Position numbers and translations under genes: made by a program
Source: Gemmatimonas sp.
GTDB taxonomy: Bacteria > Gemmatimonadota > Gemmatimonadetes > Gemmatimonadales > Gemmatimonadaceae
DNA: 64,000 nt
Assembly (NCBI RefSeq): GCF_021298855.1
Contig: NZ_JAJTHI010000007.1
Location: 62,001 to 126,000 of the forward strand
Direction of reading: 5' to 3'
Notes under the pieces: model-generated
The model's database searches: none
What the model saw: only the letters and a program-made list of their open reading frames with translations
Told to the model about the DNA's origin: nothing
In this document: positions 1 through 64,000 of the stretch, piece after piece
Layout of the letters: each line of letters opens with the position of its first letter
How positions within the stretch are numbered: position 1 is the stretch's first letter

Positions 1-690
1 GGGGGCGACACCTTCTGGGCCAAGTGGAACAACCTCTGGACCGCCGAGGAGGACCGGCACGGGGCGGTGCTGCACGACTACGCGCACGACAGCCGCATCC
101 TCGACAATCCGGTGCTCGAGCGCATGCAGTTCGAGTACCTCAAGGCGGGCTTCGAGCCGGAATGGGACAAGGACCCGTATCGGGTGTTCGTCTACACGTC
201 GCTGCAGGAGCGCGCCACGCAGGTGAGCCACGCCAACACCGGCAAGCTTGCCGGTGAGTACGAGCCGCTCATCGGTGAAGTCCTGGCCAACGTGGCCAAG
301 GAAGAGGCGCGGCACTACGTGTTCTACCGCGAGATCTTCAAGCGCGTGCTCGAGCGTGACCCCAGCAACGCCATGGTCTCGGCGTCGCTCATCATGCCCA
401 GCATCGAGATGCCGGGGGTGAGCATGCCGCACTTCCGCGAGATGGCCGACGTGATCCGCCGCGCGGGCATCTACGGGCCGCGCGACTACATCAGGATCGT
501 CGAGGATCTCATCAAGTTCTGGGCGCTCGACAAGGTCGAAGGGCTCAACGAGGCGGGCAAGAAGGCGCAGGAAAAGATCATGGCCATCACGGCGCGCCTC
601 GAACGCGTGGCCGACATGATGGAGACGCGCAGCAAGGCCAAGACCTTCTCGTTCAACGTCGCCTTCGCGCGCGAATTCGCGATGGACTGA
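1..690 (+). CDS. Acyl-ACP desaturase, 3' part (5' end outside window)
   Basis: The reading frame is open from the first base to a TGA at 688-690, giving 229 residues of the C-terminal part of a protein. Near the start is EEDRHG and about 80 residues later EEARHY. These match the two E-x-x-H iron-binding motifs of the soluble ferritin-like acyl-[acyl carrier protein] desaturases (FA_desaturase_2 family), whose di-iron centre puts a double bond into fatty acyl-ACP. Usual length is about 330 residues, so roughly the first third is missing only because the window starts inside the gene. The protein has no membrane segments, as expected. A strong stem-loop follows the stop codon. Family assignment is firm; substrate chain length and bond position cannot be read from the sequence. 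Confidence 0.9.
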   Translation, partial: GGDTFWAKWNNLWTAEEDRHGAVLHDYAHDSRILDNPVLERMQFEYLKAGFEPEWDKDPYRVFVYTSLQERATQVSHANTGKLAGEYEPLIGEVLANVAKEEARHYVFYREIFKRVLERDPSNAMVSASLIMPSIEMPGVSMPHFREMADVIRRAGIYGPRDYIRIVEDLIKFWALDKVEGLNEAGKKAQEKIMAITARLERVADMMETRSKAKTFSFNVAFAREFAMD

Positions 691-720
691 CCCGCACGGC
701 GCGAGCCCCGGCCGTGAGAC

Positions 721-761
721 GGGGGACGGTGTTCGCCGCAGCAGGGCGAGCGCCGTCCCCC
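721..761. terminator. Bidirectional hairpin between convergent genes
   Basis: A 16-base arm at 721-736 pairs with 746-761 (two G.U pairs, no mismatch) around a 9-base loop, followed by TTTT at 763-766. It lies between the convergent desaturase and ppc stop codons. This is a typical intrinsic terminator for the plus-strand desaturase and may also stop minus-strand transcripts. Confidence 0.8.
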
Positions 762-771
762 GTTTTCGCCT

Positions 772-3555
772 TCAGCCGGAATTCCTGAGCCCCGCGGCAA
801 TGCCGTTGATGGTGATGTGGATGCCACGTCGCACGAACGCGTCGGCCGCCCCTCCCGCCTCGGCGGTTTCCCGATGCCGCTGCAGCAGCGCGATCTGCAG
901 GTGATTGAGCGGGTCCATGTAGGGAAAGCGGTTCGCGATCGAGCGGGCCAGCAGGGGATTGTCCGCGAGCAGCTGGTCGGTGCCCGTGATCAGGCGCAAC
1001 GCGTCCCGGGTGCGCCGCCACTCGGCCTCGATGGCGCCGAAGATGCCGCGCCGCAGCGCCTCATCACGGACCAGCTCGGCGTAGCGCGACGCCACGCGCA
1101 GGTCACTCTTGGCCAGCACCATGTCCACGTTGCTGAGCAGGGTGCGGAAAAACGGCCAGTGGCGCGCCATGCGCTGCAGCACGGCCAGGCCGTCGGCCTG
1201 CTCCTCCAGCCATTCGGTGACCGCCGTGCCCACCCCGTACCACCCCGGCAGCATGCACCGGCACTGCGCCCACGAGAACACCCACGGAATGGCGCGCAGG
1301 TCCTCGATGCGATCGCCCGGCTTCCGGCTCGCCGGCCGGCTGCCAATGTTGAGCGTCGCGATCTCGGCCAGCGGGGTACTCTCGCGGAAGTACTGCGAGA
1401 AGCCCGGTGTGTCGTACACGAGCGCGCGATAGGCGCGATAGGCCTTGGCCGACAACTGCTCCATGACCGGATGAAAGGTGGCCGCGCGATGGGCCTGGTT
1501 CTCGTGGTCGGTGAGCGTAGCCTCGATCGTGGCCGCCACCAGCAACTCGAGGTTGCGGCGCCCCACGTCGGGAGCGGCATACTTGCTCGCGATCACCTCC
1601 CCCTGCTCGGTGAGCCGGATCTGCCCGGTCACGGCCCCCGCGGGCTGCGCGAGAATGGCCTCGTAGCTGGGGCCTCCGCCACGCCCGACGCTGCCGCCGC
1701 GCCCGTGGAAGAAGCGCAGGCGGACCCCCGCGTCGGTCGCCACGCGCATGAGCTCGAGTTCGGCGCGGTACAGCTCCCAGCCGCTCGTGAGAAAACCGCC
1801 GTCCTTGTTGCTGTCGCTGTAGCCCAGCATCACTTCCTGCCGGTCCGCGCATGAGCGCACGAGCGCACGATAGGCCGGCAGCGCGAAGGCGGCCGCCATC
1901 GTGGCGCCGGCGCGCTGCAAGTCGCTGATCGTCTCGAAGAGCGGAATGATGTGCAAGCCGAGGGTGGGCACCTCACCGCCCGTGACCAATCCCGCCTCCT
2001 TGAGCAGCAGCGCCACCTCCAGCAGATCCGAGACCCCATCGCACTTCGAGATGATGTAGCGGGGCAACGCCGCCGCACCGTAGCGCGCACGCCACTCGCG
2101 CAGCGCAAACACGATGGCCAGCTCGCCGCGGGCCTCGTCCGAGTAGGTGAGATACGGGGAGTGCAGCGGGCGGGCGTTCACCAGCTCGCCCGCCAGCAGC
2201 GTCACGCGCTCTGCCTCGGAGAGCGCGGCATAGTCGGCACACACACCGGCCCGCGCCAGCAGCTCCGCCACCACCCGCTCGTGCACATCGGCGTTCTGTC
2301 GCACGTCGAGCGGTGCCAGGTGGAACCCGAACACCGCGACGGCCGTGAGCAGGTGCCGCAGGCGTCCGCTCGCCAGCAAGGGCAGGCCCGTGTGCACCAG
2401 GGCGTCGTGCACCACCTGCAGGTCGGCGCGCAGGGCGTCGGGTGCCTCGTATGGCGCTGCATCCCCCAGCGCCGCGCGCGTGGGCGGGGGCAGCTCCAGC
2501 CGATGCATGGTGGCCACCAGGCGCGCGTACACGCCGCTCAAGGCACGCCGGTACGGCTCATCCAGGCGCTGCACCGACCGATCGGGTGAGGCGGCGGCAA
2601 GCGCATTGAGCGACGGCGTAGCCGGATGCAGGACGCTGGAGATGCTCAGCACCCCACCCAGCGCGTGCACTTCCTCGAGGTAGAAGTCGAACACCGCTGC
2701 CGCCTGCAACCGCAGGGTGTCGCGCAGGATGTCGGCCGTGACGAACGGATTGCCGTCGCGGTCGCCGCCGATCCAACTGCCCACCTGCAGGAAGGTACCG
2801 AACTCACCCGCGTCGTGCGGGAACCGCTCCGCGAGGAGTGCGGCGGCATGCGCGTACAGGCGCGGGACTTCCGTGAAGAAGGTGGTGCGAAAATAGGCAA
2901 TGCCGTTCTTTACCTCATCGAGCACCCGCAATCGCTCCCCGCGCACCAGACGGGTGTGCCAGAGGGTGAGCACCTGACGCTGCAAGGCCCGATCGTGCTC
3001 CGCCTGCTCTTCGGGGGTGAGCGCCAGCCGATCGCGCGCCGTGAGCAGGTCCGCAATGCGCTGCATGGCCACCTGTGTGCTCTGCCGCTGCACTTCGGTG
3101 GGGTGGGCGGTGAGCACCGGCATGACCAGACCCTGCGCGAAGAACTCGCGCAGTCTGGCGAACGCCACCTCGTCGCGGCCCAGAGCCCGGCGGACGGCAT
3201 CGATCGCGAACGCGAGCGAGCCCTGGCGGGGCGGCGAGCCCTCGCGCGCATGGGCACGGCGCCGGCGGGCCCGATGGGTATCCTCGGCGATGTTGGCCAG
3301 CTGCAGAAAGTAGGCGAAGGCCCGCACCACGCTGAGCATGACGCGCGGTGGCAACCCGTCCAGCAGGGCATGCAGCACCGCCCGGTCCTCGGCGCGGCCG
3401 TCGCGCGCAAAGCGCACGGCCGCCTGCCGCGTCTGCTCCACCAGCCCGAAGGTGTCGTCGCCCTCCTGCTCGCGGATCGCGTCACCCAACAGTCGGCCCA
3501 GCTCGCGAATGTCATCGCGGAGCGGGCGATCCTTGTCATCGCGGTCGTCCGTCAT
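772..3555 (-). CDS. ppc: Phosphoenolpyruvate carboxylase
   Basis: The 927-residue product matches phosphoenolpyruvate carboxylase, which adds bicarbonate to PEP to give oxaloacetate and so refills the TCA cycle. Visible family motifs are LTAHPTEVQRQS with the catalytic His at residue 151, GYSDSNKDGG, FHGRGGSVGRGGGP, and a C-terminus ending GLRNSG that corresponds to the family's conserved tail. Length is slightly above the usual 880-900. I chose the ATG at 3555, followed by a charged MTDDRDDKDR start; a frame-open extension to 3600 adds 15 unconvincing residues. No clear Shine-Dalgarno is visible. The gene lies downstream of the phosphodiesterase gene on the same strand, with a 74-base gap. 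Confidence 0.96.
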   Translation of the reverse strand: MTDDRDDKDRPLRDDIRELGRLLGDAIREQEGDDTFGLVEQTRQAAVRFARDGRAEDRAVLHALLDGLPPRVMLSVVRAFAYFLQLANIAEDTHRARRRRAHAREGSPPRQGSLAFAIDAVRRALGRDEVAFARLREFFAQGLVMPVLTAHPTEVQRQSTQVAMQRIADLLTARDRLALTPEEQAEHDRALQRQVLTLWHTRLVRGERLRVLDEVKNGIAYFRTTFFTEVPRLYAHAAALLAERFPHDAGEFGTFLQVGSWIGGDRDGNPFVTADILRDTLRLQAAAVFDFYLEEVHALGGVLSISSVLHPATPSLNALAAASPDRSVQRLDEPYRRALSGVYARLVATMHRLELPPPTRAALGDAAPYEAPDALRADLQVVHDALVHTGLPLLASGRLRHLLTAVAVFGFHLAPLDVRQNADVHERVVAELLARAGVCADYAALSEAERVTLLAGELVNARPLHSPYLTYSDEARGELAIVFALREWRARYGAAALPRYIISKCDGVSDLLEVALLLKEAGLVTGGEVPTLGLHIIPLFETISDLQRAGATMAAAFALPAYRALVRSCADRQEVMLGYSDSNKDGGFLTSGWELYRAELELMRVATDAGVRLRFFHGRGGSVGRGGGPSYEAILAQPAGAVTGQIRLTEQGEVIASKYAAPDVGRRNLELLVAATIEATLTDHENQAHRAATFHPVMEQLSAKAYRAYRALVYDTPGFSQYFRESTPLAEIATLNIGSRPASRKPGDRIEDLRAIPWVFSWAQCRCMLPGWYGVGTAVTEWLEEQADGLAVLQRMARHWPFFRTLLSNVDMVLAKSDLRVASRYAELVRDEALRRGIFGAIEAEWRRTRDALRLITGTDQLLADNPLLARSIANRFPYMDPLNHLQIALLQRHRETAEAGGAADAFVRRGIHITINGIAAGLRNSG

Positions 3556-3629
3556 GCGCCCAAGCTGCGCTCGGGCCTGTACGCCCGCAACGCACGCCAC
3601 CGGTGTTCAGTGCGACGTGCGTGCCCGGC

Positions 3630-4622
3630 TCAGCGCCGCGTCGGCGCCAGATCGAGCCCGCGCGCCACCACGTCGGGGAAGTCGCCAAAGATGCCGTCCA
3701 CCCCGAGCCGCACCATTTCGCGCACCTCCGCGACCGGGTCGCCACCGTACCGGGCGGCCAGAAAGACCGGCTCCGACCGCAGCGTCCACACGTGCACCTT
3801 GAGTCCGGCATCGTGTGCGTCGCGAATCACACGGGAGGGGACCGCCGCCGAGTCCGGTGCCACCACCAGTCGCTGGTTCACCCCCACCCCGTCGGCGAAG
3901 GTGGCAATGTCCCGCAGGCGGGCCGGCGTGAGCGCCCGCTCGCTCACGAGATACACCAGCCGCACGCGCGTCTGGCCGCGCAGCGCCCGCAGGTTGCCGT
4001 CCTCGAAGCTCTGGATGTAGACCGGGGCATCGCGACGGTCGAGCCCGCGCGCCCGCAGCGAGGCCAGCAGCGCCGGTTCGAGCGGCAGTCCGATGGCGCG
4101 ATGGTAGCTGGGGTGCTTGGTCTCGGGGTAGACCCCCACGACCCGCCCGCGGGCGCGCCCCAGCGAATCGGCCAGCGCCAGCACCTCGTCGAAGGTGGGA
4201 ATGGGGAACTGCCCATCGTAGGCGTGCGACCGGAACGACAACCGTTCCCTGGCCCGCAGCATGCGCAACTCGGCGAGCGTGAAGTCCTCGGTGAACCACC
4301 CGGTCATGGTGTCGCCGTCCACCACCTTGCGGGTGCGCCGCTCGGGAAACTTCGAGGCGACATCGGTGGTGCCCCCGATCTCGTTTTCGTGACGCGCCAC
4401 CAGCACCCCGTCTTTCGTGCTCACGAGATCGGGCTCGATGAAGTCCGCGCCCATCTCCACGGCCAGCGTGTACGCGGCCACCGTGTGCTCGGGACGGTGC
4501 CCGCTGGCCCCCCGGTGCGCAATGATGATGGGGCGATCCGTCGGCACGGGCTGGAGCGCGGGACGCATGCACGCCGTGGCGGCAAGCAGGACGGCGAAGC
4601 ACAGGGCGCGGCGTGGCGGCAT
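3630..4622 (-). CDS. Glycerophosphodiester phosphodiesterase, lipoprotein
   Basis: The 330-residue product begins with a short positively charged and hydrophobic signal ending LLAATAC, so Cys18 is a probable lipidation site, though this lipobox is imperfect. Mature sequence carries HRGASGHRPEHT, then EPDLVSTKDGVLVARHEN, the metal and substrate motifs of the GDPD/GlpQ family. The enzyme hydrolyses glycerophosphodiesters (deacylated phospholipids) to glycerol 3-phosphate and an alcohol, here outside the cytoplasm. The C-terminal LGVDGIFGDFPDVV is the usual family ending. The start at 4622 places the signal peptide at the N-terminus; the frame stays open far upstream but that part is not protein-like. 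Divergent from the ankyrin gene across about 200 bases. Confidence 0.93.
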   Translation of the reverse strand: MPPRRALCFAVLLAATACMRPALQPVPTDRPIIIAHRGASGHRPEHTVAAYTLAVEMGADFIEPDLVSTKDGVLVARHENEIGGTTDVASKFPERRTRKVVDGDTMTGWFTEDFTLAELRMLRARERLSFRSHAYDGQFPIPTFDEVLALADSLGRARGRVVGVYPETKHPSYHRAIGLPLEPALLASLRARGLDRRDAPVYIQSFEDGNLRALRGQTRVRLVYLVSERALTPARLRDIATFADGVGVNQRLVVAPDSAAVPSRVIRDAHDAGLKVHVWTLRSEPVFLAARYGGDPVAEVREMVRLGVDGIFGDFPDVVARGLDLAPTRR

Positions 4623-4820
4623 CACAGGCGGGAGACGAGAGGGACGCGGGAGAAAGAACCAGCGGACGGCCGGCCCTGCACGGTACTGCGTGGCGAGACG
4701 GGCTGCAGGGGCGTGGGCGAATTGATGGCCACTTTTTACCGGCTCGTCACGCGTCCCCCGTCTCCGACGGTGCGTTCGCCCGCCATTGACGGCGCCGCAG
4801 GCGCCCCGCAGGATAGTCCC

Positions 4821-5489
4821 ATGATCCCCGTCGCCCCCGAGTCGTTGCTGGCCGCGATCCGCGCCAACGATCAGTTGGCCGTCGTACGCCTGCTGGACGA
4901 GGACGCCAGCCGGGCCGGCATGCGGGCGAGTGGCGGCGAGTCGCTGGTGCTGCACGCCGCGTATGTGGGGGCGCTCGCCCTCGTGCCGCTGCTGCTGCGC
5001 GGGCGCCCGCTCGACGCCTGCGAGGCGGCGGCCCTTGGTGATGTGGCAGCGCTGCGGGCCGCCATCGAGAATGACGATGACGCCCGGGTGCGCCGCAGCA
5101 GCGACGGCTGGACCCCGCTGCACCTCGCCGCGTTCTTCGGCCGCGACGACGCCGTAGCGCTGCTCATTGACCACGGCGCGCCGCTCGACGCCCACGCCAC
5201 GAACGCCACGCGCAACACGCCACTGCACGCGGCGCTGGCCGGCGCCACCAGGCCCGGCATCGTGCGGCGCCTCATCCTGGCCGGCGCCGACGTCGAGGCG
5301 CGTGGCGCCGGCAACATCACCCCGCTCCACCTCGCAGCGTCGCGGGGTGATGAGGCCCTGTGCGATCTCCTGCTGGCACGTGGCGCCGACCCGCTGGCCA
5401 GCATGGAAGACGGGACGACGCCCGGCGCACTGGCCACGGCGCGTGGCTTCGGGGCATTGGGCGACCGTCTCGCCATGCTCGCCAAGTGA
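4821..5489 (+). CDS. Ankyrin-repeat protein
   Basis: A 222-residue protein made almost entirely of ankyrin repeats. Clear units are DGWTPLHLAAFFGRDDAVAL, then NTPLHAALAG, then NITPLHLAASRGDEALCDLL with LLARGADP; a degenerate repeat occupies the N-terminal 60 residues. Ankyrin stacks bind other proteins. There is no signal peptide or membrane segment, so it is probably cytoplasmic. The start at 4821 has AGGA seven bases upstream; an in-frame ATG at 4725 is possible but adds a proline-rich, non-repeat leader. It converges with the RND pump gene 21 bases downstream. The binding partner is unknown. Confidence 0.85.
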   Translation: MIPVAPESLLAAIRANDQLAVVRLLDEDASRAGMRASGGESLVLHAAYVGALALVPLLLRGRPLDACEAAALGDVAALRAAIENDDDARVRRSSDGWTPLHLAAFFGRDDAVALLIDHGAPLDAHATNATRNTPLHAALAGATRPGIVRRLILAGADVEARGAGNITPLHLAASRGDEALCDLLLARGADPLASMEDGTTPGALATARGFGALGDRLAMLAK

Positions 5490-5510
5490 GCCCCCACCGC
5501 ACGCGGCCGG

Positions 5511-8500
5511 CTAGGCCACGTGCGGCTCGATCGTGGCAGACAGCGGGATCGACGCCGAGGCTGACGCCTCCTCATCGTCGAGCGCCGGCGCCAGCAGCTT
5601 GTACAAGACAGGGGTGACGAGGCGGGCAATGAGCGTGCTGCTCACGAGCCCGCCAATGATGACCCAGGCCAGCGGCGAGTACAGTCCACTGCCCTGAAAC
5701 GCCAGCGGGAGCAGCCCACCGATGGCCGTGAAGGTGGTCAGGACGATGGGCAGGAAGCGCACTTCACCGGCGCGCTGGATCGCCTCGTCCAGCGCCACGC
5801 CTTCGCGGCGCAGCTGGTCGGTGAAATCCACGAGCAGGATACTCGTCTTGATTTCGATGCCCACGAGCGCCACGAAGCCGATCATGGCCGTGAAGCTCAG
5901 CGTGTACCCGCTGCACAGCAGGGCCACGATGCCCCCCACGACCCCGAGCGGGATCACGCTCGCCACCACCAGCGTCGTACGGAAGTCGCGGAACTCGAGC
6001 ACGAGGATGGCGAGGATGGCAAACACCGCCACTACCACGGCCCCGCCAATCCCTCCGAAGCTCTCCTCCCGGCTTTCGATCTCCCCGGCCGGCACGAGCC
6101 TGTAGCCCGTGGGCAAGGGAATGGCCTCCAGCTTCTCGATGACCTCGCGGGTGACCGCATCGGTGTTGTAGCCCGACTGCACGTAGCTGGTCACCGTGAC
6201 GGCGCGCTGCCGGTCCCGCCGGTCGATGGACGTGGGCGAGGAGGCGAAGCGCACCTGCGCGATCTGGGCGAGCGGCACCATGGACCCGGTCATGCTGCTC
6301 ACGAAGATGCGCTCGAGGGCATCGGGCGCCGGACGTCCCTCGTGCGCCATGCGCACCACGATCGGATACTCGTCACCGTTGTCGGCGCGGATCTTCCCCG
6401 CCTCGAGACCGGCAATGCCCAGCCGCAGCGTGCGCTCCACTTCGGCACTGGGGACCCCCAGCAGCCCCGCCTTCTGCTTGTCCACGACGAGGCGGAGATC
6501 GGACCGGCGCAGGCGCACGGGATTGTTCACGTACTGGGTACCGGCCGTCTCCTTGAACACCGTCTCGTACTGCGCGGCAATGCGCGCCAGCGTGTCGAGG
6601 TCCGTGCCTTCCACCCGCATCGCGATGGGCGCGTCGATGGGCGGACCGTTCACGAACTCCTTGAGTTCGATGCGCGCGCCGGGATACAGCGCCAGCAGGG
6701 TGCGCAGCGAGTCGAGCGTGCGCGGTGTCCGCTCCTCGTGATAGGCGTTGAGCAGCACCAGCAACTGCCCGCGGTTCGGGGCCTCGGCTCGCTGAAACAC
6801 ATTGTAGTAGACCTCGGGATTGTCCTTGCCCACGTTGGCAAAGACCCCACGCGTGTTGGCGTCCTGCATGACCACCTGCTCGGCATAGCGCACGGCCGCG
6901 TCGGTCTCCGCGAGCGACGTGCCTTCGGGCATGGTGATGTCCACGTGGTACTGCGGGGTACCGGCCTTGGGGAAGAGCGAGAAGCCCACCAGCGGCACGA
7001 GCCCCATGGCGGCAACCACGAGTGCGAACGACGCCACCAACGTGGCCCGCGGCCACGCCATGGCGCGGCGCAGCAGCGGCGCGTAGCTCCGCTTGATCCC
7101 GCCATCGAGCCACTGCAGCACCACGTTGCCATCGGCGTGCTCGTGGCGCGGCATGAGGCGACTGGCCAGCCACGGAATGATGGTGAGCGAGACCACCAGC
7201 GACGCCAGCACCGCGTACACCACCGCCAGTGGCAACGACCGGATGTAGCGTCCCGACAGCCCGGGGAGGAACAGCAGCGGCACGAAGGCAAAGATGAGGG
7301 TGCCGGTGGCGCCGAGCACCGCAACGCCGATCTGCCTGGTGGCTTCGATGGCGGCCTGCGTACGCGAGTACCCCTCGCGCAGGAACCGGGCGATGTTCTC
7401 GACCACCACGATGGAGTCGTCCACGAGCAGCCCGAGGGCGATGACGAAGCCCACGATGGACAGCTGGTTGATCGAGTAGCCGGTCGCGTAGAGCAGCATC
7501 ACCGCGATGGCGAGCGACGTGGGAATGGAGATCATCACGATGAGGCTGGCGCGGGTCCCCAGCGGCAGCAGCGTGAGCAGCACCAGACCGATGGCGATGG
7601 CGAAGTCCCAGCCCAGGCGCGAGAGACGCGCGTTGACGTTCGCGGACTGGTCGAATCCGCGCGCCAGGGACATGCCGGGCGGCAGGGTGGGTTCGAAGGC
7701 GTCGAGCACCTCCCACGCCCGGTCGCGCACCTCGGCGATGTTGCGCCCCTTCTGCACCGCGGCGGTCACGAAGAGCGCCCGCTGCCCGTTGTAGCGCCCC
7801 ACGTGCACCGCGTCCCCGTCGTTCCACTGCACGGTGGCCACATCCTGCACCCGCACGACGGCACCGTCACGGCCCCCCACCACGGTGCGCCCCACCTCAT
7901 CGGCGGTGCGATACCGGCCCAGCGTGGCCACGTTGTACCGCCGAGTGCCCACATCCACGGAGCCGCCGGGGATCTGCGTGTTGTCGCTCCCGAGCGCCTG
8001 CAGCACCTGCGCGGGCGTCAGGCGCAGCTGCGCCAGCCGACCAAGATCGAGGGTCACCTGCATTTCCCGCGGTGGGGCCGCCCAGCGGTCGGCCTGCTTC
8101 ACTCCCGGAACGCGCTCGAGCGCGTCCTCGAGGCGCTTGGCCACGTCGTCCATGCGGGCGTACGGCACCGAGGGCGCCACGAGCGCCAGCTGCAGCACGG
8201 CCAGATCGCTGTTCTCGTTGCGCTGCACCTCGAGTCGCTGCAGGGCCGCCGGCAGCATGGGGCGCAGCGCGTTGACCTCACGGATGACCTGATCGTACTT
8301 GCGGTCCGCATCGACTTCGGATTCGAACTCCACGCGAATCACGGTGAGGCCATCGGAGCTGGTGCTCTGGAGGTTCTTGAGATCCTCCAGCGTCCGCAGC
8401 TGCCGCTCGAGCGGCTCGGTGACCAGCTGCTCCATGTCTTCCGGGCTCGCGCCGGGATATACGGCCACCGCCGTGAAGATGGGAATGGGGAAATCGGGAT

Positions 8501-8621
8501 CCTCGGCGCGGGCGATGTTCATCCAGCTCACGGCGCCGAGGGCGGCGAACATGGCGAAGATGAGCACCGTGAACTGCCACCGCCGGACGGAGAATTCGGT
8601 GAGGGCGCTCAGCGGGTTCAC
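5511..8621 (-). CDS. RND efflux pump inner-membrane transporter (HAE1 type)
   Basis: The 1036-residue product has the two-fold repeated RND topology: one N-terminal helix, a large periplasmic loop, six helices, then the same arrangement again. The fourth helix reads GLLVDDSIVVVENI, the proton-relay segment of hydrophobe/amphiphile exporters of the AcrB/MexB group. It would use proton influx to push substrates from the periplasm or inner membrane into an outer-membrane channel. Start is a GTG at 8621 that overlaps the stop of the adaptor gene as GTGA, so translation is probably coupled. Downstream of tetR, outer-membrane factor and adaptor in one unit. Substrates cannot be read from the sequence. 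Confidence 0.95.
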   Translation of the reverse strand: MNPLSALTEFSVRRWQFTVLIFAMFAALGAVSWMNIARAEDPDFPIPIFTAVAVYPGASPEDMEQLVTEPLERQLRTLEDLKNLQSTSSDGLTVIRVEFESEVDADRKYDQVIREVNALRPMLPAALQRLEVQRNENSDLAVLQLALVAPSVPYARMDDVAKRLEDALERVPGVKQADRWAAPPREMQVTLDLGRLAQLRLTPAQVLQALGSDNTQIPGGSVDVGTRRYNVATLGRYRTADEVGRTVVGGRDGAVVRVQDVATVQWNDGDAVHVGRYNGQRALFVTAAVQKGRNIAEVRDRAWEVLDAFEPTLPPGMSLARGFDQSANVNARLSRLGWDFAIAIGLVLLTLLPLGTRASLIVMISIPTSLAIAVMLLYATGYSINQLSIVGFVIALGLLVDDSIVVVENIARFLREGYSRTQAAIEATRQIGVAVLGATGTLIFAFVPLLFLPGLSGRYIRSLPLAVVYAVLASLVVSLTIIPWLASRLMPRHEHADGNVVLQWLDGGIKRSYAPLLRRAMAWPRATLVASFALVVAAMGLVPLVGFSLFPKAGTPQYHVDITMPEGTSLAETDAAVRYAEQVVMQDANTRGVFANVGKDNPEVYYNVFQRAEAPNRGQLLVLLNAYHEERTPRTLDSLRTLLALYPGARIELKEFVNGPPIDAPIAMRVEGTDLDTLARIAAQYETVFKETAGTQYVNNPVRLRRSDLRLVVDKQKAGLLGVPSAEVERTLRLGIAGLEAGKIRADNGDEYPIVVRMAHEGRPAPDALERIFVSSMTGSMVPLAQIAQVRFASSPTSIDRRDRQRAVTVTSYVQSGYNTDAVTREVIEKLEAIPLPTGYRLVPAGEIESREESFGGIGGAVVVAVFAILAILVLEFRDFRTTLVVASVIPLGVVGGIVALLCSGYTLSFTAMIGFVALVGIEIKTSILLVDFTDQLRREGVALDEAIQRAGEVRFLPIVLTTFTAIGGLLPLAFQGSGLYSPLAWVIIGGLVSSTLIARLVTPVLYKLLAPALDDEEASASASIPLSATIEPHVA

Positions 8622-9793
8622 GGGGTGCGCCTCCCGGCGGCCGCAGTGAGCAGGGCCGCGCGGGCCGTCGTCGAGGCGGTGATGCTGTCGAGGAACGGCG
8701 TGGTGATGATGCGCACCGGCACCCCGGCGGTGACGTACGTGGCGCCGCGGGTAATGACGCGGGCCTCGGGGGCGAGCCCGTTGATGTGCACCTGATCTCC
8801 GGAGAGCGCGCCCACCGCCACCCGCTGGGGCGCAGCCACGGGCGCCCCGGCGCTGTCGACGCGAATGGTGTATACGGTGGCGGAGTCGCGATCGGCCTCG
8901 AGCAGGGCATCCACCGGAATGCGCATGGCCACCTGCTTCCCCTTCACGGCGATGCGGAGCTGACCCACCAGGCCGCTCGGCAGGGCATCGGCGCCGGTGA
9001 GTGACACCTCCACGGCGTAGGTGCCGGTGCGCGGATCGGCGGCGCGTCCCACGAGGATGACTTTGCCTTCGAAACGTGCCCGTGGCAGGGCGTCGAAGTG
9101 GGCCGTGGCCGCATCTCCCACCCGGATGCGCAGGGCATCGCGGTCGGGTACGCCGGCGCGCAGGACGCGGCCGCGGCGCGTTCCGCCCATGGTCATCACC
9201 GTGGTGCCGGGGCCGACGGTGCTGCCGGGAGCAACCTCACGGCGCAGTACGATGCCGGCCTCCGGTGCGGTGATGACGGCGTAGTCCCGGTTCACGCGGG
9301 CCGTCGCCAGATCGGCGCGCGCGGCGTCGAGTGCCGAGGTGGCATCCTGCAGCTGGGCCAGCGTGGCAACGCTGTCGGCCGCCAGGCGCTGCACCCGTGC
9401 CTGATCACGCTGGGCCTTGTCGGTGGCCACCTGCGCCTTGGCCACGGCGGCGTCGATCTCACGCAGGTCGAGCGAGGCGAGGATCTGGCCACGCTGCACG
9501 GTGGCGCCTTCGTCCACGAGCACGCGGGTAACGACCCCACCGATCTTGAAGGCCAGCGGAATCTCGTCGCGCGATTCGAAGGTGCCGGTGGCGGTCACCA
9601 CCGCCATGGAGTCGCCGGGGTTGAGCGTCGCGACGGTGACCGGGACGGGGGCGGCGCGCAGCGTCGGCGCATCGGTGGCCGCCGTGTCGCCGGTGCGGCC
9701 GCAGGCGGCGAGCAGAGGCGCGACGAGCAGGAGCGGGGTCCGGGGGAAGCGGGCGGGCAACGCCATGGCGGGGGTCCGGGTTGAAGGGCGCAT
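8618..9793 (-). CDS. RND efflux adaptor (membrane fusion protein), lipoprotein
   Basis: The 391-residue periplasmic adaptor carries an N-terminal signal ending LLAAC, with Cys31 the likely lipidation site. After it come a biotin-lipoyl-like beta segment (IPLAFKIGGVVTRVLVDEGATVQRGQ), an alpha-helical hairpin rich in Ala, Asp and Gln, and the matching lipoyl half around APEAGIVLRREVAPGS. This is the order found in HlyD/AcrA adaptors that bridge pump and TolC-type channel. I used ATG 9793; ATG 9766 also gives an intact signal. Fourteen bases separate it from the upstream outer-membrane factor stop, and its own stop overlaps the pump start by four bases. Confidence 0.93.
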   Translation of the reverse strand: MRPSTRTPAMALPARFPRTPLLLVAPLLAACGRTGDTAATDAPTLRAAPVPVTVATLNPGDSMAVVTATGTFESRDEIPLAFKIGGVVTRVLVDEGATVQRGQILASLDLREIDAAVAKAQVATDKAQRDQARVQRLAADSVATLAQLQDATSALDAARADLATARVNRDYAVITAPEAGIVLRREVAPGSTVGPGTTVMTMGGTRRGRVLRAGVPDRDALRIRVGDAATAHFDALPRARFEGKVILVGRAADPRTGTYAVEVSLTGADALPSGLVGQLRIAVKGKQVAMRIPVDALLEADRDSATVYTIRVDSAGAPVAAPQRVAVGALSGDQVHINGLAPEARVITRGATYVTAGVPVRIITTPFLDSITASTTARAALLTAAAGRRTP

Positions 9794-9806
9794 GGTCTGT
9801 ATTGGC

Positions 9807-11210
9807 TCAGTTGGGAAGCGCACGCAGGGCGGCGGCGCGCTCGAGTTCCACCACACGGGAGGCGTAGGCGAAGCGGCTGATGACGCGGTTGAGCGCGGCG
9901 GCGGTGGCACTCGAGCGGGCGCCGAAGAACTCCACCTGCGTGGCCAGCCCTTCCGCGAAGCGACGCTGCACGAGGGCGAAGGCGCGTTCGGCCGAGGCGG
10001 CACGATCATCAGCCGCCGCCAGCATGGCCCGGGCGGCGGTGACCGCGTCCACGGCATTGCGCACTTGCACGCTCACCGCGCGGACCGCTTCGCGCTGCCG
10101 GTATTGCGCCTCCACGCGCGTGGCCTGGGCCTGCTCCCGCCGTGCCGCGTCCTGGGTGCCATTGAAGACGTTCCACGAGAGTACGAGCGAGGCAATCCCC
10201 ACGTCGTTGTCGCGGTCGAATCGATAGCGGTTGCCCTGCACGCCGTAGCTGGCGGCGAGGCCGACGTTCGGCAGAAACGCCGCCGCGGCGGCCCGTTCCT
10301 GCGCACGGGCGATGGCGATGCCACTCGCACTTTGCGCAAGCTCCTCGCGGCGTTGCAGCGCCGCCGCCACGAGGACGTCGCCGTCGGTGAGGCCGGCGGC
10401 GAGCATGGTGCTGTCGTCCACGAGGGCGATGGGCGCCTCGTCGGCGGCATTGCGCAGCAGGTTGAATCCGCGGCGTGCGGCATCACGCTGCCGCCGGGTG
10501 TCTTCCAGCTGCTGCTGCAGTTCGCTGCGTTCGGCGCGCGCGCGCAGGAGCACATCCGGGGTGGCCTGTCCGTTGGCAATGAGGCGCTCGCTCACCCGGA
10601 GGTTTTCGTCGAGCACCGGCACGGTGGCCTCGAGCGTTTCGACGGCGCGGACGGCGGTCGCGTACCCCAGCCACGCCTGCTGCACATCGGCGGCGAGTTG
10701 CCGCATGGCGGCGCGCCGCGCACTACCCACCAGATCCCGCTGGGCCCGCGCCGCGGCGCGGGCGGCAAAGAGCGCGTCGTTGAAGACCGGCAGCTGCAGC
10801 TCGAGCCTGGTCTCCTGCCGGAACGGCAACGTGGCGGCGACATCGGTGGGGAAGCGCTGTTGTCCCAGCAGCTGATTGAGCGCGCCGTAGGCCGGATTGA
10901 TGAAGTCGCCGATGTTCACGACCCCGCTGAACTCCGAGTAGCGGGCGTTGAGGCCCAGCGACGGCAGGAGGCGACCGTTGGCTTCGCGCATTCCGGCGTC
11001 GGCGCGACGAAGTGCTTCCCGCTGCTGCGCGAGCGAGAGGTTCTCGCGGAGCGCCTCATTGACGTAGCCGTCGAGCAGCTCACGCGCGGTGCCAGACTGC
11101 TGAGCAGCCACCGGCGTGGCGGCGAGCGCTGCCATCAGGGGAGCGGCGAGCAGCGCCACGACAGGTGCCGTGAGCCACGGACGACATGACCTCGGTTTGT
11201 TGGTGAACAT
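9807..11210 (-). CDS. TolC-family outer-membrane efflux protein
   Basis: The 467-residue product has a signal peptide ending near PVAAQQ and two copies of the long-helix outer-membrane efflux protein domain (heptad-rich Ala/Arg/Gln helices such as ALRRADAGMREANGRLLPSL, mirrored in the second half). Such proteins form the trimeric outer-membrane channel of RND pumps. It is the first structural gene of the pump unit. A palindromic operator-like site overlaps its promoter region only about 12-30 bases upstream of the ATG at 11210, implying a very short leader or leaderless transcript. Confidence 0.93.
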   Translation of the reverse strand: MFTNKPRSCRPWLTAPVVALLAAPLMAALAATPVAAQQSGTARELLDGYVNEALRENLSLAQQREALRRADAGMREANGRLLPSLGLNARYSEFSGVVNIGDFINPAYGALNQLLGQQRFPTDVAATLPFRQETRLELQLPVFNDALFAARAAARAQRDLVGSARRAAMRQLAADVQQAWLGYATAVRAVETLEATVPVLDENLRVSERLIANGQATPDVLLRARAERSELQQQLEDTRRQRDAARRGFNLLRNAADEAPIALVDDSTMLAAGLTDGDVLVAAALQRREELAQSASGIAIARAQERAAAAAFLPNVGLAASYGVQGNRYRFDRDNDVGIASLVLSWNVFNGTQDAARREQAQATRVEAQYRQREAVRAVSVQVRNAVDAVTAARAMLAAADDRAASAERAFALVQRRFAEGLATQVEFFGARSSATAAALNRVISRFAYASRVVELERAAALRALPN

Positions 11211-11221
11211 CGCTATTTGGA

Positions 11222-11239
11222 CTAACAGTGTTAGGTCAA
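11222..11239. promoter_or_regulatory. Candidate TetR operator before the efflux genes
   Basis: Plus strand CTAACAGTGTTAGGTCAA. The first 13 bases are a perfect palindrome (CTAACA-G-TGTTAG). On the minus strand the site contains TTGACC, a plausible -35 element for the efflux genes. A related sequence lies before tetR at 11969-11986, with 14 of 18 bases identical. Repressor binding here would cover the -35 and spacer. This is seen in the sequence; the protein that binds it is inferred. Confidence 0.65.
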
Positions 11240-11291
11240 CGAGCCGAAAGAAAGGCGCCGAAGCGCCCGGAGAGCAACAAGAACTGGTCGG

Positions 11292-11945
11292 TCAGCGCGG
11301 GTATCGAACGGCGCCCTTGATGAGCGTATCGCACATGGTGCGCACCGTGAGCCGCGGGTCGTTAAGCACGATGTGCGGGTCGTGACAGTGCGTATACCAG
11401 AGGGCGATCACGCCGTGGATGCCGCCCCAGAACATCTGGGCGAGTTCGACGGGGTCGGTAAGCTCCGGCCGGTACAGGCCTTTGGCGATGCCTTCCTGGA
11501 CCGTGGCGAACAGGAACTGGTAGGCATCCTCATCGGGCATCTTGAATCCGTTTCCTTGGGCATCAATACGCTCATGATTTAATGGTGTCATGAACATGAA
11601 TCGATACTGGCTTGTATTCTCCATAGCGAAGTCCGTATAGGCCATGCCCATGGCACGGAGGCGCTCGACTGGGTTCTCGATGCGCCCGATACTGTACATC
11701 GCCTGGCCGAGCGCCGAAAAGTCGGCCATGCACAGCTCGACGATGAGCGCGTCCTTGTCGCGGAAATGATGGTAGATGGCCGTGGGGGTGTAGCCGATCT
11801 TTGCCGCGATGGCCCGCATGGTGGTGGCTTCGACACCCTCCGTCACGAACAGCTCGCGCGCCGCGTCGAGGATGGCCTGACGCGTTTCGGCCTTCTGCCG
11901 TTCCCGGCGGGCCAGCGATGCGGTGCGGATGACGGAGGTGGTCAC
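11292..11945 (-). CDS. TetR-family transcriptional repressor
   Basis: The product, about 217 residues, has an N-terminal helix-turn-helix typical of TetR: RQAILDAARELFVTEGVEATTMRAIAAKIGYTPTAIYHHF. The C-terminal half is a helical ligand-binding domain that resembles the TetR_C_33/WHG-type regulators, though I am less sure of the subtype. The same-strand efflux genes follow after 81 bases and share an operator-like motif with this gene's own promoter, so it probably represses both itself and the pump. The GTG at 11945 is the best start; further upstream lies a near-consensus promoter, which leaves almost no 5' leader. The inducer is unknown. Confidence 0.92.
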   Translation of the reverse strand: MTTSVIRTASLARRERQKAETRQAILDAARELFVTEGVEATTMRAIAAKIGYTPTAIYHHFRDKDALIVELCMADFSALGQAMYSIGRIENPVERLRAMGMAYTDFAMENTSQYRFMFMTPLNHERIDAQGNGFKMPDEDAYQFLFATVQEGIAKGLYRPELTDPVELAQMFWGGIHGVIALWYTHCHDPHIVLNDPRLTVRTMCDTLIKGAVRYPR

Positions 11946-11952
11946 AAGCGGA

Positions 11953-11981
11953 AGAGTACGGCATTCACCTAACGCTGTCAA
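11953..11981 (-). promoter_or_regulatory. Promoter of tetR
   Basis: On the minus strand TTGACA (11976-11981) is followed after 17 bases by TACTCT (11953-11958). This is a near-consensus sigma-70 promoter. Transcription should begin at about 11946, next to the GTG start codon, so the message may be leaderless. The -35 hexamer lies inside the operator-like site at 11969-11986. Confidence 0.65.
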
Positions 11982-11986
11982 GTCAA
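11969..11986. promoter_or_regulatory. Candidate TetR operator in the tetR promoter
   Basis: Plus strand CTAACGCTGTCAAGTCAA, matching the site at 11222-11239 in 14 of 18 positions and in the same orientation. It overlaps the -35 hexamer of the tetR promoter. Occupancy would give negative autoregulation. Confidence 0.6.
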
Positions 11987-12081
11987 TTCGAATAGGGGAC
12001 TCCCGGACGTCGGAGGCCCTGCCGACGTGGCCCCTCGGGCCTCGAACCTCCGAGGACTTCTGTTTTCCGATTTCTGGTATG

Positions 12082-12111
12082 CTTCGGACCTCCGACCTCC
12101 GACCTCCGAAG
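12082..12111. repeat. Small hairpin with 7-bp tandem repeat
   Basis: ACCTCCG is repeated three times at 12088-12108. The repeat is flanked by complementary heptamers CTTCGGA (12082-12088) and TCCGAAG (12105-12111), so the block can fold into a hairpin. It lies just downstream of the carrier gene end and may act as a transcript end, but it has no T-tract. The 145-base gap between tetR and the carrier gene holds nothing else recognisable apart from a short CGTCGG...CCGACG inverted repeat. Confidence 0.6.
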
Positions 12112-12126
12112 ACACCCGCCCCCGCC

Positions 12127-13389
12127 CTATCCCCGTTCCATTCGGCTGTTCCGCCGCCCCAGCCACAGCGCCACCCCCAGCCAGAGGAAGCTCATGGGCG
12201 CCGCCATCAGCGAAATCGTCCCCGCTGCCAATCCGGCTGTCGACAGCCCCGCGTACGACCACGCCCCGATCTGATCGCCGCCGCGGTACACGAACGTATC
12301 GATGAAATTCTTGGCCTTGTACCGGTCCTCGGGAGGCACCACGGTGAACAGCACCTCGCGCGCCGGTCGCCCGAAGGCGTACTCCCCGGCCCGCCGCAAC
12401 ACCTGGAAGAGCACGAACACCGTGAGGGTACCCCAGGTCCCCAGCGCGACGAAGCCCACCAGGCTCAGCACCGGCATGATCGCGAGGGTGGCGCCAACCC
12501 CCAGCCACTTGATGACCCGGCCGGTCACGAACAGCTGCGCCAGTATGGTGAGGCTCTGCACCACCGTGTCGATGGTGGCGAGAAAGGCCGTGCGGGCCTC
12601 GCGATCGGCGTAGCGCGCCCCCACGATCTCCGCCTGCTGGAAGTACAGCACCGTGGACCCGATCGTGAAGAGCAGCATGTAGGCGCAGATGCCCAGCAGA
12701 TAGGGACTCGTGAGCACGTGGGTAATTCCCGCCAGCGACGAGCCGCCCACCGATTCGTCGGCCGCGTCACGCGCCCGCGTATCGTCGCGGAAGCTCGGCG
12801 GGAATCGCCTGGCGGCCTGCACGGCACACTCGAGCAGTACCACACTCATTACCATGAGCACCGGCGTGCCCACCGCCTGCGCCAGTCGCGATGTGAGGAA
12901 TGCCCCGGCAAGCGCGCCCAGGGTGCCGCCCACACTGATGAAGCCGAACAGCCGCTTCCCCTGCTCAGGGCGGAAGCTGTCCGCCATGAACCCCCAGAAC
13001 ACCGAGGGGATGAACAGCGAGTAGATGCTGGTGAGGATCCAGAACGCCGGACCGAGGTACGGCTCCCACGTCACCGGTCCGTACTTGATGATGGCCGCGA
13101 AACCCAGCAGCAGCGCAATGAAGATGCGGTAGACGATGGGGATGAAGCGCCGCACCGGCAGCCGCGCCACGATGGCCGAATACACCGGATTCATGGCCAG
13201 CGTGGTGAGCAGCGTGCCGGTGAACAACCACGGCAACTTGTCGGTGCCCGCTGCCACGCCCGCCGCGTCGCGCACCGCCCGCAGGATGAAGTAGCTGGCG
13301 AGCGCGAAGAAGAAGTACGTGGCGGCGAGCAGGGTGGCCCGCTCTTCGCCCGGCTCGACCGTGCCGAGCCGAGAGAGAAAGCGCTTCAC
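12127..13389 (-). CDS. ATP/ADP-translocase-like (COG3202) MFS carrier
   Basis: The 420-residue integral membrane protein has about 12 hydrophobic segments. Its sequence follows the pattern of the bacterial ATP/ADP translocase-like group: ATYFFFALASYFILRAVRD near the start, LPWLFTGTLL, then FWGFMADSFRPEQGKRLFGF and GGTLGALAGAFLT. Characterised members of the wider family exchange nucleotides (ATP/ADP, NTPs, NAD) across membranes, but free-living bacterial homologues like this one have no established substrate. The GTG start at 13389 directly abuts the stop of the SDR gene, so the two are co-translated. It is the last gene of a four-gene operon. An alternative label is simply MFS transporter. 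Confidence 0.75.
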   Translation of the reverse strand: MKRFLSRLGTVEPGEERATLLAATYFFFALASYFILRAVRDAAGVAAGTDKLPWLFTGTLLTTLAMNPVYSAIVARLPVRRFIPIVYRIFIALLLGFAAIIKYGPVTWEPYLGPAFWILTSIYSLFIPSVFWGFMADSFRPEQGKRLFGFISVGGTLGALAGAFLTSRLAQAVGTPVLMVMSVVLLECAVQAARRFPPSFRDDTRARDAADESVGGSSLAGITHVLTSPYLLGICAYMLLFTIGSTVLYFQQAEIVGARYADREARTAFLATIDTVVQSLTILAQLFVTGRVIKWLGVGATLAIMPVLSLVGFVALGTWGTLTVFVLFQVLRRAGEYAFGRPAREVLFTVVPPEDRYKAKNFIDTFVYRGGDQIGAWSYAGLSTAGLAAGTISLMAAPMSFLWLGVALWLGRRNSRMERG

Positions 13390-14439
13390 TCAGCGACCAG
13401 CTCTGGCGCGCCACTCCGCCAGCACCTGTTGCTCCTTCTCCGGGGCAAGGCCGGCCTTGAGCTGCGCCTGTCGTTCGGGCGACTGCTGGTGGAAGTACGT
13501 CAGCGTGTCGCGCGCCGTCTGGGCGAGCGGCCGGAAGGTGAGCCCCGCCTGCACCGCCTTGCTGATGTTCATGCGCGCCCACCCGGCACTGTTGCCGCGG
13601 GGCGGCATCCACACCGGCAGATCGGCGTACGGGCGCAGCTTGCGCGCGAGCAGGAAGTCGGCGTCCACCCAGGTGAAGCGGGTGTCGCTGGTGGTCACCG
13701 CCTTGCAGCCGTACAGCATCTCGCTCATGGTGAGGCCGTACTGCGGGCCCACCACGTTGTAGGTCCCGGTGGCGTCGGCTTCGCACAGCCGCACGATGAA
13801 CTCGGTGAGGTCCCGCTGATCAATGAAGGCCACGGGATCGTCGGGGGTGCCCGGCGCCAGCATCTCGCCCCCCTGCTCCACGCGAATGGGCCAGTACGAG
13901 AAGCGATCCGTGAGATCGCCCGGGCCCACGATGAGCCCCGGGCGCACGATGAGCGTCTTGTTCTCGCCGAAGGTGGCCTTCGCGTCCATCTCGCCGCGCA
14001 CCTTCCGCTCGCCGTAGCTGGCATCCTTCTCGGTGGCGTCGGGGGCCGACGGCGCGTTGAGCTGATCGACATCGGCTTCACTGATGCCGATCTTCCCCCG
14101 GTTCTTGTAGGTGCTGAGGGTACTCACGAACACGTACTTGCCCACGTTCGGCGCCAGGACGGCGCCGGCCTCACGCACCCAGCGCGGCACCTGCACCGGG
14201 TTGTCGATCACCACATCCCACGTGCGACCGTCCAGTGCCTTGTAGCCGCCCGGCGCGTTGCGGTCACCAATGAGCTTTTCGACCTTGGGGAACAGCGTCG
14301 GGTTCGTGACGCCACGATTGAACAGCGTCACGGTGTGGCCGCGCGAGAGCGCGTACTCCACCTGGTGCGGGCCAATAAACCCCGTGCCACCGAGGATGAG
14401 AATGCGCAGCGGCTTGATGGGCGTGTTGTGGACAGCCAT
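13390..14439 (-). CDS. NAD-dependent epimerase/dehydratase-like SDR, cytoplasmic copy
   Basis: The 349-residue protein is an extended short-chain dehydrogenase. The Rossmann glycine motif GGTGFIG is at residues 17-23 and a Y-G-E-R-K catalytic pair (YxxxK) follows the ADVDQLNAPSAPDATEKD region. It ends with a helical tail (LAPEKEQQVLAEWRARAGR) also found in its upstream neighbour. No signal peptide is present. The ATG at 14439 is preceded by an AGGGAGA ribosome site inside the end of the upstream gene, two bases after its stop. The closely related adjacent gene carries a Tat signal, so this is a local duplication. Substrate, probably a nucleotide-sugar or similar, is unknown. Confidence 0.88.
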   Translation of the reverse strand: MAVHNTPIKPLRILILGGTGFIGPHQVEYALSRGHTVTLFNRGVTNPTLFPKVEKLIGDRNAPGGYKALDGRTWDVVIDNPVQVPRWVREAGAVLAPNVGKYVFVSTLSTYKNRGKIGISEADVDQLNAPSAPDATEKDASYGERKVRGEMDAKATFGENKTLIVRPGLIVGPGDLTDRFSYWPIRVEQGGEMLAPGTPDDPVAFIDQRDLTEFIVRLCEADATGTYNVVGPQYGLTMSEMLYGCKAVTTSDTRFTWVDADFLLARKLRPYADLPVWMPPRGNSAGWARMNISKAVQAGLTFRPLAQTARDTLTYFHQQSPERQAQLKAGLAPEKEQQVLAEWRARAGR

Positions 14440-14441
14440 GA

Positions 14442-15614
14442 TCAGTCTCCCTGCTTCGCGTGCCACGCGGCCAGTACCGCCTTCTCCTTCTCGGGCGCGA
14501 TGCCGGCGCGCGCCTTCTCCTGCTCTGCCGCCGGACGGGTCTTGTACCAATCGAGCGTGCTCTTGGCCGTATCCGCCAGCGGGCGGAAGGTGAGACCCGC
14601 GGCGTAGGCCTTCTGGCAATTCACCTGCATGAAGCCGAGGGTGGGGCCCATGGCGGGTTGCCACACCGGCATTTCGCTCCAGGCGCGCACCTTCTGCTCG
14701 GCGAGGAAGTCCGCCGGCACCCAGGTGAACCTGGCGTCACTCGTGGTGACGCTCTTGATGCCGAGCAGCATTTCCGCGATGGTCGTCGGTCCCTTGGGGC
14801 CCGTGGCGTTGAACGTGCCCAACGTGTGGTTCTCACCGGTCCGCACGATCCACTCGCTCAGGTCGTGCACGTCCACATACTGCACGGGATCGTTCGGCGT
14901 GCCGGGTGCGAGAATCTCACCGCCCTTGTCGATGCGCACCGGCCAGTAGCTGAAGCGGTCGCTCAAGTCGCCGGGGCCCACGATGAGCCCCGGGCGCACG
15001 ATCGTCAGCTTGTCCTCGCCGAACTGCGTCTTCGCCTCGATCTCGGCGCGCACCTTGTTGGGGCCGTACGCCGCGCCGTCGTTGCTGGCCCAGATGGCTT
15101 CCGCGCCCGGCGTGTGCAGCGGGCCGTTCTCGTCCATCCCCGGCTTCGAGTAGTCGCTGAACACCGAGATGGTGGACACGAAGATGTATTGGCCCACGCG
15201 CCCCTTGAGTGCCTGCCCCGCATCGCGCACCCACGCCGGGTTGCGCACGGGATTGTCGATCACGACGTCCCACGTGCCCTTCTTCAGGCCGTCGTGGCCG
15301 CCGGCCACGTTGCGATCGCCGATGATGCGCGGGACCTTGGGGAAGAGGCCCGCATTGGTCTTGCCGCGATTGAACAGCGTGAGCTTGTGCCGGCGCGCGA
15401 GCGCGTACTCCACCTGCTGCGGCCCAATGAAGCCGGTGCCACCCAGAATGAGGATGCGCAGCGGCTTGGGCTGCGCGGTGCCGGTTTCGGGGCGATAGCC
15501 CAGCGGGCGCACCCCGTCGGCGGTGAAGGCCTCGGCGACGGCGGGGAGGCCGAGCCCCACCGCGCCACCGAGCACGGCGGACGTCTTGAGAAACTGCCGA
15601 CGGTCGAGCGTCAT
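14442..15614 (-). CDS. Tat-exported NAD-dependent epimerase/dehydratase-like SDR
   Basis: The 390-residue product begins MTLDRRQFLKTS followed by a mild hydrophobic stretch and an Ala-rich cleavage region, a standard twin-arginine signal. The Rossmann motif GGTGFIG is at 58-64 and the YxxxK pair appears as Y-G-P-N-K. The body is similar throughout to the next gene downstream, including shared GLIVGPGDLxDRFSYWP and TTSDxRFTWV segments. Tat export implies that it folds, probably with NAD(P) bound, before leaving the cytoplasm. The start at 15614 has AAGGAG six bases upstream. It follows the dipeptidase gene by 10 bases. Function in the periplasm is unknown. Confidence 0.9.
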   Translation of the reverse strand: MTLDRRQFLKTSAVLGGAVGLGLPAVAEAFTADGVRPLGYRPETGTAQPKPLRILILGGTGFIGPQQVEYALARRHKLTLFNRGKTNAGLFPKVPRIIGDRNVAGGHDGLKKGTWDVVIDNPVRNPAWVRDAGQALKGRVGQYIFVSTISVFSDYSKPGMDENGPLHTPGAEAIWASNDGAAYGPNKVRAEIEAKTQFGEDKLTIVRPGLIVGPGDLSDRFSYWPVRIDKGGEILAPGTPNDPVQYVDVHDLSEWIVRTGENHTLGTFNATGPKGPTTIAEMLLGIKSVTTSDARFTWVPADFLAEQKVRAWSEMPVWQPAMGPTLGFMQVNCQKAYAAGLTFRPLADTAKSTLDWYKTRPAAEQEKARAGIAPEKEKAVLAAWHAKQGD

Positions 15615-15624
15615 GGGACTCCTT

Positions 15625-16995
15625 TCAGGGCGTGATCTTCCGGTCGAGTAGCTGGATGGTCTTCGTGGACGCCGGGCGCTCCTTGCGGAGGCGCGCGGAT
15701 ACCGCTTCCGCCCGGGAAAGGGCGCGCAACACATTCTCGCCGGCGAGGCCACGGAGTTCCGTGTCGGTCCAGCCGCGCTTCACGAGCTCGGCCAGCAGGT
15801 ACGGATACTTCGACACATCCTCGAGCCCCTGCACTGTTTCGGTGATGCCGTCGTAGTCGCCACCCATGCCCACGTGCGCGGCACCGGCGACCTGCTTGAT
15901 ACGATCGAGATGGTCGGCAACATCACTGATGGTGGCGATGGGCGTGGGGTTGGCCTGCCGCCATGCTGCTACGGCCTTGAACTGCGCATCGTTGTCACCC
16001 GGGTAGCGCTTGGCCACCGAATCGCGCAGGCGATTGAGCGCGGCATCATGGTCGGCCACCTTTTGCGACACGAAGCCGGGCACGAAGGTCACCATCACCA
16101 CGCCGCCGTTCTTCGGCAGCCGCGCGAGAATGCTGTCGGGCACGTTACGCGGCACGTTGGTGACGGCGCGCGCGCTGGAGTGCGAGAAGATGACCGGCGC
16201 TTCGGTGGTGTTGAGCGCATCGCTCATGACCCCCGGCGACACGTGCGAGAGGTCCACCAGCATGCCAAGGCGGTTCATCTCGCGCACCACTTCCTTGCCG
16301 AAGTTGGTGAGCCCCCCGTGCTTGGGCGGCCCCGCGGCGGCATCGGCCCAGTCGAGCGTCACGTTGTGCGTGAGCGTCATGTAGCGCACGCCCAGATCGT
16401 AGTACGCGCGCAGCGCGCCGAGCGAGTTCTCGATGGCGTGCCCCCCTTCCATGCCCAGGAGCGACCCGATCTTCCCCTGAGCGTAGGCCTTGCGCACGTC
16501 GGCCGCGGTGAGTGCAGGGGTGAACACATCGGGATAGCGCGCAATGACACGGCGGGCGATGTCGATCTGTTCGAGCTGCACGCGCGCGTAGCCGCTGTCG
16601 CGCATGTCGCCGGGGATGTACACCGACCAGAACTGCCCGCCCACCTGCCCCTGCCGCAGCCGGGCAATGTCGGTCATCCCCTTGGTCTTCCGACGCAGGT
16701 TGTACGCCTCCACGTCGAGGGGCTTTTCCTTCTCCTCACGCATGGCCCAGGGCAGATCGTTGTGCCCATCCACGAGCGGCGTGAGGCGCAGCAGCCGGCG
16801 CACGTACGCCAGACGCACGTCGAGCGTGGTGTTGCGGAGGTCCTGCGTGGCCTTGCTGGTCGCGGCGGTCTTCTTGGCGGGCTGCTGTGCGGCGGCGGGG
16901 GTGGGGAGGGCCGCGACACAACCCGCGAACAGCAGGGGAGCGATCTGCTTGCGGGAAAAAGCGCTCAGGGATGCAGTGCGTGATGTATCCCGCAA
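15625..16995 (-). CDS. Membrane dipeptidase (peptidase M19), exported
   Basis: The product, about 456 residues, belongs to the renal-dipeptidase-like M19 family of zinc dipeptidases. Visible motifs are DGHNDLPW (metal-binding H-x-D), GMEGGHAIENSLGALRAYYDLG, LTHN, DLSHVSPGVM, FSHSSARAV and GGDYDGI. An N-terminal signal peptide ends near PTPAAAQQ, so the enzyme acts outside the cytoplasm. The start is uncertain: I chose TTG 16995, which gives a clean signal. The in-frame ATG at 17061 would require translation through a 14-bp tandem repeat that looks non-coding. First gene of the operon with the two SDR genes and the carrier. Confidence 0.9.
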   Translation of the reverse strand: MRDTSRTASLSAFSRKQIAPLLFAGCVAALPTPAAAQQPAKKTAATSKATQDLRNTTLDVRLAYVRRLLRLTPLVDGHNDLPWAMREEKEKPLDVEAYNLRRKTKGMTDIARLRQGQVGGQFWSVYIPGDMRDSGYARVQLEQIDIARRVIARYPDVFTPALTAADVRKAYAQGKIGSLLGMEGGHAIENSLGALRAYYDLGVRYMTLTHNVTLDWADAAAGPPKHGGLTNFGKEVVREMNRLGMLVDLSHVSPGVMSDALNTTEAPVIFSHSSARAVTNVPRNVPDSILARLPKNGGVVMVTFVPGFVSQKVADHDAALNRLRDSVAKRYPGDNDAQFKAVAAWRQANPTPIATISDVADHLDRIKQVAGAAHVGMGGDYDGITETVQGLEDVSKYPYLLAELVKRGWTDTELRGLAGENVLRALSRAEAVSARLRKERPASTKTIQLLDRKITP

Positions 16996-17037
16996 CCCTG
17001 CTTCCTGCCCCCTGCTCCCTGCCCCCTGCTCCCTGCC
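16996..17037. repeat. Three 14-bp tandem repeats
   Basis: CCCTGCTCCCTGCC is repeated three times head to tail (16996-17009 with one mismatch, 17010-17023, 17024-17037). It lies between the dipeptidase start and the esterase gene. The low complexity argues that this stretch is intergenic rather than an N-terminal extension. Confidence 0.8.
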
Positions 17038-17054
17038 CCGTAAACCACCGTCGT

Positions 17055-17819
17055 TCAGCATCCCAGTCGCTCCAGATAATGCGGAAGCATCTTGCGCCAC
17101 CACGGCCAGTCGTGGTTCACGTCGTGCCCCCACAGGTCGAAGATGTGGCCAATCCCCTTGCGGTCGAGCAGATCATGGAAGTCGCGCGCGTAATCGGGAC
17201 GCTCATAGGCGCCCTGACCGCTCACGATGGCGATGCGCGAATGGTGCCGCAGCTGGTCGAGCGCCCACCCTTCCACATTCGCCACGTACCACATGGGATT
17301 GTTGAAGTAGCAGTTGTCGTCGGAGTAGCCGTGGAAGTAGCTGGGCGACAGATCGAAGAACCCGCTCATGCCGATGGTGCCGCCGAACAGGTCGGGACGA
17401 CGGAAGAACGCATTGGCGGCGTGGAAGCAGCCGAAGCTGGCCCCGGTGGTGAGCGCGCGGGCGCTGCCGTCGCCGCAGAGGTGGCGGATGAACGGCGCCA
17501 CTTCCTCTTCCACGTAGTGCGAATAGAGCGCCTGGCGCCGTGCGCTTTCCGGCACGGGCAGTCCGCGATCCATCCAGGCGAGGCGGTTGATGCTGTCGAT
17601 CGAGAACACGCGGATCCGCCCCTGCTGCAGCAGCGGCTCGACGGCCTTGATGAGCCAGAAGCGTTCGTTCTCGAGGAAGTCGGCAGCCGCCGTGGGGAAG
17701 AGCAACACCGGCTGGCCGCGCCAACCGTAGCTCACGATGGGCATCTCGAGACCGAGTGCCGGGCTGCGCCACCGGTCGATGCGCCGGGGCAGATGCGGAT
17801 CCACGAACTGAGGGGACAT
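17055..17819 (-). CDS. Putative esterase, alpha/beta-hydrolase fold (COG4947-like)
   Basis: A 254-residue protein without signal peptide. It has a nucleophile elbow GASFGCFHA (Ser) in the middle and a late histidine in LWGHDVNHDWPWW, with Asp candidates between, consistent with a Ser-Asp-His hydrolase of the small putative-esterase group. The N-terminal part reads PALGLEMPIVSYGWRGQPVLLFPTAA, the usual first strands of the fold. Substrate is unknown. It is on the same strand as the GNAT gene upstream, 57 bases away. Confidence 0.82.
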   Translation of the reverse strand: MSPQFVDPHLPRRIDRWRSPALGLEMPIVSYGWRGQPVLLFPTAAADFLENERFWLIKAVEPLLQQGRIRVFSIDSINRLAWMDRGLPVPESARRQALYSHYVEEEVAPFIRHLCGDGSARALTTGASFGCFHAANAFFRRPDLFGGTIGMSGFFDLSPSYFHGYSDDNCYFNNPMWYVANVEGWALDQLRHHSRIAIVSGQGAYERPDYARDFHDLLDRKGIGHIFDLWGHDVNHDWPWWRKMLPHYLERLGC

Positions 17820-17876
17820 TCCCGTAAGCTCACCCCCGGGTGCGCCCCCGGCCAGTACTGGGGCGCGCCGAGCTGG

Positions 17877-18413
17877 TCAGAGCGCCTTCGTGAAGCAGAA
17901 CTTGCGGCCGATCGAGAGCTCGGAGCGCGAGATCGACCGGTACCGGGCAATCTTCTCCGGGTAGATCTCGATGCTGGTGAGCGTATAGCCCATGCGAAGG
18001 AAGAGCGCTTCGGCGAGGGAGATGGCAAAGATCTCCCGGTGCCCCCGCTCGCGGGCCAGATGCTCGGCGGCGGTGATCAGGCATTGCCCCAACCCCTGCC
18101 CCTGCTGGTCCGGCGCCACGGCCAGCGACACGATTTCGGCCAGCGACGGCGCATACTCGTCGAGCGCCACCTGTCCGCGGATGCGCCCGTCGGCGCCGCG
18201 AATGACCTGGTAATCCTGCAGATGCGCCGTGACGAACGCCTCGCTGCGCATGAGCGTGAGGCCATCGGGGGCGTACAGGTTGTTGAGCGCCACGATGGCC
18301 GGAATGTCCGCTTCGTCGGCGTGATGCACGACGACGTCACCCACCCGGAACTCGGGAAGCGGACGCGCCGGCACCGCCGGTTCTCGCTCCACCATACCAG
18401 CGTCCGGCCGCAT
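17877..18413 (-). CDS. GNAT-family N-acetyltransferase
   Basis: A 178-residue protein with the acetyl-CoA binding signature SLAVAPDQQGQGLGQCLI and the following helix, typical of GCN5-related acetyltransferases. The whole arrangement (metabolite-like N-terminal IPAIVALNNLYAPDGL, then EIVSLAVAPDQQGQG, then FLRMGYTL) recalls the acetyltransferase domain of N-acetylglutamate synthases, but without a kinase-like domain that assignment is only a suggestion. ATG 18413 was chosen. A GTG at 18425 that overlaps the upstream stop as GTGA is equally possible and would imply coupling to the DUF411 gene. Confidence 0.85.
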   Translation of the reverse strand: MRPDAGMVEREPAVPARPLPEFRVGDVVVHHADEADIPAIVALNNLYAPDGLTLMRSEAFVTAHLQDYQVIRGADGRIRGQVALDEYAPSLAEIVSLAVAPDQQGQGLGQCLITAAEHLARERGHREIFAISLAEALFLRMGYTLTSIEIYPEKIARYRSISRSELSIGRKFCFTKAL

Positions 18414-18421
18414 GACGCCCG

Positions 18422-18922
18422 TCACCGCGACGCGTAGACGCGCGTCTTGCCGGCCTTGTCGAACAGGAGCACGTCATAGCGATCCTTGCGCGCCCCCTGT
18501 TCCATGCCGGGGGACCCCACCGGCATGCCCGGCACGGCCAGCCCACGGCCGACGGGCTTCTCGGCCACCAGCTTCACGATCAGATCGGCCGGCACGTGCC
18601 CTTCAATGGTATAGGAGCCGATGCGCGCGGTGTGGCAGGACCCCAGGGCGTCGGGGACTCCCAGCGACGCCTTCACGGTGGCCATGTCGGCGGTATCGCG
18701 CACCGTGACGGTGAAGCCGGCCTTGCGCACGTGCGCCACCCACTCCTCGCAGCAGCCGCAGTTGGGGTCCTTGTACACGACCATCGTGCGCTCCGGTGGC
18801 TGCGCCATGGCAAGCGCGGGGCGGGCAATGATCAGGCCGCCAACGGCACAGGCGGCAGCGCGAAAGAAGTCGCGGCGGGAGTGCGGCACCGCCGCTCCGG
18901 ACGGCGAGAGAGGAGTGAGCAT
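18422..18922 (-). CDS. DUF411 metal-binding protein, Tat-exported
   Basis: The 166-residue product starts with a twin-arginine signal (SRRDFFRAAACAVGG, arginines 16-17). The mature part is a DUF411 domain: DPNCGCCEEWVAHVRKAGF, later LGSCHTARIGSYTIEGHVPADLI. This small family often accompanies copper genes and is presumed to bind metal through its cysteines and His. It is transcribed away from the cbb3 oxidase operon across a 240-base gap. That gap holds a TAGACT -10-like hexamer at 19114 and no convincing FNR box. Its neighbourhood suggests a role in periplasmic copper handling for the oxidase, which is inference. Confidence 0.87.
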   Translation of the reverse strand: MLTPLSPSGAAVPHSRRDFFRAAACAVGGLIIARPALAMAQPPERTMVVYKDPNCGCCEEWVAHVRKAGFTVTVRDTADMATVKASLGVPDALGSCHTARIGSYTIEGHVPADLIVKLVAEKPVGRGLAVPGMPVGSPGMEQGARKDRYDVLLFDKAGKTRVYASR

Positions 18923-19162
18923 ACCGCACAGTATAGCGTCCGGCCCAAGCCCAGTTCCCGTTTGCGCCTCGCCGCGTGCCGCGCCTGCCCGACCCGCCAG
19001 CACCTCACGCCGGGGATGGCCTTGTACTGATTGGTCCAAGTCCGACCTCCCTATCGGGTTTTCCCCGACGCATTCCCATCACCCTCCTGACGGAGTGGCG
19101 CATGGTGAAGACCTAGACTCTCCCTCGCACTACCCAAATCCCACACTCCCAGAGGGAATTCG

Positions 19163-21427
19163 ATGACCCCCGCAACCAGCGTGGCCGCCGCCGGCGCCGC
19201 CCCACGCGTCTCCGGCGTCGCGCTCGACCGCTTCTCATATGATGACGCGATCGTCCGGAAATTCCTGTTTGCCACGCTCATTTGGGGCGTGGTCGGCATG
19301 GTGGCTGGCCTGCTGATCGCGCTGCAGCTGGCCAATCCGATTTTCAATCTCGGTCTCGAATGGACGTCGTTCGGGCGCCTGCGGCCGCTGCACACCAACG
19401 CGGTGATCTTCGCCTTTGCCGGGAACGCGTTCTTCATGGGGTGCTACTACAGCACCCAGCGTCTGCTCAAGGCGCGCATGTTCTCCGATGGTCTGAGCAA
19501 CTTCCACTTCTGGGGGTGGCAGGCGATCATCGTCTCCGCCGCCCTCACGCTGCCCTTCGGCTTCACGCAGGCCAAGGAGTACGCGGAGCTCGAGTGGCCC
19601 ATCGACATCGCGATTGCGGTGGTGTGGGTGGCCTTTGCGGTGAATTTTTTCGGCACGCTGGTCAAGCGCCGTGAGCGCCACCTCTACGTGGCGCTCTGGT
19701 TCTACATCGCGTCCATCGTCACGGTCGCCATTCTGCACATCTTCAACAACCTGTCCGTCCCGGCCGGGTTCCTGAAGAGCTACAGCATCTATGCCGGCGT
19801 GCAGGACGCCTTCATGCAGTGGTGGTACGGCCACAACGCCGTCGCGTTCTTCCTCACGACGCCGTTCCTCGGGCTCATGTACTACTTCATGCCCAAGGCC
19901 GCAGAAGGGCCGGTGTTCAGCTACAAGCTGTCCATCCTGCACTTCTGGTCGCTGGTGTTCATGTACATCTGGGCCGGCCCGCACCACCTGCACTACACGG
20001 CGCTTCCCGAGTGGGCGAGCACGGTGGGCATGCTCTTCTCGGTGATGCTCTGGGCGCCCAGCTGGGGCGGCATGATCAATGGCCTCCTCACGCTGCGCGG
20101 CGCGTGGCACAAGGTGGCGCAGGACCCCATCCTCAAGTTCTTCGTGGTGGGTGTGACCGCCTACGGCATGTCCACCTTCGAGGGGCCGATGCTCTCCATC
20201 AAGAGCGTCAACGCCCTCGCGCACTACACCGACTGGATCATCGCGCACGTGCACACGGGTGCGCTGGGCTGGAACGGCTTCATGACCTTCGGCATCGTGT
20301 ACTGGCTGCTGCCGCGCGTCTTCCAGACGCCGGTCTTCAGCAAGAAGGCCATGGAGCTGCACTTCTGGATCGCGTCGGTGGGAATCGTGCTGTACGTGGT
20401 GGCGATCTACAGCGCCGGCGTCACGCAGGGGCTCATGTGGCGCGCGTTCGACGAAACGGGACGCCTGGCGTACCCCGACTTCGTCGAGACCGTGCTCAAG
20501 CTGATGCCCATGTACTGGATGCGTGTGGCGGGCGGCACGTTGTACATCGTCGGCATGGTGATCTTCGGCTGGAACATCTTCAAGACGTGGGCGAACCGTC
20601 CGGCCACGTACGAGGTGCCGGTCATCGAAGCGGCGCCCCTGGCGAAGCGATATGTGGAGGATCACCCGGTGGTACCCGCGAACGGCCTGTGGGCGCGCTT
20701 CAACCAGGTGCAGTGGCACCGCGCGTGGGAACGCGCACCGATGCTCTTCACCGTGCTCACCACGCTGGCCGTCATCGTGGCCTCCCTCTTCGAGATCCTC
20801 CCCACGTTCCTCATCAAGTCGAACGTGCCCACGATCGCGAGCGTCAAGCCGTACACGCCGCTCGAACTCGCCGGCCGGGATCTCTACATCGCCGAGGGAT
20901 GCTTCAACTGCCACTCGCAGATGGTGCGGCCGTTCCGCTACGAGACGGAGCGCTTCGGCGACTACAGCAAGCCGGGCGAGTCGGTCTACGAGCACCCGTT
21001 CCTCTGGGGTTCGCGCCGCATCGGTCCCGACCTGGCGCGTCAGGGCGGCAAGTACCCCGACCTGTGGCATGTGCGGCACTTCGAGAATCCGCGGGCCGTC
21101 ACGGCCAAGTCGATCATGCCGGCGTACGCCCACTTCCTCAGCAAGTCGCTCGACTTCGACGGCATCCAGAGCCGCGTGGACGCGATGGCCATGGTGGGCG
21201 TGCCGTACGGTGATGCCGTGAACAAGGCCCCCGGCATGGCGCGCGAGCAGGCGAAGCAGATCGCCGCCGCCATCCGGGAGCAGGGCGGGCCCGAGGGGCT
21301 CGAGGACAAGCAGATCGTGGCCATGGTGGCCTACATGCAGCGGCTCGGCCGTGACATCAAGGTGACCGCCACGGCGAGCGCCGCGCCCACCCAGGCACCC
21401 GCGCGCGTGAACGGAGGGACCAACTGA
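19163..21427 (+). CDS. ccoNO: Cytochrome cbb3 oxidase, fused subunits I and II (CcoN-CcoO)
   Basis: The 754-residue protein joins the two core subunits of the cbb3 terminal oxidase. The first 500 or so residues are the 12-helix CcoN subunit with its haem and CuB histidines (LRPLHTNAVIFAFAGNAFF, YGHNAVAFFL, HHLHYTALPEW, HVHTGALGWNG). After a linker comes the CcoO c-type cytochrome with one haem site C580-F-N-C-H584 and a candidate axial Met in KSIMPAYAHFL. It reduces oxygen to water at low oxygen tension and pumps protons. An AGAGGGA ribosome site precedes the ATG. The stop overlaps the ccoQ start. Usually N and O are separate genes; fusions are known in some lineages. Confidence 0.96.
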   Translation: MTPATSVAAAGAAPRVSGVALDRFSYDDAIVRKFLFATLIWGVVGMVAGLLIALQLANPIFNLGLEWTSFGRLRPLHTNAVIFAFAGNAFFMGCYYSTQRLLKARMFSDGLSNFHFWGWQAIIVSAALTLPFGFTQAKEYAELEWPIDIAIAVVWVAFAVNFFGTLVKRRERHLYVALWFYIASIVTVAILHIFNNLSVPAGFLKSYSIYAGVQDAFMQWWYGHNAVAFFLTTPFLGLMYYFMPKAAEGPVFSYKLSILHFWSLVFMYIWAGPHHLHYTALPEWASTVGMLFSVMLWAPSWGGMINGLLTLRGAWHKVAQDPILKFFVVGVTAYGMSTFEGPMLSIKSVNALAHYTDWIIAHVHTGALGWNGFMTFGIVYWLLPRVFQTPVFSKKAMELHFWIASVGIVLYVVAIYSAGVTQGLMWRAFDETGRLAYPDFVETVLKLMPMYWMRVAGGTLYIVGMVIFGWNIFKTWANRPATYEVPVIEAAPLAKRYVEDHPVVPANGLWARFNQVQWHRAWERAPMLFTVLTTLAVIVASLFEILPTFLIKSNVPTIASVKPYTPLELAGRDLYIAEGCFNCHSQMVRPFRYETERFGDYSKPGESVYEHPFLWGSRRIGPDLARQGGKYPDLWHVRHFENPRAVTAKSIMPAYAHFLSKSLDFDGIQSRVDAMAMVGVPYGDAVNKAPGMAREQAKQIAAAIREQGGPEGLEDKQIVAMVAYMQRLGRDIKVTATASAAPTQAPARVNGGTN

Positions 21428-21621
21428 TGAAGCTCTCCGACATCATGTCCCACGCGCAGCTCTCCTTCTACACCGAAGTCGCGCTGGTCCTCTTCCTCGG
21501 CGTCTTCATCGCCGTCACCATCCGCACCTTCATGCCGTCGCGCAACCGGGAGATGGAGGTCGCCTCCCGGTTGCCGCTCGAAGACGATGTGGTGCTCACT
21601 CCCCGCACCGCGGAGCACTGA
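21427..21621 (+). CDS. ccoQ: CcoQ-like small oxidase subunit
   Basis: A 64-residue protein with one N-terminal transmembrane helix (LSFYTEVALVLFLGVFIAVTI) and a charged tail, sited between ccoNO and ccoP. Size, topology and position match CcoQ/FixQ, a small subunit that stabilises cbb3 oxidase. The ATG overlaps the ccoNO stop as TGATG. Identity rests mainly on position because the family is poorly conserved. Confidence 0.85.
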   Translation: MKLSDIMSHAQLSFYTEVALVLFLGVFIAVTIRTFMPSRNREMEVASRLPLEDDVVLTPRTAEH

Positions 21622-21624
21622 CCC

Positions 21625-22200
21625 ATGGCCGGACCCACGAACGACGACATCCAGGACAAGCTCCTGAACCACACGTACGACGGCATTCAGGAGTATGACA
21701 ATCCGATGCCGCGGTGGTGGCTCCTCACGTTTGCCGCCACCATCGTCTTCTCCGTCATCTACCTGTTCAACATCGGCCCGGTGGGAAGCGGCAAGGGACG
21801 CATCGCCGACTATGAAGCCGACATGGCCGCGTATGCGAAGGCGCACCCGGCACCCACCGGTGGCGACATGAGCAGCGACCAGCTGCTGGCGCTCGTGAAG
21901 GACGAGGAGGCGATGGAGGAGGGGAAGGAGGCGTACACGGCCTACTGCGCCTCCTGTCACGCGCCCGACGGCGGCGGCCTCATTGGCCCCAATCTCGCGG
22001 ATGCGTACTGGCTGCACGGTGGCACCATTGCCGACATCTACAAGACCGTCACCATTGGCGTGCTCGAGAAGGGCATGCCGCCCTGGGGGAAGACGCTCAA
22101 GCCCGAGCAGCTCTCCGCGGTGGTGGCGTACGTGAGCACCCTGCAGGGGACGACACCGGCCAACCCCAAGGCGCCGCAGGGAACCCCGGTCACACCGTGA
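21625..22200 (+). CDS. ccoP: Cytochrome cbb3 oxidase subunit III (CcoP), single haem
   Basis: A 191-residue protein with an N-terminal FixP-type segment (NHTYDGIQEYDNPMPRWW, then one transmembrane helix) and one c-type cytochrome domain, C108-A-S-C-H112, with a likely axial Met in KGMPPWGKTL. CcoP passes electrons from cytochrome c to subunit II. Classical proteobacterial CcoP is about 300 residues with two haems; here the second domain is absent and the protein simply ends after a Pro-rich tail. It lies four bases after ccoQ. Confidence 0.93.
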   Translation: MAGPTNDDIQDKLLNHTYDGIQEYDNPMPRWWLLTFAATIVFSVIYLFNIGPVGSGKGRIADYEADMAAYAKAHPAPTGGDMSSDQLLALVKDEEAMEEGKEAYTAYCASCHAPDGGGLIGPNLADAYWLHGGTIADIYKTVTIGVLEKGMPPWGKTLKPEQLSAVVAYVSTLQGTTPANPKAPQGTPVTP

Positions 22201-22207
22201 GCCAACC

Positions 22208-23647
22208 GTGAGCACCACCGCCGCACCACCGGGGCTGGGGAGGCGCGTTCTCCCCACGCTCAACGAGGATGGGACGCGTCGCTGGATCCGCCCCAAGCCG
22301 TCGCACGGCAAGTGGTGGCGGCGGCGGCAGGTCGTCGCGTACTTCCTCATGGCGATCTTCTTCGCTGCGCCCCATCTGCGCCTCTTCGGCAAGCCGGTCT
22401 TCCTCATGGACCTGCCGCGCCGCGAGTTCACGCTCATGGGCTACACGTTCCTGCCCACGGACACGCTGCTGTTCATGTTCTCCCTGGGCAGCCTTGTCAT
22501 TGGCATCTTTCTGGTGACGGCGTTGTGGGGGCGCGCGTGGTGCGGCTGGGCCTGCCCGCAGACGGTCTACCTCGAGTATCTCTTCCGCCCCATCGGCCGC
22601 TGGTTCGATGGTGGCTACACGCAGTCTCGCGCGCTCGACAAGCAGGGAGCCTGGTTCACGCCGCGGCGGCTGGGCAAGTACATCACCTTCTTCCTGCTGG
22701 CGCTCTTCGTGTCGCACACGATGCTCGCGTTCTTCGTGGGCACGCCGCAGCTGTACGAATGGATGCTGAGTTCGCCTGCCGAGCACCCGAGCGCGTTCTT
22801 CTTCGTGGTGCTGTTCACGGGGATCGTGTGGTTCAACTTCACGTATTTCCGCGAGCAGACCTGCCTCATCGTCTGCCCGTACGGACGCTGGCAGTCGGCG
22901 CTCATCGACCGGCAGTCCAAGATCGTGGCGTACGACTATGTGCGCGGCGAACCGCGGGCACTGGGCGCGAAGCAACGCGACGCCAACGCCGGCGATTGCA
23001 TTGACTGCAAGGCCTGCGTGCAGACCTGCCCCACGGGCATCGACATCCGCAACGGCCTGCAGATGGAGTGCGTGCACTGCACGCAGTGCATCGACGCCTG
23101 CGACGAAATCATGACGAAGATCGGCAAGCCCACCGGGCTCATCCGCTATTCGTCGCAGGATGAGATTGCCGGCAAGCCAAGGCACCTGCTGCGGGTACGC
23201 ACCATCCTGTATCCGCTGGTGCTGGCCATTCTGCTGGGCGGGCTGGGCGCGACCATGTACTACAAGCAGGCCGCCGACCTGACGGTGTTGCGCGGGCTCG
23301 ACGGGCCGTTTGCCATGGAAGCCGACGGCCGCGTGTCCAACCAGATCCGCGTGAAGCTCACGAATCGCCGCAGCGCGGACATGGCCTACGGCATCGTGCT
23401 CGACCTGCAGGGCGAGCCCGACCTCACGGCCAATGACATCACCGTGGTGGCGCCGGAGAACCCGCTGCGCGTGCAGGCCGGGGAAACCCGGGCCACCAGC
23501 GTCTTCGTGCTGCTGCCCACGCGCGCCTTCACGAACGGCGAGCGGTTCATCACCATCACCGTGTCCGACGAGCGCGGCTACCGGGAGTCGGTGCGGTACC
23601 GGCTGCTGGGGCCGGCCACCGGCACCACCGGGAGTACCAGGCAATGA
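22208..23647 (+). CDS. ccoG: cbb3 oxidase accessory ferredoxin-like protein CcoG
   Basis: The 479-residue protein is a membrane-bound iron-sulfur protein of the CcoG/RdxA/FixG family. It has several transmembrane helices with WGRAWCGWACPQTVYLEYLF, then two tandem [4Fe-4S] motifs (CIDCKACVQTCP and CVHCTQCIDACD), and a C-terminal immunoglobulin-like periplasmic domain. CcoG is reported to act as a copper reductase in oxidase assembly. GTG 22208 is used, seven bases after the ccoP stop; the downstream ccoH start overlaps its stop as ATGA. Confidence 0.95.
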   Translation: MSTTAAPPGLGRRVLPTLNEDGTRRWIRPKPSHGKWWRRRQVVAYFLMAIFFAAPHLRLFGKPVFLMDLPRREFTLMGYTFLPTDTLLFMFSLGSLVIGIFLVTALWGRAWCGWACPQTVYLEYLFRPIGRWFDGGYTQSRALDKQGAWFTPRRLGKYITFFLLALFVSHTMLAFFVGTPQLYEWMLSSPAEHPSAFFFVVLFTGIVWFNFTYFREQTCLIVCPYGRWQSALIDRQSKIVAYDYVRGEPRALGAKQRDANAGDCIDCKACVQTCPTGIDIRNGLQMECVHCTQCIDACDEIMTKIGKPTGLIRYSSQDEIAGKPRHLLRVRTILYPLVLAILLGGLGATMYYKQAADLTVLRGLDGPFAMEADGRVSNQIRVKLTNRRSADMAYGIVLDLQGEPDLTANDITVVAPENPLRVQAGETRATSVFVLLPTRAFTNGERFITITVSDERGYRESVRYRLLGPATGTTGSTRQ

Positions 23648-24150
23648 AGGCAGGCATGGGGTGGCCGATTGGCGTGGCCACGATTCTCGCGTGCACCGTG
23701 GCCGCGAACGTGGTGGTCATGCGCATCGCCAGCGATGATCCGTCGTTTGCGGTTGAGCCCGACTACTACCGCAAGGCGGTCCACTTCGACTCCACCATGG
23801 CGCAGGAGCGGCAGAACCTCAGCCTTGGCTGGGGATTCGATGCCGCGATCGACTCCATCGGCACATCCGGACGGACGCGCCTGGCGGTACGGCTGCGTGA
23901 TGCGTCACAGGCGCCTCTGACCGGGGCGCGCGTGGCGGTCATGGCCCGCTTCAATGCCCGCGCCAACGATACGCTCACCGCCCTGCTCACGGAGGAAGGT
24001 CCCGGCGTTTATGCGGCCACGCTCCCCATCACGCACAGCGGGGAGTGGGAGGTGCGCGTGGATGCCACACACGGCAGCCAGCGCTTCTCCACGAGTGCGC
24101 GGGTAACGGCCGTGCACGCGCTCGCCGCCTCCGAGCCGGCACGCCGGTGA
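23644..24150 (+). CDS. ccoH: FixH/CcoH-family oxidase assembly protein
   Basis: A 168-residue protein with one N-terminal transmembrane helix (GWPIGVATILACTVAANVVVM) and a periplasmic beta-rich domain containing VEPDYYRKAVHFD, the FixH-type signature. CcoH/FixH is needed for cbb3 assembly, acting with CcoI. Translational overlap exists at both ends: ATGA with ccoG and GTGA with the following gene. The C-terminal extension after the beta domain is variable. Confidence 0.9.
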   Translation: MKAGMGWPIGVATILACTVAANVVVMRIASDDPSFAVEPDYYRKAVHFDSTMAQERQNLSLGWGFDAAIDSIGTSGRTRLAVRLRDASQAPLTGARVAVMARFNARANDTLTALLTEEGPGVYAATLPITHSGEWEVRVDATHGSQRFSTSARVTAVHALAASEPARR

Positions 24151-24878
24151 TCACCACCGCGGCGGGGGTTCTGGTGGCCAGCCTGGTGGGCAGTGTCCAC
24201 TGCGCCGGCATGTGCGGCGGCTTCGTCTGCTTCTATGCCGGATCGGCGAAGGGCAACGAACCCGCCGCGTTGCGGGCGCACGCCATGTACAACGTGGGGC
24301 GTCTGGCCTCCTACCTGCTCCTGGGCGCCATCGCCGGACTGCTTGGGGCCGGCGTCTCCCGCGCCGGAGCGCTGATGGGCGTGAGCCGCGCCGCCACTCT
24401 CGTGGCCGGGGCGCTCATGGTGGGATGGGCCATCAGCACCATGGCCGCACAGCGCGGCTTCTCCCTCGTGGCCCCGCGGGCGCCACAGGGCTGGCAGCGG
24501 GCCCTGGGACGCGTACTGCACGCGGTGCGGGAGCAGCCCATCGGCATTCGCGCCGGCCTCACGGGGCTCTTCACCACGCTGCTGCCCTGCGGGTGGCTCT
24601 ATGTGTTCGTGGCCGCCGCCGGTGGCACCGGCAGCGTACCGTCGGCCATGGCCACCATGGCGCTGTTCTGGGTGGGGACGGTGCCGGCGCTCGTGGCGGT
24701 CGGCGTGGGCGCACAGACGCTGCTGACACCGTTTCGGCGCCGCCTCCCGGCATTCAGCGCCGCCGTGGTACTGATCATGGGATTGCTCTCCATGTCGGGC
24801 CGATTGCTGCCGCGCGCGGCGGCCTCACACGAGCTGCACATGGCCACCACGCCCACGGAGCAGATCCATGGCCACTGA
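24147..24878 (+). CDS. Sulfite exporter TauE/SafE-family membrane protein in the cco operon
   Basis: The 243-residue membrane protein has about six helices and an N-terminal HCAGMCGGF motif, the mark of the TauE/SafE subgroup that occurs in cytochrome oxidase and copper loci (CcoH2/SenC-type neighbourhoods). LTGLFTTLLPCGWLYVFV, later in the chain, contains a second conserved Cys-Gly element. The cysteines suggest metal binding, probably copper, but no member of this subgroup has an agreed function. The GTG start overlaps the ccoH stop as GTGA; the 3' end overlaps ccoI by 11 bases. Confidence 0.88.
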   Translation: MITTAAGVLVASLVGSVHCAGMCGGFVCFYAGSAKGNEPAALRAHAMYNVGRLASYLLLGAIAGLLGAGVSRAGALMGVSRAATLVAGALMVGWAISTMAAQRGFSLVAPRAPQGWQRALGRVLHAVREQPIGIRAGLTGLFTTLLPCGWLYVFVAAAGGTGSVPSAMATMALFWVGTVPALVAVGVGAQTLLTPFRRRLPAFSAAVVLIMGLLSMSGRLLPRAAASHELHMATTPTEQIHGH

Positions 24879-27363
24879 CACACTGCAACTGAGCGGCACG
24901 AAACCGGGCACGGGCGAGACCATCCTGTGTGCGCACTGCGGCTTGCCCGTCCCCGAGGGACTGGTGGACGACGCGGCCGAACGGCAGTTCTGCTGCACCG
25001 GGTGCCATACGGCGTTCACCATCCTGCATGAACACGGTCTCGATTCGTACTACGGCTTTGCCGAGCGCCGCGAGGCGCCGGTGCGCGCCTCGGGGCGCAG
25101 CTACGAGGAGTTCGATCACCCGGCGTTCGCGCAGCTGTATGTCACGCGCACGCCGGAGGGGCTGTCGCGCACGGAGCTGTATCTCGAGGGCGTGCATTGC
25201 GCCTCGTGCGTCTGGCTCGTGGAGCGCATGCCGCTGTTGCAGAACGGTGTCGTTCGCGCCGAGCTCGACGTGCGCCGCTCGCTGGCGGTCGTGGAGTGGG
25301 ATGCGGAGGCCGTGGCGTTGTCGGCCGTGGCGCGGGCGCTCGACCTGTTGGGCTACCCACCGCACCCATACCGTGGCGTGGCGCGGGCCGACATGCGCCG
25401 GCGCGAGGACCGCACCATGCTGGTGCGCATCGGCATCGCGGGCGCCATCGCCATCAACGTGATGCTGCTCGCCCTCGCCCTGTACTCCGGCGAGCTGAAC
25501 GGCATGGAGGCGCGCTTCACCACCTTTTTCCGGTGGATGAGCTTTGCGGTGACGGTGCCGGCCTTCCTCTGGCCGGGGCGCGTGTTCTTTACGGGTGCCT
25601 GGGCGTCGCTGCGCACGAAGTCGCTGCACATGGATCTGCCCATTGCCATTGCCCTGGCGGCGGGGTTCGTGCGGGGCGCCATCAACACGGTGACGGGCGA
25701 GGGGCCCATCTACTTCGACGGGCTGGCGCTGCTCATCTTCGCGCTGCTGGTGGGGCGGTTCCTGCAGCAGCGTGGGCAGCGCATGGCCGCCGACGCGGCC
25801 GAACTGCTGCACGCCATTGCGCCCAGCACCGCGCGCATCGTGGACGCGGGGAGTGCGAGCGACCAGATGCGGGACATTCCCACCGCCGCGCTGCTGCCGG
25901 GCATGGTGCTCGACGTGCGCGCCGGCGAGACGTTCGCCGCCGACGGCGTCGTGGTGCGCGGGGCGTCCAGTGTGAACGCGGCGCTCCTCACGGGAGAGTC
26001 GCGCCCCACGTCGGTGGGCGAAGGGACCACCGTGTATGCCGGCACCCTCAACGTGGCGGCGCCGCTGCGGGTGCGCGTGGTCGAGGCGGGAGAGACGAGT
26101 CGCATTGCCAAGCTGCTGCGACAGGTGGAGGAAAGCGCGCGCCGCCGTGCGCCCATCGTGCAGATGGCCAATCGCCTGGCGGGGATCTTCACCGCCGTGG
26201 TGCTGGTGGCCGCGGTCGCCACCTTCGCCAGCAAGACCCAGCTCAACGCCGGCGCGGCGCTCGACGACGCCATCGCCTTGCTCATCGTGACCTGCCCCTG
26301 TGCGCTCGCACTCGCCACCCCGCTGGCCATCACGGTGGCGGTGGGACGGGCAGCCGGCAACGGCATGCTCATCAAGGGCGGCGACGCGCTCGAGTTGCTG
26401 GCCACGCCCGGCACGCTCGTGCTCGACAAGACCGGTACCATTACCGAGGGGCGCACGGCACTGGCGTCGTGGTCGGGGCCGGAGTGGGTGAAGCCCCTGG
26501 TGCTGGCGCTGGAAGAGGGCTCCTCGCATCCGCTTGCCGACGGCTTCCGCCGAGCCTGGCCCGGCCTCGCGGTGCCGGTGGTCGCGCAGTCGCGTCATGT
26601 GATGGGGGGCGGGTTGGAGGGGGTGATCGACGGGCGCCTGGTGCGCATCGGCTCGCCACGCTTCGTGGCCGAGAGCACGACACGCCTCGCGCCCGCCGTG
26701 GCGGCGGCGCTCGACACCATCGATCGCACGCTGACCCCCGTACACATCGCGGTGGACGGGGAGCTCGTGGCGTTGGCCGGCATGGGCGATCGCGTACGCG
26801 AGGACGCATTGGCGTCGTTGCAGGCGCTGCGCGCGCGGGGCTGGCGCACCGTGATGCTGAGCGGCGATGCCACCGATGTGGTGACCGCGGTGGGGCGCGC
26901 GCTGCATTTTGGCGAAGCCGATGCCATTGGTGCCGCGTCGCCGGAGGACAAGCTGGCCTTCGTGGAACGGTGCAAGCAGCAGGGCACCGTGGTGATGGTG
27001 GGCGACGGCGTGAACGATGCTGCCGCGATTGCCGCGGCCCACGTGGGTATCGGGGTGCACGGCGGCGCCGAGGCGTGCCTGGCCACCGCCGACATCTACC
27101 TCACGCGTCCGGGGCTTTCCGCGCTGGTGGAGCTCACCGAAGGCGCGCGCCGTACCATGCGCGTCATCCGGCGCAACATCGGGTTTTCCATTGCGTACAA
27201 CGTCATCGGGGCGGGGATGGCCGTGATCGGGATGCTGACGCCGCTCATTGCCGCCGTGCTCATGCCGGCCAGCTCGATTACCGTCGTCCTGGGCAGCTGG
27301 TACGGCCACACCTTCGCCCGCCGCCCGCGCGGTGCGGCGACCACCACGGAGTTGACGGCATGA
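24868..27363 (+). CDS. ccoI: Copper-exporting P1B-type ATPase CcoI (FixI)
   Basis: The 831-residue protein delivers copper to the oxidase. In order: a Cys-rich N-terminal domain (CAHCGLPVP, CCTGCH) typical of CcoI, a heavy-metal-associated domain with C111-A-S-C114, six or more transmembrane helices, LLTGES, the metal-binding C476-P-C478 helix, the phosphorylation motif with D520 in DKTGTITEG, and GDGVNDAAA near 712-720. All catalytic residues are intact. The reading frame starts inside the previous gene, and its stop overlaps ccoS as ATGA. Confidence 0.96.
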   Translation: MATDTLQLSGTKPGTGETILCAHCGLPVPEGLVDDAAERQFCCTGCHTAFTILHEHGLDSYYGFAERREAPVRASGRSYEEFDHPAFAQLYVTRTPEGLSRTELYLEGVHCASCVWLVERMPLLQNGVVRAELDVRRSLAVVEWDAEAVALSAVARALDLLGYPPHPYRGVARADMRRREDRTMLVRIGIAGAIAINVMLLALALYSGELNGMEARFTTFFRWMSFAVTVPAFLWPGRVFFTGAWASLRTKSLHMDLPIAIALAAGFVRGAINTVTGEGPIYFDGLALLIFALLVGRFLQQRGQRMAADAAELLHAIAPSTARIVDAGSASDQMRDIPTAALLPGMVLDVRAGETFAADGVVVRGASSVNAALLTGESRPTSVGEGTTVYAGTLNVAAPLRVRVVEAGETSRIAKLLRQVEESARRRAPIVQMANRLAGIFTAVVLVAAVATFASKTQLNAGAALDDAIALLIVTCPCALALATPLAITVAVGRAAGNGMLIKGGDALELLATPGTLVLDKTGTITEGRTALASWSGPEWVKPLVLALEEGSSHPLADGFRRAWPGLAVPVVAQSRHVMGGGLEGVIDGRLVRIGSPRFVAESTTRLAPAVAAALDTIDRTLTPVHIAVDGELVALAGMGDRVREDALASLQALRARGWRTVMLSGDATDVVTAVGRALHFGEADAIGAASPEDKLAFVERCKQQGTVVMVGDGVNDAAAIAAAHVGIGVHGGAEACLATADIYLTRPGLSALVELTEGARRTMRVIRRNIGFSIAYNVIGAGMAVIGMLTPLIAAVLMPASSITVVLGSWYGHTFARRPRGAATTTELTA

Positions 27364-27503
27364 GCGTGATCTTCATCGTGCTTCCCCTGGCCATCCTCAT
27401 CGTGGGAGCGGCGGTGGGTGCGTTCGTCTGGAGCGCCCGCACGGGCCAGATGGATGATCTGGAAACCCCGGCCGTGCGGATGCTGCGGGACGAGGGGCGG
27501 TAG
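27360..27503 (+). CDS. ccoS: CcoS (FixS), cbb3 maturation protein
   Basis: A 47-residue protein with one helix (VIFIVLPLAILIVGAAVGAFVW) followed by SARTGQMDDLETPAVRML, the well-conserved FixS tail. CcoS is required for insertion of the redox cofactors into CcoN. It is too short for many gene finders but its start overlaps the ccoI stop, and it closes the operon. Confidence 0.92.
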   Translation: MSVIFIVLPLAILIVGAAVGAFVWSARTGQMDDLETPAVRMLRDEGR

Positions 27504-27587
27504 GGGCGCGCGGGAGCGGAGACGCGCGATGCCGGGAATCTTCTCCGCCATCTTGTCCCGTCCGGCCGGGAAGCGGACATTTCGCCC

Positions 27588-27821
27588 ATGTCTACTTCCG
27601 ACCATTTGGTCTCCAGGCCCACCGACGGCGCGGAGCGTCGGCGCAATCCCCGCTTGCGGGAGCTCGTCGACGAAATGCTGGCGTCCATTCGCGCCGCCGC
27701 CAACAACGACCTGTGGTCGCCAGAGGAGCGCGCGGCCTATGAGGCCGACATGGCGCGCATCATGGACAGCGTGCGCCAGCAGGCGTTGGGCGGACCGGCA
27801 GCGCGGGCGCGGCTGGACTAA
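27588..27821 (+). CDS. Small hypothetical protein
   Basis: A 77-residue product, acidic and helical, with PRLRELVDEMLASIRAAANN and LWSPEERAAYEADMARIM. It has no signal or membrane segment. I do not recognise the family. The composition looks like real protein, and the heptad-like hydrophobic spacing suggests a helical bundle. It lies 84 bases after ccoS on the same strand; it may be co-transcribed with the oxidase operon or independent. No clear ribosome site is seen. Confidence 0.55.
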   Translation: MSTSDHLVSRPTDGAERRRNPRLRELVDEMLASIRAAANNDLWSPEERAAYEADMARIMDSVRQQALGGPAARARLD

Positions 27822-27959
27822 CCGTCCCGAGCGCGTCGTGGCGCTCAAGGCGGCGCCGATCGACGCGCGCCGCAGCCACGTGGGCTGGCTCGGCCCTTTC
27901 TCGCTCCCCGTCAGGCATTCCCGCTGGCGCGCGCATCCGCGGGTCGTAGGTTGGGCACC

Positions 27960-29111
27960 ATGAGGCTCGCGTCCCTGCGTTCAGGGTGGCTGGTGGCCTT
28001 GGCACTGCTGCTGCCGGCCTGCCGCTCGCTGAGCCGCGCCACGCCCCATGTGTCGGGGCTCGCGGATACGGTGTTCTACGTGTCGGCGCGTGCCCGCATC
28101 GAGGGGCGGGACACGCGGGCGCGTGCAGCATCACTCGAGTATGGCCTGGCCGTCATGCAGCGCCACCAGGGCACCCCCGATGACCGGGGATTGGGGCGGG
28201 ACATCATGGATAGCGTCCTGCTCGATTCCGTACGGTTCGTGCAGCTCCTTCGTGCGCGGGTGCAGAGGCAACGCGCGCCGCTCGACCTGGCGGTGCTGTA
28301 TGTGCACGGCATGGGCACCTCGTTGCACGAGGCGTGGCAGTATGCGGCCGCGGCGTCGGTGCAGAGCGGTACGCCGGTGCCGTGGATCGTCTTCTGCTGG
28401 CCCGCCAGCGGGTCGGGCGCGAGCCGACCGCAGCCCCAGGCGTTCTTCACCGCCGGGTATCACCGCGACGCGGCCATGGCGGACAGCGCCCGGGCGGCGT
28501 TTGCGCAGACCCTGCAGGTCGTGCGGGCGGCCGTACCGAACGCGCAACTCGTGCTCGCGTCGCACTCTCTGGGGGGCCAGCTGGTGGGGCGGGCGCTGCA
28601 CCATGACACCACCCTGCGCGCCGATCTCGAACGGGCGCCGCTGCGCGCCCTTGCATTTGCGATCCCCGACGTGAACGCCCAGGCGTTCAACGACACGCTG
28701 GCCCCGGCGCTGCGCTACACGGCCACCCGGCGCGTCGTGTACGTGACGCGCAACGATCGCGCGATGATGGTCGCGCGCCGCATCAACGGAACGCCGCGTG
28801 CCGGCCTGCGGTCAGCAGGCAACTGGCGCGCTGCCGATTCGGCGCTCGTGGAGACCGTGGACGTCACGAACGCGGCCACCACGGAGGGGTGGTTTCAATC
28901 GCACTTCGGCAGCCATCACGCCATCAAGCGCAAGACGGGGTTGCTCGTGGACCTCGTCGCGATCGTCGGTGGTCAGCGCGACGCCACGTGTCGATCGCGC
29001 GTGGGGTTCGGCGAGCCGGACGCGGACGGGATATGGCGACTGCAGCACGTGGTGCCGACGACCAGCGACCTGCTCGCCTGCCCAGCGATGCATCATGGAG
29101 CGGCACGATGA
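27960..29111 (+). CDS. Lipoprotein alpha/beta-hydrolase (DUF900-like lipase/esterase)
   Basis: The 383-residue product begins with a lipoprotein signal ending LLLPAC (Cys21). After a helical segment comes AVLYVHGMGTSLHEAWQYA, an oxyanion-hole type strand-turn, the nucleophile elbow S201-H-S203-L-G-G, a candidate Asp in VVYVTRNDRAM and a late His in GSHHAI. This order fits the DUF900/alpha-beta hydrolase group of probable lipases or esterases. It should sit on the envelope. The stop overlaps the start of the phospholipase D-like gene as ATGA, so the two proteins are made together. Substrate is unknown; a lipid or ester is likely. Confidence 0.8.
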   Translation: MRLASLRSGWLVALALLLPACRSLSRATPHVSGLADTVFYVSARARIEGRDTRARAASLEYGLAVMQRHQGTPDDRGLGRDIMDSVLLDSVRFVQLLRARVQRQRAPLDLAVLYVHGMGTSLHEAWQYAAAASVQSGTPVPWIVFCWPASGSGASRPQPQAFFTAGYHRDAAMADSARAAFAQTLQVVRAAVPNAQLVLASHSLGGQLVGRALHHDTTLRADLERAPLRALAFAIPDVNAQAFNDTLAPALRYTATRRVVYVTRNDRAMMVARRINGTPRAGLRSAGNWRAADSALVETVDVTNAATTEGWFQSHFGSHHAIKRKTGLLVDLVAIVGGQRDATCRSRVGFGEPDADGIWRLQHVVPTTSDLLACPAMHHGAAR

Positions 29112-32100
29112 GGCGCGGCCTGCGGATCACCCTCGTGGCCGCCTGCCTCGCCGTCCCGGCGGCCGCGACGGGACAGCCACCGGCACGCCTGCCGGCCGAC
29201 GGCGGCACCACCTTCTCGCTGGGGCAGCCCGGGGTATGGTTGCCAACCGGTGGGCTCTCCACCGGCCTCGAACGCCGCGATGGCGAGGCGGTGGCCGTTA
29301 CCGAACTGCGCGGTGGCATGTATGTCGAACTGCTCAGCCGCGTGCTGGGTCTTGGCGGCCTTCATGCCGAGGGGTACGGTGGGCTGCTCGACACCCGCTT
29401 CAATGGCGGCGTACGCCTGCGCGCCGTCTCGCCGTTCCTGCGACTCGGCATCGGCGTGGACTACAGTGGCATGGACAAGCAGGTGCGACCGCTCGTGTCG
29501 TTCACGCATCCGGTGCGCCGTGGCGGCGTTCGGCACGACGGGAGCATGATGCGTATCGACTATCGCGGCGGCCCCGAACGCATGGTCACCGTTGGCGTCG
29601 AAGTGCCGTTCCTGCGGAAGATTCCCCTCGGCACCACGCGGCCGCACGAAGATCGCGTGGTGCTGCGCGATCGTGCGAGCCCCGATGCGCCGCTGCCCGT
29701 GGGACGTGGCGCGGTGGCGGCGCTGGACAGCGCGCGCCATGCGGCGCACCGCATCCAGGCGCTCATCGTGCCCTGGGCCGACCATACCGGCGGCGGCGGC
29801 CGCGCCAGCGACTCCGCCGTGGTGCAGCGGCTGCGGAGCATCGGCGCACTCGCGCGGGCGACCACCGTGGAGCACGAAGTCCGCCGGTGGCACGCGGCGC
29901 TCGATGTGGCCTTCTCCGCGGCGCTGCACGACGGGACCGGCGACGCAGCGCACGTCACCCCCGAGGGGCGGCGGGCCGCCGTGGCGGCGCGCGCCGTCCT
30001 GCTGGACGAAGTGATTGTGCCCTACGACCGCCTGCTCGGTCAGGCAAAGGATCACGACACCACCCGGGACTTCGCGCTGCTGGCCCGCGGCGCGTTTCTG
30101 CGCTGGCTCCACGTGCAGGGCGGCTTGTCGCGCCAGGCCATTCCCGATGCCCTGGGCGTGTTCGGTGCGGTGCTCGACATCGTGGAGGAGGTGCGGCGCA
30201 CCGCGCACGCGCAGTGGAACGGCTCCCGTTTCGTGTGGCTTCCGCTGCAGCTCGCGCTGGAGCCGGAGCAACACGACACCCAGCAGGAGCTCGACGCGCT
30301 GGTGGCGCACATGGCGGGCGAACCGGTGACCGACGGGAACGACATCTCGTACGTGATCAATGAGCAGTTCCAGTACCAGCTGAGCCGCACGGTGCATGCG
30401 GCCCGTGAGTACCACGTGCTCTGGACGCACGACTTTCGGGGCAAGGACGGGCGCGGCGATCCCGACGAGATGAGCTTCCGCCACGTCCTGCGCTCCTACC
30501 TTGCGGCCATGACGGCGCGCGTGCGCGAGTACGACAGCACGGGGGTCTTTCCCACGTACCTGATCATTCTCGACGAGTGGTTCTATCGGGCCAACACGGC
30601 GCGCCTCTGGATGGACCTGCTGGAGAATCCCCTGCACCACCGCGTGCGGCTCAAGGCGGGGTTCGGCGCCTGGGAAGATTCGCTCGCCGCGGCGCAGCAG
30701 GCGCTGCGCGACGCCGTGGCGCACTCGTCGCTGCTCACGGCCCAGCGCCGGCACTATGGCGAGGGGTGGCTGCGGTCGCTCGTGAAGGTCCACGTGAACA
30801 TCACCAATGTCTCCGACCCCTCATTCACGAGCTGGCGGGTGGCGACGGCGTTTCCGGTACCGGATACCTGGATGCGCGACCACCGCAAACTGGTGGTGTA
30901 CGACGTGTCGGAGCGCGACCCGTACCGCGGCGAATCGATCGTGACCGGGGCCGGCATCGGCGAGCACTACGCGAATCTCTCCTGGGAGGATCGCTCGTTG
31001 CTCGTGCGCGGACCGGCCAACCTGTCGCTCAAGACGGCGGCCCGCGAGCTGCTCCTGAGTCAGGGGGTGTCCCCCGCCCGCATCCCCGCGGTGCTGCGCC
31101 CGCTGCCGCTGGCGCCGGACTACGCCGCGCTCGTGGAACGGAATCGCGGCCTGCCGGGGCGCGACCTGCGGGCGTTGCTCCTGCAGAACCGCACCGGGTA
31201 CGCGGACAAGAGCCTCAACGTCACGAAGGCCCTGCTGTATACGCTCATGCCTGCGGGCTCCGTCATCAAGATTCCCGATTCGCTCTGGAACGGGACCTTC
31301 TGGGGCAGTGCCCTGCTGGGGGCGTCCTTGCGCGGGGTGCGCGTGCTGGTGATTGCGCCCACGCTGGCCAACGCGCCGGCGCGTGCCTTCGGGTCGATGA
31401 TTCGCAGCCGGGAGCTGCTCTGGCGCTTCGTCATGGCCGAGCAGCTGTTCGGGGATGTCATTCGCCGCGAGGGCGGCCTGCTCAAGGTGGGGTTGTACGC
31501 GTCGGAGATTCCCGTGAGCAACGTGCCGGGCAAGATCCTGTCCGTGCGCACCACGCTGGCTCGCGAGCCGTGGCTGCGCGACCTGTTTGCCTTTCCGCCC
31601 AGTGTGTACGAGGGGCTGGAGGAGCTCGCCGCCACCCTGGGGGCGCTGCCGATTCCGGTGCGCGACGGCAACGAGTTCGAGGCACGGGAACGGCCGCTGC
31701 TGCATCTCAAGGCCAACTTCATTGCCAGCCGCGAAGCCTGGTCGGTGATGGCGCGCCGCGATTGGGTGGAGCTGACCCGCGAGTTCGTGCCACGCCGCAT
31801 GTCGCAGCTGCAGGCCCGTGGCGCCGCCGTCGCCTCGTTCGGCGACACCACGGGGGCCCGCATTGACGTGGGCGGCGACGTCGTGCGCAGTTGGTATGAG
31901 GGACTCCCCGCCGCGCAACGCGACCGGGTGGTGTTCTATACCCTGATCGGGTCAGCCAATCAGAACGATCGCAGCATGGTCAGCGACGGCGAGGCGTCGC
32001 TGCTCATGGCCGGCTGGCCGTCGGTGACCGCCACGATCGATCTCATCTCGCTCATCGGCCAGTCCCGCTGGATCGATGATCCCGCGGTGCTCGACCAATT

Positions 32101-32161
32101 GCTGCCCCGCCGCGGCGCCCTCGCGACGCGCATCGCCCACTGGTTCAAGTTCGCGTTCTGA
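29108..32161 (+). CDS. Large secreted phospholipase D-like protein
   Basis: The 1017-residue product has a signal peptide (MRRGLRITLVAACLAVPAAA). Residues 25-150 are a beta-rich stretch with alternating aromatic strands, resembling a piece of an outer-membrane barrel. A long helical region follows. The C-terminal half is PLD-like: H592-R-K594-LVVY-D599 is an intact HxKx4D motif, followed by GPANL; a second H866-L-K868 lacks the aspartate (Ala873), but GSANQNDRS (948-956) is present as in PLD enzymes. PLDs cleave or transfer phosphodiester bonds of phospholipids using paired HKD motifs. The ATGA overlap with the hydrolase gene indicates a joint function. It is far longer than typical bacterial PLDs. 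Confidence 0.78.
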   Translation: MRRGLRITLVAACLAVPAAATGQPPARLPADGGTTFSLGQPGVWLPTGGLSTGLERRDGEAVAVTELRGGMYVELLSRVLGLGGLHAEGYGGLLDTRFNGGVRLRAVSPFLRLGIGVDYSGMDKQVRPLVSFTHPVRRGGVRHDGSMMRIDYRGGPERMVTVGVEVPFLRKIPLGTTRPHEDRVVLRDRASPDAPLPVGRGAVAALDSARHAAHRIQALIVPWADHTGGGGRASDSAVVQRLRSIGALARATTVEHEVRRWHAALDVAFSAALHDGTGDAAHVTPEGRRAAVAARAVLLDEVIVPYDRLLGQAKDHDTTRDFALLARGAFLRWLHVQGGLSRQAIPDALGVFGAVLDIVEEVRRTAHAQWNGSRFVWLPLQLALEPEQHDTQQELDALVAHMAGEPVTDGNDISYVINEQFQYQLSRTVHAAREYHVLWTHDFRGKDGRGDPDEMSFRHVLRSYLAAMTARVREYDSTGVFPTYLIILDEWFYRANTARLWMDLLENPLHHRVRLKAGFGAWEDSLAAAQQALRDAVAHSSLLTAQRRHYGEGWLRSLVKVHVNITNVSDPSFTSWRVATAFPVPDTWMRDHRKLVVYDVSERDPYRGESIVTGAGIGEHYANLSWEDRSLLVRGPANLSLKTAARELLLSQGVSPARIPAVLRPLPLAPDYAALVERNRGLPGRDLRALLLQNRTGYADKSLNVTKALLYTLMPAGSVIKIPDSLWNGTFWGSALLGASLRGVRVLVIAPTLANAPARAFGSMIRSRELLWRFVMAEQLFGDVIRREGGLLKVGLYASEIPVSNVPGKILSVRTTLAREPWLRDLFAFPPSVYEGLEELAATLGALPIPVRDGNEFEARERPLLHLKANFIASREAWSVMARRDWVELTREFVPRRMSQLQARGAAVASFGDTTGARIDVGGDVVRSWYEGLPAAQRDRVVFYTLIGSANQNDRSMVSDGEASLLMAGWPSVTATIDLISLIGQSRWIDDPAVLDQLLPRRGALATRIAHWFKFAF

Positions 32162-32168
32162 GCGCGCG

Positions 32169-33470
32169 CTACTTCTTCGCGCCCAGAGTGAGATAGTCCG
32201 TGGCCAGGTTCGCCATGGCACGGACGCCGGTGATGAGCGCGCCCTCGTCGGCAAAGAATAGCGGCGAGTGGTTCACGGGCACGGTGTTCGGGTCCTTGTC
32301 CCTGGGTGTGACCCCGAGGAAGAAGAAGACGCCGGGAATCTCCCGGGTGAACACCGGGAAGTCTTCGCTCCCCATCACGGGATTGATGAACGCCACGTCC
32401 CCCGACACCCGCCGCAGCGTGGGCAGCATGCGGTCGGTGAGCGTGGTGTCGTTCTTCGTCACCAGCCCGCCGCGATCCACTTCCACGATGGCCGTGGCGC
32501 CGGCGGACCGGGCGATGTCCTCCGCCGTACGCTTGATGCGCATGGCGATGTCGGCACGCATGGCGTCATCGAAGGTGCGCAGCGTGCCCACCATGACGAC
32601 GCTATCCGGGATGATGTTGCTGCGGTTGCCGCCGGTGATCTGCCCGACCGTGAGCACGCTGGGCAGGTACGCCACGTTCACCTGGCGACTGGCGATCGTC
32701 TGCAGCCCCAGCACGATCTGCGACGAGACCACGATGGGGTCCACCCCCGACCACGGCTGCGAGCCGTGGGTCTGCTTTCCCTTCACGATGATCTTGAAGT
32801 TGCCGGCGGCCGCCATGATGGGCCCTGGCCGCACGCCGATCTGCCCCACGCGATTGGGCCACACATGCAGGCCGAACACCGCATTCGGGACGGGCGCCTT
32901 GAGTGCGCCATCATCCACCATGGCCTGCGCTCCACCCAGCCCCTCCTCCGCCGGCTGGAAGAGGAACTTGATCGTACCGGGGATCTGCGCCTTCATGCCG
33001 GCGAGCACCTCGGCGGCGCCCATGAGAATGGCGACGTGATTATCGTGGCCGCAGGCGTGCATGACCCCCACCTCCTGTCCCTGCCACTGCGTGCGCACCT
33101 TGCTCTTGAAGGGCAGATCCACGAGTTCCGTGACCGGCAGCGCATCCATGTCGGCACGCAAGGCAACCACGGGGCCGGGCTTGCCGCCGCGCAGAATGCC
33201 GACGACGCCGGTGCGGCCCACCGGGGCCTGCACTTCGAGCCCCAACTGGCGCAGATGATCGGCCACGAGGGCCGCCGTGCGCTTCTCCTCGAAGCTGAGC
33301 TCCGGGTGCTCATGAATGTCGCGGCGCCAAGCGACCACCTTGGGCATCACCGATGGCAGTTTGCCTTCGATGAGCTTGGCCAGCTCGGATGGGGGGGCGG
33401 ACTGGGCCGCGGCGGGCGGCGCAACGACAGCGAGCGCGGCCGCACCGGCCGCGAGACGGAACAGACGCAT
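32169..33470 (-). CDS. Exported M20-family amidohydrolase/peptidase
   Basis: A 433-residue product with a signal peptide (ALAVVAPPAAAQS). The mature protein has MHACGHDNH, FQPAEEGLGGA, GLHVWPN and a late GSEDFPVF, the metal-site motifs of the M20D amidohydrolase group that cleaves N-acyl or indole-acetyl amino acids. Located in the periplasm or exported. It converges with the PLD-like gene across seven bases. The substrate is not predictable. The frame and length agree with the family. Confidence 0.92.
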   Translation of the reverse strand: MRLFRLAAGAAALAVVAPPAAAQSAPPSELAKLIEGKLPSVMPKVVAWRRDIHEHPELSFEEKRTAALVADHLRQLGLEVQAPVGRTGVVGILRGGKPGPVVALRADMDALPVTELVDLPFKSKVRTQWQGQEVGVMHACGHDNHVAILMGAAEVLAGMKAQIPGTIKFLFQPAEEGLGGAQAMVDDGALKAPVPNAVFGLHVWPNRVGQIGVRPGPIMAAAGNFKIIVKGKQTHGSQPWSGVDPIVVSSQIVLGLQTIASRQVNVAYLPSVLTVGQITGGNRSNIIPDSVVMVGTLRTFDDAMRADIAMRIKRTAEDIARSAGATAIVEVDRGGLVTKNDTTLTDRMLPTLRRVSGDVAFINPVMGSEDFPVFTREIPGVFFFLGVTPRDKDPNTVPVNHSPLFFADEGALITGVRAMANLATDYLTLGAKK

Positions 33471-33566
33471 CGGGACTCCGTAAGAGGGGAACGCGCCGCG
33501 GGCGCACGACGCGTGCTGCGCTCCAAGCTACGGGTGTCGGGATTTCGGCGATAGAGGAACAGCGCG

Positions 33567-33650
33567 CTCGACGAACGCGACGAGCTGAAGGAGTCGTCCG
33601 ACGGCCGCTTCTTCTTCAACCTCAAGGCGGGCAACCATCAGGTGACCGGT
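33567..33650 (+). pseudogene. Relic of a YegP/DUF1508 protein
   Basis: The plus-strand frame from 33567 reads DELKESSDGRFFFNLKAGNH followed by QVTGST, which closely follows the second repeat of YegP/DUF1508 proteins (YyFNLKAaNhqiIgtSe). An in-frame TAG lies at 33552-33554, the first repeat is missing, and the match ends abruptly after GST. It is therefore a fragment of a broken gene rather than a working one. It sits in the 204-base gap between the M20 gene and the Uma2 gene, which holds nothing else I can identify. Confidence 0.7.
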
Positions 33651-33674
33651 AGCACGTGCGCGACCCCGTCTCGA

Positions 33675-34244
33675 TCAGGCGGGGCCGAGCACCTCGGTGA
33701 AGAACGGCTCGAGGTCGATGACGAAGGCCGACGCCGCGCCGGCCGGTTGCCACTCGAGCCGATCGGCGTGGATGCTCGGGCGTTCGTCGTGCGGGAGCCA
33801 GCGTTCCACCAGTCGTGAGTCGAGATCGACGATCCAGTACTCGATGCCGGCCTGCTGGTAGCGCCCACGTTTGACCACGCGGTCGAAGCGGGCCGTGCTG
33901 GGCGACAGGATCTCCACGAACAGCAGCGCCTCGGTGCGCTCCTCATTCGTGCGCGGGCGGCGGCCGTCGGTGAGCGGCACCACGTACAGGTCCGGCTGGA
34001 CCAGCGTGCGCGGGTCGAGGACCCACTCCGATGGCGCCACGAACGCCGTCCCGATGCCCGCCGGGCGAGCGAGCGACTCGAGGAGGACGGTCAGTGCCGT
34101 CACGGCGCCCTGATGGGCCAGGCGTGGCGTGGGGCTCACGAGCAGCTCCCCGTCCACGCACTCGTAACGGTGCGACGGATCGTCCGGCAGCGCCTGCACC
34201 TCGGCGGCGGTCCAGACACGGGGTGTGAGCGCGGGCATGGCCAT
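33675..34244 (-). CDS. Uma2-family putative endonuclease (DUF820)
   Basis: A 189-residue protein with the Uma2/DUF820 layout: HRYECVDGELLVSPTP near the start, QPDLYVV with the first acidic residue, LLFVEILSPSTARFD, and YWIVDLDSRLVE. These follow the PD-(D/E)xK nuclease fold of the family. Uma2 genes are common in cyanobacteria, deinococci and Gemmatimonadota, often in many copies, and no cellular role is established. ATG 34244 was used; an extension to 34319 is not protein-like. Not next to any defence gene. Confidence 0.85.
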   Translation of the reverse strand: MAMPALTPRVWTAAEVQALPDDPSHRYECVDGELLVSPTPRLAHQGAVTALTVLLESLARPAGIGTAFVAPSEWVLDPRTLVQPDLYVVPLTDGRRPRTNEERTEALLFVEILSPSTARFDRVVKRGRYQQAGIEYWIVDLDSRLVERWLPHDERPSIHADRLEWQPAGAASAFVIDLEPFFTEVLGPA

Positions 34245-34382
34245 AGTGTGCCGAGCGATAGAGGGAGGAGGCAAGGGGTCACGACACATCATGACATGTC
34301 TCGAGCGCACACGTGTCACCGTTTCGCTGCGGATGGTACCTTCCCGATGCGCTCCGCCGTGCGCCGTTGATGCGTCGGTGCC

Positions 34383-36257
34383 TTACCGGCGACCGGTGCC
34401 GGTCGTGTCGGTGAGGGCCCGCAGGAACGTCACGAGGTCGCGCTGCTCACCCGCCGTGAGGTTGAGCGGGTCGGGGGGCAGCGTCTGATTCTCGAGGGCG
34501 ATGCCGATGCCCGCCCCGCCACCACGGTTGTAGAAGTCGATGACCGACTCGAGTGTGGGATAGGCGCCGTTGTGCATGTAGGGCGCCGTGAGCGCCACGT
34601 TGCGCAGCGACGGCGTGCGAAAGGCGTACTTGTGCGGCTCGGCGCGGGAGAGGCGATAGCGGCCCACATCGGGATCCACCGAGCCGCGCGCCGTGACCGC
34701 ACGCACGGGAGTGCCAAGCACCTCGACCTCCGACTTCTGGTACATGGGCGGCACGGTGCCGGTGGTGAGCGGCAGGAAGTGACAGGTGGCGCACTTGCCC
34801 TTGCCCACGAAGAGGTTGAAGCCACGACGGGCCTCGAGGGTCAGCGCGGCGACCTCGCCACGGAGCGCGCGATCCACGGGTGAGTCGAGACGGGTGAGGC
34901 TGCGCTGATACGCCGCGAGCGCTGAGCGGAGGCGCGCGGCGGTCACGTCGGCGTCGCGACCGACGGGGGGGCTGCCGGTACCGGCGAACGCGGTACGGAA
35001 CCGAGCGGCGAGCGCGGGATCGCGCGCCAGCAACGCCGCCGTGGCGTCGAGACTGCCGTGCATTTCGTCCACGTTCTCCACGACATCGGTGACCTGGTCT
35101 TCGAGGTAGGTCGTGCGGAGGTCGGAGAACACGCCCAGCTGCAGTCCGCTGTTGATCACGGTGGGTGTGTTGCGGGCAAGCGGTGCCCCGCCACGCGCCG
35201 TGTTCACGCGCCGGCCGTCGGTGAACGCCTGCTCAGGCACATGGCATGAGCTGCAGGCGCGCCGCCCATCACCGGAGAGGCGCACATCGTGAAACAGCTG
35301 ACGGCCAAGCGCCACCGTCTCGCCGTTCGCGGGTGTGGTATTGAGCGGAGCGAACGCGAGCACGTCGAAGGCGGCCGAGTCGAATACCGACGCCGCGTCC
35401 ATGCGGAAGGCCCGACGTTCGGCGGGCGTGCCGATCCCGAGCGAAACCCGCGTGTCGCGCAGGGCGCGGGCCAGTGGGTTGCCGTGCGTGACGATGAAGG
35501 CGAAATGATCGAACGCCTCGCGCGTGGTGCCGGCCTGCAGCGTGGTGCGCGCCGCGGCCATGACGCTGTCCAGCGTGGCCCACGCCGGCGTATCGGCCCG
35601 ATACGGCGCCAGCGAACGCGCGACGCCCTCCAACGCCGCGTCGGCTTCGCGTAACGCGTGGCCCGCGACGGGCGAATCGAACCCCGCAAGCCCCAGCGTG
35701 CCGATGCGCGCCAGCTCGAGCTTGGCGGCATCCCAGATCCGATCATCGGTGGCGCGCTGGGCCTGCATCATGGTGCGGGCGCGGGTCACGAGCTGCCGCA
35801 ACGTGGCTGTTTCCTGCCGCACCGCATCCTGTTCACCAAGCGGATCGTCGCCGTACAACGACTCCTCGATCACCTGGAACCCGGTCGGCGGGAACACCGC
35901 CTCCGGCCCTTCCGATTCCTCCACTTCCGGCAACGCCGGCCCGTTCATGCTCCTGGAGGTGGAGGGGACATAGTACTCGAGCCCCACCTCGACATGTTTG
36001 TATGCCCGGCGCGCGGCCACGAAGGCCGCGCGGGCACGCGCCACGGACTCCGGCGTGGACAGCGTGGCGGCCGTATCAAGCTGCGCGACCCGGTCGGCCA
36101 GCGTGTCCACGTGGGCACGCCAGATGTCCAACGTGTGGGCCGCACGCACATCACCTCCGCCAGCGGGCGCGGAGGCGATGGGGGCGTCGGTTGAGGGCGT
36201 GCGTTCGCACGCGCTCAACACGACGAGGACACTCACGGAAATGGCACGAACCCACAT
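34383..36257 (-). CDS. Dihaem cytochrome c peroxidase-like lipoprotein with N-terminal helical domain
   Basis: The 624-residue product has a lipoprotein signal (VVLSAC, Cys17). Residues 30-300 are a helical domain recalling imelysin/EfeO-type periplasmic proteins (RAAFVAARRAYKHVEVGLEY); the resemblance is modest. The C-terminal part is a dihaem cytochrome c peroxidase/MauG domain with C335-S-S-C-H339 and C489-A-T-C-H493, plus HNGAYPTLESVIDFYN. Such proteins reduce peroxide or oxidise partner proteins. It follows the PhoX-like gene by 17 bases, so the two form an operon. Fused CCP proteins of this layout are familiar in Bacteroidota. Confidence 0.85.
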   Translation of the reverse strand: MWVRAISVSVLVVLSACERTPSTDAPIASAPAGGGDVRAAHTLDIWRAHVDTLADRVAQLDTAATLSTPESVARARAAFVAARRAYKHVEVGLEYYVPSTSRSMNGPALPEVEESEGPEAVFPPTGFQVIEESLYGDDPLGEQDAVRQETATLRQLVTRARTMMQAQRATDDRIWDAAKLELARIGTLGLAGFDSPVAGHALREADAALEGVARSLAPYRADTPAWATLDSVMAAARTTLQAGTTREAFDHFAFIVTHGNPLARALRDTRVSLGIGTPAERRAFRMDAASVFDSAAFDVLAFAPLNTTPANGETVALGRQLFHDVRLSGDGRRACSSCHVPEQAFTDGRRVNTARGGAPLARNTPTVINSGLQLGVFSDLRTTYLEDQVTDVVENVDEMHGSLDATAALLARDPALAARFRTAFAGTGSPPVGRDADVTAARLRSALAAYQRSLTRLDSPVDRALRGEVAALTLEARRGFNLFVGKGKCATCHFLPLTTGTVPPMYQKSEVEVLGTPVRAVTARGSVDPDVGRYRLSRAEPHKYAFRTPSLRNVALTAPYMHNGAYPTLESVIDFYNRGGGAGIGIALENQTLPPDPLNLTAGEQRDLVTFLRALTDTTGTGRR

Positions 36258-36274
36258 GGTGCGTGTCCGGGGCG

Positions 36275-37741
36275 TCAGCGGGGGAGTCCCTTCACCACGA
36301 CCATCATGCTGGCCTGATTCTCGGTGGGGCGCAGCGTCCCCCCGTCCACGCCACGATACTTGTCGGCCCGCCACGAGTGTGGCTGCAGCGCGATGATGAA
36401 GGTGTCGTTCTGGCCAAGCATGGGCGACACGTCGATCATGGCGCCATACTCCCAGCCGGCCTTGCCGGCCGGACGCGCACCCACGGCGTTGTACAGCGCG
36501 GCATCGGGCTGCGTGCGGCGGTGATCCATCTCCAGCACCGGACGCATTTCGCGCGTGGCGATGTTGTACTGGTAGATGTAGGCGTCGTGGGTCTCGTCGC
36601 CGTACCCGTTGTCATCTTCCTGGATGTAGAGGAAGTTCTGCCCCACGTACACGTTGTCGGGGTTCTGGAACAGGCGGGCGGGGCCCGTGCGGTCATCCCC
36701 ATCGGCAATCACTTCCAGCGTGCCGCGCAGCGGATCGGCCTCGCTGAGGCGCAAACGGTAGGCACGGCCATACTTGGTGCGCCCGTAGTCGGCGTTCACA
36801 CCGGTGTTGTTCTGCCCGGTGGCCACGAAATACAGCTCGCGGTTGTTCGCGGCCGACCCCTTGCGGTAGTCCACGTCTTCCACGCGCGCAAAGCGGATGG
36901 CGTTGAGCGTGGCGCCTTCCTGGTTGATCTGGCGGCCGGTCAGGGTGCGTTGGTTGCGCACCTGGCGGAACTCCACCGGATACGACTGCCCCACTACCAT
37001 GTCGCGCTCGCGCGTGTTGTTGTCGCTCCGCGCCAGCACGTACAGGTTGCCGTTGTCGAGATCGCCGACCGTATTGGACAGGTACATGGCCACCTGGCCG
37101 CCTTCCACGCCCGAGTCGTCATCGCCGATCACGATGACCGTGCGGTTGGGGTACGCCACCTTCGGCAGCGGCACCGCGTTTTCGGTGTTGAAGCGCCCGA
37201 AGCCGGCCAGGTACTTGGGCGTGTTGGCCGGGCCCTGCGGATCCACGGCCAGAATCTCCGACTCCTCATTGCTCTCGCCGGCCGTGATGAAGGCACTGAA
37301 CCCGTGCTCTTCCACCGTCGCGAGCGTCGCCGAGCACAGGCGGTACCGGCCGGCGGTGGAGTTCACCACGTAGTCGCCCGACAGCGGTTTGAGCTCACGA
37401 TCGAAGCGGACACGCGAGACCGCGAAGTTGTCCTCGTGGTTGGTGAGCAGGGTGAACGATCCGTCGGCGTTGCGGATGAAACCGGCGCCGTCGGCCGACC
37501 CGCCGAAGACGAAGTTGGGGGAACCCGGCAGTCGGTCATCGCTGCTGACGAGGCCATAGATCTCGACGCCGGACACGAGCGACCGGAGGAGTGGCGGGGT
37601 GACCGACTGATTCCGGAGGGCAACCGGGGCCACCGTCTCGTTGGGAGTGGCGATCCCGTCGCCGTCGTCGCCGCACGCAGCGAGCGCAAGGCCGCAGGCG
37701 GCGGTGAGCAAGACACGGGAGGGGGCGGAACGCGTTGGCAT
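36275..37741 (-). CDS. PhoX-like (DUF839) lipoprotein phosphatase
   Basis: The 488-residue product carries a lipoprotein signal (LALAAC, Cys23). The rest is a beta-propeller-like chain with LLTNHEDNF, GESNEESEILAVDP, GDDDSGVEGGQVAMYL and a late IQEDDNGYGDETHDAY, which fit the DUF839/PhoX family. PhoX enzymes are calcium- and iron-dependent phosphatases active in phosphate starvation. Family members are usually Tat-exported, whereas this one appears to be a Sec lipoprotein. Some DUF839 proteins have no phosphatase activity, so the name is a family-level call. First gene of a two-gene unit with the dihaem peroxidase. Confidence 0.75.
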   Translation of the reverse strand: MPTRSAPSRVLLTAACGLALAACGDDGDGIATPNETVAPVALRNQSVTPPLLRSLVSGVEIYGLVSSDDRLPGSPNFVFGGSADGAGFIRNADGSFTLLTNHEDNFAVSRVRFDRELKPLSGDYVVNSTAGRYRLCSATLATVEEHGFSAFITAGESNEESEILAVDPQGPANTPKYLAGFGRFNTENAVPLPKVAYPNRTVIVIGDDDSGVEGGQVAMYLSNTVGDLDNGNLYVLARSDNNTRERDMVVGQSYPVEFRQVRNQRTLTGRQINQEGATLNAIRFARVEDVDYRKGSAANNRELYFVATGQNNTGVNADYGRTKYGRAYRLRLSEADPLRGTLEVIADGDDRTGPARLFQNPDNVYVGQNFLYIQEDDNGYGDETHDAYIYQYNIATREMRPVLEMDHRRTQPDAALYNAVGARPAGKAGWEYGAMIDVSPMLGQNDTFIIALQPHSWRADKYRGVDGGTLRPTENQASMMVVVKGLPR

Positions 37742-37831
37742 GAGAAGAGGCGGACGAGGTGAGGGGCGATACGCGTGGGACATCACGCGCATTGGACAAA
37801 GCCGTCGCGATGTCTCGATTCACGCGCCGCC

Positions 37832-37860
37832 CTGTCACGCGGCGGTCACGCAACGGCCAC
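37832..37860 (+). promoter_or_regulatory. Pho-box-like triple direct repeat
   Basis: CTGTCAC, CGGTCAC and CGGCCAC start at 37832, 37843 and 37854, an 11-base period with four-base spacers. This is the arrangement of PhoB boxes (CTGTCAT repeats every 11 bases). It lies in the divergent intergenic region between the PhoX-like gene and the Rieske gene, oriented toward the Rieske gene. PhoB control is inference. Confidence 0.4.
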
Positions 37861-37944
37861 GATTGCCCGGGTTGCTGTTGCGGCATCTGCATCGTGACGA
37901 CCTTTGGGCGTTCGCCGGTGCCATCACTCGAGCCGACCCTGATC

Positions 37945-38403
37945 ATGCCGTGCGTGACACGACGCGATGCCATGCGCATAGGCCTCCTTGCCCTGTCCGG
38001 ACCACTGCTCGCGTGCACCGACGCGAGCACGGTGGCCGGTGTTCCGCTGACGACATCACCGGATGATGCCGTCCGTCGTATCGGCGACGTGGTCGAGATC
38101 GACACCACGCGCGTGCCGGCGTGGACCGCCGCTGCCAGCCTCCCCGTGGCCGTCGTGTTTCTGCCGGCGCGCCTCATCGTGGTCCGCCGCGATCGCGACC
38201 AATTCTCGGCACTGTCGGCTGAATGTCCCCACGCCGGGTGTGGCGTGTCCATTGTGGAGCGGACTCGGCTGCTCTGCCCGTGTCACGGCTCGGCGTTCGA
38301 CTTCGCCGGGACGCGCCTCGAGGGTCCCGCGCCCTCCGGGCTGCAACCGCTGGCGGCCACCTTCTCCCGCGCCACCGGCCGCCTGCTCGTTCAACTCGTC
38401 TAG
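37945..38403 (+). CDS. Rieske [2Fe-2S] lipoprotein
   Basis: A 152-residue protein with a twin-arginine-like N-terminus (TRRDAMRIGLLALSG) ending in a lipobox LLAC (Cys24). The mature part is a Rieske domain: C94-P-H96 with C99, and C111-P-C113-H114. Cys94, His96, Cys111 and His114 are the expected cluster ligands and Cys99-Cys113 the usual disulfide. Such small Rieske lipoproteins transfer electrons in the periplasm, but no bc1-type partner is nearby. ATG 37945 was chosen because it starts the signal sequence. It is divergent from the PhoX-like gene. Confidence 0.85.
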   Translation: MPCVTRRDAMRIGLLALSGPLLACTDASTVAGVPLTTSPDDAVRRIGDVVEIDTTRVPAWTAAASLPVAVVFLPARLIVVRRDRDQFSALSAECPHAGCGVSIVERTRLLCPCHGSAFDFAGTRLEGPAPSGLQPLAATFSRATGRLLVQLV

Positions 38404-38541
38404 AACGGGCGGCGAGGGACCAGCCGCGCGAACCCTTTGCGGCACTCGTGCGTAAGGCAGGTGCACGCGGCGGGTGAAGCACGCTTCCCTGTCAGCATTT
38501 GGACCATCAGTCCGGTCCTGCTTCCCAGATCCGGTTCCTCA

Positions 38542-39978
38542 ATGCGTTTCCCCTTTCGCGCCGCGTGCCTGGTTGCCGCGGCGTTTCCGTTCCTGCTCCT
38601 TGTTGTTCCGGCGCTTGCGGCGCAACCGCGTGGTGAGCGCGGTGCCCGCAGCGGTGCCCCAGAGTCCGGCGCGTCAGCCACGGCAGGCGCTGGCGCCACG
38701 GTGCTCCCCGACAGCCTGCTGCAGAGCTCGCTCCGCGTTTTTCTCGACTGCCAGGGGGGCGTGCGCGGCTGCGATCGCCAGTTCTTCGTCCAGGAGATGG
38801 GGTTCGTGAACTGGGTGCGCGACCGTTTCGACAGCGACGTGCATCTGCTGCTGACGTCGCTCAACGCCGGCAACGGGGGCCGACAGATCACCGTCAACTT
38901 CCTGGGCCAGAAGGGATACACCGGGAAGATGGATACGCTGGTGGTGTCGACCCTGCCCAACGATGCCGATGACGTGGTGCGCCGCGAATTGCTGCGCACC
39001 TTCCAGCTGGGACTTGCCCCCTACGTGGCGCGCACGCCCATCGCGTCGCGCCTGCGGCTGACGCTGGCGAATGGGTTCGTGGCACCCACCATCAACCCGC
39101 GGGCGGTCAAGGACCGGTGGAACCTCTGGCTCTACCGTGTGGACGGCAACGTGAACGCCAGCGGCGAGCAGCTGGTGCGCACCACCAACCTCTCCTCGAC
39201 GCTGTCGGCCGCGCGCACGACGGACAAGTGGAAGATCAACGTGGGAGCCACGGGCAGCTACAACGAGCGCGACTTCAAGGTGTTTCAGACCAACCGCACC
39301 AACCCGGCGCTGCGCGATACGGTCTCGGTGGTGGTGCTGCAGCGCGCGGCCAATGCCAATGCGCTCTTCGGCCGCACCATCAATGCCCACTGGACGGCCG
39401 GGGTGAAGATCGCCGGCGGCTTCAGCGAGGTCCTCAACCAGAAGCTCTCGGTGCGCGTATCGCCCGCCATCGAATACAACTACTTCCCGTGGAGCGAGGC
39501 CACGCGGCGGCAGCTCACCGCCCTCTACTACGTGGGGCCCAACTACTATCAGTACTACGGTCGGACGGTGTTCGACCAGGTGGAGGAGACCCGATTCAAC
39601 CACACGCTCCTGCTGGCCCTCACGCAACGGCAGAAGTGGGGCAACACCAACCTCACGCTCGAAGGCTCCCAATACCTGCACGATCCCAATCGCAATCATG
39701 TCACGTTGAGCGGCTTCGTGGACCTGCGCCTCGGGCGCGGCTTTTCTCTCAACTTCCGCGGCTCGGCGTCGCGCGTGCGCGACCAGATCTACATTGCCGC
39801 CAACGCGCAGTCGGAGCGCGACATTCTCACGCAGCGCCAGCAGTTGCAGACGAATTTCCGCTACAACATGAATGTGGGGATCGGCTACACCTTCGGCTCC
39901 ATCTACAACACCGTGGTCAACCAGCGCTTCGGCAACCTGGGCGAGTTGGGACGGCGCTTCGGCTCGTTCGGCAACTGA
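38542..39978 (+). CDS. Uncharacterised outer-membrane beta-barrel protein
   Basis: A 478-residue protein with a signal peptide (FPFLLLVVPALAAQ). Residues 60-180 contain FLDCQGGVRGCDRQFFVQEM, SDVHLLLTSLNAGNGGRQIT and a GLAPYVA motif, which recall a widespread Bacteroidota/Gemmatimonadota family of unknown role. The rest alternates aromatic and polar residues in strand-sized runs ending QRFGNLGELGRRFGSFGN, consistent with an outer-membrane barrel. Function is unknown. Same strand as the Rieske gene, 138 bases downstream; that gap shows nothing recognisable. Confidence 0.8.
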   Translation: MRFPFRAACLVAAAFPFLLLVVPALAAQPRGERGARSGAPESGASATAGAGATVLPDSLLQSSLRVFLDCQGGVRGCDRQFFVQEMGFVNWVRDRFDSDVHLLLTSLNAGNGGRQITVNFLGQKGYTGKMDTLVVSTLPNDADDVVRRELLRTFQLGLAPYVARTPIASRLRLTLANGFVAPTINPRAVKDRWNLWLYRVDGNVNASGEQLVRTTNLSSTLSAARTTDKWKINVGATGSYNERDFKVFQTNRTNPALRDTVSVVVLQRAANANALFGRTINAHWTAGVKIAGGFSEVLNQKLSVRVSPAIEYNYFPWSEATRRQLTALYYVGPNYYQYYGRTVFDQVEETRFNHTLLLALTQRQKWGNTNLTLEGSQYLHDPNRNHVTLSGFVDLRLGRGFSLNFRGSASRVRDQIYIAANAQSERDILTQRQQLQTNFRYNMNVGIGYTFGSIYNTVVNQRFGNLGELGRRFGSFGN

Positions 39979-40002
39979 GTCCGCCGAGGCGACTGCAGCG
40001 GC

Positions 40003-40812
40003 TCAGCTCAGCCCGAACTCCTCGCGGGCCTGCCGCCGCGCGAGGGCCTCGGCCGCCGGATCGGCAATGGCGGCCGCATCGGTGCGCGTCAGCATCATGG
40101 CGTCTTCGCGGCGCTTGAGCAGGGTCCAGAATTCGGCCGCGTCGGCCTCCTGCTCGCTGCCGCCGGGCAGCAGGGCGTACATGGCCTTGTACATGAGACT
40201 GAACGCGAAGAAGAGCGCGAGCATGTCCGGCAGCACCAGCACGATGCGCGTGATGGCGTTGACGTTGGCCACCTGGTCGTTGAAGGCGGGCGTGTTGAAC
40301 GACGCCGTGACCATGCGCAGGTTGATGAGGTAGTTCGCACCGCCCGCCGCCAGATTGGTGGCGCCAATGAGCAGCGCCGCCTGGGTCATGGCCCGGCGCA
40401 CCGTGGGCTCGTCGAGCAGCCGGCGCATCTGCTGTTCGCGCTCCGGCGTGTCGGGGTCGAGCCCCTGCAGGGCAATGCTGCGCGTGACCGGACTGCCCAT
40501 GAGCGCCGTCACGCCGAACACCACGAACGCCAGCAGGTAGCTCGCGCTGTCCTTGAAGGCGAAGAGCGCGCCGTCCACATACCAGAACGCCAGCGCGCCG
40601 CGCATGATCGCCGACGCGCCGCCGTAGGTGGTGATGAAGTTGAAGCGGCGACTGATGACGAAGAGGTCGAGCAGGACCCACGCCACCGGTACCAGCGCCG
40701 CCGTGAGGTACGCCGGGAGGGTACCCAGCGGCGCGGTGCCGTACTTGAGGATCAGCACCGGCGCGGCGGCGCCGATCAGGATGTCCAGCGTGAGCTTGAG
40801 CGACTTCGACAT
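40003..40812 (-). CDS. VC0807-like integral membrane protein
   Basis: A 269-residue protein with about seven hydrophobic segments (LTLDILIGAAAPVLILKYG, LTAALVPVAWVLLDLFVI, and others) and a charged C-terminal tail. The layout and the N-terminal sequence resemble the VC0807 family, which has no known function. I used ATG 40812; another ATG at 40854 adds 14 polar residues. It converges with the outer-membrane barrel gene over 24 bases. Confidence 0.7.
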   Translation of the reverse strand: MSKSLKLTLDILIGAAAPVLILKYGTAPLGTLPAYLTAALVPVAWVLLDLFVISRRFNFITTYGGASAIMRGALAFWYVDGALFAFKDSASYLLAFVVFGVTALMGSPVTRSIALQGLDPDTPEREQQMRRLLDEPTVRRAMTQAALLIGATNLAAGGANYLINLRMVTASFNTPAFNDQVANVNAITRIVLVLPDMLALFFAFSLMYKAMYALLPGGSEQEADAAEFWTLLKRREDAMMLTRTDAAAIADPAAEALARRQAREEFGLS

Positions 40813-40885
40813 GTCGAGGGAATCTCGCCGGGCCTCATGGCCGGCGGTACCCATGCGTCTCGGCGGGAACCGGCCGGCCCGTTCC

Positions 40886-41608
40886 CTACAGTCGACTGCG
40901 GCGCGGCGCCAGCCCCAGCGCCGCGTTGAGCCAGCGGACGAAGGGGGTCATGGCGGCATAGTGCCGCGCCAGCAGCAGCGGCAGGCGCGGACTGGTGATT
41001 TCGTCGTCGGAGAGTGGGGCGCCGGCGGTGAAGCTCTGGTAGCGCAACCACGCGGCGGCGGGATGATCGGCAGCATAGCCACGCGGGACGCGGGTCAGCA
41101 TCCCCTCCTGGTCGAGCTCCCCGAAGCGCCGGCGGAACGCCTTGTCGCCCACGATGTCGTTCCATCCCTCGAGGTCGTGCACCAGCGCGTCACGGATCTT
41201 GTGGAGCGCAGGACGAGGCGGCATCCAGATACCGCCCCCGCAGAAGCACTCCCCCGGGGACAGGTGGAGGTAGAATCCGGCGCCGCCGTGGACGGCTTCG
41301 CTCTGCATGCGGGTGCCGACGTCGCCATGATAGAACCAGCACGCCACGTGCGTCTTGTACGGCGACTTGTCCTTGCTGAAGCGCACGTCGCGGTGAATGC
41401 GGAACGCCGACTTTCTGGGCGAACCCACGATCTCGGGGGCGATGGTCGCCAGATGCACGTCCATCTCCTCGATGAGCGCCGCCAGCGGCGCCTTGAGCTC
41501 CTGCTCGTACTGGGCCCGATGCGCTTCGAACCAGTCCTTGCGGTTGTTCTTCCTGAGTCCGCGCAGGAACGTGAGGGCCTTGGGGGAGAAGCTCGTGAAG
41601 CTGTCCAT
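40886..41608 (-). CDS. DUF2461 family protein
   Basis: A 240-residue soluble protein with the DUF2461 (TIGR02453) sequence: FTSFSPKALTFLRGLRKNNRKDWFEAHRAQYE at the N-terminus, later FRIHRDVRFSKDKSPYKTH and GGAGFYLHLSPGE. Members are widespread, cytoplasmic and of unknown function. It lies 32 bases downstream of the esterase gene. The ATG at 41608 begins the family's conserved start. Confidence 0.9.
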   Translation of the reverse strand: MDSFTSFSPKALTFLRGLRKNNRKDWFEAHRAQYEQELKAPLAALIEEMDVHLATIAPEIVGSPRKSAFRIHRDVRFSKDKSPYKTHVACWFYHGDVGTRMQSEAVHGGAGFYLHLSPGECFCGGGIWMPPRPALHKIRDALVHDLEGWNDIVGDKAFRRRFGELDQEGMLTRVPRGYAADHPAAAWLRYQSFTAGAPLSDDEITSPRLPLLLARHYAAMTPFVRWLNAALGLAPRRSRL

Positions 41609-41640
41609 CGTCTGCTCCGAACAGGGGACGCGCAGCGTCG

Positions 41641-42468
41641 TCAGGGGTGCGCCGGAAAGAGAAAGCGCAGGAACAGCCCCGCCCGTTCCCCCCACGCCCG
41701 TTCATCGTGCAGCGCCCCGTCCGCCTCCATGTAGTGGAGGTCGGTGCCGATGCGCCATCCCTTGCGCAGCAGCATGCGGTACAGGAGCCGGGTGCCCTTG
41801 AGCATGCGTGCCTCACCGGTCCCCACGTCGAGCCAGATGCGCAGGTCGGGACGCCGGCCGCCGGTGGCGAGCTGCCGCACGATCCAGCGGTCATCCCACC
41901 ACACGCTGGGGCTCAGCAGTCCCACCTTGCCGAAGATGGCCGGATGGGTGAGCCCGAGATGCAGACTGAGCAGCCCGCCCAGTGAACTGCCCGCCACCGC
42001 CGTGTCCCGTGCGGTGCGCCGCGTGCGCCAGCTGTGGTCCACCCAGGGCTTGATCTCGTACACCAGCATCTGGCCGTAGCGATCGGCCAACCCGCCGGCA
42101 TCGTGCATGTTGTCACGCGTGGGCGTGAACTCGTCGATGCGATCGCGCCCCGCGTTGCCCACGGCGACAATGATGAGCGGTTCGATCACCCGCGCGTGCA
42201 CGAGCGCGCGCGCGGTGGTGTCCACCCCCCACTGCACGCCGAAGGGGGACAGCGGCAGGTCGTCGAACACGTTCTGCCCGTCGTGCAGATACAGCACGGG
42301 ATACCGACGTTCCGGCTCCTCGTGGTAGCCGGGGGGCAGACAGACGATGACGTCGTGCGGCTGCTCCAGAAAACGGGAGCGGATCTCCGGGAAATGCAGC
42401 AGTGACCCCGCCGTCGCGGGAACGGGCGGGGTCGGGTGCAGCGAGGGATCGAGGCCGGCGATCAGCAC
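41641..42468 (-). CDS. Putative esterase (enterochelin-esterase/IroE-like)
   Basis: A 275-residue alpha/beta hydrolase. It has VLYLHDGQNVFDD, IIVAVGN and the nucleophile elbow AGSSLGGLLSLHLGL (Ser), and a late His in GALHDERAWGER. This is the pattern of the esterase D/ferric-enterochelin esterase group that also includes feruloyl and trehalose-related esterases. No siderophore genes are present, so a siderophore role is not supported. Start is GTG 42468. No signal peptide. Confidence 0.82.
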   Translation of the reverse strand: MLIAGLDPSLHPTPPVPATAGSLLHFPEIRSRFLEQPHDVIVCLPPGYHEEPERRYPVLYLHDGQNVFDDLPLSPFGVQWGVDTTARALVHARVIEPLIIVAVGNAGRDRIDEFTPTRDNMHDAGGLADRYGQMLVYEIKPWVDHSWRTRRTARDTAVAGSSLGGLLSLHLGLTHPAIFGKVGLLSPSVWWDDRWIVRQLATGGRRPDLRIWLDVGTGEARMLKGTRLLYRMLLRKGWRIGTDLHYMEADGALHDERAWGERAGLFLRFLFPAHP

Positions 42469-42528
42469 AGCGGCAGTCTAACGGGACGCGGCGGGTCCTG
42501 CCCACCATGGCGCGGCAGCCAGCGCCGT

Positions 42529-43515
42529 TCACCCCACGCGATCGGGGAGGCCGGCACCGGCCACGAACGCATCCACGTTGCGGAGCGCGCGCATGCCCAT
42601 GTTCGTGCGGGTCTCGATGGTGGCGCTGCCAAGGTGCGGCAACAGCACCACGTTCTCGAGGTCACGCAGTTCGGCCGTGACACTGGGTTCGAACTCGTAC
42701 ACATCGAGTCCGGCGCCGGCGATGCGGCGCTCCTTGAGCGCGAAGGCCAGCGCGGCCTCGTCCACCACATCCCCCCGCGCGGTGTTCACGAGGTACGCAT
42801 GCTCGGGCATGTGCGCCAGCGTCTCGGCGTTGATGAGATGGCGCGTCTCCGGCGTGGCCGGACAGTGCAGGCTCACCACGTCGCTGCGCTGCAGCAACTC
42901 TTCCAGGGTGTCCACGCGCTGCGCGCCTGCCGGACCCGCCGTTGCGGGGTCGTCCACCCGCGGGTCGCGCGGCGCCTGCCAGAGGATGTGCATGCCGAAG
43001 GCGTCGTGAGCAATGCGGGCGACCGCACGACCGATGCGGCCATACCCCACGATGCCCAGGGTTTTGCCGCGCAACGTGCGCCCCAACATGAAGGTGGGGC
43101 GCAGTCCGCCCCACGCCCCACTGCGCAGATGCCGCTCCCCCTCACCCAGTCGCCGCATGGTCATGAGCATGAGCGCGATGGCCACGTCGGCCGTGTCATC
43201 GGTGACCACGTCCGGCGTGTTGCTCACGGCAATGCCCGCGCGACGGGCGGCCTCGAGGGCAATGTGGTTCACCCCCACCCCCACGTTGGCCAGCAGCTTC
43301 GTGCGGATGCTCGTGGTGTCGAAGATCCCCGGATGCCACTTGTCCGTCACCGTGGTGACCACCACGTCGGCCTGCTGCAGCACCTGCGCCATCTGCTCGG
43401 CCGTCAGCGCCACGTCGGTGCGATTGAAGAGCGCGTCGTAGCGCGACGCGATCTCGGCCTCCACGGCCGCCGGCATCTTGCGGGTGACCACCACCCGCAC
43501 GTCGTGTGTGCTCAC
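42529..43515 (-). CDS. Hydroxypyruvate/glyoxylate reductase (D-2-hydroxyacid dehydrogenase)
   Basis: A 328-residue NAD(P)-dependent enzyme. The cofactor motif GIVGYGRIGRAV is mid-chain, and the catalytic Arg, Glu and His are in NTARGDVVDEAAL, GLDVYEFEPSVT and LLPHLGSATIETR. This is the D-glycerate dehydrogenase/hydroxypyruvate reductase subgroup, which interconverts glyoxylate or hydroxypyruvate with glycolate or glycerate. Its GTG start overlaps the aminotransferase stop as GTGA, and the pairing with an alanine/serine-glyoxylate aminotransferase supports a glyoxylate-serine-glycerate pathway. Confidence 0.9.
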   Translation of the reverse strand: MSTHDVRVVVTRKMPAAVEAEIASRYDALFNRTDVALTAEQMAQVLQQADVVVTTVTDKWHPGIFDTTSIRTKLLANVGVGVNHIALEAARRAGIAVSNTPDVVTDDTADVAIALMLMTMRRLGEGERHLRSGAWGGLRPTFMLGRTLRGKTLGIVGYGRIGRAVARIAHDAFGMHILWQAPRDPRVDDPATAGPAGAQRVDTLEELLQRSDVVSLHCPATPETRHLINAETLAHMPEHAYLVNTARGDVVDEAALAFALKERRIAGAGLDVYEFEPSVTAELRDLENVVLLPHLGSATIETRTNMGMRALRNVDAFVAGAGLPDRVG

Positions 43516-44678
43516 GCCTGCACCCGCCACTGCGCCAGGGCCGCGCCCACACCGCTCCCCAGCGTGATGTCGAAGCCGGCATCGGCAAGTGCCATTTCCA
43601 CTCCCGCCAGCGCGCCGGCCAGCGTGAGGGCGTTCATGTCCCCGAGGTGCCCGATGCGGAACACCTTCCCCGCCACTTCGCTGAGCCCGCTGCCGAGCGC
43701 GATGTCGTAGCGACGGAAGGCGAGATCGATGACGGTACGCGCATCCTTTTCTGCCGGCACGAGGACGGCGGTGAGCGAATCGGACGCGATCTCGGGGCGC
43801 TGCGCACATTCGCGCAGCCCCCACGCCTTCACCGCGGCGCGCACGCCGGTGGCCAGGGTGCGGTGGCGCCGGGCGACGTTATCCATCCCCTCCTCGAGCA
43901 GCATCGTGAGCGCCTCGTCGAGGCCGTACAGCAGGGAAAGCGCCGGGGTGCTGGGGAAGTAGCCCTGGGCGTTGTTCGCGCGCATGGCCCGCAGATCGAA
44001 GTAGGCGCGCGGCGTGGTGCACGCCTCCACACGCGCCAGCGCCTTGGGGCTCGCGAACAGCATGCCCAGCCCGGCGGGCAGCATGAAGCCCTTCTGCGAG
44101 CCCGTAATGGCGCAGTCCACCCGCCAGTCATCGAAGCGGAAATCGAGACTGGCGATGGAACTCACGCCATCCACGAACAGCAGGGCCGGATGCCCGGCGC
44201 GATCCATGGCCGCGCGCACCGCAGCCACGTCGCTGGTGACCCCGGTGGCGGTTTCGTTGTGCACGAGCAGCACACCCTGAATCTCGTGGGTCGTGTCCGC
44301 CGCGAGCGCCGCCTCGATGCGCTCGGGGCTGGCGGCTTCACCCCAGGGCTCTTCGAGCACATCCACCTGGTAGCCCAGGTGGCGCGCGGTCTGGATGAAG
44401 AGATGCGAGAACTGCCCGAAGCGCGGCGCGAGCAGACGCGCGCCGGGGTTGACCGTGTTGACCAGCGCCACTTCCCACATGGCCGAGCCGGTCGCCGGAA
44501 ACACGAACGCCTCACCCTGCGTCTGGTGCACCACCTGCGGCAGCCGCGAGAGAATGCGGCGCGTGAACGCCGGGAACGCCGACGAGCGGTGATCCTCCAT
44601 CTGGCGGTGCATCGCCCGCTGAAGGCGGTCGGGGACGGGGGTCGGCCCGGGGATCTGCAGGAAATGACGTCCAGCCAT
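43512..44678 (-). CDS. Class V aminotransferase (serine/alanine-glyoxylate type)
   Basis: The 388-residue protein is a PLP enzyme of the serine-glyoxylate/alanine-glyoxylate aminotransferase group. It starts FLQIPGPTPVPDRLQRAM, contains LFVDGVSSIASLDFRFDDW and the PLP-binding Lys in TGSQKGFMLPAG. It converts glyoxylate to glycine with serine or alanine as donor, yielding hydroxypyruvate or pyruvate. The downstream reductase overlaps it by four bases. Upstream, after 30 bases, is a MarR regulator on the same strand. Confidence 0.9.
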   Translation of the reverse strand: MAGRHFLQIPGPTPVPDRLQRAMHRQMEDHRSSAFPAFTRRILSRLPQVVHQTQGEAFVFPATGSAMWEVALVNTVNPGARLLAPRFGQFSHLFIQTARHLGYQVDVLEEPWGEAASPERIEAALAADTTHEIQGVLLVHNETATGVTSDVAAVRAAMDRAGHPALLFVDGVSSIASLDFRFDDWRVDCAITGSQKGFMLPAGLGMLFASPKALARVEACTTPRAYFDLRAMRANNAQGYFPSTPALSLLYGLDEALTMLLEEGMDNVARRHRTLATGVRAAVKAWGLRECAQRPEIASDSLTAVLVPAEKDARTVIDLAFRRYDIALGSGLSEVAGKVFRIGHLGDMNALTLAGALAGVEMALADAGFDITLGSGVGAALAQWRVQA

Positions 44679-44708
44679 GAGGGGATCGGTGGTAAACGTG
44701 GGGAGTGG

Positions 44709-45299
44709 TCAGGTGGACGGCGGCGCGTCGGCGGCGGACGCGTCGGCGGCGGACGCGTCGGCGGTCGGTATCCCGATGTCTACGTCCGCGCTGGCGGTGA
44801 CGCTGGCATCCTCGGCGGCCGTGGCGTCATCGGGCGCGTCAGCCGGCGGGGGCTCCGACGGGTCGAGTACCCTGAGCAGGCGTCGACAGAGGCGCACCAG
44901 CCGGGTCTTCTGGTCACCGCTGAGTTCGCGCATGAGTGCCACCACCGCATCGGTGCGCGCGGGGGCCGCTTCGGCCAGCAACACCCGGCCCGCTTCGGTG
45001 AGATACACCGAGATGAAGCGCCGATCGACAGCGTGCCGCTCCCGGCGCACGACGCCGCGCGCTTCGAGCGCATCGATGATGGCCGTCATCTGTGCCTTGC
45101 TGCGCCCGAGGGCTTCCGCCAGCTCCTGTTGGTGCGTGGGACCGCGCTGCAGGAGCGTGTCGAGCACGCCGTACTGCGACGCCGAGAGACCGAACGGATG
45201 CACGGCGTCGTCCACGCGCGTCGCCGCCAGCGCCGCCGCCCGCTGCAGCGCCCAGTAGGCGTCGAGTGCCCGGCGCCGCTTCTTCTCGCCCTTGCTCAT
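44709..45299 (-). CDS. MarR-family regulator with Ala/Asp/Ser-rich tail
   Basis: A 196-residue protein. The first 145 residues are a MarR winged helix-turn-helix (SASQYGVLDTLLQRGPTHQQ, LAEALGRSKAQMTAIIDALE, then the wing RRERHAVDRRFISVYLT). The C-terminal 50 residues are low-complexity, with repeated DASAA units encoded by 15-bp tandem repeats, and seem disordered. Location between the GMC oxidase and the aminotransferase suggests that it regulates one or both; no operator could be identified. Ligand is unknown. Confidence 0.88.
   Translation of the reverse strand: MSKGEKKRRRALDAYWALQRAAALAATRVDDAVHPFGLSASQYGVLDTLLQRGPTHQQELAEALGRSKAQMTAIIDALEARGVVRRERHAVDRRFISVYLTEAGRVLLAEAAPARTDAVVALMRELSGDQKTRLVRLCRRLLRVLDPSEPPPADAPDDATAAEDASVTASADVDIGIPTADASAADASAADAPPST
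44725..44769. repeat. 15-bp in-frame tandem repeat in marR
   Basis: GCGTCGGCGGCGGAC occurs at 44725-44739 and 44740-44754, followed by a partial copy. The unit is a multiple of three and encodes the Ala/Ser/Asp tail of the MarR protein. Unit number could vary between strains without shifting the frame. Confidence 0.8.
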
Positions 45300-45340
45300 G
45301 GGTATGCCGTGGGAACGGGTGAAGAGTCGTGAAGGACGGG

Positions 45341-47398
45341 TTACTGCGACACGCCGCGGTGACGCGCCGCGAGACGCGACGACAGCAGCTGCGCCACGGC
45401 CATGATGGTTTCCTGCGGGTTCACGCCGAGCGCGGTGGGGAGCAGCGAGCCGTCGGTAATGTACAGGCCGCGCACCCCGTGGCGCTCACCGTCGGGCGTG
45501 GCGCCCGACGTCGACGTGTCGGTGCCCATGCGGCAGGTCCCGTTCACATGAGCCGAGAAGAGCGCCAGCCGGTTGGGGGCCACCGAAGCGGTCGCCAGCG
45601 ACTCCACGGCAGCCATGGAGCGCGCCACGATGGGCGTGGCGTGCACCGTCTCCACGGCGCTCGCGCCCATGGCGAGGTGCAGCCGCCCCATGGCCACGAT
45701 CGACGCCCGCACGCGTTGTTCGTCGTCGGGGGTGAGGCGGTACCGAATGGACATCTCGCCGCGCCGGTTCACGGTGACCTGTCCGCTGGAGACCCCACGC
45801 GCCGCGCCGTCGCGCGTGAGGCCAATGAAGACCCCCAGCCGGTTGAAGCGCGCCATGGCGGTGGCGTGCGCCGTCCCGAAGCCGGGGAGCACGGTGGCGG
45901 TGTGCGCGGGGTGCATGGGCGGCGTTTCGATCCAGAAGCCGTACTCGGTGCCGCGCCAGCGGATGAACTCGTCGCACATCGTGGTGAGAGGAATGCCGGT
46001 GCTGGGCACGATGTCCCGGTCATACACCCCGTTGACCATGGTCGTAGGGTGCAGGCGCAACCAGTGCCCCACGCCGCCGCCGCCCAGCCCTGAGCGTTGC
46101 AGCAGGACCGGCGTACCCACGGCCCCGGCCGCCACCACCACCAGGGGTGCGTCCACGGTGACGGGCGTGCCCTGTGGCGTGTGGGCATGCACGCGCTTGC
46201 GGGGAGGCGTCCCGCGGCCGGTATCGCGTTCGAGGATCTCGACGCGCGACACCGAGAGGTCGGTGTACAGGGTAGCGCCGGCGGCGCAGGCGCGCGGCAG
46301 ATAGGTGCGCAGTACCGACTGCTTTGCGTCGTGTCGGCACCCGAAGCTGCAGAAGCCGCAGCGAACACACTGTCGGGCGTTGATCATGCCGCTGTGCACG
46401 CGCCATCCCAGCGCCCGCGCCCCGTTCCACAGCAACTGATTGTTGGCCGAATGGGCATCGGGCGGCACCAGCCCCGCGTGCACATCGCGTTCGACCTGCG
46501 CAAACACGGGGGCCATGTCGGCGGGCGTCATGCCGTAGGTCCCGGCCTCCCGTGCCCACTGCTCCAGCACGTAGTCGGGCGTGCGCAGCATGATCATCCA
46601 GTTCACCGTGCTGCCCCCGCCCACGGCGCCCCCCTGCAGCAGGCCGATGGCGCCGTCGTCAGTCGCGCGCAGTCCCCCGTCGGCGAAGAGCCGCTCCGAG
46701 AGAGCGGCGTCCTGTTCCGTGAAGTCGGCGCGGGTCACCCACGGACCGCTTTCGATGACCACCACGTCGTAGCCCGCTTCGGCCAGCGTGGCCGCCGCCA
46801 CGGCGCCGCCGGCCCCGGTGCCAATGACGACGACGTCGGCCTGTCGCCTGAGACCGGCAGTCAGCGCGAGGCCTCGGGACACGCCGCCCGGCAGGGGCTC
46901 GTGGGGAAGCTCGCCGGGCAAGATCACCGGCCCCCTGGCGACCGGCTCCGTGGGCGTGGCGCGGGGGCCATCGGGAAGCGGTCCCTCGAAGGACCGGAAC
47001 TGCCGGCGCATTTGGAACGGCCCGTCGTAGCCAATGGCGGCCGCCACCTCCGGCCGCGCGTAATGCACCGTGAGCACCAGCCGGCGCACAGCCTGCCAGG
47101 CGGAGCGGATTGGCGGCAGTGCGCTCTCCGTCCAGGCGTCCAGACAGCGGCGCCGCTCGACGGCGCTCAGGCGGGCGATCGGACGCGGTGGGCATCCGGC
47201 CAGCACGGCGGCAACCCGGGAGCCCAGCAGGTCGAGCCCCGTGCCAATGCGGGCACGCCGGTGCGGCGGCAGGGTGTGGAGTCTCGCGTCGCAGCGCGCG
47301 AGCAACTCCCCCCGGGATTCCTGCGCTGCCGGCGCCCCCTCCAGAATGCAATCGGCGAGCGCGCCGAGGGTCTCATTCTGGAGGGGGGTAAGGGGCAT
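45341..47398 (-). CDS. GMC-family oxidoreductase (long-chain-alcohol oxidase-like)
   Basis: The 685-residue protein has an N-terminal helical region (about 150 residues) like gluconate dehydrogenase subunit 3. Then come the FAD-binding VVVIGTGAGGAVAAATLAEA, QGGAVGGGSTVNW, a Cys cluster C344-x2-C347-x2-C350-x3-C354, and the C-terminal FSAHVNGTCRMGTD and ITDGSLLPTALGVNPQETIM of GMC flavoenzymes. It oxidises an alcohol, perhaps a long-chain one. The fused N-terminal domain and the Cys cluster are both known in FAO-like bacterial members. Upstream of the MarR gene on the same strand, 41 bases away. Confidence 0.86.
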   Translation of the reverse strand: MPLTPLQNETLGALADCILEGAPAAQESRGELLARCDARLHTLPPHRRARIGTGLDLLGSRVAAVLAGCPPRPIARLSAVERRRCLDAWTESALPPIRSAWQAVRRLVLTVHYARPEVAAAIGYDGPFQMRRQFRSFEGPLPDGPRATPTEPVARGPVILPGELPHEPLPGGVSRGLALTAGLRRQADVVVIGTGAGGAVAAATLAEAGYDVVVIESGPWVTRADFTEQDAALSERLFADGGLRATDDGAIGLLQGGAVGGGSTVNWMIMLRTPDYVLEQWAREAGTYGMTPADMAPVFAQVERDVHAGLVPPDAHSANNQLLWNGARALGWRVHSGMINARQCVRCGFCSFGCRHDAKQSVLRTYLPRACAAGATLYTDLSVSRVEILERDTGRGTPPRKRVHAHTPQGTPVTVDAPLVVVAAGAVGTPVLLQRSGLGGGGVGHWLRLHPTTMVNGVYDRDIVPSTGIPLTTMCDEFIRWRGTEYGFWIETPPMHPAHTATVLPGFGTAHATAMARFNRLGVFIGLTRDGAARGVSSGQVTVNRRGEMSIRYRLTPDDEQRVRASIVAMGRLHLAMGASAVETVHATPIVARSMAAVESLATASVAPNRLALFSAHVNGTCRMGTDTSTSGATPDGERHGVRGLYITDGSLLPTALGVNPQETIMAVAQLLSSRLAARHRGVSQ

Positions 47399-47439
47399 GC
47401 CTGAGGCTACGCAACTCCCCGCTTACCGGCAACCAACGA

Positions 47440-47802
47440 TCAGCCGTGGAGCGAGAATTCGCGCACGGTGTCGTCGTGCGTCAGTACCCAGATGGAGTAG
47501 GCGCCAAAGGCGGTCCCCCACGGCCACTTGAAGAGACGGAAGGCCGAAACGACGAGGATGACGTAGCGGGCCCAATTCTGGTGGTTGAGCAGCGCAAAGC
47601 CGGCGATGAGGCCGAAGAGGCTGATGAGGCCGATGATGCTGGCGGCGATCACGCCCCCCACCGTCCCCACGATCATGACGATGGGATTGAGCGTGGCGAT
47701 GGAGCCGAAGATGCTGCCGAACAGCGTGCCCAATGCGGCCAACATGCCCAGCGCGCTGTAGAGCAGGTTGACCAGCGCGACGACCTTGATGTGTGTGCGC
47801 AC
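47440..47802 (-). CDS. Small integral membrane protein
   Basis: A 120-residue hydrophobic protein with four predicted helices (VVALVNLLYSALGMLAAL, IVMIVGTVGGVIAASIIGL, ISLFGLIAGFALL, YVILVVSAFRLF). I do not recognise a named family, though the pattern of short Gly-rich helices is common in small bacterial membrane proteins. Start GTG 47802 has GGAG eight bases before it; a TTG at 47805 is the alternative. It sits between the GMC oxidase and the EamA transporter genes. Confidence 0.7.
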   Translation of the reverse strand: MRTHIKVVALVNLLYSALGMLAALGTLFGSIFGSIATLNPIVMIVGTVGGVIAASIIGLISLFGLIAGFALLNHQNWARYVILVVSAFRLFKWPWGTAFGAYSIWVLTHDDTVREFSLHG

Positions 47803-47857
47803 CAACGACTCCGTAGGATGGGGACATGGGGCACTACGGCGCGGCGCGGCCGGCGTT

Positions 47858-48844
47858 TCAGCTGCGCCGGCGCCGCGCGTCCACGAGGCTCACGAGGGCG
47901 ACCCCCCCCACGATGATCGACATGGCCACGAAGGCCGTGGCGGGAAGTCGCTCGCCACCCAGGGCCACCCCCAGCAGCACGGCCACCAGCGGATTCACGT
48001 AGGCATAGGTGCCCACGGCGGTTGGGCTGGCCACCTTGAGGAGCCACATATAGGTGGAGAAGCCTATGAGTGATCCGAAGATGATCAGATAGAGTAGCGA
48101 TGCTGCCGAAATATAGGTGACGTTTGAAGGATGCAGCCTCGCCCAGTCGCCGGTCAGCGCTGCCAGCACACTGAGCAGCACGCCGCCCGTGAGCATCTGC
48201 ATGGCGATGGCGAGTGCCGCCGGCTTTGCCTGCTGCGACGCGCGTGAATACAGGGAGCCCACGGTCCAGCTGAGCGACCCGAGCGTGAGCACGACCGCAC
48301 CCACCGGGTCCACCACGGGGGTCCGCCCCCCGGCGCCGGCGCGGGCCGACGGCAGCACCAGCAGCGCGACCCCCACCAGCCCCACCACCACGCCCACCAG
48401 CTGCATGACCCGCGGCCGCTTTCCCTGGTACGCCTCGCACAGCACCAGCCAGAGCGGCACGGTGGCCACCAGCACGGAGGCGATACCGGAACTCACGCGC
48501 TGACTCGCCCAGCTGACGGCGCCATTCCCCACGAAGAGCAGCAACGCGCCCACGATGGCCGAATCGCGCCATTCGGCGCGGGACGGGGCGGCGGCGCCGC
48601 GCCAGCGCATCAGGGCATACAGGGCACCCCCGGCGAGCAGAAAGCGCATCGCCCCGAGAGCGAATGGCGGGATCGTCTGCACGCCCCACTTGATGGCGAG
48701 GTAGGTCGATCCCCACACCACGTAGATGATGATGAAGCCACCAATAAGCTTCCATCGTGCCACCACAGGATCAGTCAGCTGATCCGTAACGACCGGCGGT
48801 GCCGACAGCGGTGGCGGCGTGGCAGAGGAACGCGACTCAGGCAC
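47858..48844 (-). CDS. EamA-family (DMT) transporter
   Basis: A 328-residue membrane protein with ten helices in two repeated EamA halves: IIIYVVWGSTYLAIKWGVQTIPP at the start and YISAASLLYLIIFGSLIGFSTYMWLL in the second repeat. EamA proteins export amino acids, nucleotides or other metabolites. Start is GTG 48844. It ends a few bases after the flippase-like gene stop upstream. Substrate is not predictable. Confidence 0.92.
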   Translation of the reverse strand: MPESRSSATPPPLSAPPVVTDQLTDPVVARWKLIGGFIIIYVVWGSTYLAIKWGVQTIPPFALGAMRFLLAGGALYALMRWRGAAAPSRAEWRDSAIVGALLLFVGNGAVSWASQRVSSGIASVLVATVPLWLVLCEAYQGKRPRVMQLVGVVVGLVGVALLVLPSARAGAGGRTPVVDPVGAVVLTLGSLSWTVGSLYSRASQQAKPAALAIAMQMLTGGVLLSVLAALTGDWARLHPSNVTYISAASLLYLIIFGSLIGFSTYMWLLKVASPTAVGTYAYVNPLVAVLLGVALGGERLPATAFVAMSIIVGGVALVSLVDARRRRS

Positions 48845-48850
48845 GCGGCG

Positions 48851-49858
48851 TCATGACGAGGGGGACGCCGGGCGCAGGGCGCGCAGCGCGGCGTCACCGG
48901 CAGCCAACCCGCCGATGAGGATGTAGAGATAGAACGTATAGAAGCGCCACCAGAGGAGTGCGGCGACGAAGATCCCGGCCGGGATGGCGGTGGACAGTGT
49001 AGCGGCAAAGGCGCCCTCGATGAAGCCGCCGCCACCTGGCGCCGGCACGACCACGCCGCCGTAAAAGAGCGCCAGCGGCCAGAGGACGAGCGGCGCCAGG
49101 GTATCCATGGTGCGCGGGAACGCGGGATCACCCAGAAACACCAGCATGGGGAGGGTGGCCACCTTGAACAGCACGTGCAGCACCGACCCGCCGAAGGCGA
49201 GGAGCATGAGCCCCACCTTGGCGCGGCGCAGCGACGTCACCGCCCCACGCAGGGAACGCAACGTGCGCTGCACGGCTCGCCAGCGCGGCGCGGCCAGCCC
49301 CAGCGCACGCGCCCACGCCGGCGGCGGCCCGTTGGCGTTGCGGCGGGAGAGAAACCACCCCGCCGCGCCCGCGCCCAGCACCACCGTACTGTACCCCCCA
49401 ACCAGAGCCAGCAGCCCGCCGGTACTGGCGCCGCGTCCGGCGAAGAGCACCGCCAGCACACTGCAGACCAGCACGAGGGACCACATTTCCAGGAAGAGCT
49501 CGAGAAAGAGCACCAGCACCCGCTGCGCGGCGCCCGTCCCGCTCTCCGCCAGCACCAGAAAGCGGGCCGGCTCTGCCCCCGAGCGGGCCGGCGTAACGGC
49601 CGCCGCAAGATCTCCCGCCAGGCAGACCCGCAACGCCGTGCCGAACGACAGGGGAATGCGGCAGGCGCGGGCGGACGCCTGAATCTTGAAGGCGCGCGTG
49701 GCGATCTCGGCCGTCACGGTGGCCAGCGCCGCCAGGTGGACCGGCCAGGCCAGCCACGGCATGCCGTTCGCCGGCCAATGCCGCGCGACGACCCACGCTG
49801 AGATCCCCAGCATGAGCCCGAACGACAGCAGGGTGACCAGCCAACGTTTCCACGACAT
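48851..49858 (-). CDS. Lysylphosphatidylglycerol-synthase-type TM protein (UPF0104/AglD-like)
   Basis: A 335-residue protein with about eight helices and the family residues TARAFKIQASARACRIPLSF, PARSGAEPARF and GGGFIEGAF (motif PxPGGGGxxE). These fit the LPG_synthase_TM family, which flips lipids or lacks any attached synthase domain, as here. No cytoplasmic aminoacyl-transferase domain follows, so it is not an MprF. ATG 49858 was preferred over an in-frame TTG. Divergent from the Tat aminotransferase across 126 bases that show nothing distinctive. Confidence 0.85.
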   Translation of the reverse strand: MSWKRWLVTLLSFGLMLGISAWVVARHWPANGMPWLAWPVHLAALATVTAEIATRAFKIQASARACRIPLSFGTALRVCLAGDLAAAVTPARSGAEPARFLVLAESGTGAAQRVLVLFLELFLEMWSLVLVCSVLAVLFAGRGASTGGLLALVGGYSTVVLGAGAAGWFLSRRNANGPPPAWARALGLAAPRWRAVQRTLRSLRGAVTSLRRAKVGLMLLAFGGSVLHVLFKVATLPMLVFLGDPAFPRTMDTLAPLVLWPLALFYGGVVVPAPGGGGFIEGAFAATLSTAIPAGIFVAALLWWRFYTFYLYILIGGLAAGDAALRALRPASPSS

Positions 49859-49984
49859 GGCGCGCAAGATAGTGGATATCTGTATCCCTCTGGCGATCCC
49901 CCCGTTTCGGCTGTCGATTCTGCCTTCGGCCTACTACCGCGGGGCACCCTGCCTCCCGTCCTCCCACCCGTATCGAGGTGCTGC

Positions 49985-51187
49985 GTGAGCTCCGAGTCTC
50001 CTTCCAGCCCGTTTCCCGGTGCCCTGTCCCGGCGCCAGTGGCTGCGCACGACCGGCCTTGGCGTCGGCGCCAGCGTCGCGCTTCCCGGTTTGCTTCCCGC
50101 CGCGGAAATGTCGCGGGTGCTGGGGGGCGGGCTGCCGTATTCGGCGCTGCTCACGCAGATGGAACGTGACGTGACCACGGCGCGCCGCGCCGCCGGTCCC
50201 ATTCGCCTCAACTTCAACGAGAACCCCTTCGGCATGTCACCGAAGGCCAAGGATGCCCTCATGGGCAACTGGGCGCAGCACACCTGGTACATGCCGCCCG
50301 TACGCGACGAGCTCACGGCCACGTTCGCGAAGCAGGTGGGCGTGCCGGTCGATCACGTGCTCGTGACCCAGGGCTCGAGCGAGGTGCTGTCCATCGCCGC
50401 CCTCGCTGCCAACGCGCCCGGCGGCGAGATGGTGGCGCCGTGGCCCACCTTCGAGGACCTGCCGCGCTGGGGCGAGACCCTCGGCATCACGGTGCACAAG
50501 GTGCCACTCGACCATCGATTCGATCACGACCTGTACCAGATGGACGCGAAGCTCAACGGCAACACGAAGCTCGTGTTCGTCTGCAACCCGAACAATCCCA
50601 CGTCCAATCTGGCCGACGATCAGGCGCTGCGCGACTTCGTGTCGAATGCCGCCAGACGCACGACGGTGGTCGTGGACGAGGCCTACTACGACTTCGTGAC
50701 CCAGCCTGGGTACCGGAGCATGACCGACCTCGTGCTCAAGGGCGAACCGATCATCATCTCGCGCACGGCGAGCAAGATCCACGGCCTGGCCGGCCTGCGC
50801 ATCGGCTTCGCGGTCGCGCGGCCGGACATCATCCGCAAGCTGTCGCAGTACGTCACCGGCGATCCCAACGTCTTCGGGCTCAGCGCGGCGAACGCCTCGC
50901 TGATGGATGCGGAGTACGTGGCGTTCGTGAGGGGGAGGATCATCGAGGGGCGGCAGATGCTGCTCGACGCGCTGGCGACGCTCGGCAAGAAGGCGGCGCC
51001 GTCGCAGACCAACTTCGTGTTCTTCCAGGCCGGCAAGCCGGTGGAACAGATGCAGCGGTACTTCGCCGCGAAGGGCTTCACCATCGGCCGCGCGTTTCCG
51101 CCGTACACGGACTGGTGCCGCGTCTCCATCGGGACGCCGGAGGAAATGAAGCAGTTCGTTGGGGTGCTGCCGGGGGCGTTCGCGTAG
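49985..51187 (+). CDS. Tat-exported PLP aminotransferase (HisC-like)
   Basis: A 400-residue fold-type I aminotransferase. The first 45 residues carry a twin-arginine signal: R16-R17-QWLRTTGLGVGASVALP. The catalytic domain reads LNFNENPFGMSP, TQGSSEVLSIAALA, VFVCNPNNPTSN, VDEAYYDFV and the PLP lysine K264 in SRTASKIHGLAG, as in histidinol-phosphate aminotransferases. All catalytic positions look intact. Tat export suggests that PLP is loaded before export. Start GTG 49985. No histidine-biosynthesis neighbours. Substrate in the periplasm is unknown. Confidence 0.88.
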   Translation: MSSESPSSPFPGALSRRQWLRTTGLGVGASVALPGLLPAAEMSRVLGGGLPYSALLTQMERDVTTARRAAGPIRLNFNENPFGMSPKAKDALMGNWAQHTWYMPPVRDELTATFAKQVGVPVDHVLVTQGSSEVLSIAALAANAPGGEMVAPWPTFEDLPRWGETLGITVHKVPLDHRFDHDLYQMDAKLNGNTKLVFVCNPNNPTSNLADDQALRDFVSNAARRTTVVVDEAYYDFVTQPGYRSMTDLVLKGEPIIISRTASKIHGLAGLRIGFAVARPDIIRKLSQYVTGDPNVFGLSAANASLMDAEYVAFVRGRIIEGRQMLLDALATLGKKAAPSQTNFVFFQAGKPVEQMQRYFAAKGFTIGRAFPPYTDWCRVSIGTPEEMKQFVGVLPGAFA

Positions 51188-51204
51188 GCCGGGCCGGGTT
51201 TACA

Positions 51205-51292
51205 CTGCTCGTCGGAGACGCAGAGGCGCGGAGAGCTGCAATGCCTTTTGTTTCCTCCGTGACTCCGCTGCTCCGTTCGCTCCGACGAGCAG
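51205..51292. repeat. Inverted-repeat element between convergent genes
   Basis: The arms CTGCTCGTCGGAG (51205-51217) and CTCCGACGAGCAG (51280-51292) pair perfectly over 13 bases. The interior contains further purine-rich and CT-rich runs (GCAGAGGCGCGGAG; CTCCGTGACTCCGCTGCTCCG) that can pair imperfectly. It occupies most of the 124-base gap between the aminotransferase and hrpB. It resembles dispersed REP-like elements; a terminator or transcript-end role is possible. Confidence 0.65.
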
Positions 51293-51311
51293 TTCCCTCA
51301 TCTCTCACCAC

Positions 51312-53915
51312 TCAAGTCCCCCGCGGCTTGGCCCGACGCGTCGCCTCCGCGGTGAGCGGGTCGTCGGGCCACGGGTGCCGCGGATAGCGCCCGCGCAGCT
51401 CCTTGCGCACCTCGAAGTAGCTGGACTTCCAGAAGCCGGCGAGATCACGCGTCACCTGCACCGGGCGTTGCGCCGGCGAAAGCAGGTGCAGCGTGACCGG
51501 CACCCGCCCGTCGAAGAGCATGGGCGTGGTGGTCCAGCCGAACACCTCCTGCAGCTTCACCGCCAGCACGGGGGCCATGGGATCGCGGTAGTCGAGCGCA
51601 ATGCGTGAGCCGCTCGGCACGTCGAGATGTGTGGGCGCGAGGCGGTCGAGTGCCGCGCGCTGATTCCATGGCACCAGCCCCGCGAGCGCCTCGTACCAGT
51701 CGATCTGCTCGAGGTGCCCCCAGCTGCGCGCGCCGTCGAGAAAGGGACCCAGCCACTCACTACGTGAGGACACCAGGGCGGCGTCGCTCACATCGGGCCA
51801 CGCGGCATCGTGCGCATGCGCGAACGCCAGCCGCTCGCGCAACCGCTGTGCACTCTCGCGCCACGGCCACGCCCCCACCCCCACGCGGGCGAGCTGCTCC
51901 AGCAGCGTGCTGCGCACCGCGTCAGCGTCCGGATCGCGCTGGGGCTTCTCCTCGAGAGTGATGGCGCCCAGCATGCGGCGCTCCACCGCCTTCACACTGC
52001 GCGATCGCTCGTCCCACATCACCGCGGATTCCCGCGCGATCTGCTCGCTGAAGTCGCCGCGGATCTCGTCGAGCGTGAGCGGTGCGGCGCGCGCAATCCG
52101 ATACTCCGGCGGCTGTCCCTCCAGCTCGGCCACCGCAAGGTACGGCGCATCGTGCAGGCTGTCGCCCTTGGGAAGCACCGCCCCACTGCCATTTCGCAGC
52201 AGATAGCGCGGTTCTGCTCCCGCACGTCGCTGCGCCACGCGATCGGGAAACGCCAGGGCGAGCAGCGCCCCCGTTTCGGCATCGTCCCATGGTTGCAGCC
52301 GCGCGCCGCCATCGATGCGCCGCACCAGGTCGTCGGCGCCCTGCTTCACGCGCCGTACCGCGTCGCGATCGGCACGCGCGCCGTACATGGAGAGCGCGCC
52401 ACCGTCACCACCGCGCTGCAGCAGCTCGGTGCGGAGCCGCAGGTCGGCCGGTGCGCCGCCGAATCCCTCGGCGCGCACCACATCGCGCTCCTCCAGCAGC
52501 GCGGCAATCGCTGCGCCCAGTGGCAGCTGTCCGCGCGTTTGCGCGGTGAGCACCAGATGCGCGAGTCGCGGCTGGAGCGGCAGCGCCGCCATGCGCTTGC
52601 CGTGGGGGGTGATGCGCCCCTGGGCATCGAGTGCACCAAGCTGGGCCAGCAGCTGCCGCGCCTGCAGGAAGGGGCCGGGACGGGGCGCGTCGAGCCAGCG
52701 CAGCTGCGCCGGATCGGCAATGCCGGCATCGGCGAGCTCCAGGGCCAGGCTCGACAGATCGGCATCGATGATCTCCGGGCGCGATGCGGCGAGAAAGCCG
52801 TGCTCCTCGTGCACATCCCACAGCCGGTAGCACACGCCCGGTGCGGTACGCCCGGCGCGCCCGCGTCGCTGGTCGGCCGAGGCGCGGCTCACGCGCACGG
52901 TGTGCAGCCGCGTCAGCCCGGCCACTGCATCGTAGCGCGGAATGCGCGACCAGCCGGCATCGACCACCACGCGCACGCCTTCCACGGTGAGGCTCGTTTC
53001 GGCCACGCTGGTGCTGAGCACCACCTTGCGTCGTCCGGCCGGCGCCGGTGCGAGCGCCGCCTCCTGCTCATCCAACGGCATGCTGCCGTGCAGCACGAAG
53101 ACATCCACCGAGGGCGGCACGCTCCCCACCAGCCGCTCCGCCGTGCGGCGCTGTTCACCCATGCCGGGCAGAAACACCAGCACGTCGCCCTCGCACGCGG
53201 CGAGTGCATCCCGCACGATGCGACTCGTTGCAGCGTCCATGCGCTCGTCGCTGCGTGGGGCGCAATGATGGGTGGTGATGGGAAACATGCGACCGCTGCT
53301 GCGTACGACCGGTGCCGGCCCCCGTGCGTCGGCCAGGAGCCGTGCCACGGCCTCGCCGTCGAGGGTGGCCGACATCACCAGCACCCGCAGATCGTCGCGC
53401 ACCTGTTGCGTCTCCAGCACCAGCGCGAGGCCAAGGTCGGCGTGCAGCGAGCGCTCATGGAACTCGTCGAAGAGCACGGCCGCATAGCCGTCGAGCGTGG
53501 CGTCGGCCGACAGCATCCGCGCCAGCACCCCTTCGGTGACCACCTCGATGCGCGTGTGCTTCGACACCCGCGTGTCGCCGCGCACGCGGTACCCCACGGT
53601 CCCCCCAACGGACTCGCCAAGCTGCCGCGCCATGAAGTGCGCGGCGGCGCGTGCGGCGAGGCGACGGGGTTCGAGCATGACCAGGCGCTGTCCGGCCATC
53701 CATGGCTCGGCCAGCAACGCCAACGGCACGCGCGTGGTCTTGCCGGCTCCCGGAGGGGCTTCGAGCACGGCCACGCCGCGCACCTGCAGCGCGGCGGAGA
53801 GTGCGTCGAGCACCTCCTCGATGGGCAGCGTCGTGGGCAACGGCGGAGGCAGGCGGACGGACCTCAGGTGGAAGGCCGACAGGACACGATCAGCGGCGTC
53901 GCCCCGCACGGCCAT
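51312..53915 (-). CDS. hrpB: ATP-dependent RNA helicase HrpB
   Basis: The 867-residue DExH helicase has Walker A APPGAGKT (53-60), DEFH at 150-153 followed by ERSLHADLGLAL, an SAT-type motif (VMSATLDGEAV), the RGRAGR arginine-finger motif, and an HrpB C-terminal region. Usual length is 800-850 residues. Substrates of HrpB remain undefined. ATG 53915 overlaps the end of the S41-like gene by 26 bases; a TTG at 53840 is an alternative start that removes 25 residues. Confidence 0.93.
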   Translation of the reverse strand: MAVRGDAADRVLSAFHLRSVRLPPPLPTTLPIEEVLDALSAALQVRGVAVLEAPPGAGKTTRVPLALLAEPWMAGQRLVMLEPRRLAARAAAHFMARQLGESVGGTVGYRVRGDTRVSKHTRIEVVTEGVLARMLSADATLDGYAAVLFDEFHERSLHADLGLALVLETQQVRDDLRVLVMSATLDGEAVARLLADARGPAPVVRSSGRMFPITTHHCAPRSDERMDAATSRIVRDALAACEGDVLVFLPGMGEQRRTAERLVGSVPPSVDVFVLHGSMPLDEQEAALAPAPAGRRKVVLSTSVAETSLTVEGVRVVVDAGWSRIPRYDAVAGLTRLHTVRVSRASADQRRGRAGRTAPGVCYRLWDVHEEHGFLAASRPEIIDADLSSLALELADAGIADPAQLRWLDAPRPGPFLQARQLLAQLGALDAQGRITPHGKRMAALPLQPRLAHLVLTAQTRGQLPLGAAIAALLEERDVVRAEGFGGAPADLRLRTELLQRGGDGGALSMYGARADRDAVRRVKQGADDLVRRIDGGARLQPWDDAETGALLALAFPDRVAQRRAGAEPRYLLRNGSGAVLPKGDSLHDAPYLAVAELEGQPPEYRIARAAPLTLDEIRGDFSEQIARESAVMWDERSRSVKAVERRMLGAITLEEKPQRDPDADAVRSTLLEQLARVGVGAWPWRESAQRLRERLAFAHAHDAAWPDVSDAALVSSRSEWLGPFLDGARSWGHLEQIDWYEALAGLVPWNQRAALDRLAPTHLDVPSGSRIALDYRDPMAPVLAVKLQEVFGWTTTPMLFDGRVPVTLHLLSPAQRPVQVTRDLAGFWKSSYFEVRKELRGRYPRHPWPDDPLTAEATRRAKPRGT

Positions 53916-56340
53916 CGAGCTGCGGTGCCAACCACTCCTGCGCGCGCTGCAGCACCTCGTCGGTCCCGGTGCGGTAGCTGCGCAGTGTAAGCCGGGCATC
54001 GACCACCGGGGCAATGCCCACACGCTGCCACTGCGAGCCATCGGTGCGGCGCAGTTCTGCCGCGGGCACCCCCAACACGAGCCCGCCGGGGAGCGGCACG
54101 TCCACGGCCTCGGCGGGGGATCCGGCCGTGGCACTGCCCACGAACGTGATCTCCGTCGTGGCCTCCAGGGCGAGCGCCAGGCGCTCCATGGCCCCGGCCG
54201 TCCGCTCGTCCACGAGCGCGACAAGCCGGCCACGATACTGTCCGGTGGTATCGCCACGCGACACGCGCGAACGCACTTCCCGTTCGTCGGGGCACTGGGC
54301 TGTCTGCTCGCGTAGTGACTCGGCCAGGCAGGGTACCGACTGGTACCGGTGCAGTTCACGCGCCACCACCGCCACCGGTCGCGTGCGCACCGCACGCAGC
54401 ACGGCAGCGGCCACCATGCTGCTGTCGGCGAGTGTCCCGCGCAGGTCCAGCACCCACGCGCGCGCGCTGCGGTGCCGGTCGAGTTCGGCCTGCACCGTCT
54501 GTTCGGTGAGGCGATTCACATCGAGATAGGCGACGCCGCCGCTCAGCGCGATCGATGCCGGCTGCCACGGCCGTTCCACCTGGGGGAGCAGCGCCATCGT
54601 CTCGACCCGGCGCGGCACCGCAAGCTGCCGCTCACGCCCCGTGACGTCGCGCAACCGCACCAGCGACGCGCCCACGGCGCCGCGGGGCAGCAGTGTCATG
54701 AGGAGATGCTGCCGTGACCAATCGTTGGGGGCGCTCACCGCGCGGCGGCGCTCCTGCAGCCAGGCGGGTAGCGGGAAGCCGTCCACCGCCGTGAGTTCCT
54801 GCCCCACGCGAATGTCGAGGGCCCGCGCTTCCTCGGTGCTGACCACGTCGGTCACCACGGCCCGTCCATCCGCCCAGCGCACGCGAAAGGGCAAGGTGGC
54901 CACGCCGCGCACGCTGTCCACGGTCGCTCCGCGCAGCGTGACCTGCGCATCGTCGAAGGCACTCACGAACGAGAGCAGCGCCGCGGCGTACTCGGTCGCG
55001 TAGCGGGCCGACTCGAGGCGCGGTAGGGCGCGTTCGAACACGGCATCAATGTCGTCGTCGTAGAGGTCACGATGTGCATGGCGGGCGCGCATGGCACTCC
55101 ACACCCGCGCGCCGGCCAGCACGCGCGACCCCATGAATGGGTAGGGGTCGCTGTCGTAATAGCCGGGCAGCGCCGCGCGCGGCCGCACGCGGGCCAACCG
55201 GGAGGCGCGCACGAAACGTCCGCTGCGCAGCATGCCGAGGGCCACGCGCAGGGCGGGCGCGCTATCGGCGGGCGCTGCAGCGCGCGACACCACGGTATCG
55301 GCCACCAGGCCGCCGCTGCCGTCGGCGTGCAGCAACTCCCCGGTGCGCAGGCGTACCACCAGCCCCGCCCCAATGGGCACACGCACGCTGGGGGCCAGCG
55401 CGTCATCGCGCACCCCCTGCTCCGCGACGAGCGTCGCCCGCCCCGTGGCGATCAACCCCAGCACGGCGCGCGGCATGACCGTGTGCTCGTTGGCGAGCAC
55501 CACGACGCGGCGCGCCGCCGCATCGGCCGGGCTGATGAGCGCCCCATCACGCCCGAGCCACGAATCGTCAAACGACCACCGGCCCGCGTCGTCGCGCGCG
55601 CCACCCACCCGGCGCACTCGCAGGCCGCTCATCGTGAAGGGCACCGATGCCAGGCGCTCGGCCAGCTGCGTGCGCGCCACGAACGCCTCCACGCTGTCGG
55701 TGTGTGCGCCCGGCGCGCTCGCCCGCAGATCGAGCACCACGCGCGAGGGCACGCTGGCCAGCGCCTGCCGTACCCCCACCGCCGCGCTCTCCTCGTAGCG
55801 CCACGCCGAGGGCAGCTGCAACACGAGGATGCTGTCGCGCGTCCGCTCGGCATTCGCCACGGTGACCACCGGGCCGGGGGCTGCGGGCACGTCGGCACTG
55901 TCACGTTCCACGCGCGTCAGTGGATCGCCAAGCGACGCCAGAAAGCGGGTGTAGGCCAGCGCCAGCTGGTCGGCATCGGTGGCGCGCCGCACGAGCGTGA
56001 CGGCACGGATGAACGCCGAGTCGAGCGGCGCCCCGCGCACCGCCACTGCCGGGTGATGCAGCGACGCCAGATGCCACACGTAGGCCAGACGCAGCAGCCG
56101 CGCCCCTCCTGCCGAATCGGAGGCGACAGCGGCCGGCTCGGGATCGTCTGGGGCCGGTGGCAGCGCAGCGCCTGCGGCCAGGGGATCGACGTCGCGCAGG
56201 ATGGTGCCCACCGGGACCGGCGCCGGTTGCACCGGAATGCAGGCGAGCAGGCCCCCGGCGGTGGTCGCCGCCAGAACCGCAGCGACAACGGCGCGACGGG
56301 TGCCCGAAAGGTGCGGGGAACGCGTCATATTTCGCGGCAT
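53890..56340 (-). CDS. Lipoprotein with two degenerate S41-peptidase-like domains
   Basis: The 816-residue product has a lipoprotein signal (GGLLAC, Cys34). Two segments resemble the S41 (C-terminal processing/tricorn-like) fold. In the first, VVLDLRASAPGA is followed by ANEHTVMPRAVLGL; in the second, WVLDLRGTLADS by LVDERTAGAMERLALALE and GSATAGSPAEAV. At the positions of the S41 nucleophile (TxSAxE pattern) these have Met289 and Gly716 rather than Ser. A PDZ-like segment (LDIRVGQELTAVDGFPLP) lies between. The protein is probably not a working protease. It is divergent from alaX over 58 bases and overlaps hrpB by 26. Confidence 0.75.
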   Translation of the reverse strand: MPRNMTRSPHLSGTRRAVVAAVLAATTAGGLLACIPVQPAPVPVGTILRDVDPLAAGAALPPAPDDPEPAAVASDSAGGARLLRLAYVWHLASLHHPAVAVRGAPLDSAFIRAVTLVRRATDADQLALAYTRFLASLGDPLTRVERDSADVPAAPGPVVTVANAERTRDSILVLQLPSAWRYEESAAVGVRQALASVPSRVVLDLRASAPGAHTDSVEAFVARTQLAERLASVPFTMSGLRVRRVGGARDDAGRWSFDDSWLGRDGALISPADAAARRVVVLANEHTVMPRAVLGLIATGRATLVAEQGVRDDALAPSVRVPIGAGLVVRLRTGELLHADGSGGLVADTVVSRAAAPADSAPALRVALGMLRSGRFVRASRLARVRPRAALPGYYDSDPYPFMGSRVLAGARVWSAMRARHAHRDLYDDDIDAVFERALPRLESARYATEYAAALLSFVSAFDDAQVTLRGATVDSVRGVATLPFRVRWADGRAVVTDVVSTEEARALDIRVGQELTAVDGFPLPAWLQERRRAVSAPNDWSRQHLLMTLLPRGAVGASLVRLRDVTGRERQLAVPRRVETMALLPQVERPWQPASIALSGGVAYLDVNRLTEQTVQAELDRHRSARAWVLDLRGTLADSSMVAAAVLRAVRTRPVAVVARELHRYQSVPCLAESLREQTAQCPDEREVRSRVSRGDTTGQYRGRLVALVDERTAGAMERLALALEATTEITFVGSATAGSPAEAVDVPLPGGLVLGVPAAELRRTDGSQWQRVGIAPVVDARLTLRSYRTGTDEVLQRAQEWLAPQLDGRAGRRR

Positions 56341-56398
56341 GGTGACGGCATACCGGGAAGATAGCCGTCGCAATCCCCCGTTCCGAGTGCGCCACCGC

Positions 56399-57601
56399 AT
56401 GACTGCACCTACGGCCGACCATCACCACGTCACCACACGTCTGTATTACGACGATGCGCGGCTGGCGCGATTCAGCGCGACCGTCACCGCCGTGGCCGAG
56501 GAGGGAACGGTGGTGTACCTCGACCGCACGGCCTTCTACCCGACCTCCGGCGGACAGCCGCACGACGTGGGGACGCTGGCCGACGTGGCCGTCGTAGATG
56601 TCATCGACGAGGAAACGCGCGTTGCGCACCGCCTGGCGCAGCCCTTGGGACTCCCGCTGGGGGCCATGGTGGTGGGCCACGTGGACACGGAGCGGCGGCT
56701 GGATCACATGCAGCAGCATACCGCCCAGCATCTGTTGTCCGCGCTGTTGGCCGATGAATACGGATGGGCGACGGTGAGCGTGCACTTTGGCGATCTGGCC
56801 TCGACGGTGGATGTGGCGTGCGCCGAGGGCATCGGGGCCGCACAGCTGGCCCGCATCGAGCAGCGGGTCAATGCGCTGTTGCGCGCGCAACACGCCGTCC
56901 AGGTGAACTACGAGGAGGCAGCCACGGCTACCGGTTTGCGCAAGGCCAGTGACCGGGACGGCACGTTGCGCATCATCACCATTGCGGGCCTCGACCGCAG
57001 CGCCTGCGGCGGGACGCATCTCGCGAACACCGCCGAAATTGGCGCCATTCTGCTGCGCGGTGCCGAACGGACCCGCGGTCACACGCGCATCGAGTTCCTG
57101 GCGGGCGATCGCGTCCTGCGGCGGGCCCATGGCGATGCGGCGTTGCTGACCCGTGCGGCGCGCCCGTTGTCAGCCGCGCCAGGCGATCTTCCGGCGCTCG
57201 TCGAGCAGCAGGTGGCACGCCTGGCCGAGCTCGAGCGCGACCGCAAGCGCCTGCTGGCGGAACTGGCGGGGCACGAAGCCGAGGCGCTGTGGCAGAACAG
57301 CGCGGTCGATGCGCATGGTGTGCGGCGCGTGCGCCATCGCGTGGCCGGCGCGGTGAAGGATGCCGAGCCGCTGGTCCAGCAGCTGCTGTCGCGGGGGCCG
57401 TGCGTAGTGCTTGTTGCCAACGACGCCACCGGTGCCGTGTTGCTCGGCGCCTCGCCGGACGCGTCGCTCGACGCGGGGCAGACGCTGCGCGCCGCGCTGC
57501 AGCATGCGGGGGGGCGCGGCGGCGGGTCCCCACGACTCGCCCAGGGCGCGCTCCCCGACGCCGCCGCCCTTCCCGCCCTTGCCACGGCGCTCGGTTTCTG
57601 A
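56399..57601 (+). CDS. alaX: Alanyl-tRNA editing protein AlaX, long form with DHHA1 domain
   Basis: A 400-residue protein. The N-terminal part resembles the AlaRS additional domain (RTAFYPTSGGQPHDVG), then the editing domain has H107-x3-H111 in HTAQHLLSALLADE and C203-GGT-H207, the four zinc-coordinating positions. A C-terminal DHHA1-type region includes a coiled coil (ARLAELERDRKRLLAELAG) and GRGGGSPRLAQGAL. It hydrolyses mischarged Ser- or Gly-tRNA(Ala). The start at 56399 follows a 58-base gap to the S41-like gene. An intact long-form editing protein. Confidence 0.92.
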   Translation: MTAPTADHHHVTTRLYYDDARLARFSATVTAVAEEGTVVYLDRTAFYPTSGGQPHDVGTLADVAVVDVIDEETRVAHRLAQPLGLPLGAMVVGHVDTERRLDHMQQHTAQHLLSALLADEYGWATVSVHFGDLASTVDVACAEGIGAAQLARIEQRVNALLRAQHAVQVNYEEAATATGLRKASDRDGTLRIITIAGLDRSACGGTHLANTAEIGAILLRGAERTRGHTRIEFLAGDRVLRRAHGDAALLTRAARPLSAAPGDLPALVEQQVARLAELERDRKRLLAELAGHEAEALWQNSAVDAHGVRRVRHRVAGAVKDAEPLVQQLLSRGPCVVLVANDATGAVLLGASPDASLDAGQTLRAALQHAGGRGGGSPRLAQGALPDAAALPALATALGF

Positions 57602-57626
57602 TTTCTCCCTTCACCTCGTGACAATC

Positions 57627-58175
57627 ATGCCGACCGATATCTTCCGCCCCGGCGACGACGAATTCGCCCCCTACTATGCCGGGTACATCGACCAGGCCGC
57701 CCGCACCATGGCGGCGCGTGGCTTGAGCCACGTGGTGCAGCTGCTCGAGGCGCAGCGCACCGAATGTGAGACACTCCTGGGCACGGTCCCGGAGGAGCGG
57801 GCGGCGTATCGCTACGCCCCCGGCAAGTGGACGCTCGCCGAGTCGCTCGTCCACGTCATCGATACCGAGCGCGTCTTCGCCTATCGTCTGCTGCGCATTG
57901 CGCGCGGCGACAGCACGCCGCTTCCCGGGTTCGAGCAGGACGACTGGGTCCCCGCCAGCCGCGCTGGCCAGCGGACCCTCGCCAGTATCGCGCGCGAGCT
58001 GGGGGCGGTACGCACGGCCACGTTGGAGCTGGTGAAGTCCCTGGACGCGGAGGCGTTGGCGCAGCGCGGGGTGGCCAGTGGCAAGGGCGTGTCGGCGCGG
58101 GCACTCGTCTGGATGATGGCCGGGCACCTGGCGCACCACCTCACGCTGACGCGGGAACAGTACCTCGCGTCGTAG
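57627..58175 (+). CDS. DinB-family protein
   Basis: A 182-residue helical protein of the DinB/YfiT-like four-helix superfamily. WTLAESLVHVIDTERVFAYR and HLAHHLTLTREQYL supply the metal-binding histidines. The family includes thiol transferases and many proteins without assigned function. Start ATG 57627 lies 25 bases after the alaX stop, so it is likely co-transcribed with alaX. No signal peptide. Confidence 0.88.
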   Translation: MPTDIFRPGDDEFAPYYAGYIDQAARTMAARGLSHVVQLLEAQRTECETLLGTVPEERAAYRYAPGKWTLAESLVHVIDTERVFAYRLLRIARGDSTPLPGFEQDDWVPASRAGQRTLASIARELGAVRTATLELVKSLDAEALAQRGVASGKGVSARALVWMMAGHLAHHLTLTREQYLAS

Positions 58176-58215
58176 GGGGTGCGCGCGCGGGGCGCGCGCG
58201 GTTGGCAAGGTAGGG

Positions 58216-58286
58216 CGCAGGGGGAAGGCATCAGGGGGACGGGGGTGGATGGCTTCCCTCTTCCCCCTGACTTTCGTCCCCCTGCG
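58216..58286. repeat. Imperfect inverted repeat upstream of tkt
   Basis: CGCAGGGGGAAGGCATCAGG and following bases (58216-58241) is mirrored by 58260-58286, which ends CGTCCCCCTGCG, around an 18-base spacer. Within the 227-base gap between the DinB and transketolase genes this is the only structure I see, apart from a TAGATT -10-like hexamer at 58342. Confidence 0.55.
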
Positions 58287-58402
58287 TCCTGCCTTGTCAA
58301 CAATGGCGCGCCACCAGCGCGCCGCACCTCCCCAAATCGGCTAGATTTCAGGGCTGTGGCGCACCGCCCGCGCCCCCCTCGCCGAACTTTCCGGAGCGAT
58401 CC

Positions 58403-60430
58403 GTGTCCGCTGTGTCACCCCTTCTTGCTTCCGCGTCACCCGAGACGGTGCGTCTCGCGATCGACACTGTGCGCACCCTCGCCATGGACGCGGTGCAGGC
58501 CGCGGAGTCGGGGCACCCCGGCACGCCCATGGCGCTGGCGCCGCTCGCCTACGCACTGTACGCCACCCACCTGCGGCACGATCCGGCTGCGCCGGCCTGG
58601 GTCGACCGCGACCGGTTCGTGCTGTCGGTGGGCCACGCCTCGATGCTGCTGTACGGCTCGCTGCATCTCGCCGGCTATGACCTCCCGCTCGAGGAGATCC
58701 GCAACTTCCGCCAGTGGGAGAGTCTCACGCCCGGGCACCCCGAAGTGCACCACACCAAGGGCGTGGAAACGACCACCGGCCCGCTCGGGCAGGGTATTGC
58801 CAATGCCGTGGGCTTTGCGGTCGCCGAGGCGAGCCTGGCAGCCACGTTCAATCGCCCCGGCCACCAGATCGTCGACCATTACACGTACTTCATTGCCGGT
58901 GACGGCTGCCTCATGGAGGGCATCTCGCACGAAGCGGCAAGCTTTGCGGGGCATATGAAGCTCGGCAAGCTCATCGGCTTCTTCGACGACAACGGCATCA
59001 CCATCGACGGCAGCACGGCGCTCACCTGCAGCGACGACGCGGCACAGCGCTTCGCGGCGTACGGGTGGCAGGTCCTGCAGGTGGACGATGTGAACGACCT
59101 CGCCGCCATCGATGCGGCCATTGCCGAGGCCAAGGCGGATACCGAGCGCCCCACGCTCATCATCACCAAGACGCACATCGGCTTCGGTTCGCCCAACCGG
59201 CAGGACTCGGCCAAGGCGCACGGCGAGCCGCTGGGCAAGGACGAGATTGCGCTCACCAAGGCCGCCTATGGGTGGCCGTCCACGGAACCGTTCTTCGTGC
59301 CCGCCGACGCGCTGGCGCACTGGCGGGAGGCCGCGGCGCAGCGCGCCGCCACCCACACCGAATGGAAGCATACGTGGCAGGCGTATGAAGCCGCGCACCC
59401 GGAGCTGGCGAGGGAATTCGAACGCCGCATGAAGGGGGAGCTGCCGCCGCAGCTGGAGCAGGCGTTCCCGGTGTTCGATGCCAAGAGCGGTGCCGTGGCC
59501 AGTCGCGCCGCGAGCGGCGCGGTGATCAACGCCATCGCCGGTGTGGTGCCCGAACTGCTGGGTGGCAGTGCCGACCTTACCGGTTCCAATCTCACCAATG
59601 TGAAGGGGGCGCAGCCGTTCAGCGCCGCGCAGCGCGACGGACGCAACTTCCATTTCGGCATCCGCGAACACGCCATGGGCGCGATCATGAATGGCATGGG
59701 GCTGCACGGCGGGGTGATTCCGTACGGCGGCACCTTCCTCGTGTTCAGCGACTACATGCGCCCCGCCATCCGCCTCGCCGCCCTCATGGGCGTGCAGGCG
59801 ATCTACGTCTTCACGCACGACTCCATCGGGTTGGGCGAAGACGGGCCCACCCACCAGCCCATCGAGCACCTGGCGGCACTCCGGTGCATTCCCAACCTCC
59901 TGGTCCTGCGCCCCGCCGATGCCGACGAAGTGAGCGAGGCGTGGCGTACGGCGCTGCACCATCGGTCGGGGCCGTCGGCCATCGTGCTTACCCGCCAGAA
60001 GCTTGCGTATTTCGGGGAACCGGCGCGCGCCCGTGACGGGGTGAAGCAGGGGGCCTACATCGTGGCTGACGCGGCGGGTCACGTCCCGCATGTGGTGCTG
60101 CTGGCCAGCGGCTCGGAGGTGGACGTGGCACTCACGGCACGCGAGCAGCTGTCGGGACATGGCGTGCGCGCGCGGGTGGTGAGCTGCACCAGTCTCGAGC
60201 GCTTTGCGCAGCAGCCCGTGGAGTACCGCCATCATGTGCTCCCCACCGGCGTGCCGCGCGTGGCGGTGGAGGCCGCGCACCCCATGAGCTGGTACCGCTG
60301 GGTGGGTGACCACGGGGCCATTGTCGGCATCGAGTCGTTCGGCGCCAGCGCGCCCGCTCCGGTGCTCTTCGAGAAGTTCGGCATCAGCGCCGACCGCGTG
60401 GTGCAGGCAGCCCGCACCGTGCTCGCCTGA
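58403..60430 (+). CDS. tkt: Transketolase
   Basis: The 675-residue thiamine-diphosphate enzyme has ESGHPGTPMALAPLAYALYA, the TPP-magnesium motif GDGCLMEGISHEAA, FDDNGITIDG, IREHAMGAIMNGMGLHGG and THDSIGLGEDGPTHQPIEHL, all standard for transketolase. It transfers two-carbon units in the pentose phosphate pathway. Length is normal. The start is GTG 58403 with CGGAG six to ten bases upstream. It ends in front of a perfect hairpin. The genes for other pathway enzymes are not in the window. Confidence 0.97.
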   Translation: MSAVSPLLASASPETVRLAIDTVRTLAMDAVQAAESGHPGTPMALAPLAYALYATHLRHDPAAPAWVDRDRFVLSVGHASMLLYGSLHLAGYDLPLEEIRNFRQWESLTPGHPEVHHTKGVETTTGPLGQGIANAVGFAVAEASLAATFNRPGHQIVDHYTYFIAGDGCLMEGISHEAASFAGHMKLGKLIGFFDDNGITIDGSTALTCSDDAAQRFAAYGWQVLQVDDVNDLAAIDAAIAEAKADTERPTLIITKTHIGFGSPNRQDSAKAHGEPLGKDEIALTKAAYGWPSTEPFFVPADALAHWREAAAQRAATHTEWKHTWQAYEAAHPELAREFERRMKGELPPQLEQAFPVFDAKSGAVASRAASGAVINAIAGVVPELLGGSADLTGSNLTNVKGAQPFSAAQRDGRNFHFGIREHAMGAIMNGMGLHGGVIPYGGTFLVFSDYMRPAIRLAALMGVQAIYVFTHDSIGLGEDGPTHQPIEHLAALRCIPNLLVLRPADADEVSEAWRTALHHRSGPSAIVLTRQKLAYFGEPARARDGVKQGAYIVADAAGHVPHVVLLASGSEVDVALTAREQLSGHGVRARVVSCTSLERFAQQPVEYRHHVLPTGVPRVAVEAAHPMSWYRWVGDHGAIVGIESFGASAPAPVLFEKFGISADRVVQAARTVLA

Positions 60431-60459
60431 TTCGCCGCGCGCATCCGGTCACGACGACA

Positions 60460-60488
60460 AACGGCCACGACGGAGCGTCGTGGCCGTT
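60460..60488. terminator. Perfect 12-bp hairpin between tkt and susD
   Basis: AACGGCCACGAC (60460-60471) pairs exactly with GTCGTGGCCGTT (60477-60488) around a 5-base loop. It lies between the convergent tkt and susD stop codons. The plus strand lacks a T-tract; on the minus strand a short TTTG follows. Likely a bidirectional transcript end. Confidence 0.7.
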
Positions 60489-60512
60489 CGACCGGGTTGC
60501 GGCGCTGGCGGG

Positions 60513-62114
60513 TCAGCCCGGACAGCGCGCGAGCCCTGCCACCGGGCACCGCTCCGGATCGCGGGGCGGGGCACTCCCCTGTCCACCGGGTCCGCCGAAG
60601 GTGTACAGCGGCAGCTGGAGTGTCTGAAGCTCACGGCCGGGAATGGGAAGATGCACCGGCGTGTTCTCGGGAAGCGTCTGCCATCCGCGCGCATCGAGGA
60701 AGGCAATGACCCCGTTCATGCCGAGCCCCTCGATGCCCTTTTCGTAGCGGAGCGCATCCCAGAGGCTGCCACAGGCGCCGCTTTCCTTGCGCGGCACGCA
60801 CCCGGGCTCGTTTGGCGGTCCCTCCACGGTGACCGGCGGTAGTTCGCCGTTGGCAATGCGCGTCTTGTTGATGAGGGGCACCGCCTCCGCCGCACGCCCG
60901 AGGCGAATGAGCGCTTCGGCCTTGAGCAGGTCCATCTCGGCCACGCTCATGGCGAGCTGCGGGCCGGTCTGCCACGTGAGGTCCACACCGCTGCGACGGA
61001 AGAAATAGTGCGACCAGCGGAAGGTGCCACGGTCGGCCGCGAAGATGTTGTTGAGGTTGTACCCCACATACTTGCCGGGCGACGCCGGCCCCGTTGTGCC
61101 CTGAATGCGACGGTCACGGGTGCGCATCTGGAACGGCAGGCGGTTGTCGTTGGGGGTGGCCACCCAATTCACCCACCCGTTGGTGGAGTCGGCCGGGCCA
61201 ATGAGCCAGTAGCTGGGCCGGCCGAAGTCGGAGGGGCGCCCCGCCGTGCGTAAACGCGCCACCAGACGCTTCCAGTCGTCGAAGAACACATCGGGCTGGG
61301 CGAGCGGGGCGTAGTCGGTCTGGATGCCGGCGTCCACGCGACGGATGACTTCCGCCCAGTTCACGGCGGCCCGCTCCGCGCGGGAGCGCGGCGTGTAGAC
61401 CAGAATGCGCGCCGCGTACGAGTTGGCGAGACGCACGAACTGGTCACGCGTGAGGCTCTGGTACAACCACGCATCCGCCGGGAAGGTCATGGACGGCTGT
61501 GTCTGCGCCACGGCGATCGCCGAATCGAGCTGCCGGATGGCGAACGCCGACACCTGCCGGTACTCCGTGAACTGCGGGGTCCGTACGGTGTCGAGCTTCG
61601 TGAACTCGTCGATGATCGGCGCCTTGTCGAAATAGAAGCCGATGTGCCCGTACGACACGCCCTGCATGAACTTGCCCATCGCCTTGGCGCGCGCCGTACG
61701 CACGGCGTTCTCGATCACGAGCCCGCGGTTGATCGATCCCACCACGTCGTTCACGGACGAGACGGTACGGAACAGCTGGAACCATGGTGTTTCGTTCACG
61801 AAACGCCGCACGTTCACGGGGCTGTTGTTCCACCCCTGCCGCGGCTCGGCGCTCAGCTCCAGCTGCCCGAAGTCGGCGAAGCCCGAGGTGATTTCGCGCG
61901 CCATGGTGCTGAAGGCCCACGAGGGATAGTCATCGTGTCCCGCCACCGGCCACCAGGTGCGGAATGAGGTGGCCACGAAGTTTTCGGTGGTAAGCGGCTG
62001 CGCCGTGGCGCGCTCCGCATCGGGGCGATTGGGATTGACCACATCGAGGTCCTGGCAGGACGCCGCAACGAGGAGCAATCCCACCGGCCAGACGAACTTC
62101 TTGAGTGTGTGCAT
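60513..62114 (-). CDS. SusD/RagB-family nutrient-binding lipoprotein
   Basis: The 533-residue product has a lipoprotein signal (LLLVAASC, Cys20) and the SusD/RagB pattern: a helical N-terminal TPR-like portion with MQGVSYGHIGFYFDKAPIIDE, a middle domain and a C-terminal WDALRYEKGIEGLG and DARGWQTLPENTPVHLPIPG. SusD proteins cap the SusC channel and bind ligand at the cell surface. The C-terminal part contains four or more cysteines, which is unusual for SusD. It follows susC by 17 bases. No glycoside hydrolase is nearby, so the ligand cannot be assigned. Confidence 0.94.
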   Translation of the reverse strand: MHTLKKFVWPVGLLLVAASCQDLDVVNPNRPDAERATAQPLTTENFVATSFRTWWPVAGHDDYPSWAFSTMAREITSGFADFGQLELSAEPRQGWNNSPVNVRRFVNETPWFQLFRTVSSVNDVVGSINRGLVIENAVRTARAKAMGKFMQGVSYGHIGFYFDKAPIIDEFTKLDTVRTPQFTEYRQVSAFAIRQLDSAIAVAQTQPSMTFPADAWLYQSLTRDQFVRLANSYAARILVYTPRSRAERAAVNWAEVIRRVDAGIQTDYAPLAQPDVFFDDWKRLVARLRTAGRPSDFGRPSYWLIGPADSTNGWVNWVATPNDNRLPFQMRTRDRRIQGTTGPASPGKYVGYNLNNIFAADRGTFRWSHYFFRRSGVDLTWQTGPQLAMSVAEMDLLKAEALIRLGRAAEAVPLINKTRIANGELPPVTVEGPPNEPGCVPRKESGACGSLWDALRYEKGIEGLGMNGVIAFLDARGWQTLPENTPVHLPIPGRELQTLQLPLYTFGGPGGQGSAPPRDPERCPVAGLARCPG

Positions 62115-62131
62115 GATGAGTCGTGCGCCGG

Positions 62132-64000
62132 TCAGAAGATGATCTCAACACTACCCGTGATCGTGCGGTAGCGAGGATAGTCGAAGCTGTCGAGGCGGTT
62201 GAGGACCGAGCCGACCTCGGGGTCGTAGCCCTTGTACCGCGTGAAGGTGAGCATGTTGCGGCCAATGAGCGACACGCTGGCCTGCTCGGCACCGAGGCGC
62301 GCCAGCGCGGAGGCAAAGGTGCGCGGCAGCCGGTACTTGAGCGACAACTCGCGCAGCTTCACGAAGCTCGCATCTTCCACGAACCAGTCCGTCGGACTGT
62401 TCGCCGCGTACAGCGCCACGTAGTAGTCCGTGGTCTTCTTGAGCTCCTGCGGCTTGCCTGCCTGGTCCACATCGGTGTGACGCCCCCACTGGTACATGCG
62501 CTGCCGCGTCTGGTTGTACGCGTCGCCGCCCACCTGGGCATCCCACAGCATGAACAGCTGCACGCCGCGCCAGCCAATCGTGTTCGACCAGCCGAGGCGG
62601 AAGTCGGGATTGCCGTCACCGATCTTCACCACGGCCGCATTGCCCACCGAGTCGAGGGCCGTGATGGGCTGCCCCCACCGATACACGCCGTTGCCGATGG
62701 TGGCACTGGTGCCCCAGAGCCGCTTCGTTTCTCCCTCGGTGAAGCTGTTGCCGGCGCCCACCCACACCAGCAGGCCCTCGTCGTTCACCTGGAACTCGTT
62801 GGCACGCGCCCCCACGCTGGCCGGCAGTTCACCGGCCCCGCGCATGAAGCGGAAGCCATACATGTTGCCGAGCGTTTCGTTGGCGCAGCGGAAGGCGATC
62901 GTCTGCGTCACGAAGCAGGGCCGGTTGAACTCGGTAATGCGGTTGCGCGAACGATCGGCCACGAACCCGGTGCGCCACGAGAAGGTGGGACGACGAATGA
63001 CCTGCGCCTCGAAAGTGCCTTCCCACGTGCTGCCGGTCACGGTGCCCGCATTCTGCCACTGGTTGGCGTAGCCGAAGTAGCCGGGAAGCGGAATGAGGAT
63101 GAGCTGGTCGGTGGTCTTCTGCCGCGCACGCGACAGCTGCAGCGAGTAGCGGTTCTTGATGATGGCGTCGAGGCCGAACTCCGTTTCCTTCGAGTACTCC
63201 GGGCGCAGATTGCGATTGCCCAGGTTGGCCTTCACCAGACCGCCGCCTTCCACGAAGTTGAAGGTCTCGAACTGGTCATTGAAGTCGGGGCGGCCGCCGG
63301 CGGTCCCCTGCGAGGCGCGCAGCTTGAATTCGTTGAAGAACGACTTGAAGGGGAACCACGTCTCTTCCGACAGCCGGTACGCGGCCGAACCACGGTAGTA
63401 CCAGTGGACCTGCTGGTCGGGGCCGAAGAGCGAGCTGCCGTCCTGGCGCGCCAGCGCGTCCACGATGAGCTTGCCGCGCCAGTCGGCGGCACCGCTCACG
63501 AAGAACGAGTTGGTCTTGATCGTTTCGCTCGTGCTGGACACGAAGCGCACGGTGGCGTTGTTGAGGCTGTTCACCCCGGGCGCCGCGAAGATCTGGCCAC
63601 TGGCCGTGACGAGATCGTTCGTCTCCCGCTCGATGAGGCCACGCACGGTGCTGCGCAGCGTCACGTCACCCACCCGCTTGAGCAGGTTGGCTGAGAGCGA
63701 CGCGTTGAGGGCGTTCGTCACGCCGTTGAAGCGCGAGATTTCACCCGGACCGCCGTTGGCGAACCCTTCCGTCTTCACGCCCTGATCCAGGAAGAAGTCG
63801 GTGGCGCGATCGGAGCGGTCGTAGGAGAGATTGGCGTCGACGGTGAGCCAGGAGCGCGGCGTGTAGCGTCCCTCGAGGCTGCCCTGGAGGCGACCGCGGT
63901 TGCGATTGCGGCTTTCCGTGGACAGCACGTACAGCGGGTTCTCTTCGCGCCCCTCGAAGTCCGGCTGGAAGATGAACGGGGTCCCGTCGGGGTCGCGCTG
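62132..64000 (-). CDS. SusC/RagA TonB-linked outer-membrane transporter, C-terminal part
   Basis: The minus-strand frame is open to the window edge (upstream residues read EGREENPLYVLSTESRNRNRGRL), so the 5' end lies beyond the window. The 622 residues seen are a TonB-dependent barrel: GSLEGRYTPRSWLTVDANLSYDRS, GSAAYRLSEETWFPFKSFFN, KLRASQGTAGGRPDF, ELSLKYRLP and a final GSVEIIF, as in SusC/RagA proteins. The N-terminal plug, TonB box and carboxypeptidase-like domain are not in view. It imports ligand captured by the adjoining SusD. Confidence 0.94.
   Translation of the reverse strand, partial: QRDPDGTPFIFQPDFEGREENPLYVLSTESRNRNRGRLQGSLEGRYTPRSWLTVDANLSYDRSDRATDFFLDQGVKTEGFANGGPGEISRFNGVTNALNASLSANLLKRVGDVTLRSTVRGLIERETNDLVTASGQIFAAPGVNSLNNATVRFVSSTSETIKTNSFFVSGAADWRGKLIVDALARQDGSSLFGPDQQVHWYYRGSAAYRLSEETWFPFKSFFNEFKLRASQGTAGGRPDFNDQFETFNFVEGGGLVKANLGNRNLRPEYSKETEFGLDAIIKNRYSLQLSRARQKTTDQLILIPLPGYFGYANQWQNAGTVTGSTWEGTFEAQVIRRPTFSWRTGFVADRSRNRITEFNRPCFVTQTIAFRCANETLGNMYGFRFMRGAGELPASVGARANEFQVNDEGLLVWVGAGNSFTEGETKRLWGTSATIGNGVYRWGQPITALDSVGNAAVVKIGDGNPDFRLGWSNTIGWRGVQLFMLWDAQVGGDAYNQTRQRMYQWGRHTDVDQAGKPQELKKTTDYYVALYAANSPTDWFVEDASFVKLRELSLKYRLPRTFASALARLGAEQASVSLIGRNMLTFTRYKGYDPEVGSVLNRLDSFDYPRYRTITGSVEIIF

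Follow-up and report, generated by a model that had tools for sequence, protein, structure and literature searches.

A predicted barrel-anchored phospholipase D-like protein of the outer membrane, encoded in an overlapping pair with a lipoprotein lipase in Gemmatimonas

The window, i.e., the whole 64,000-nucleotide stretch of Gemmatimonas sp. DNA that was analyzed, contains a lipase-like gene overlapping a gene for a 1017-residue phospholipase D (PLD)-like protein, which raises the question of what the two products do and where in the cell envelope they do it. The source organism is a soil-type bacterium carrying co-translated lipase and PLD-like genes. The gene pair and the elements of the lipase are as follows:

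27960..29111, + strand: lipoprotein alpha/beta hydrolase (lipase-like) of the DUF900 family, 383 aa (Pfam PF05990, 5.2e-19)
27960..28022, + strand: signal peptide with lipobox ..LLLPAC21 (sequence; Cys kept in the 10 closest aligned homologues)
28566..28568, + strand: candidate nucleophile Ser203 (HSLGG), invariant in the alignment
28755..28757, + strand: candidate triad Asp266, invariant in the alignment
28917..28919, + strand: candidate triad His320, invariant in the alignment
29108..29111, + strand: ATGA stop/start overlap (translational coupling), from the sequence
29108..32161, + strand: PLD-superfamily protein, predicted to be barrel-anchored in the outer membrane, 1017 aa (sequence, alignment, AlphaFold)

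The lipase reading frame starts with ATG at 27960 and stops with TGA at 29109-29111, while the PLD-like frame starts with ATG at 29108 and stops with TGA at 32159-32161, and both show the GC pattern by codon position of real genes. A preliminary description of this DNA had claimed an ATGA overlap of the two genes and export signals on both proteins. The overlap was confirmed at 29108-29111, and the export signals are a lipobox signal peptide in the lipase and MRRGLRITLVAACLAVPAAATGQ at the N-terminus of the PLD-like protein, in whose sequence no lipobox was found. Promoter and terminator scans at the locus gave nothing above chance level and are uninformative on co-transcription.

The lipase is a clear member of the DUF900 alpha/beta hydrolases (PF05990), scoring 69.1 bits against a profile cut-off of 20.5, and matches to it occur in 28 of 199 relatives (E<=0.001). 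It differs from other members in being a lipoprotein whose gene is coupled to a PLD gene. The lipidation residue Cys21 (codon 28020-28022) is followed by Arg, and a Cys stands at the equivalent place in the 10 closest aligned homologues (LSAC, IAGC, LGAC and the like). Judged by the alignment, the putative Ser-Asp-His triad is intact, as S203, D266 and H320 do not change across 14 homologues. Nevertheless, the substrate of this DUF900 hydrolase may be a non-lipid.

Searches by sequence of Pfam, NCBIfam, PHROGs, PADLOC and the PDB returned no useful match to the PLD-like protein and placed it in no Pfam or NCBIfam family, nor did a profile search of PDB sequences give one. A match to Lin0512_fam (E 0.035) was taken as chance. 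The PLDc_2 profile matches 4 of 24 family members (best E 0.0029), and the window protein is not among them. About 60 homologues were found, mostly in Gemmatimonadota, Krumholzibacteriota and Latescibacterota, and by sequence the protein thus belongs to a real conserved family. Its AlphaFold model (pLDDT 87, pTM 0.89) has three parts, a barrel, a helical domain and a PLD domain:

29237..29611, + strand: 8-stranded OmpA-type transmembrane beta-barrel, residues 44-168, predicted (AlphaFold; Z 13.7-14.5; shuffles)
29705..30316, + strand: helical domain linking barrel and PLD domain, residues 200-403, predicted (AlphaFold)
30323..32158, + strand: two-lobe phospholipase D domain, residues about 406-1017, predicted (AlphaFold, Foldseek, structure alignment)
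30881..30904, + strand: HKD half-site 1, H592xK594xxxxD599, invariant in 56 rows
31703..31711, + strand: HKD half-site 2, H866xK868 (usual Asp absent, A873), H and K invariant in 56 rows
31949..31993, + strand: GSxN...R955...D960xE962 segment completing half-site 2 after an insertion of ~75 residues (alignment)

The preliminary description had named a structure prediction lacking a PLD fold as grounds for refutation, and its claim stands, as the model shows a two-lobe PLD fold over residues 387-1017 with Z ~20 to phosphatidylserine synthases. The best fold match is PssA (8yr5, 3hsi); Foldseek gave 2.6e-7 to 3hsi, and alignment with 8yr5, the E. coli phosphatidylserine synthase, gave Z 20.4 over 365 residues at 2.9 A. 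However, PssA shares 16% identity with the PLD domain, has no barrel and acts inside the cell. The model also resembles several PLDs, and its structural matches include PLD3, PLD4, Nuc and PPK1. PLD folds serve nucleases and polyphosphate kinase too.

An alignment of 56 rows (55 distinct) spanning several phyla shows no change at H592, K594, D599, H866 or K868, so the two HKD halves are, at the level of sequence, not a chance occurrence. The first half is complete, while the second keeps its H and K in every row and lacks the Asp. Among the rows long enough to cover them, GSxN at 948-951 (in a few rows GTxN) and R955 are conserved. Family-wide, Gly takes the place of the Asn in the first-half GGxN. 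Because of the lost Asp and the Asn to Gly change, the activity of the enzyme could be altered.

The barrel-like N-terminal stretch and the long helical middle suspected earlier both reappear in the model. Eight amphipathic strands close as a barrel in the prediction, as in OmpA-type proteins, with Z 13.7-14.5 to OmpA, NspA, the OprF N-domain and OmpW, compared with up to 12.3 for designed soluble barrels and <=9.7 for unrelated natural proteins. The in/out hydrophobic alternation of the strands is 0.65 vs 0.30 +- 0.07 in shuffles, a value reached by 0 of 5000, and the inward-facing positions hold the charged residues E88, R103, D118 and D151. No fold match was identified for the helical domain, as the barrel and PLD domains took up the structural match lists. 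The combination of barrel, helical and PLD parts in one model argues that the protein is probably integral to the outer membrane, whereas it had been described as secreted. With an even number of strands and an N-terminus that comes in from the periplasm, the barrel would leave the helical and PLD domains, and with them the enzyme, most likely on the periplasmic side. We infer both this outer-membrane location and the periplasmic orientation from the predicted structure.

The lipase gene lies directly upstream of the PLD-like gene in 7 genomes among the ~60 homologues, all from one Gemmatimonas-like clade. Three homologous pairs show the ATGA overlap at the start chosen for them, and another two could have it. 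In all, an actual or possible overlap occurs in 6 of the 7 genomes, while the genes flanking the pair mostly differ between the seven. Outside this clade, and thus for most homologues, the PLD-like gene has no adjacent lipase; the PLD family therefore does not need the lipase. The pair was thus sought in other genomes, as the preliminary description had suggested, and the two-part system that it proposed is confined to this one clade.

The best explanation, to which we give slightly less than an even chance, is an outer-membrane enzyme anchored by its barrel that remodels phospholipids, in one clade together with the lipase. The 1017-residue protein would be exported and then assembled as an 8-stranded OmpA-like barrel in the outer membrane, leaving the helical and PLD domains hanging at its periplasmic face. 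The two HKD halves would form one active site attacking the phosphodiester of membrane phospholipids, and a phosphatidyl-histidine intermediate would hand its phosphatidyl group on either to water, which yields phosphatidic acid, or to some other alcohol. Where the two genes are paired, in the Gemmatimonas-like clade, the co-made lipoprotein hydrolase might take acyl chains off the same or the product lipid, and the joint effect of the two enzymes would be the remodelling or removal of outer-membrane phospholipids. From the predicted folds, head-group hydrolysis or transfer on outer-membrane phospholipids is the most likely role of the PLD-like protein, and acyl hydrolysis that of the lipase; phospholipid as the substrate and sequential action of the two are what we infer.

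A closely related reading is a barrel-anchored outer-membrane cardiolipin synthase resembling ClsO, i.e., a transphosphatidylase joining PG with PG or PE, with the lipase trimming or recycling the product. The preliminary description had dismissed a cardiolipin synthase, which may have gone too far, as HKD half 1 (RDHRK...GIGEHY...WEDR...RGPA) can be aligned to one of the genome's own cardiolipin-synthase-type proteins (E 3.5e-5, 37% over 51 columns; E 0.096 for the other such paralogue), and ClsO demonstrates that this chemistry does occur at the outer membrane, in Proteobacteria (PMC12846801). However, two proteins of the cardiolipin-synthase type are already encoded in the genome, the PLD domain matches phosphatidylserine synthase and PLDs equally well, and GGxN lacks its Asn, making this reading unlikely. 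The pair might instead scavenge nutrients, breaking down external phospholipids or those of dead cells for phosphate, head groups and fatty acids. Two exported and co-translated hydrolase-type folds and hosts recorded as environmental would suit such a role, but the predicted barrel topology places the enzyme on the periplasmic side and phosphate-uptake genes are absent among the scanned neighbours, so we regard scavenging as quite improbable.

A PLD domain acting in the periplasm as a nuclease or another kind of phosphodiesterase, next to the lipase by coincidence, is very improbable: despite the matches to PLD3, PLD4 and Nuc, two HKD halves per chain, the predicted outer-membrane anchor and the coupling to a hydrolase fit a lipid better. 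Certain phospholipase D effectors are encoded beside immunity proteins, and a toxin-immunity pair or a secretion-system lipase effector might be considered on that ground. However, export signals are present on both proteins, and the partner, far from being an immunity protein, is an intact hydrolase. The ten neighbouring ORFs scanned around the pair include no components of a secretion system, and the PLD family persists where the partner gene is missing. We rejected membership in this class, in agreement with the preliminary description, and consider the idea barely credible.

Phospholipid remodelling by a barrel-anchored enzyme may have its nearest functional precedents in ClsO (PMC12846801) and PlpD (PMC11116518). 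ClsO is an outer-membrane lipoprotein cardiolipin synthase of Acinetobacter and other Proteobacteria that acts on outer-membrane phospholipids, and before its description primary phospholipid synthesis was believed to take place solely in the inner membrane (PMC12846801). The protein described here shares with ClsO the PLD superfamily, two HKD halves and a (here predicted) outer-membrane placement. However, ClsO is a surface-exposed lipoprotein, whereas here the PLD domain follows a helical domain and an 8-stranded barrel and is predicted to be periplasmic; the phyla differ, and the lipoprotein signal is found on the partner lipase instead of the PLD-like protein. In PlpD, the phospholipase domain stays periplasmic under the barrel, and loss of PlpD raises the amounts of many phospholipids (PMC11116518). 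A barrel with a periplasmic phospholipase domain, predicted here, is thus shared with PlpD and PL-Omp85 proteins, but PlpD combines a patatin domain, POTRA and a 16-stranded Omp85 barrel, whereas the present protein is predicted to begin with an OmpA-type 8-stranded barrel and to end with the PLD domain. Membership in PL-Omp85 (type Vd, PlpD) was rejected based on the 8 strands, the lack of a POTRA match and PLD in place of patatin. In its predicted layout, an 8-stranded barrel at the N-terminus with a periplasmic domain after it, the protein resembles OmpA, whose C-terminal domain binds peptidoglycan, while the C-terminal part here is an enzyme fold.

A literature search of partial coverage found no barrel-PLD fusion or barrel-anchored PLD. 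It is possible, though we put it somewhat short of even, that proteins combining an OmpA-type barrel, a helical domain and a PLD domain form an undescribed class that makes or breaks outer-membrane phospholipids in Gemmatimonadota and related phyla, in one clade in sequence with a co-translated lipoprotein lipase. Our results suggest that an undescribed enzyme family, found in several little-studied phyla, remodels phospholipids directly at the outer membrane. If true, this would be a second outer-membrane PLD family, built unlike ClsO and found in phyla whose envelopes have hardly been studied, and would suggest that outer-membrane lipid remodelling is widespread. The lipase-PLD gene pair is directly testable in relatives of cultured Gemmatimonas.

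In other clades, small barrel-type or Omp85 proteins sometimes adjoin the PLD-like gene, which again points to the outer membrane. Three of the seven Omp85 neighbours (L071, L087 and L098) belong to one gene family recognised by a home-made profile only, and Pfam gave no match in the two of them that were scanned. Omp85 proteins account for 7 of 118 adjacent genes compared with 4 of 538 other genes (Fisher p 9e-4, for a pattern noticed post hoc and with kinship ignored).

Both open reading frames of the preliminary description are borne out, with an ATGA common to the two; the window covers positions 62001-126000 of its contig in a genome of 4.09 Mb. That observation was sound, and its interpretation was right in part. 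The predicted barrel makes the phospholipase D (PLD)-like protein more interesting than first thought.

27960-29111, forward strand, DUF900 alpha/beta-hydrolase lipoprotein ("lipase"), 383 aa
29108-32161, forward strand, PLD-like protein, 1017 aa

The upstream neighbour is a cbb3 oxidase cluster, including a copper-type ATPase, and the downstream one, on the opposite strand, an M20 peptidase; the two genes thus seem to form a unit of their own. Within the cbb3 cluster (19163-27503) a single 754-aa ORF combines COX1 (CcoN) and FixO (CcoO) domains, followed by FixP, FixG and FixH proteins, the ATPase and a short CcoS-like ORF (27360-27503). A Uma2-type endonuclease (33678-34319) and a di-haem peroxidase/MauG-type protein (34386-36374), both on the reverse strand, adjoin the M20 peptidase.

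The AlphaFold model of the full PLD-like protein, built with a 24-row alignment (pLDDT 87, pTM 0.89), has eight strands at residues 44-167, helices at 200-403 and a PLD fold in the remainder, in agreement with the barrel-like stretch and helical middle noticed from sequence. The PLD-like character is likewise supported: in the model, residues 387-1017 match phosphatidylserine synthases in Foldseek and VIA-align (8yr5, Z 20.4 over 365 residues at 2.9 A), with further matches to vaccinia F13, PLD3/4 and Streptomyces PLDs.

Modelled separately with a 55-homologue alignment (pLDDT 86.8, pTM 0.73), the N-terminal part matches 8-stranded transmembrane barrels, both designed (Z 14.9 for one) and natural (NspA 14.5, OprF 14.4, OmpA 13.7, OmpW 13.7, PagP 10.6), compared with up to 12.3 for designed soluble barrels and up to 9.7 for unrelated natural proteins. 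The outward-hydrophobic, inward-polar alternation of its strands is 0.65 versus 0.30 ± 0.07 after shuffling (reached by 0 of 5000 shuffles), and is absent from the PLD-domain strands (0.31). For OmpA it is established that a barrel with an even number of strands, when preceded by a signal peptide, ends in the periplasm, and by analogy the C-terminal end of the present barrel would be periplasmic. The turns at residues 75-83 and 135-146 (R138, G140 and G145 invariant in the latter), which are longer and better conserved, share this predicted periplasmic side, the expected position of the enzyme domain.

The PLD-like protein has no curated family match, yet 23 out of 199 related genomes encode it. 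In one contig scan 61 loci were recovered, with the labels Gemmatimonadota, Krumholzibacteriota, Latescibacterota, Zixibacteria, Calditrichota and two Acidobacteria, labels that need caution since nearly all are metagenome-assembled genomes. Homologues align over the full length at 33-93% identity, and the HKD residues H592, K594 and D599 (half 1) and H866 and K868 (half 2) are identical throughout 56 alignment rows (55 distinct) that are complete or almost so. GSxN (GTxN in a few) and R955 are conserved where rows extend that far. Family-wide departures are Gly for the Asn of GGxN in half 1 and, in half 2, the absent Asp followed by a ~75-residue insertion ahead of GSxN. In contig C152 of genome G192, a homologue is broken near residue 560-580 into two overlapping ORFs (L026, L029), which is a frameshift or assembly error.

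PLD enzymes act via a phosphatidyl-histidine intermediate. Held by the barrel on the periplasmic face, the enzyme could gain access to phospholipids in the inner leaflet of the outer membrane, and the acceptor of the phosphatidyl group may be water or another lipid. Cardiolipin synthesis is the leading special case: half 1 is similar to one of the genome's own cardiolipin-synthase-type proteins, yet the genome already holds two of them, and we therefore favor the broader reading, in which phospholipids are hydrolysed or their phosphatidyl groups transferred at the outer membrane. The nearest known proteins, the outer-membrane cardiolipin synthase ClsO in function (PMC12846801) and PlpD, an Omp85-type barrel with a phospholipase domain, in layout (PMC11116518), both differ in lacking the barrel-helical-PLD architecture. 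A barrel-PLD fusion was not found in the literature searched, which covers subscription journals to a limited extent.

The lipase matches the DUF900 family (PF05990, 5.2e-19). Ser203, Asp266 and His320 are invariant in a 14-homologue alignment, so the catalytic triad is intact; also invariant is His-Gly at 116-117, a pair that commonly makes up the oxyanion site. Among the aligned homologues, the 10 closest retain the lipidation Cys and the more distant ones have lost it. Arg directly follows Cys21, which under the enterobacterial rule makes sorting to the outer membrane plausible, although lipoprotein sorting rules are not uniform between groups (PMC12846801).

The proposed two-part system would be limited to one PLD clade. 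The window and six other genomes (G015, G012, G021, G028, G052, G081) have the lipase as the immediate upstream neighbour of the PLD gene, with lipase identity falling to ~40%, but most PLD members lack an adjacent lipase and relatives of the lipase also occur without a PLD gene. ATGA overlaps are present at the chosen starts in the window, G015, G021 and G028, and G012 and G052 could have the same overlap through an in-frame start codon located at the stop of the lipase gene; G081 has a ~150-base gap. In G080 the lipase is on a separate contig, and at locus L108 it is on the opposite strand, two genes from the PLD gene. All of these group in a single supported clade of the PLD tree, together with a few members that have no lipase beside them. 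The lipase may work on the same lipid pool, and the coupling suggests that the two could act in sequence. G012 also has a second PLD copy (L068) that lacks the DUF900 lipase; after it comes another 356-aa alpha/beta-hydrolase-like protein, unlike that lipase (LLVHGIGN; L068:11171-12238).

In a second PLD clade, a ~185-aa exported protein follows the PLD gene at eight loci (L055, L084, L085, L088, L092, L094, L101, L117); at six of them stop and start overlap by four bases. This family has no Pfam match above the cut-off, and one member is weakly similar to outer-membrane barrels. Omp85-family genes of differing types adjoin the PLD gene in some Krumholzibacteriota, Zixibacteria and Latescibacterota genomes (L080:5868-7181, L082:11034-12320, L105:5687-7876, L081:11096-12172), a suggestive enrichment. 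Such partners are outer-membrane components, in line with a barrel on the PLD-like protein. Directly upstream of the PLD gene, one Zixibacteria and one Latescibacterota genome encode ~140-aa exported proteins of a single family (cluster c58; L080:2222-2650, L114:7507-7920).
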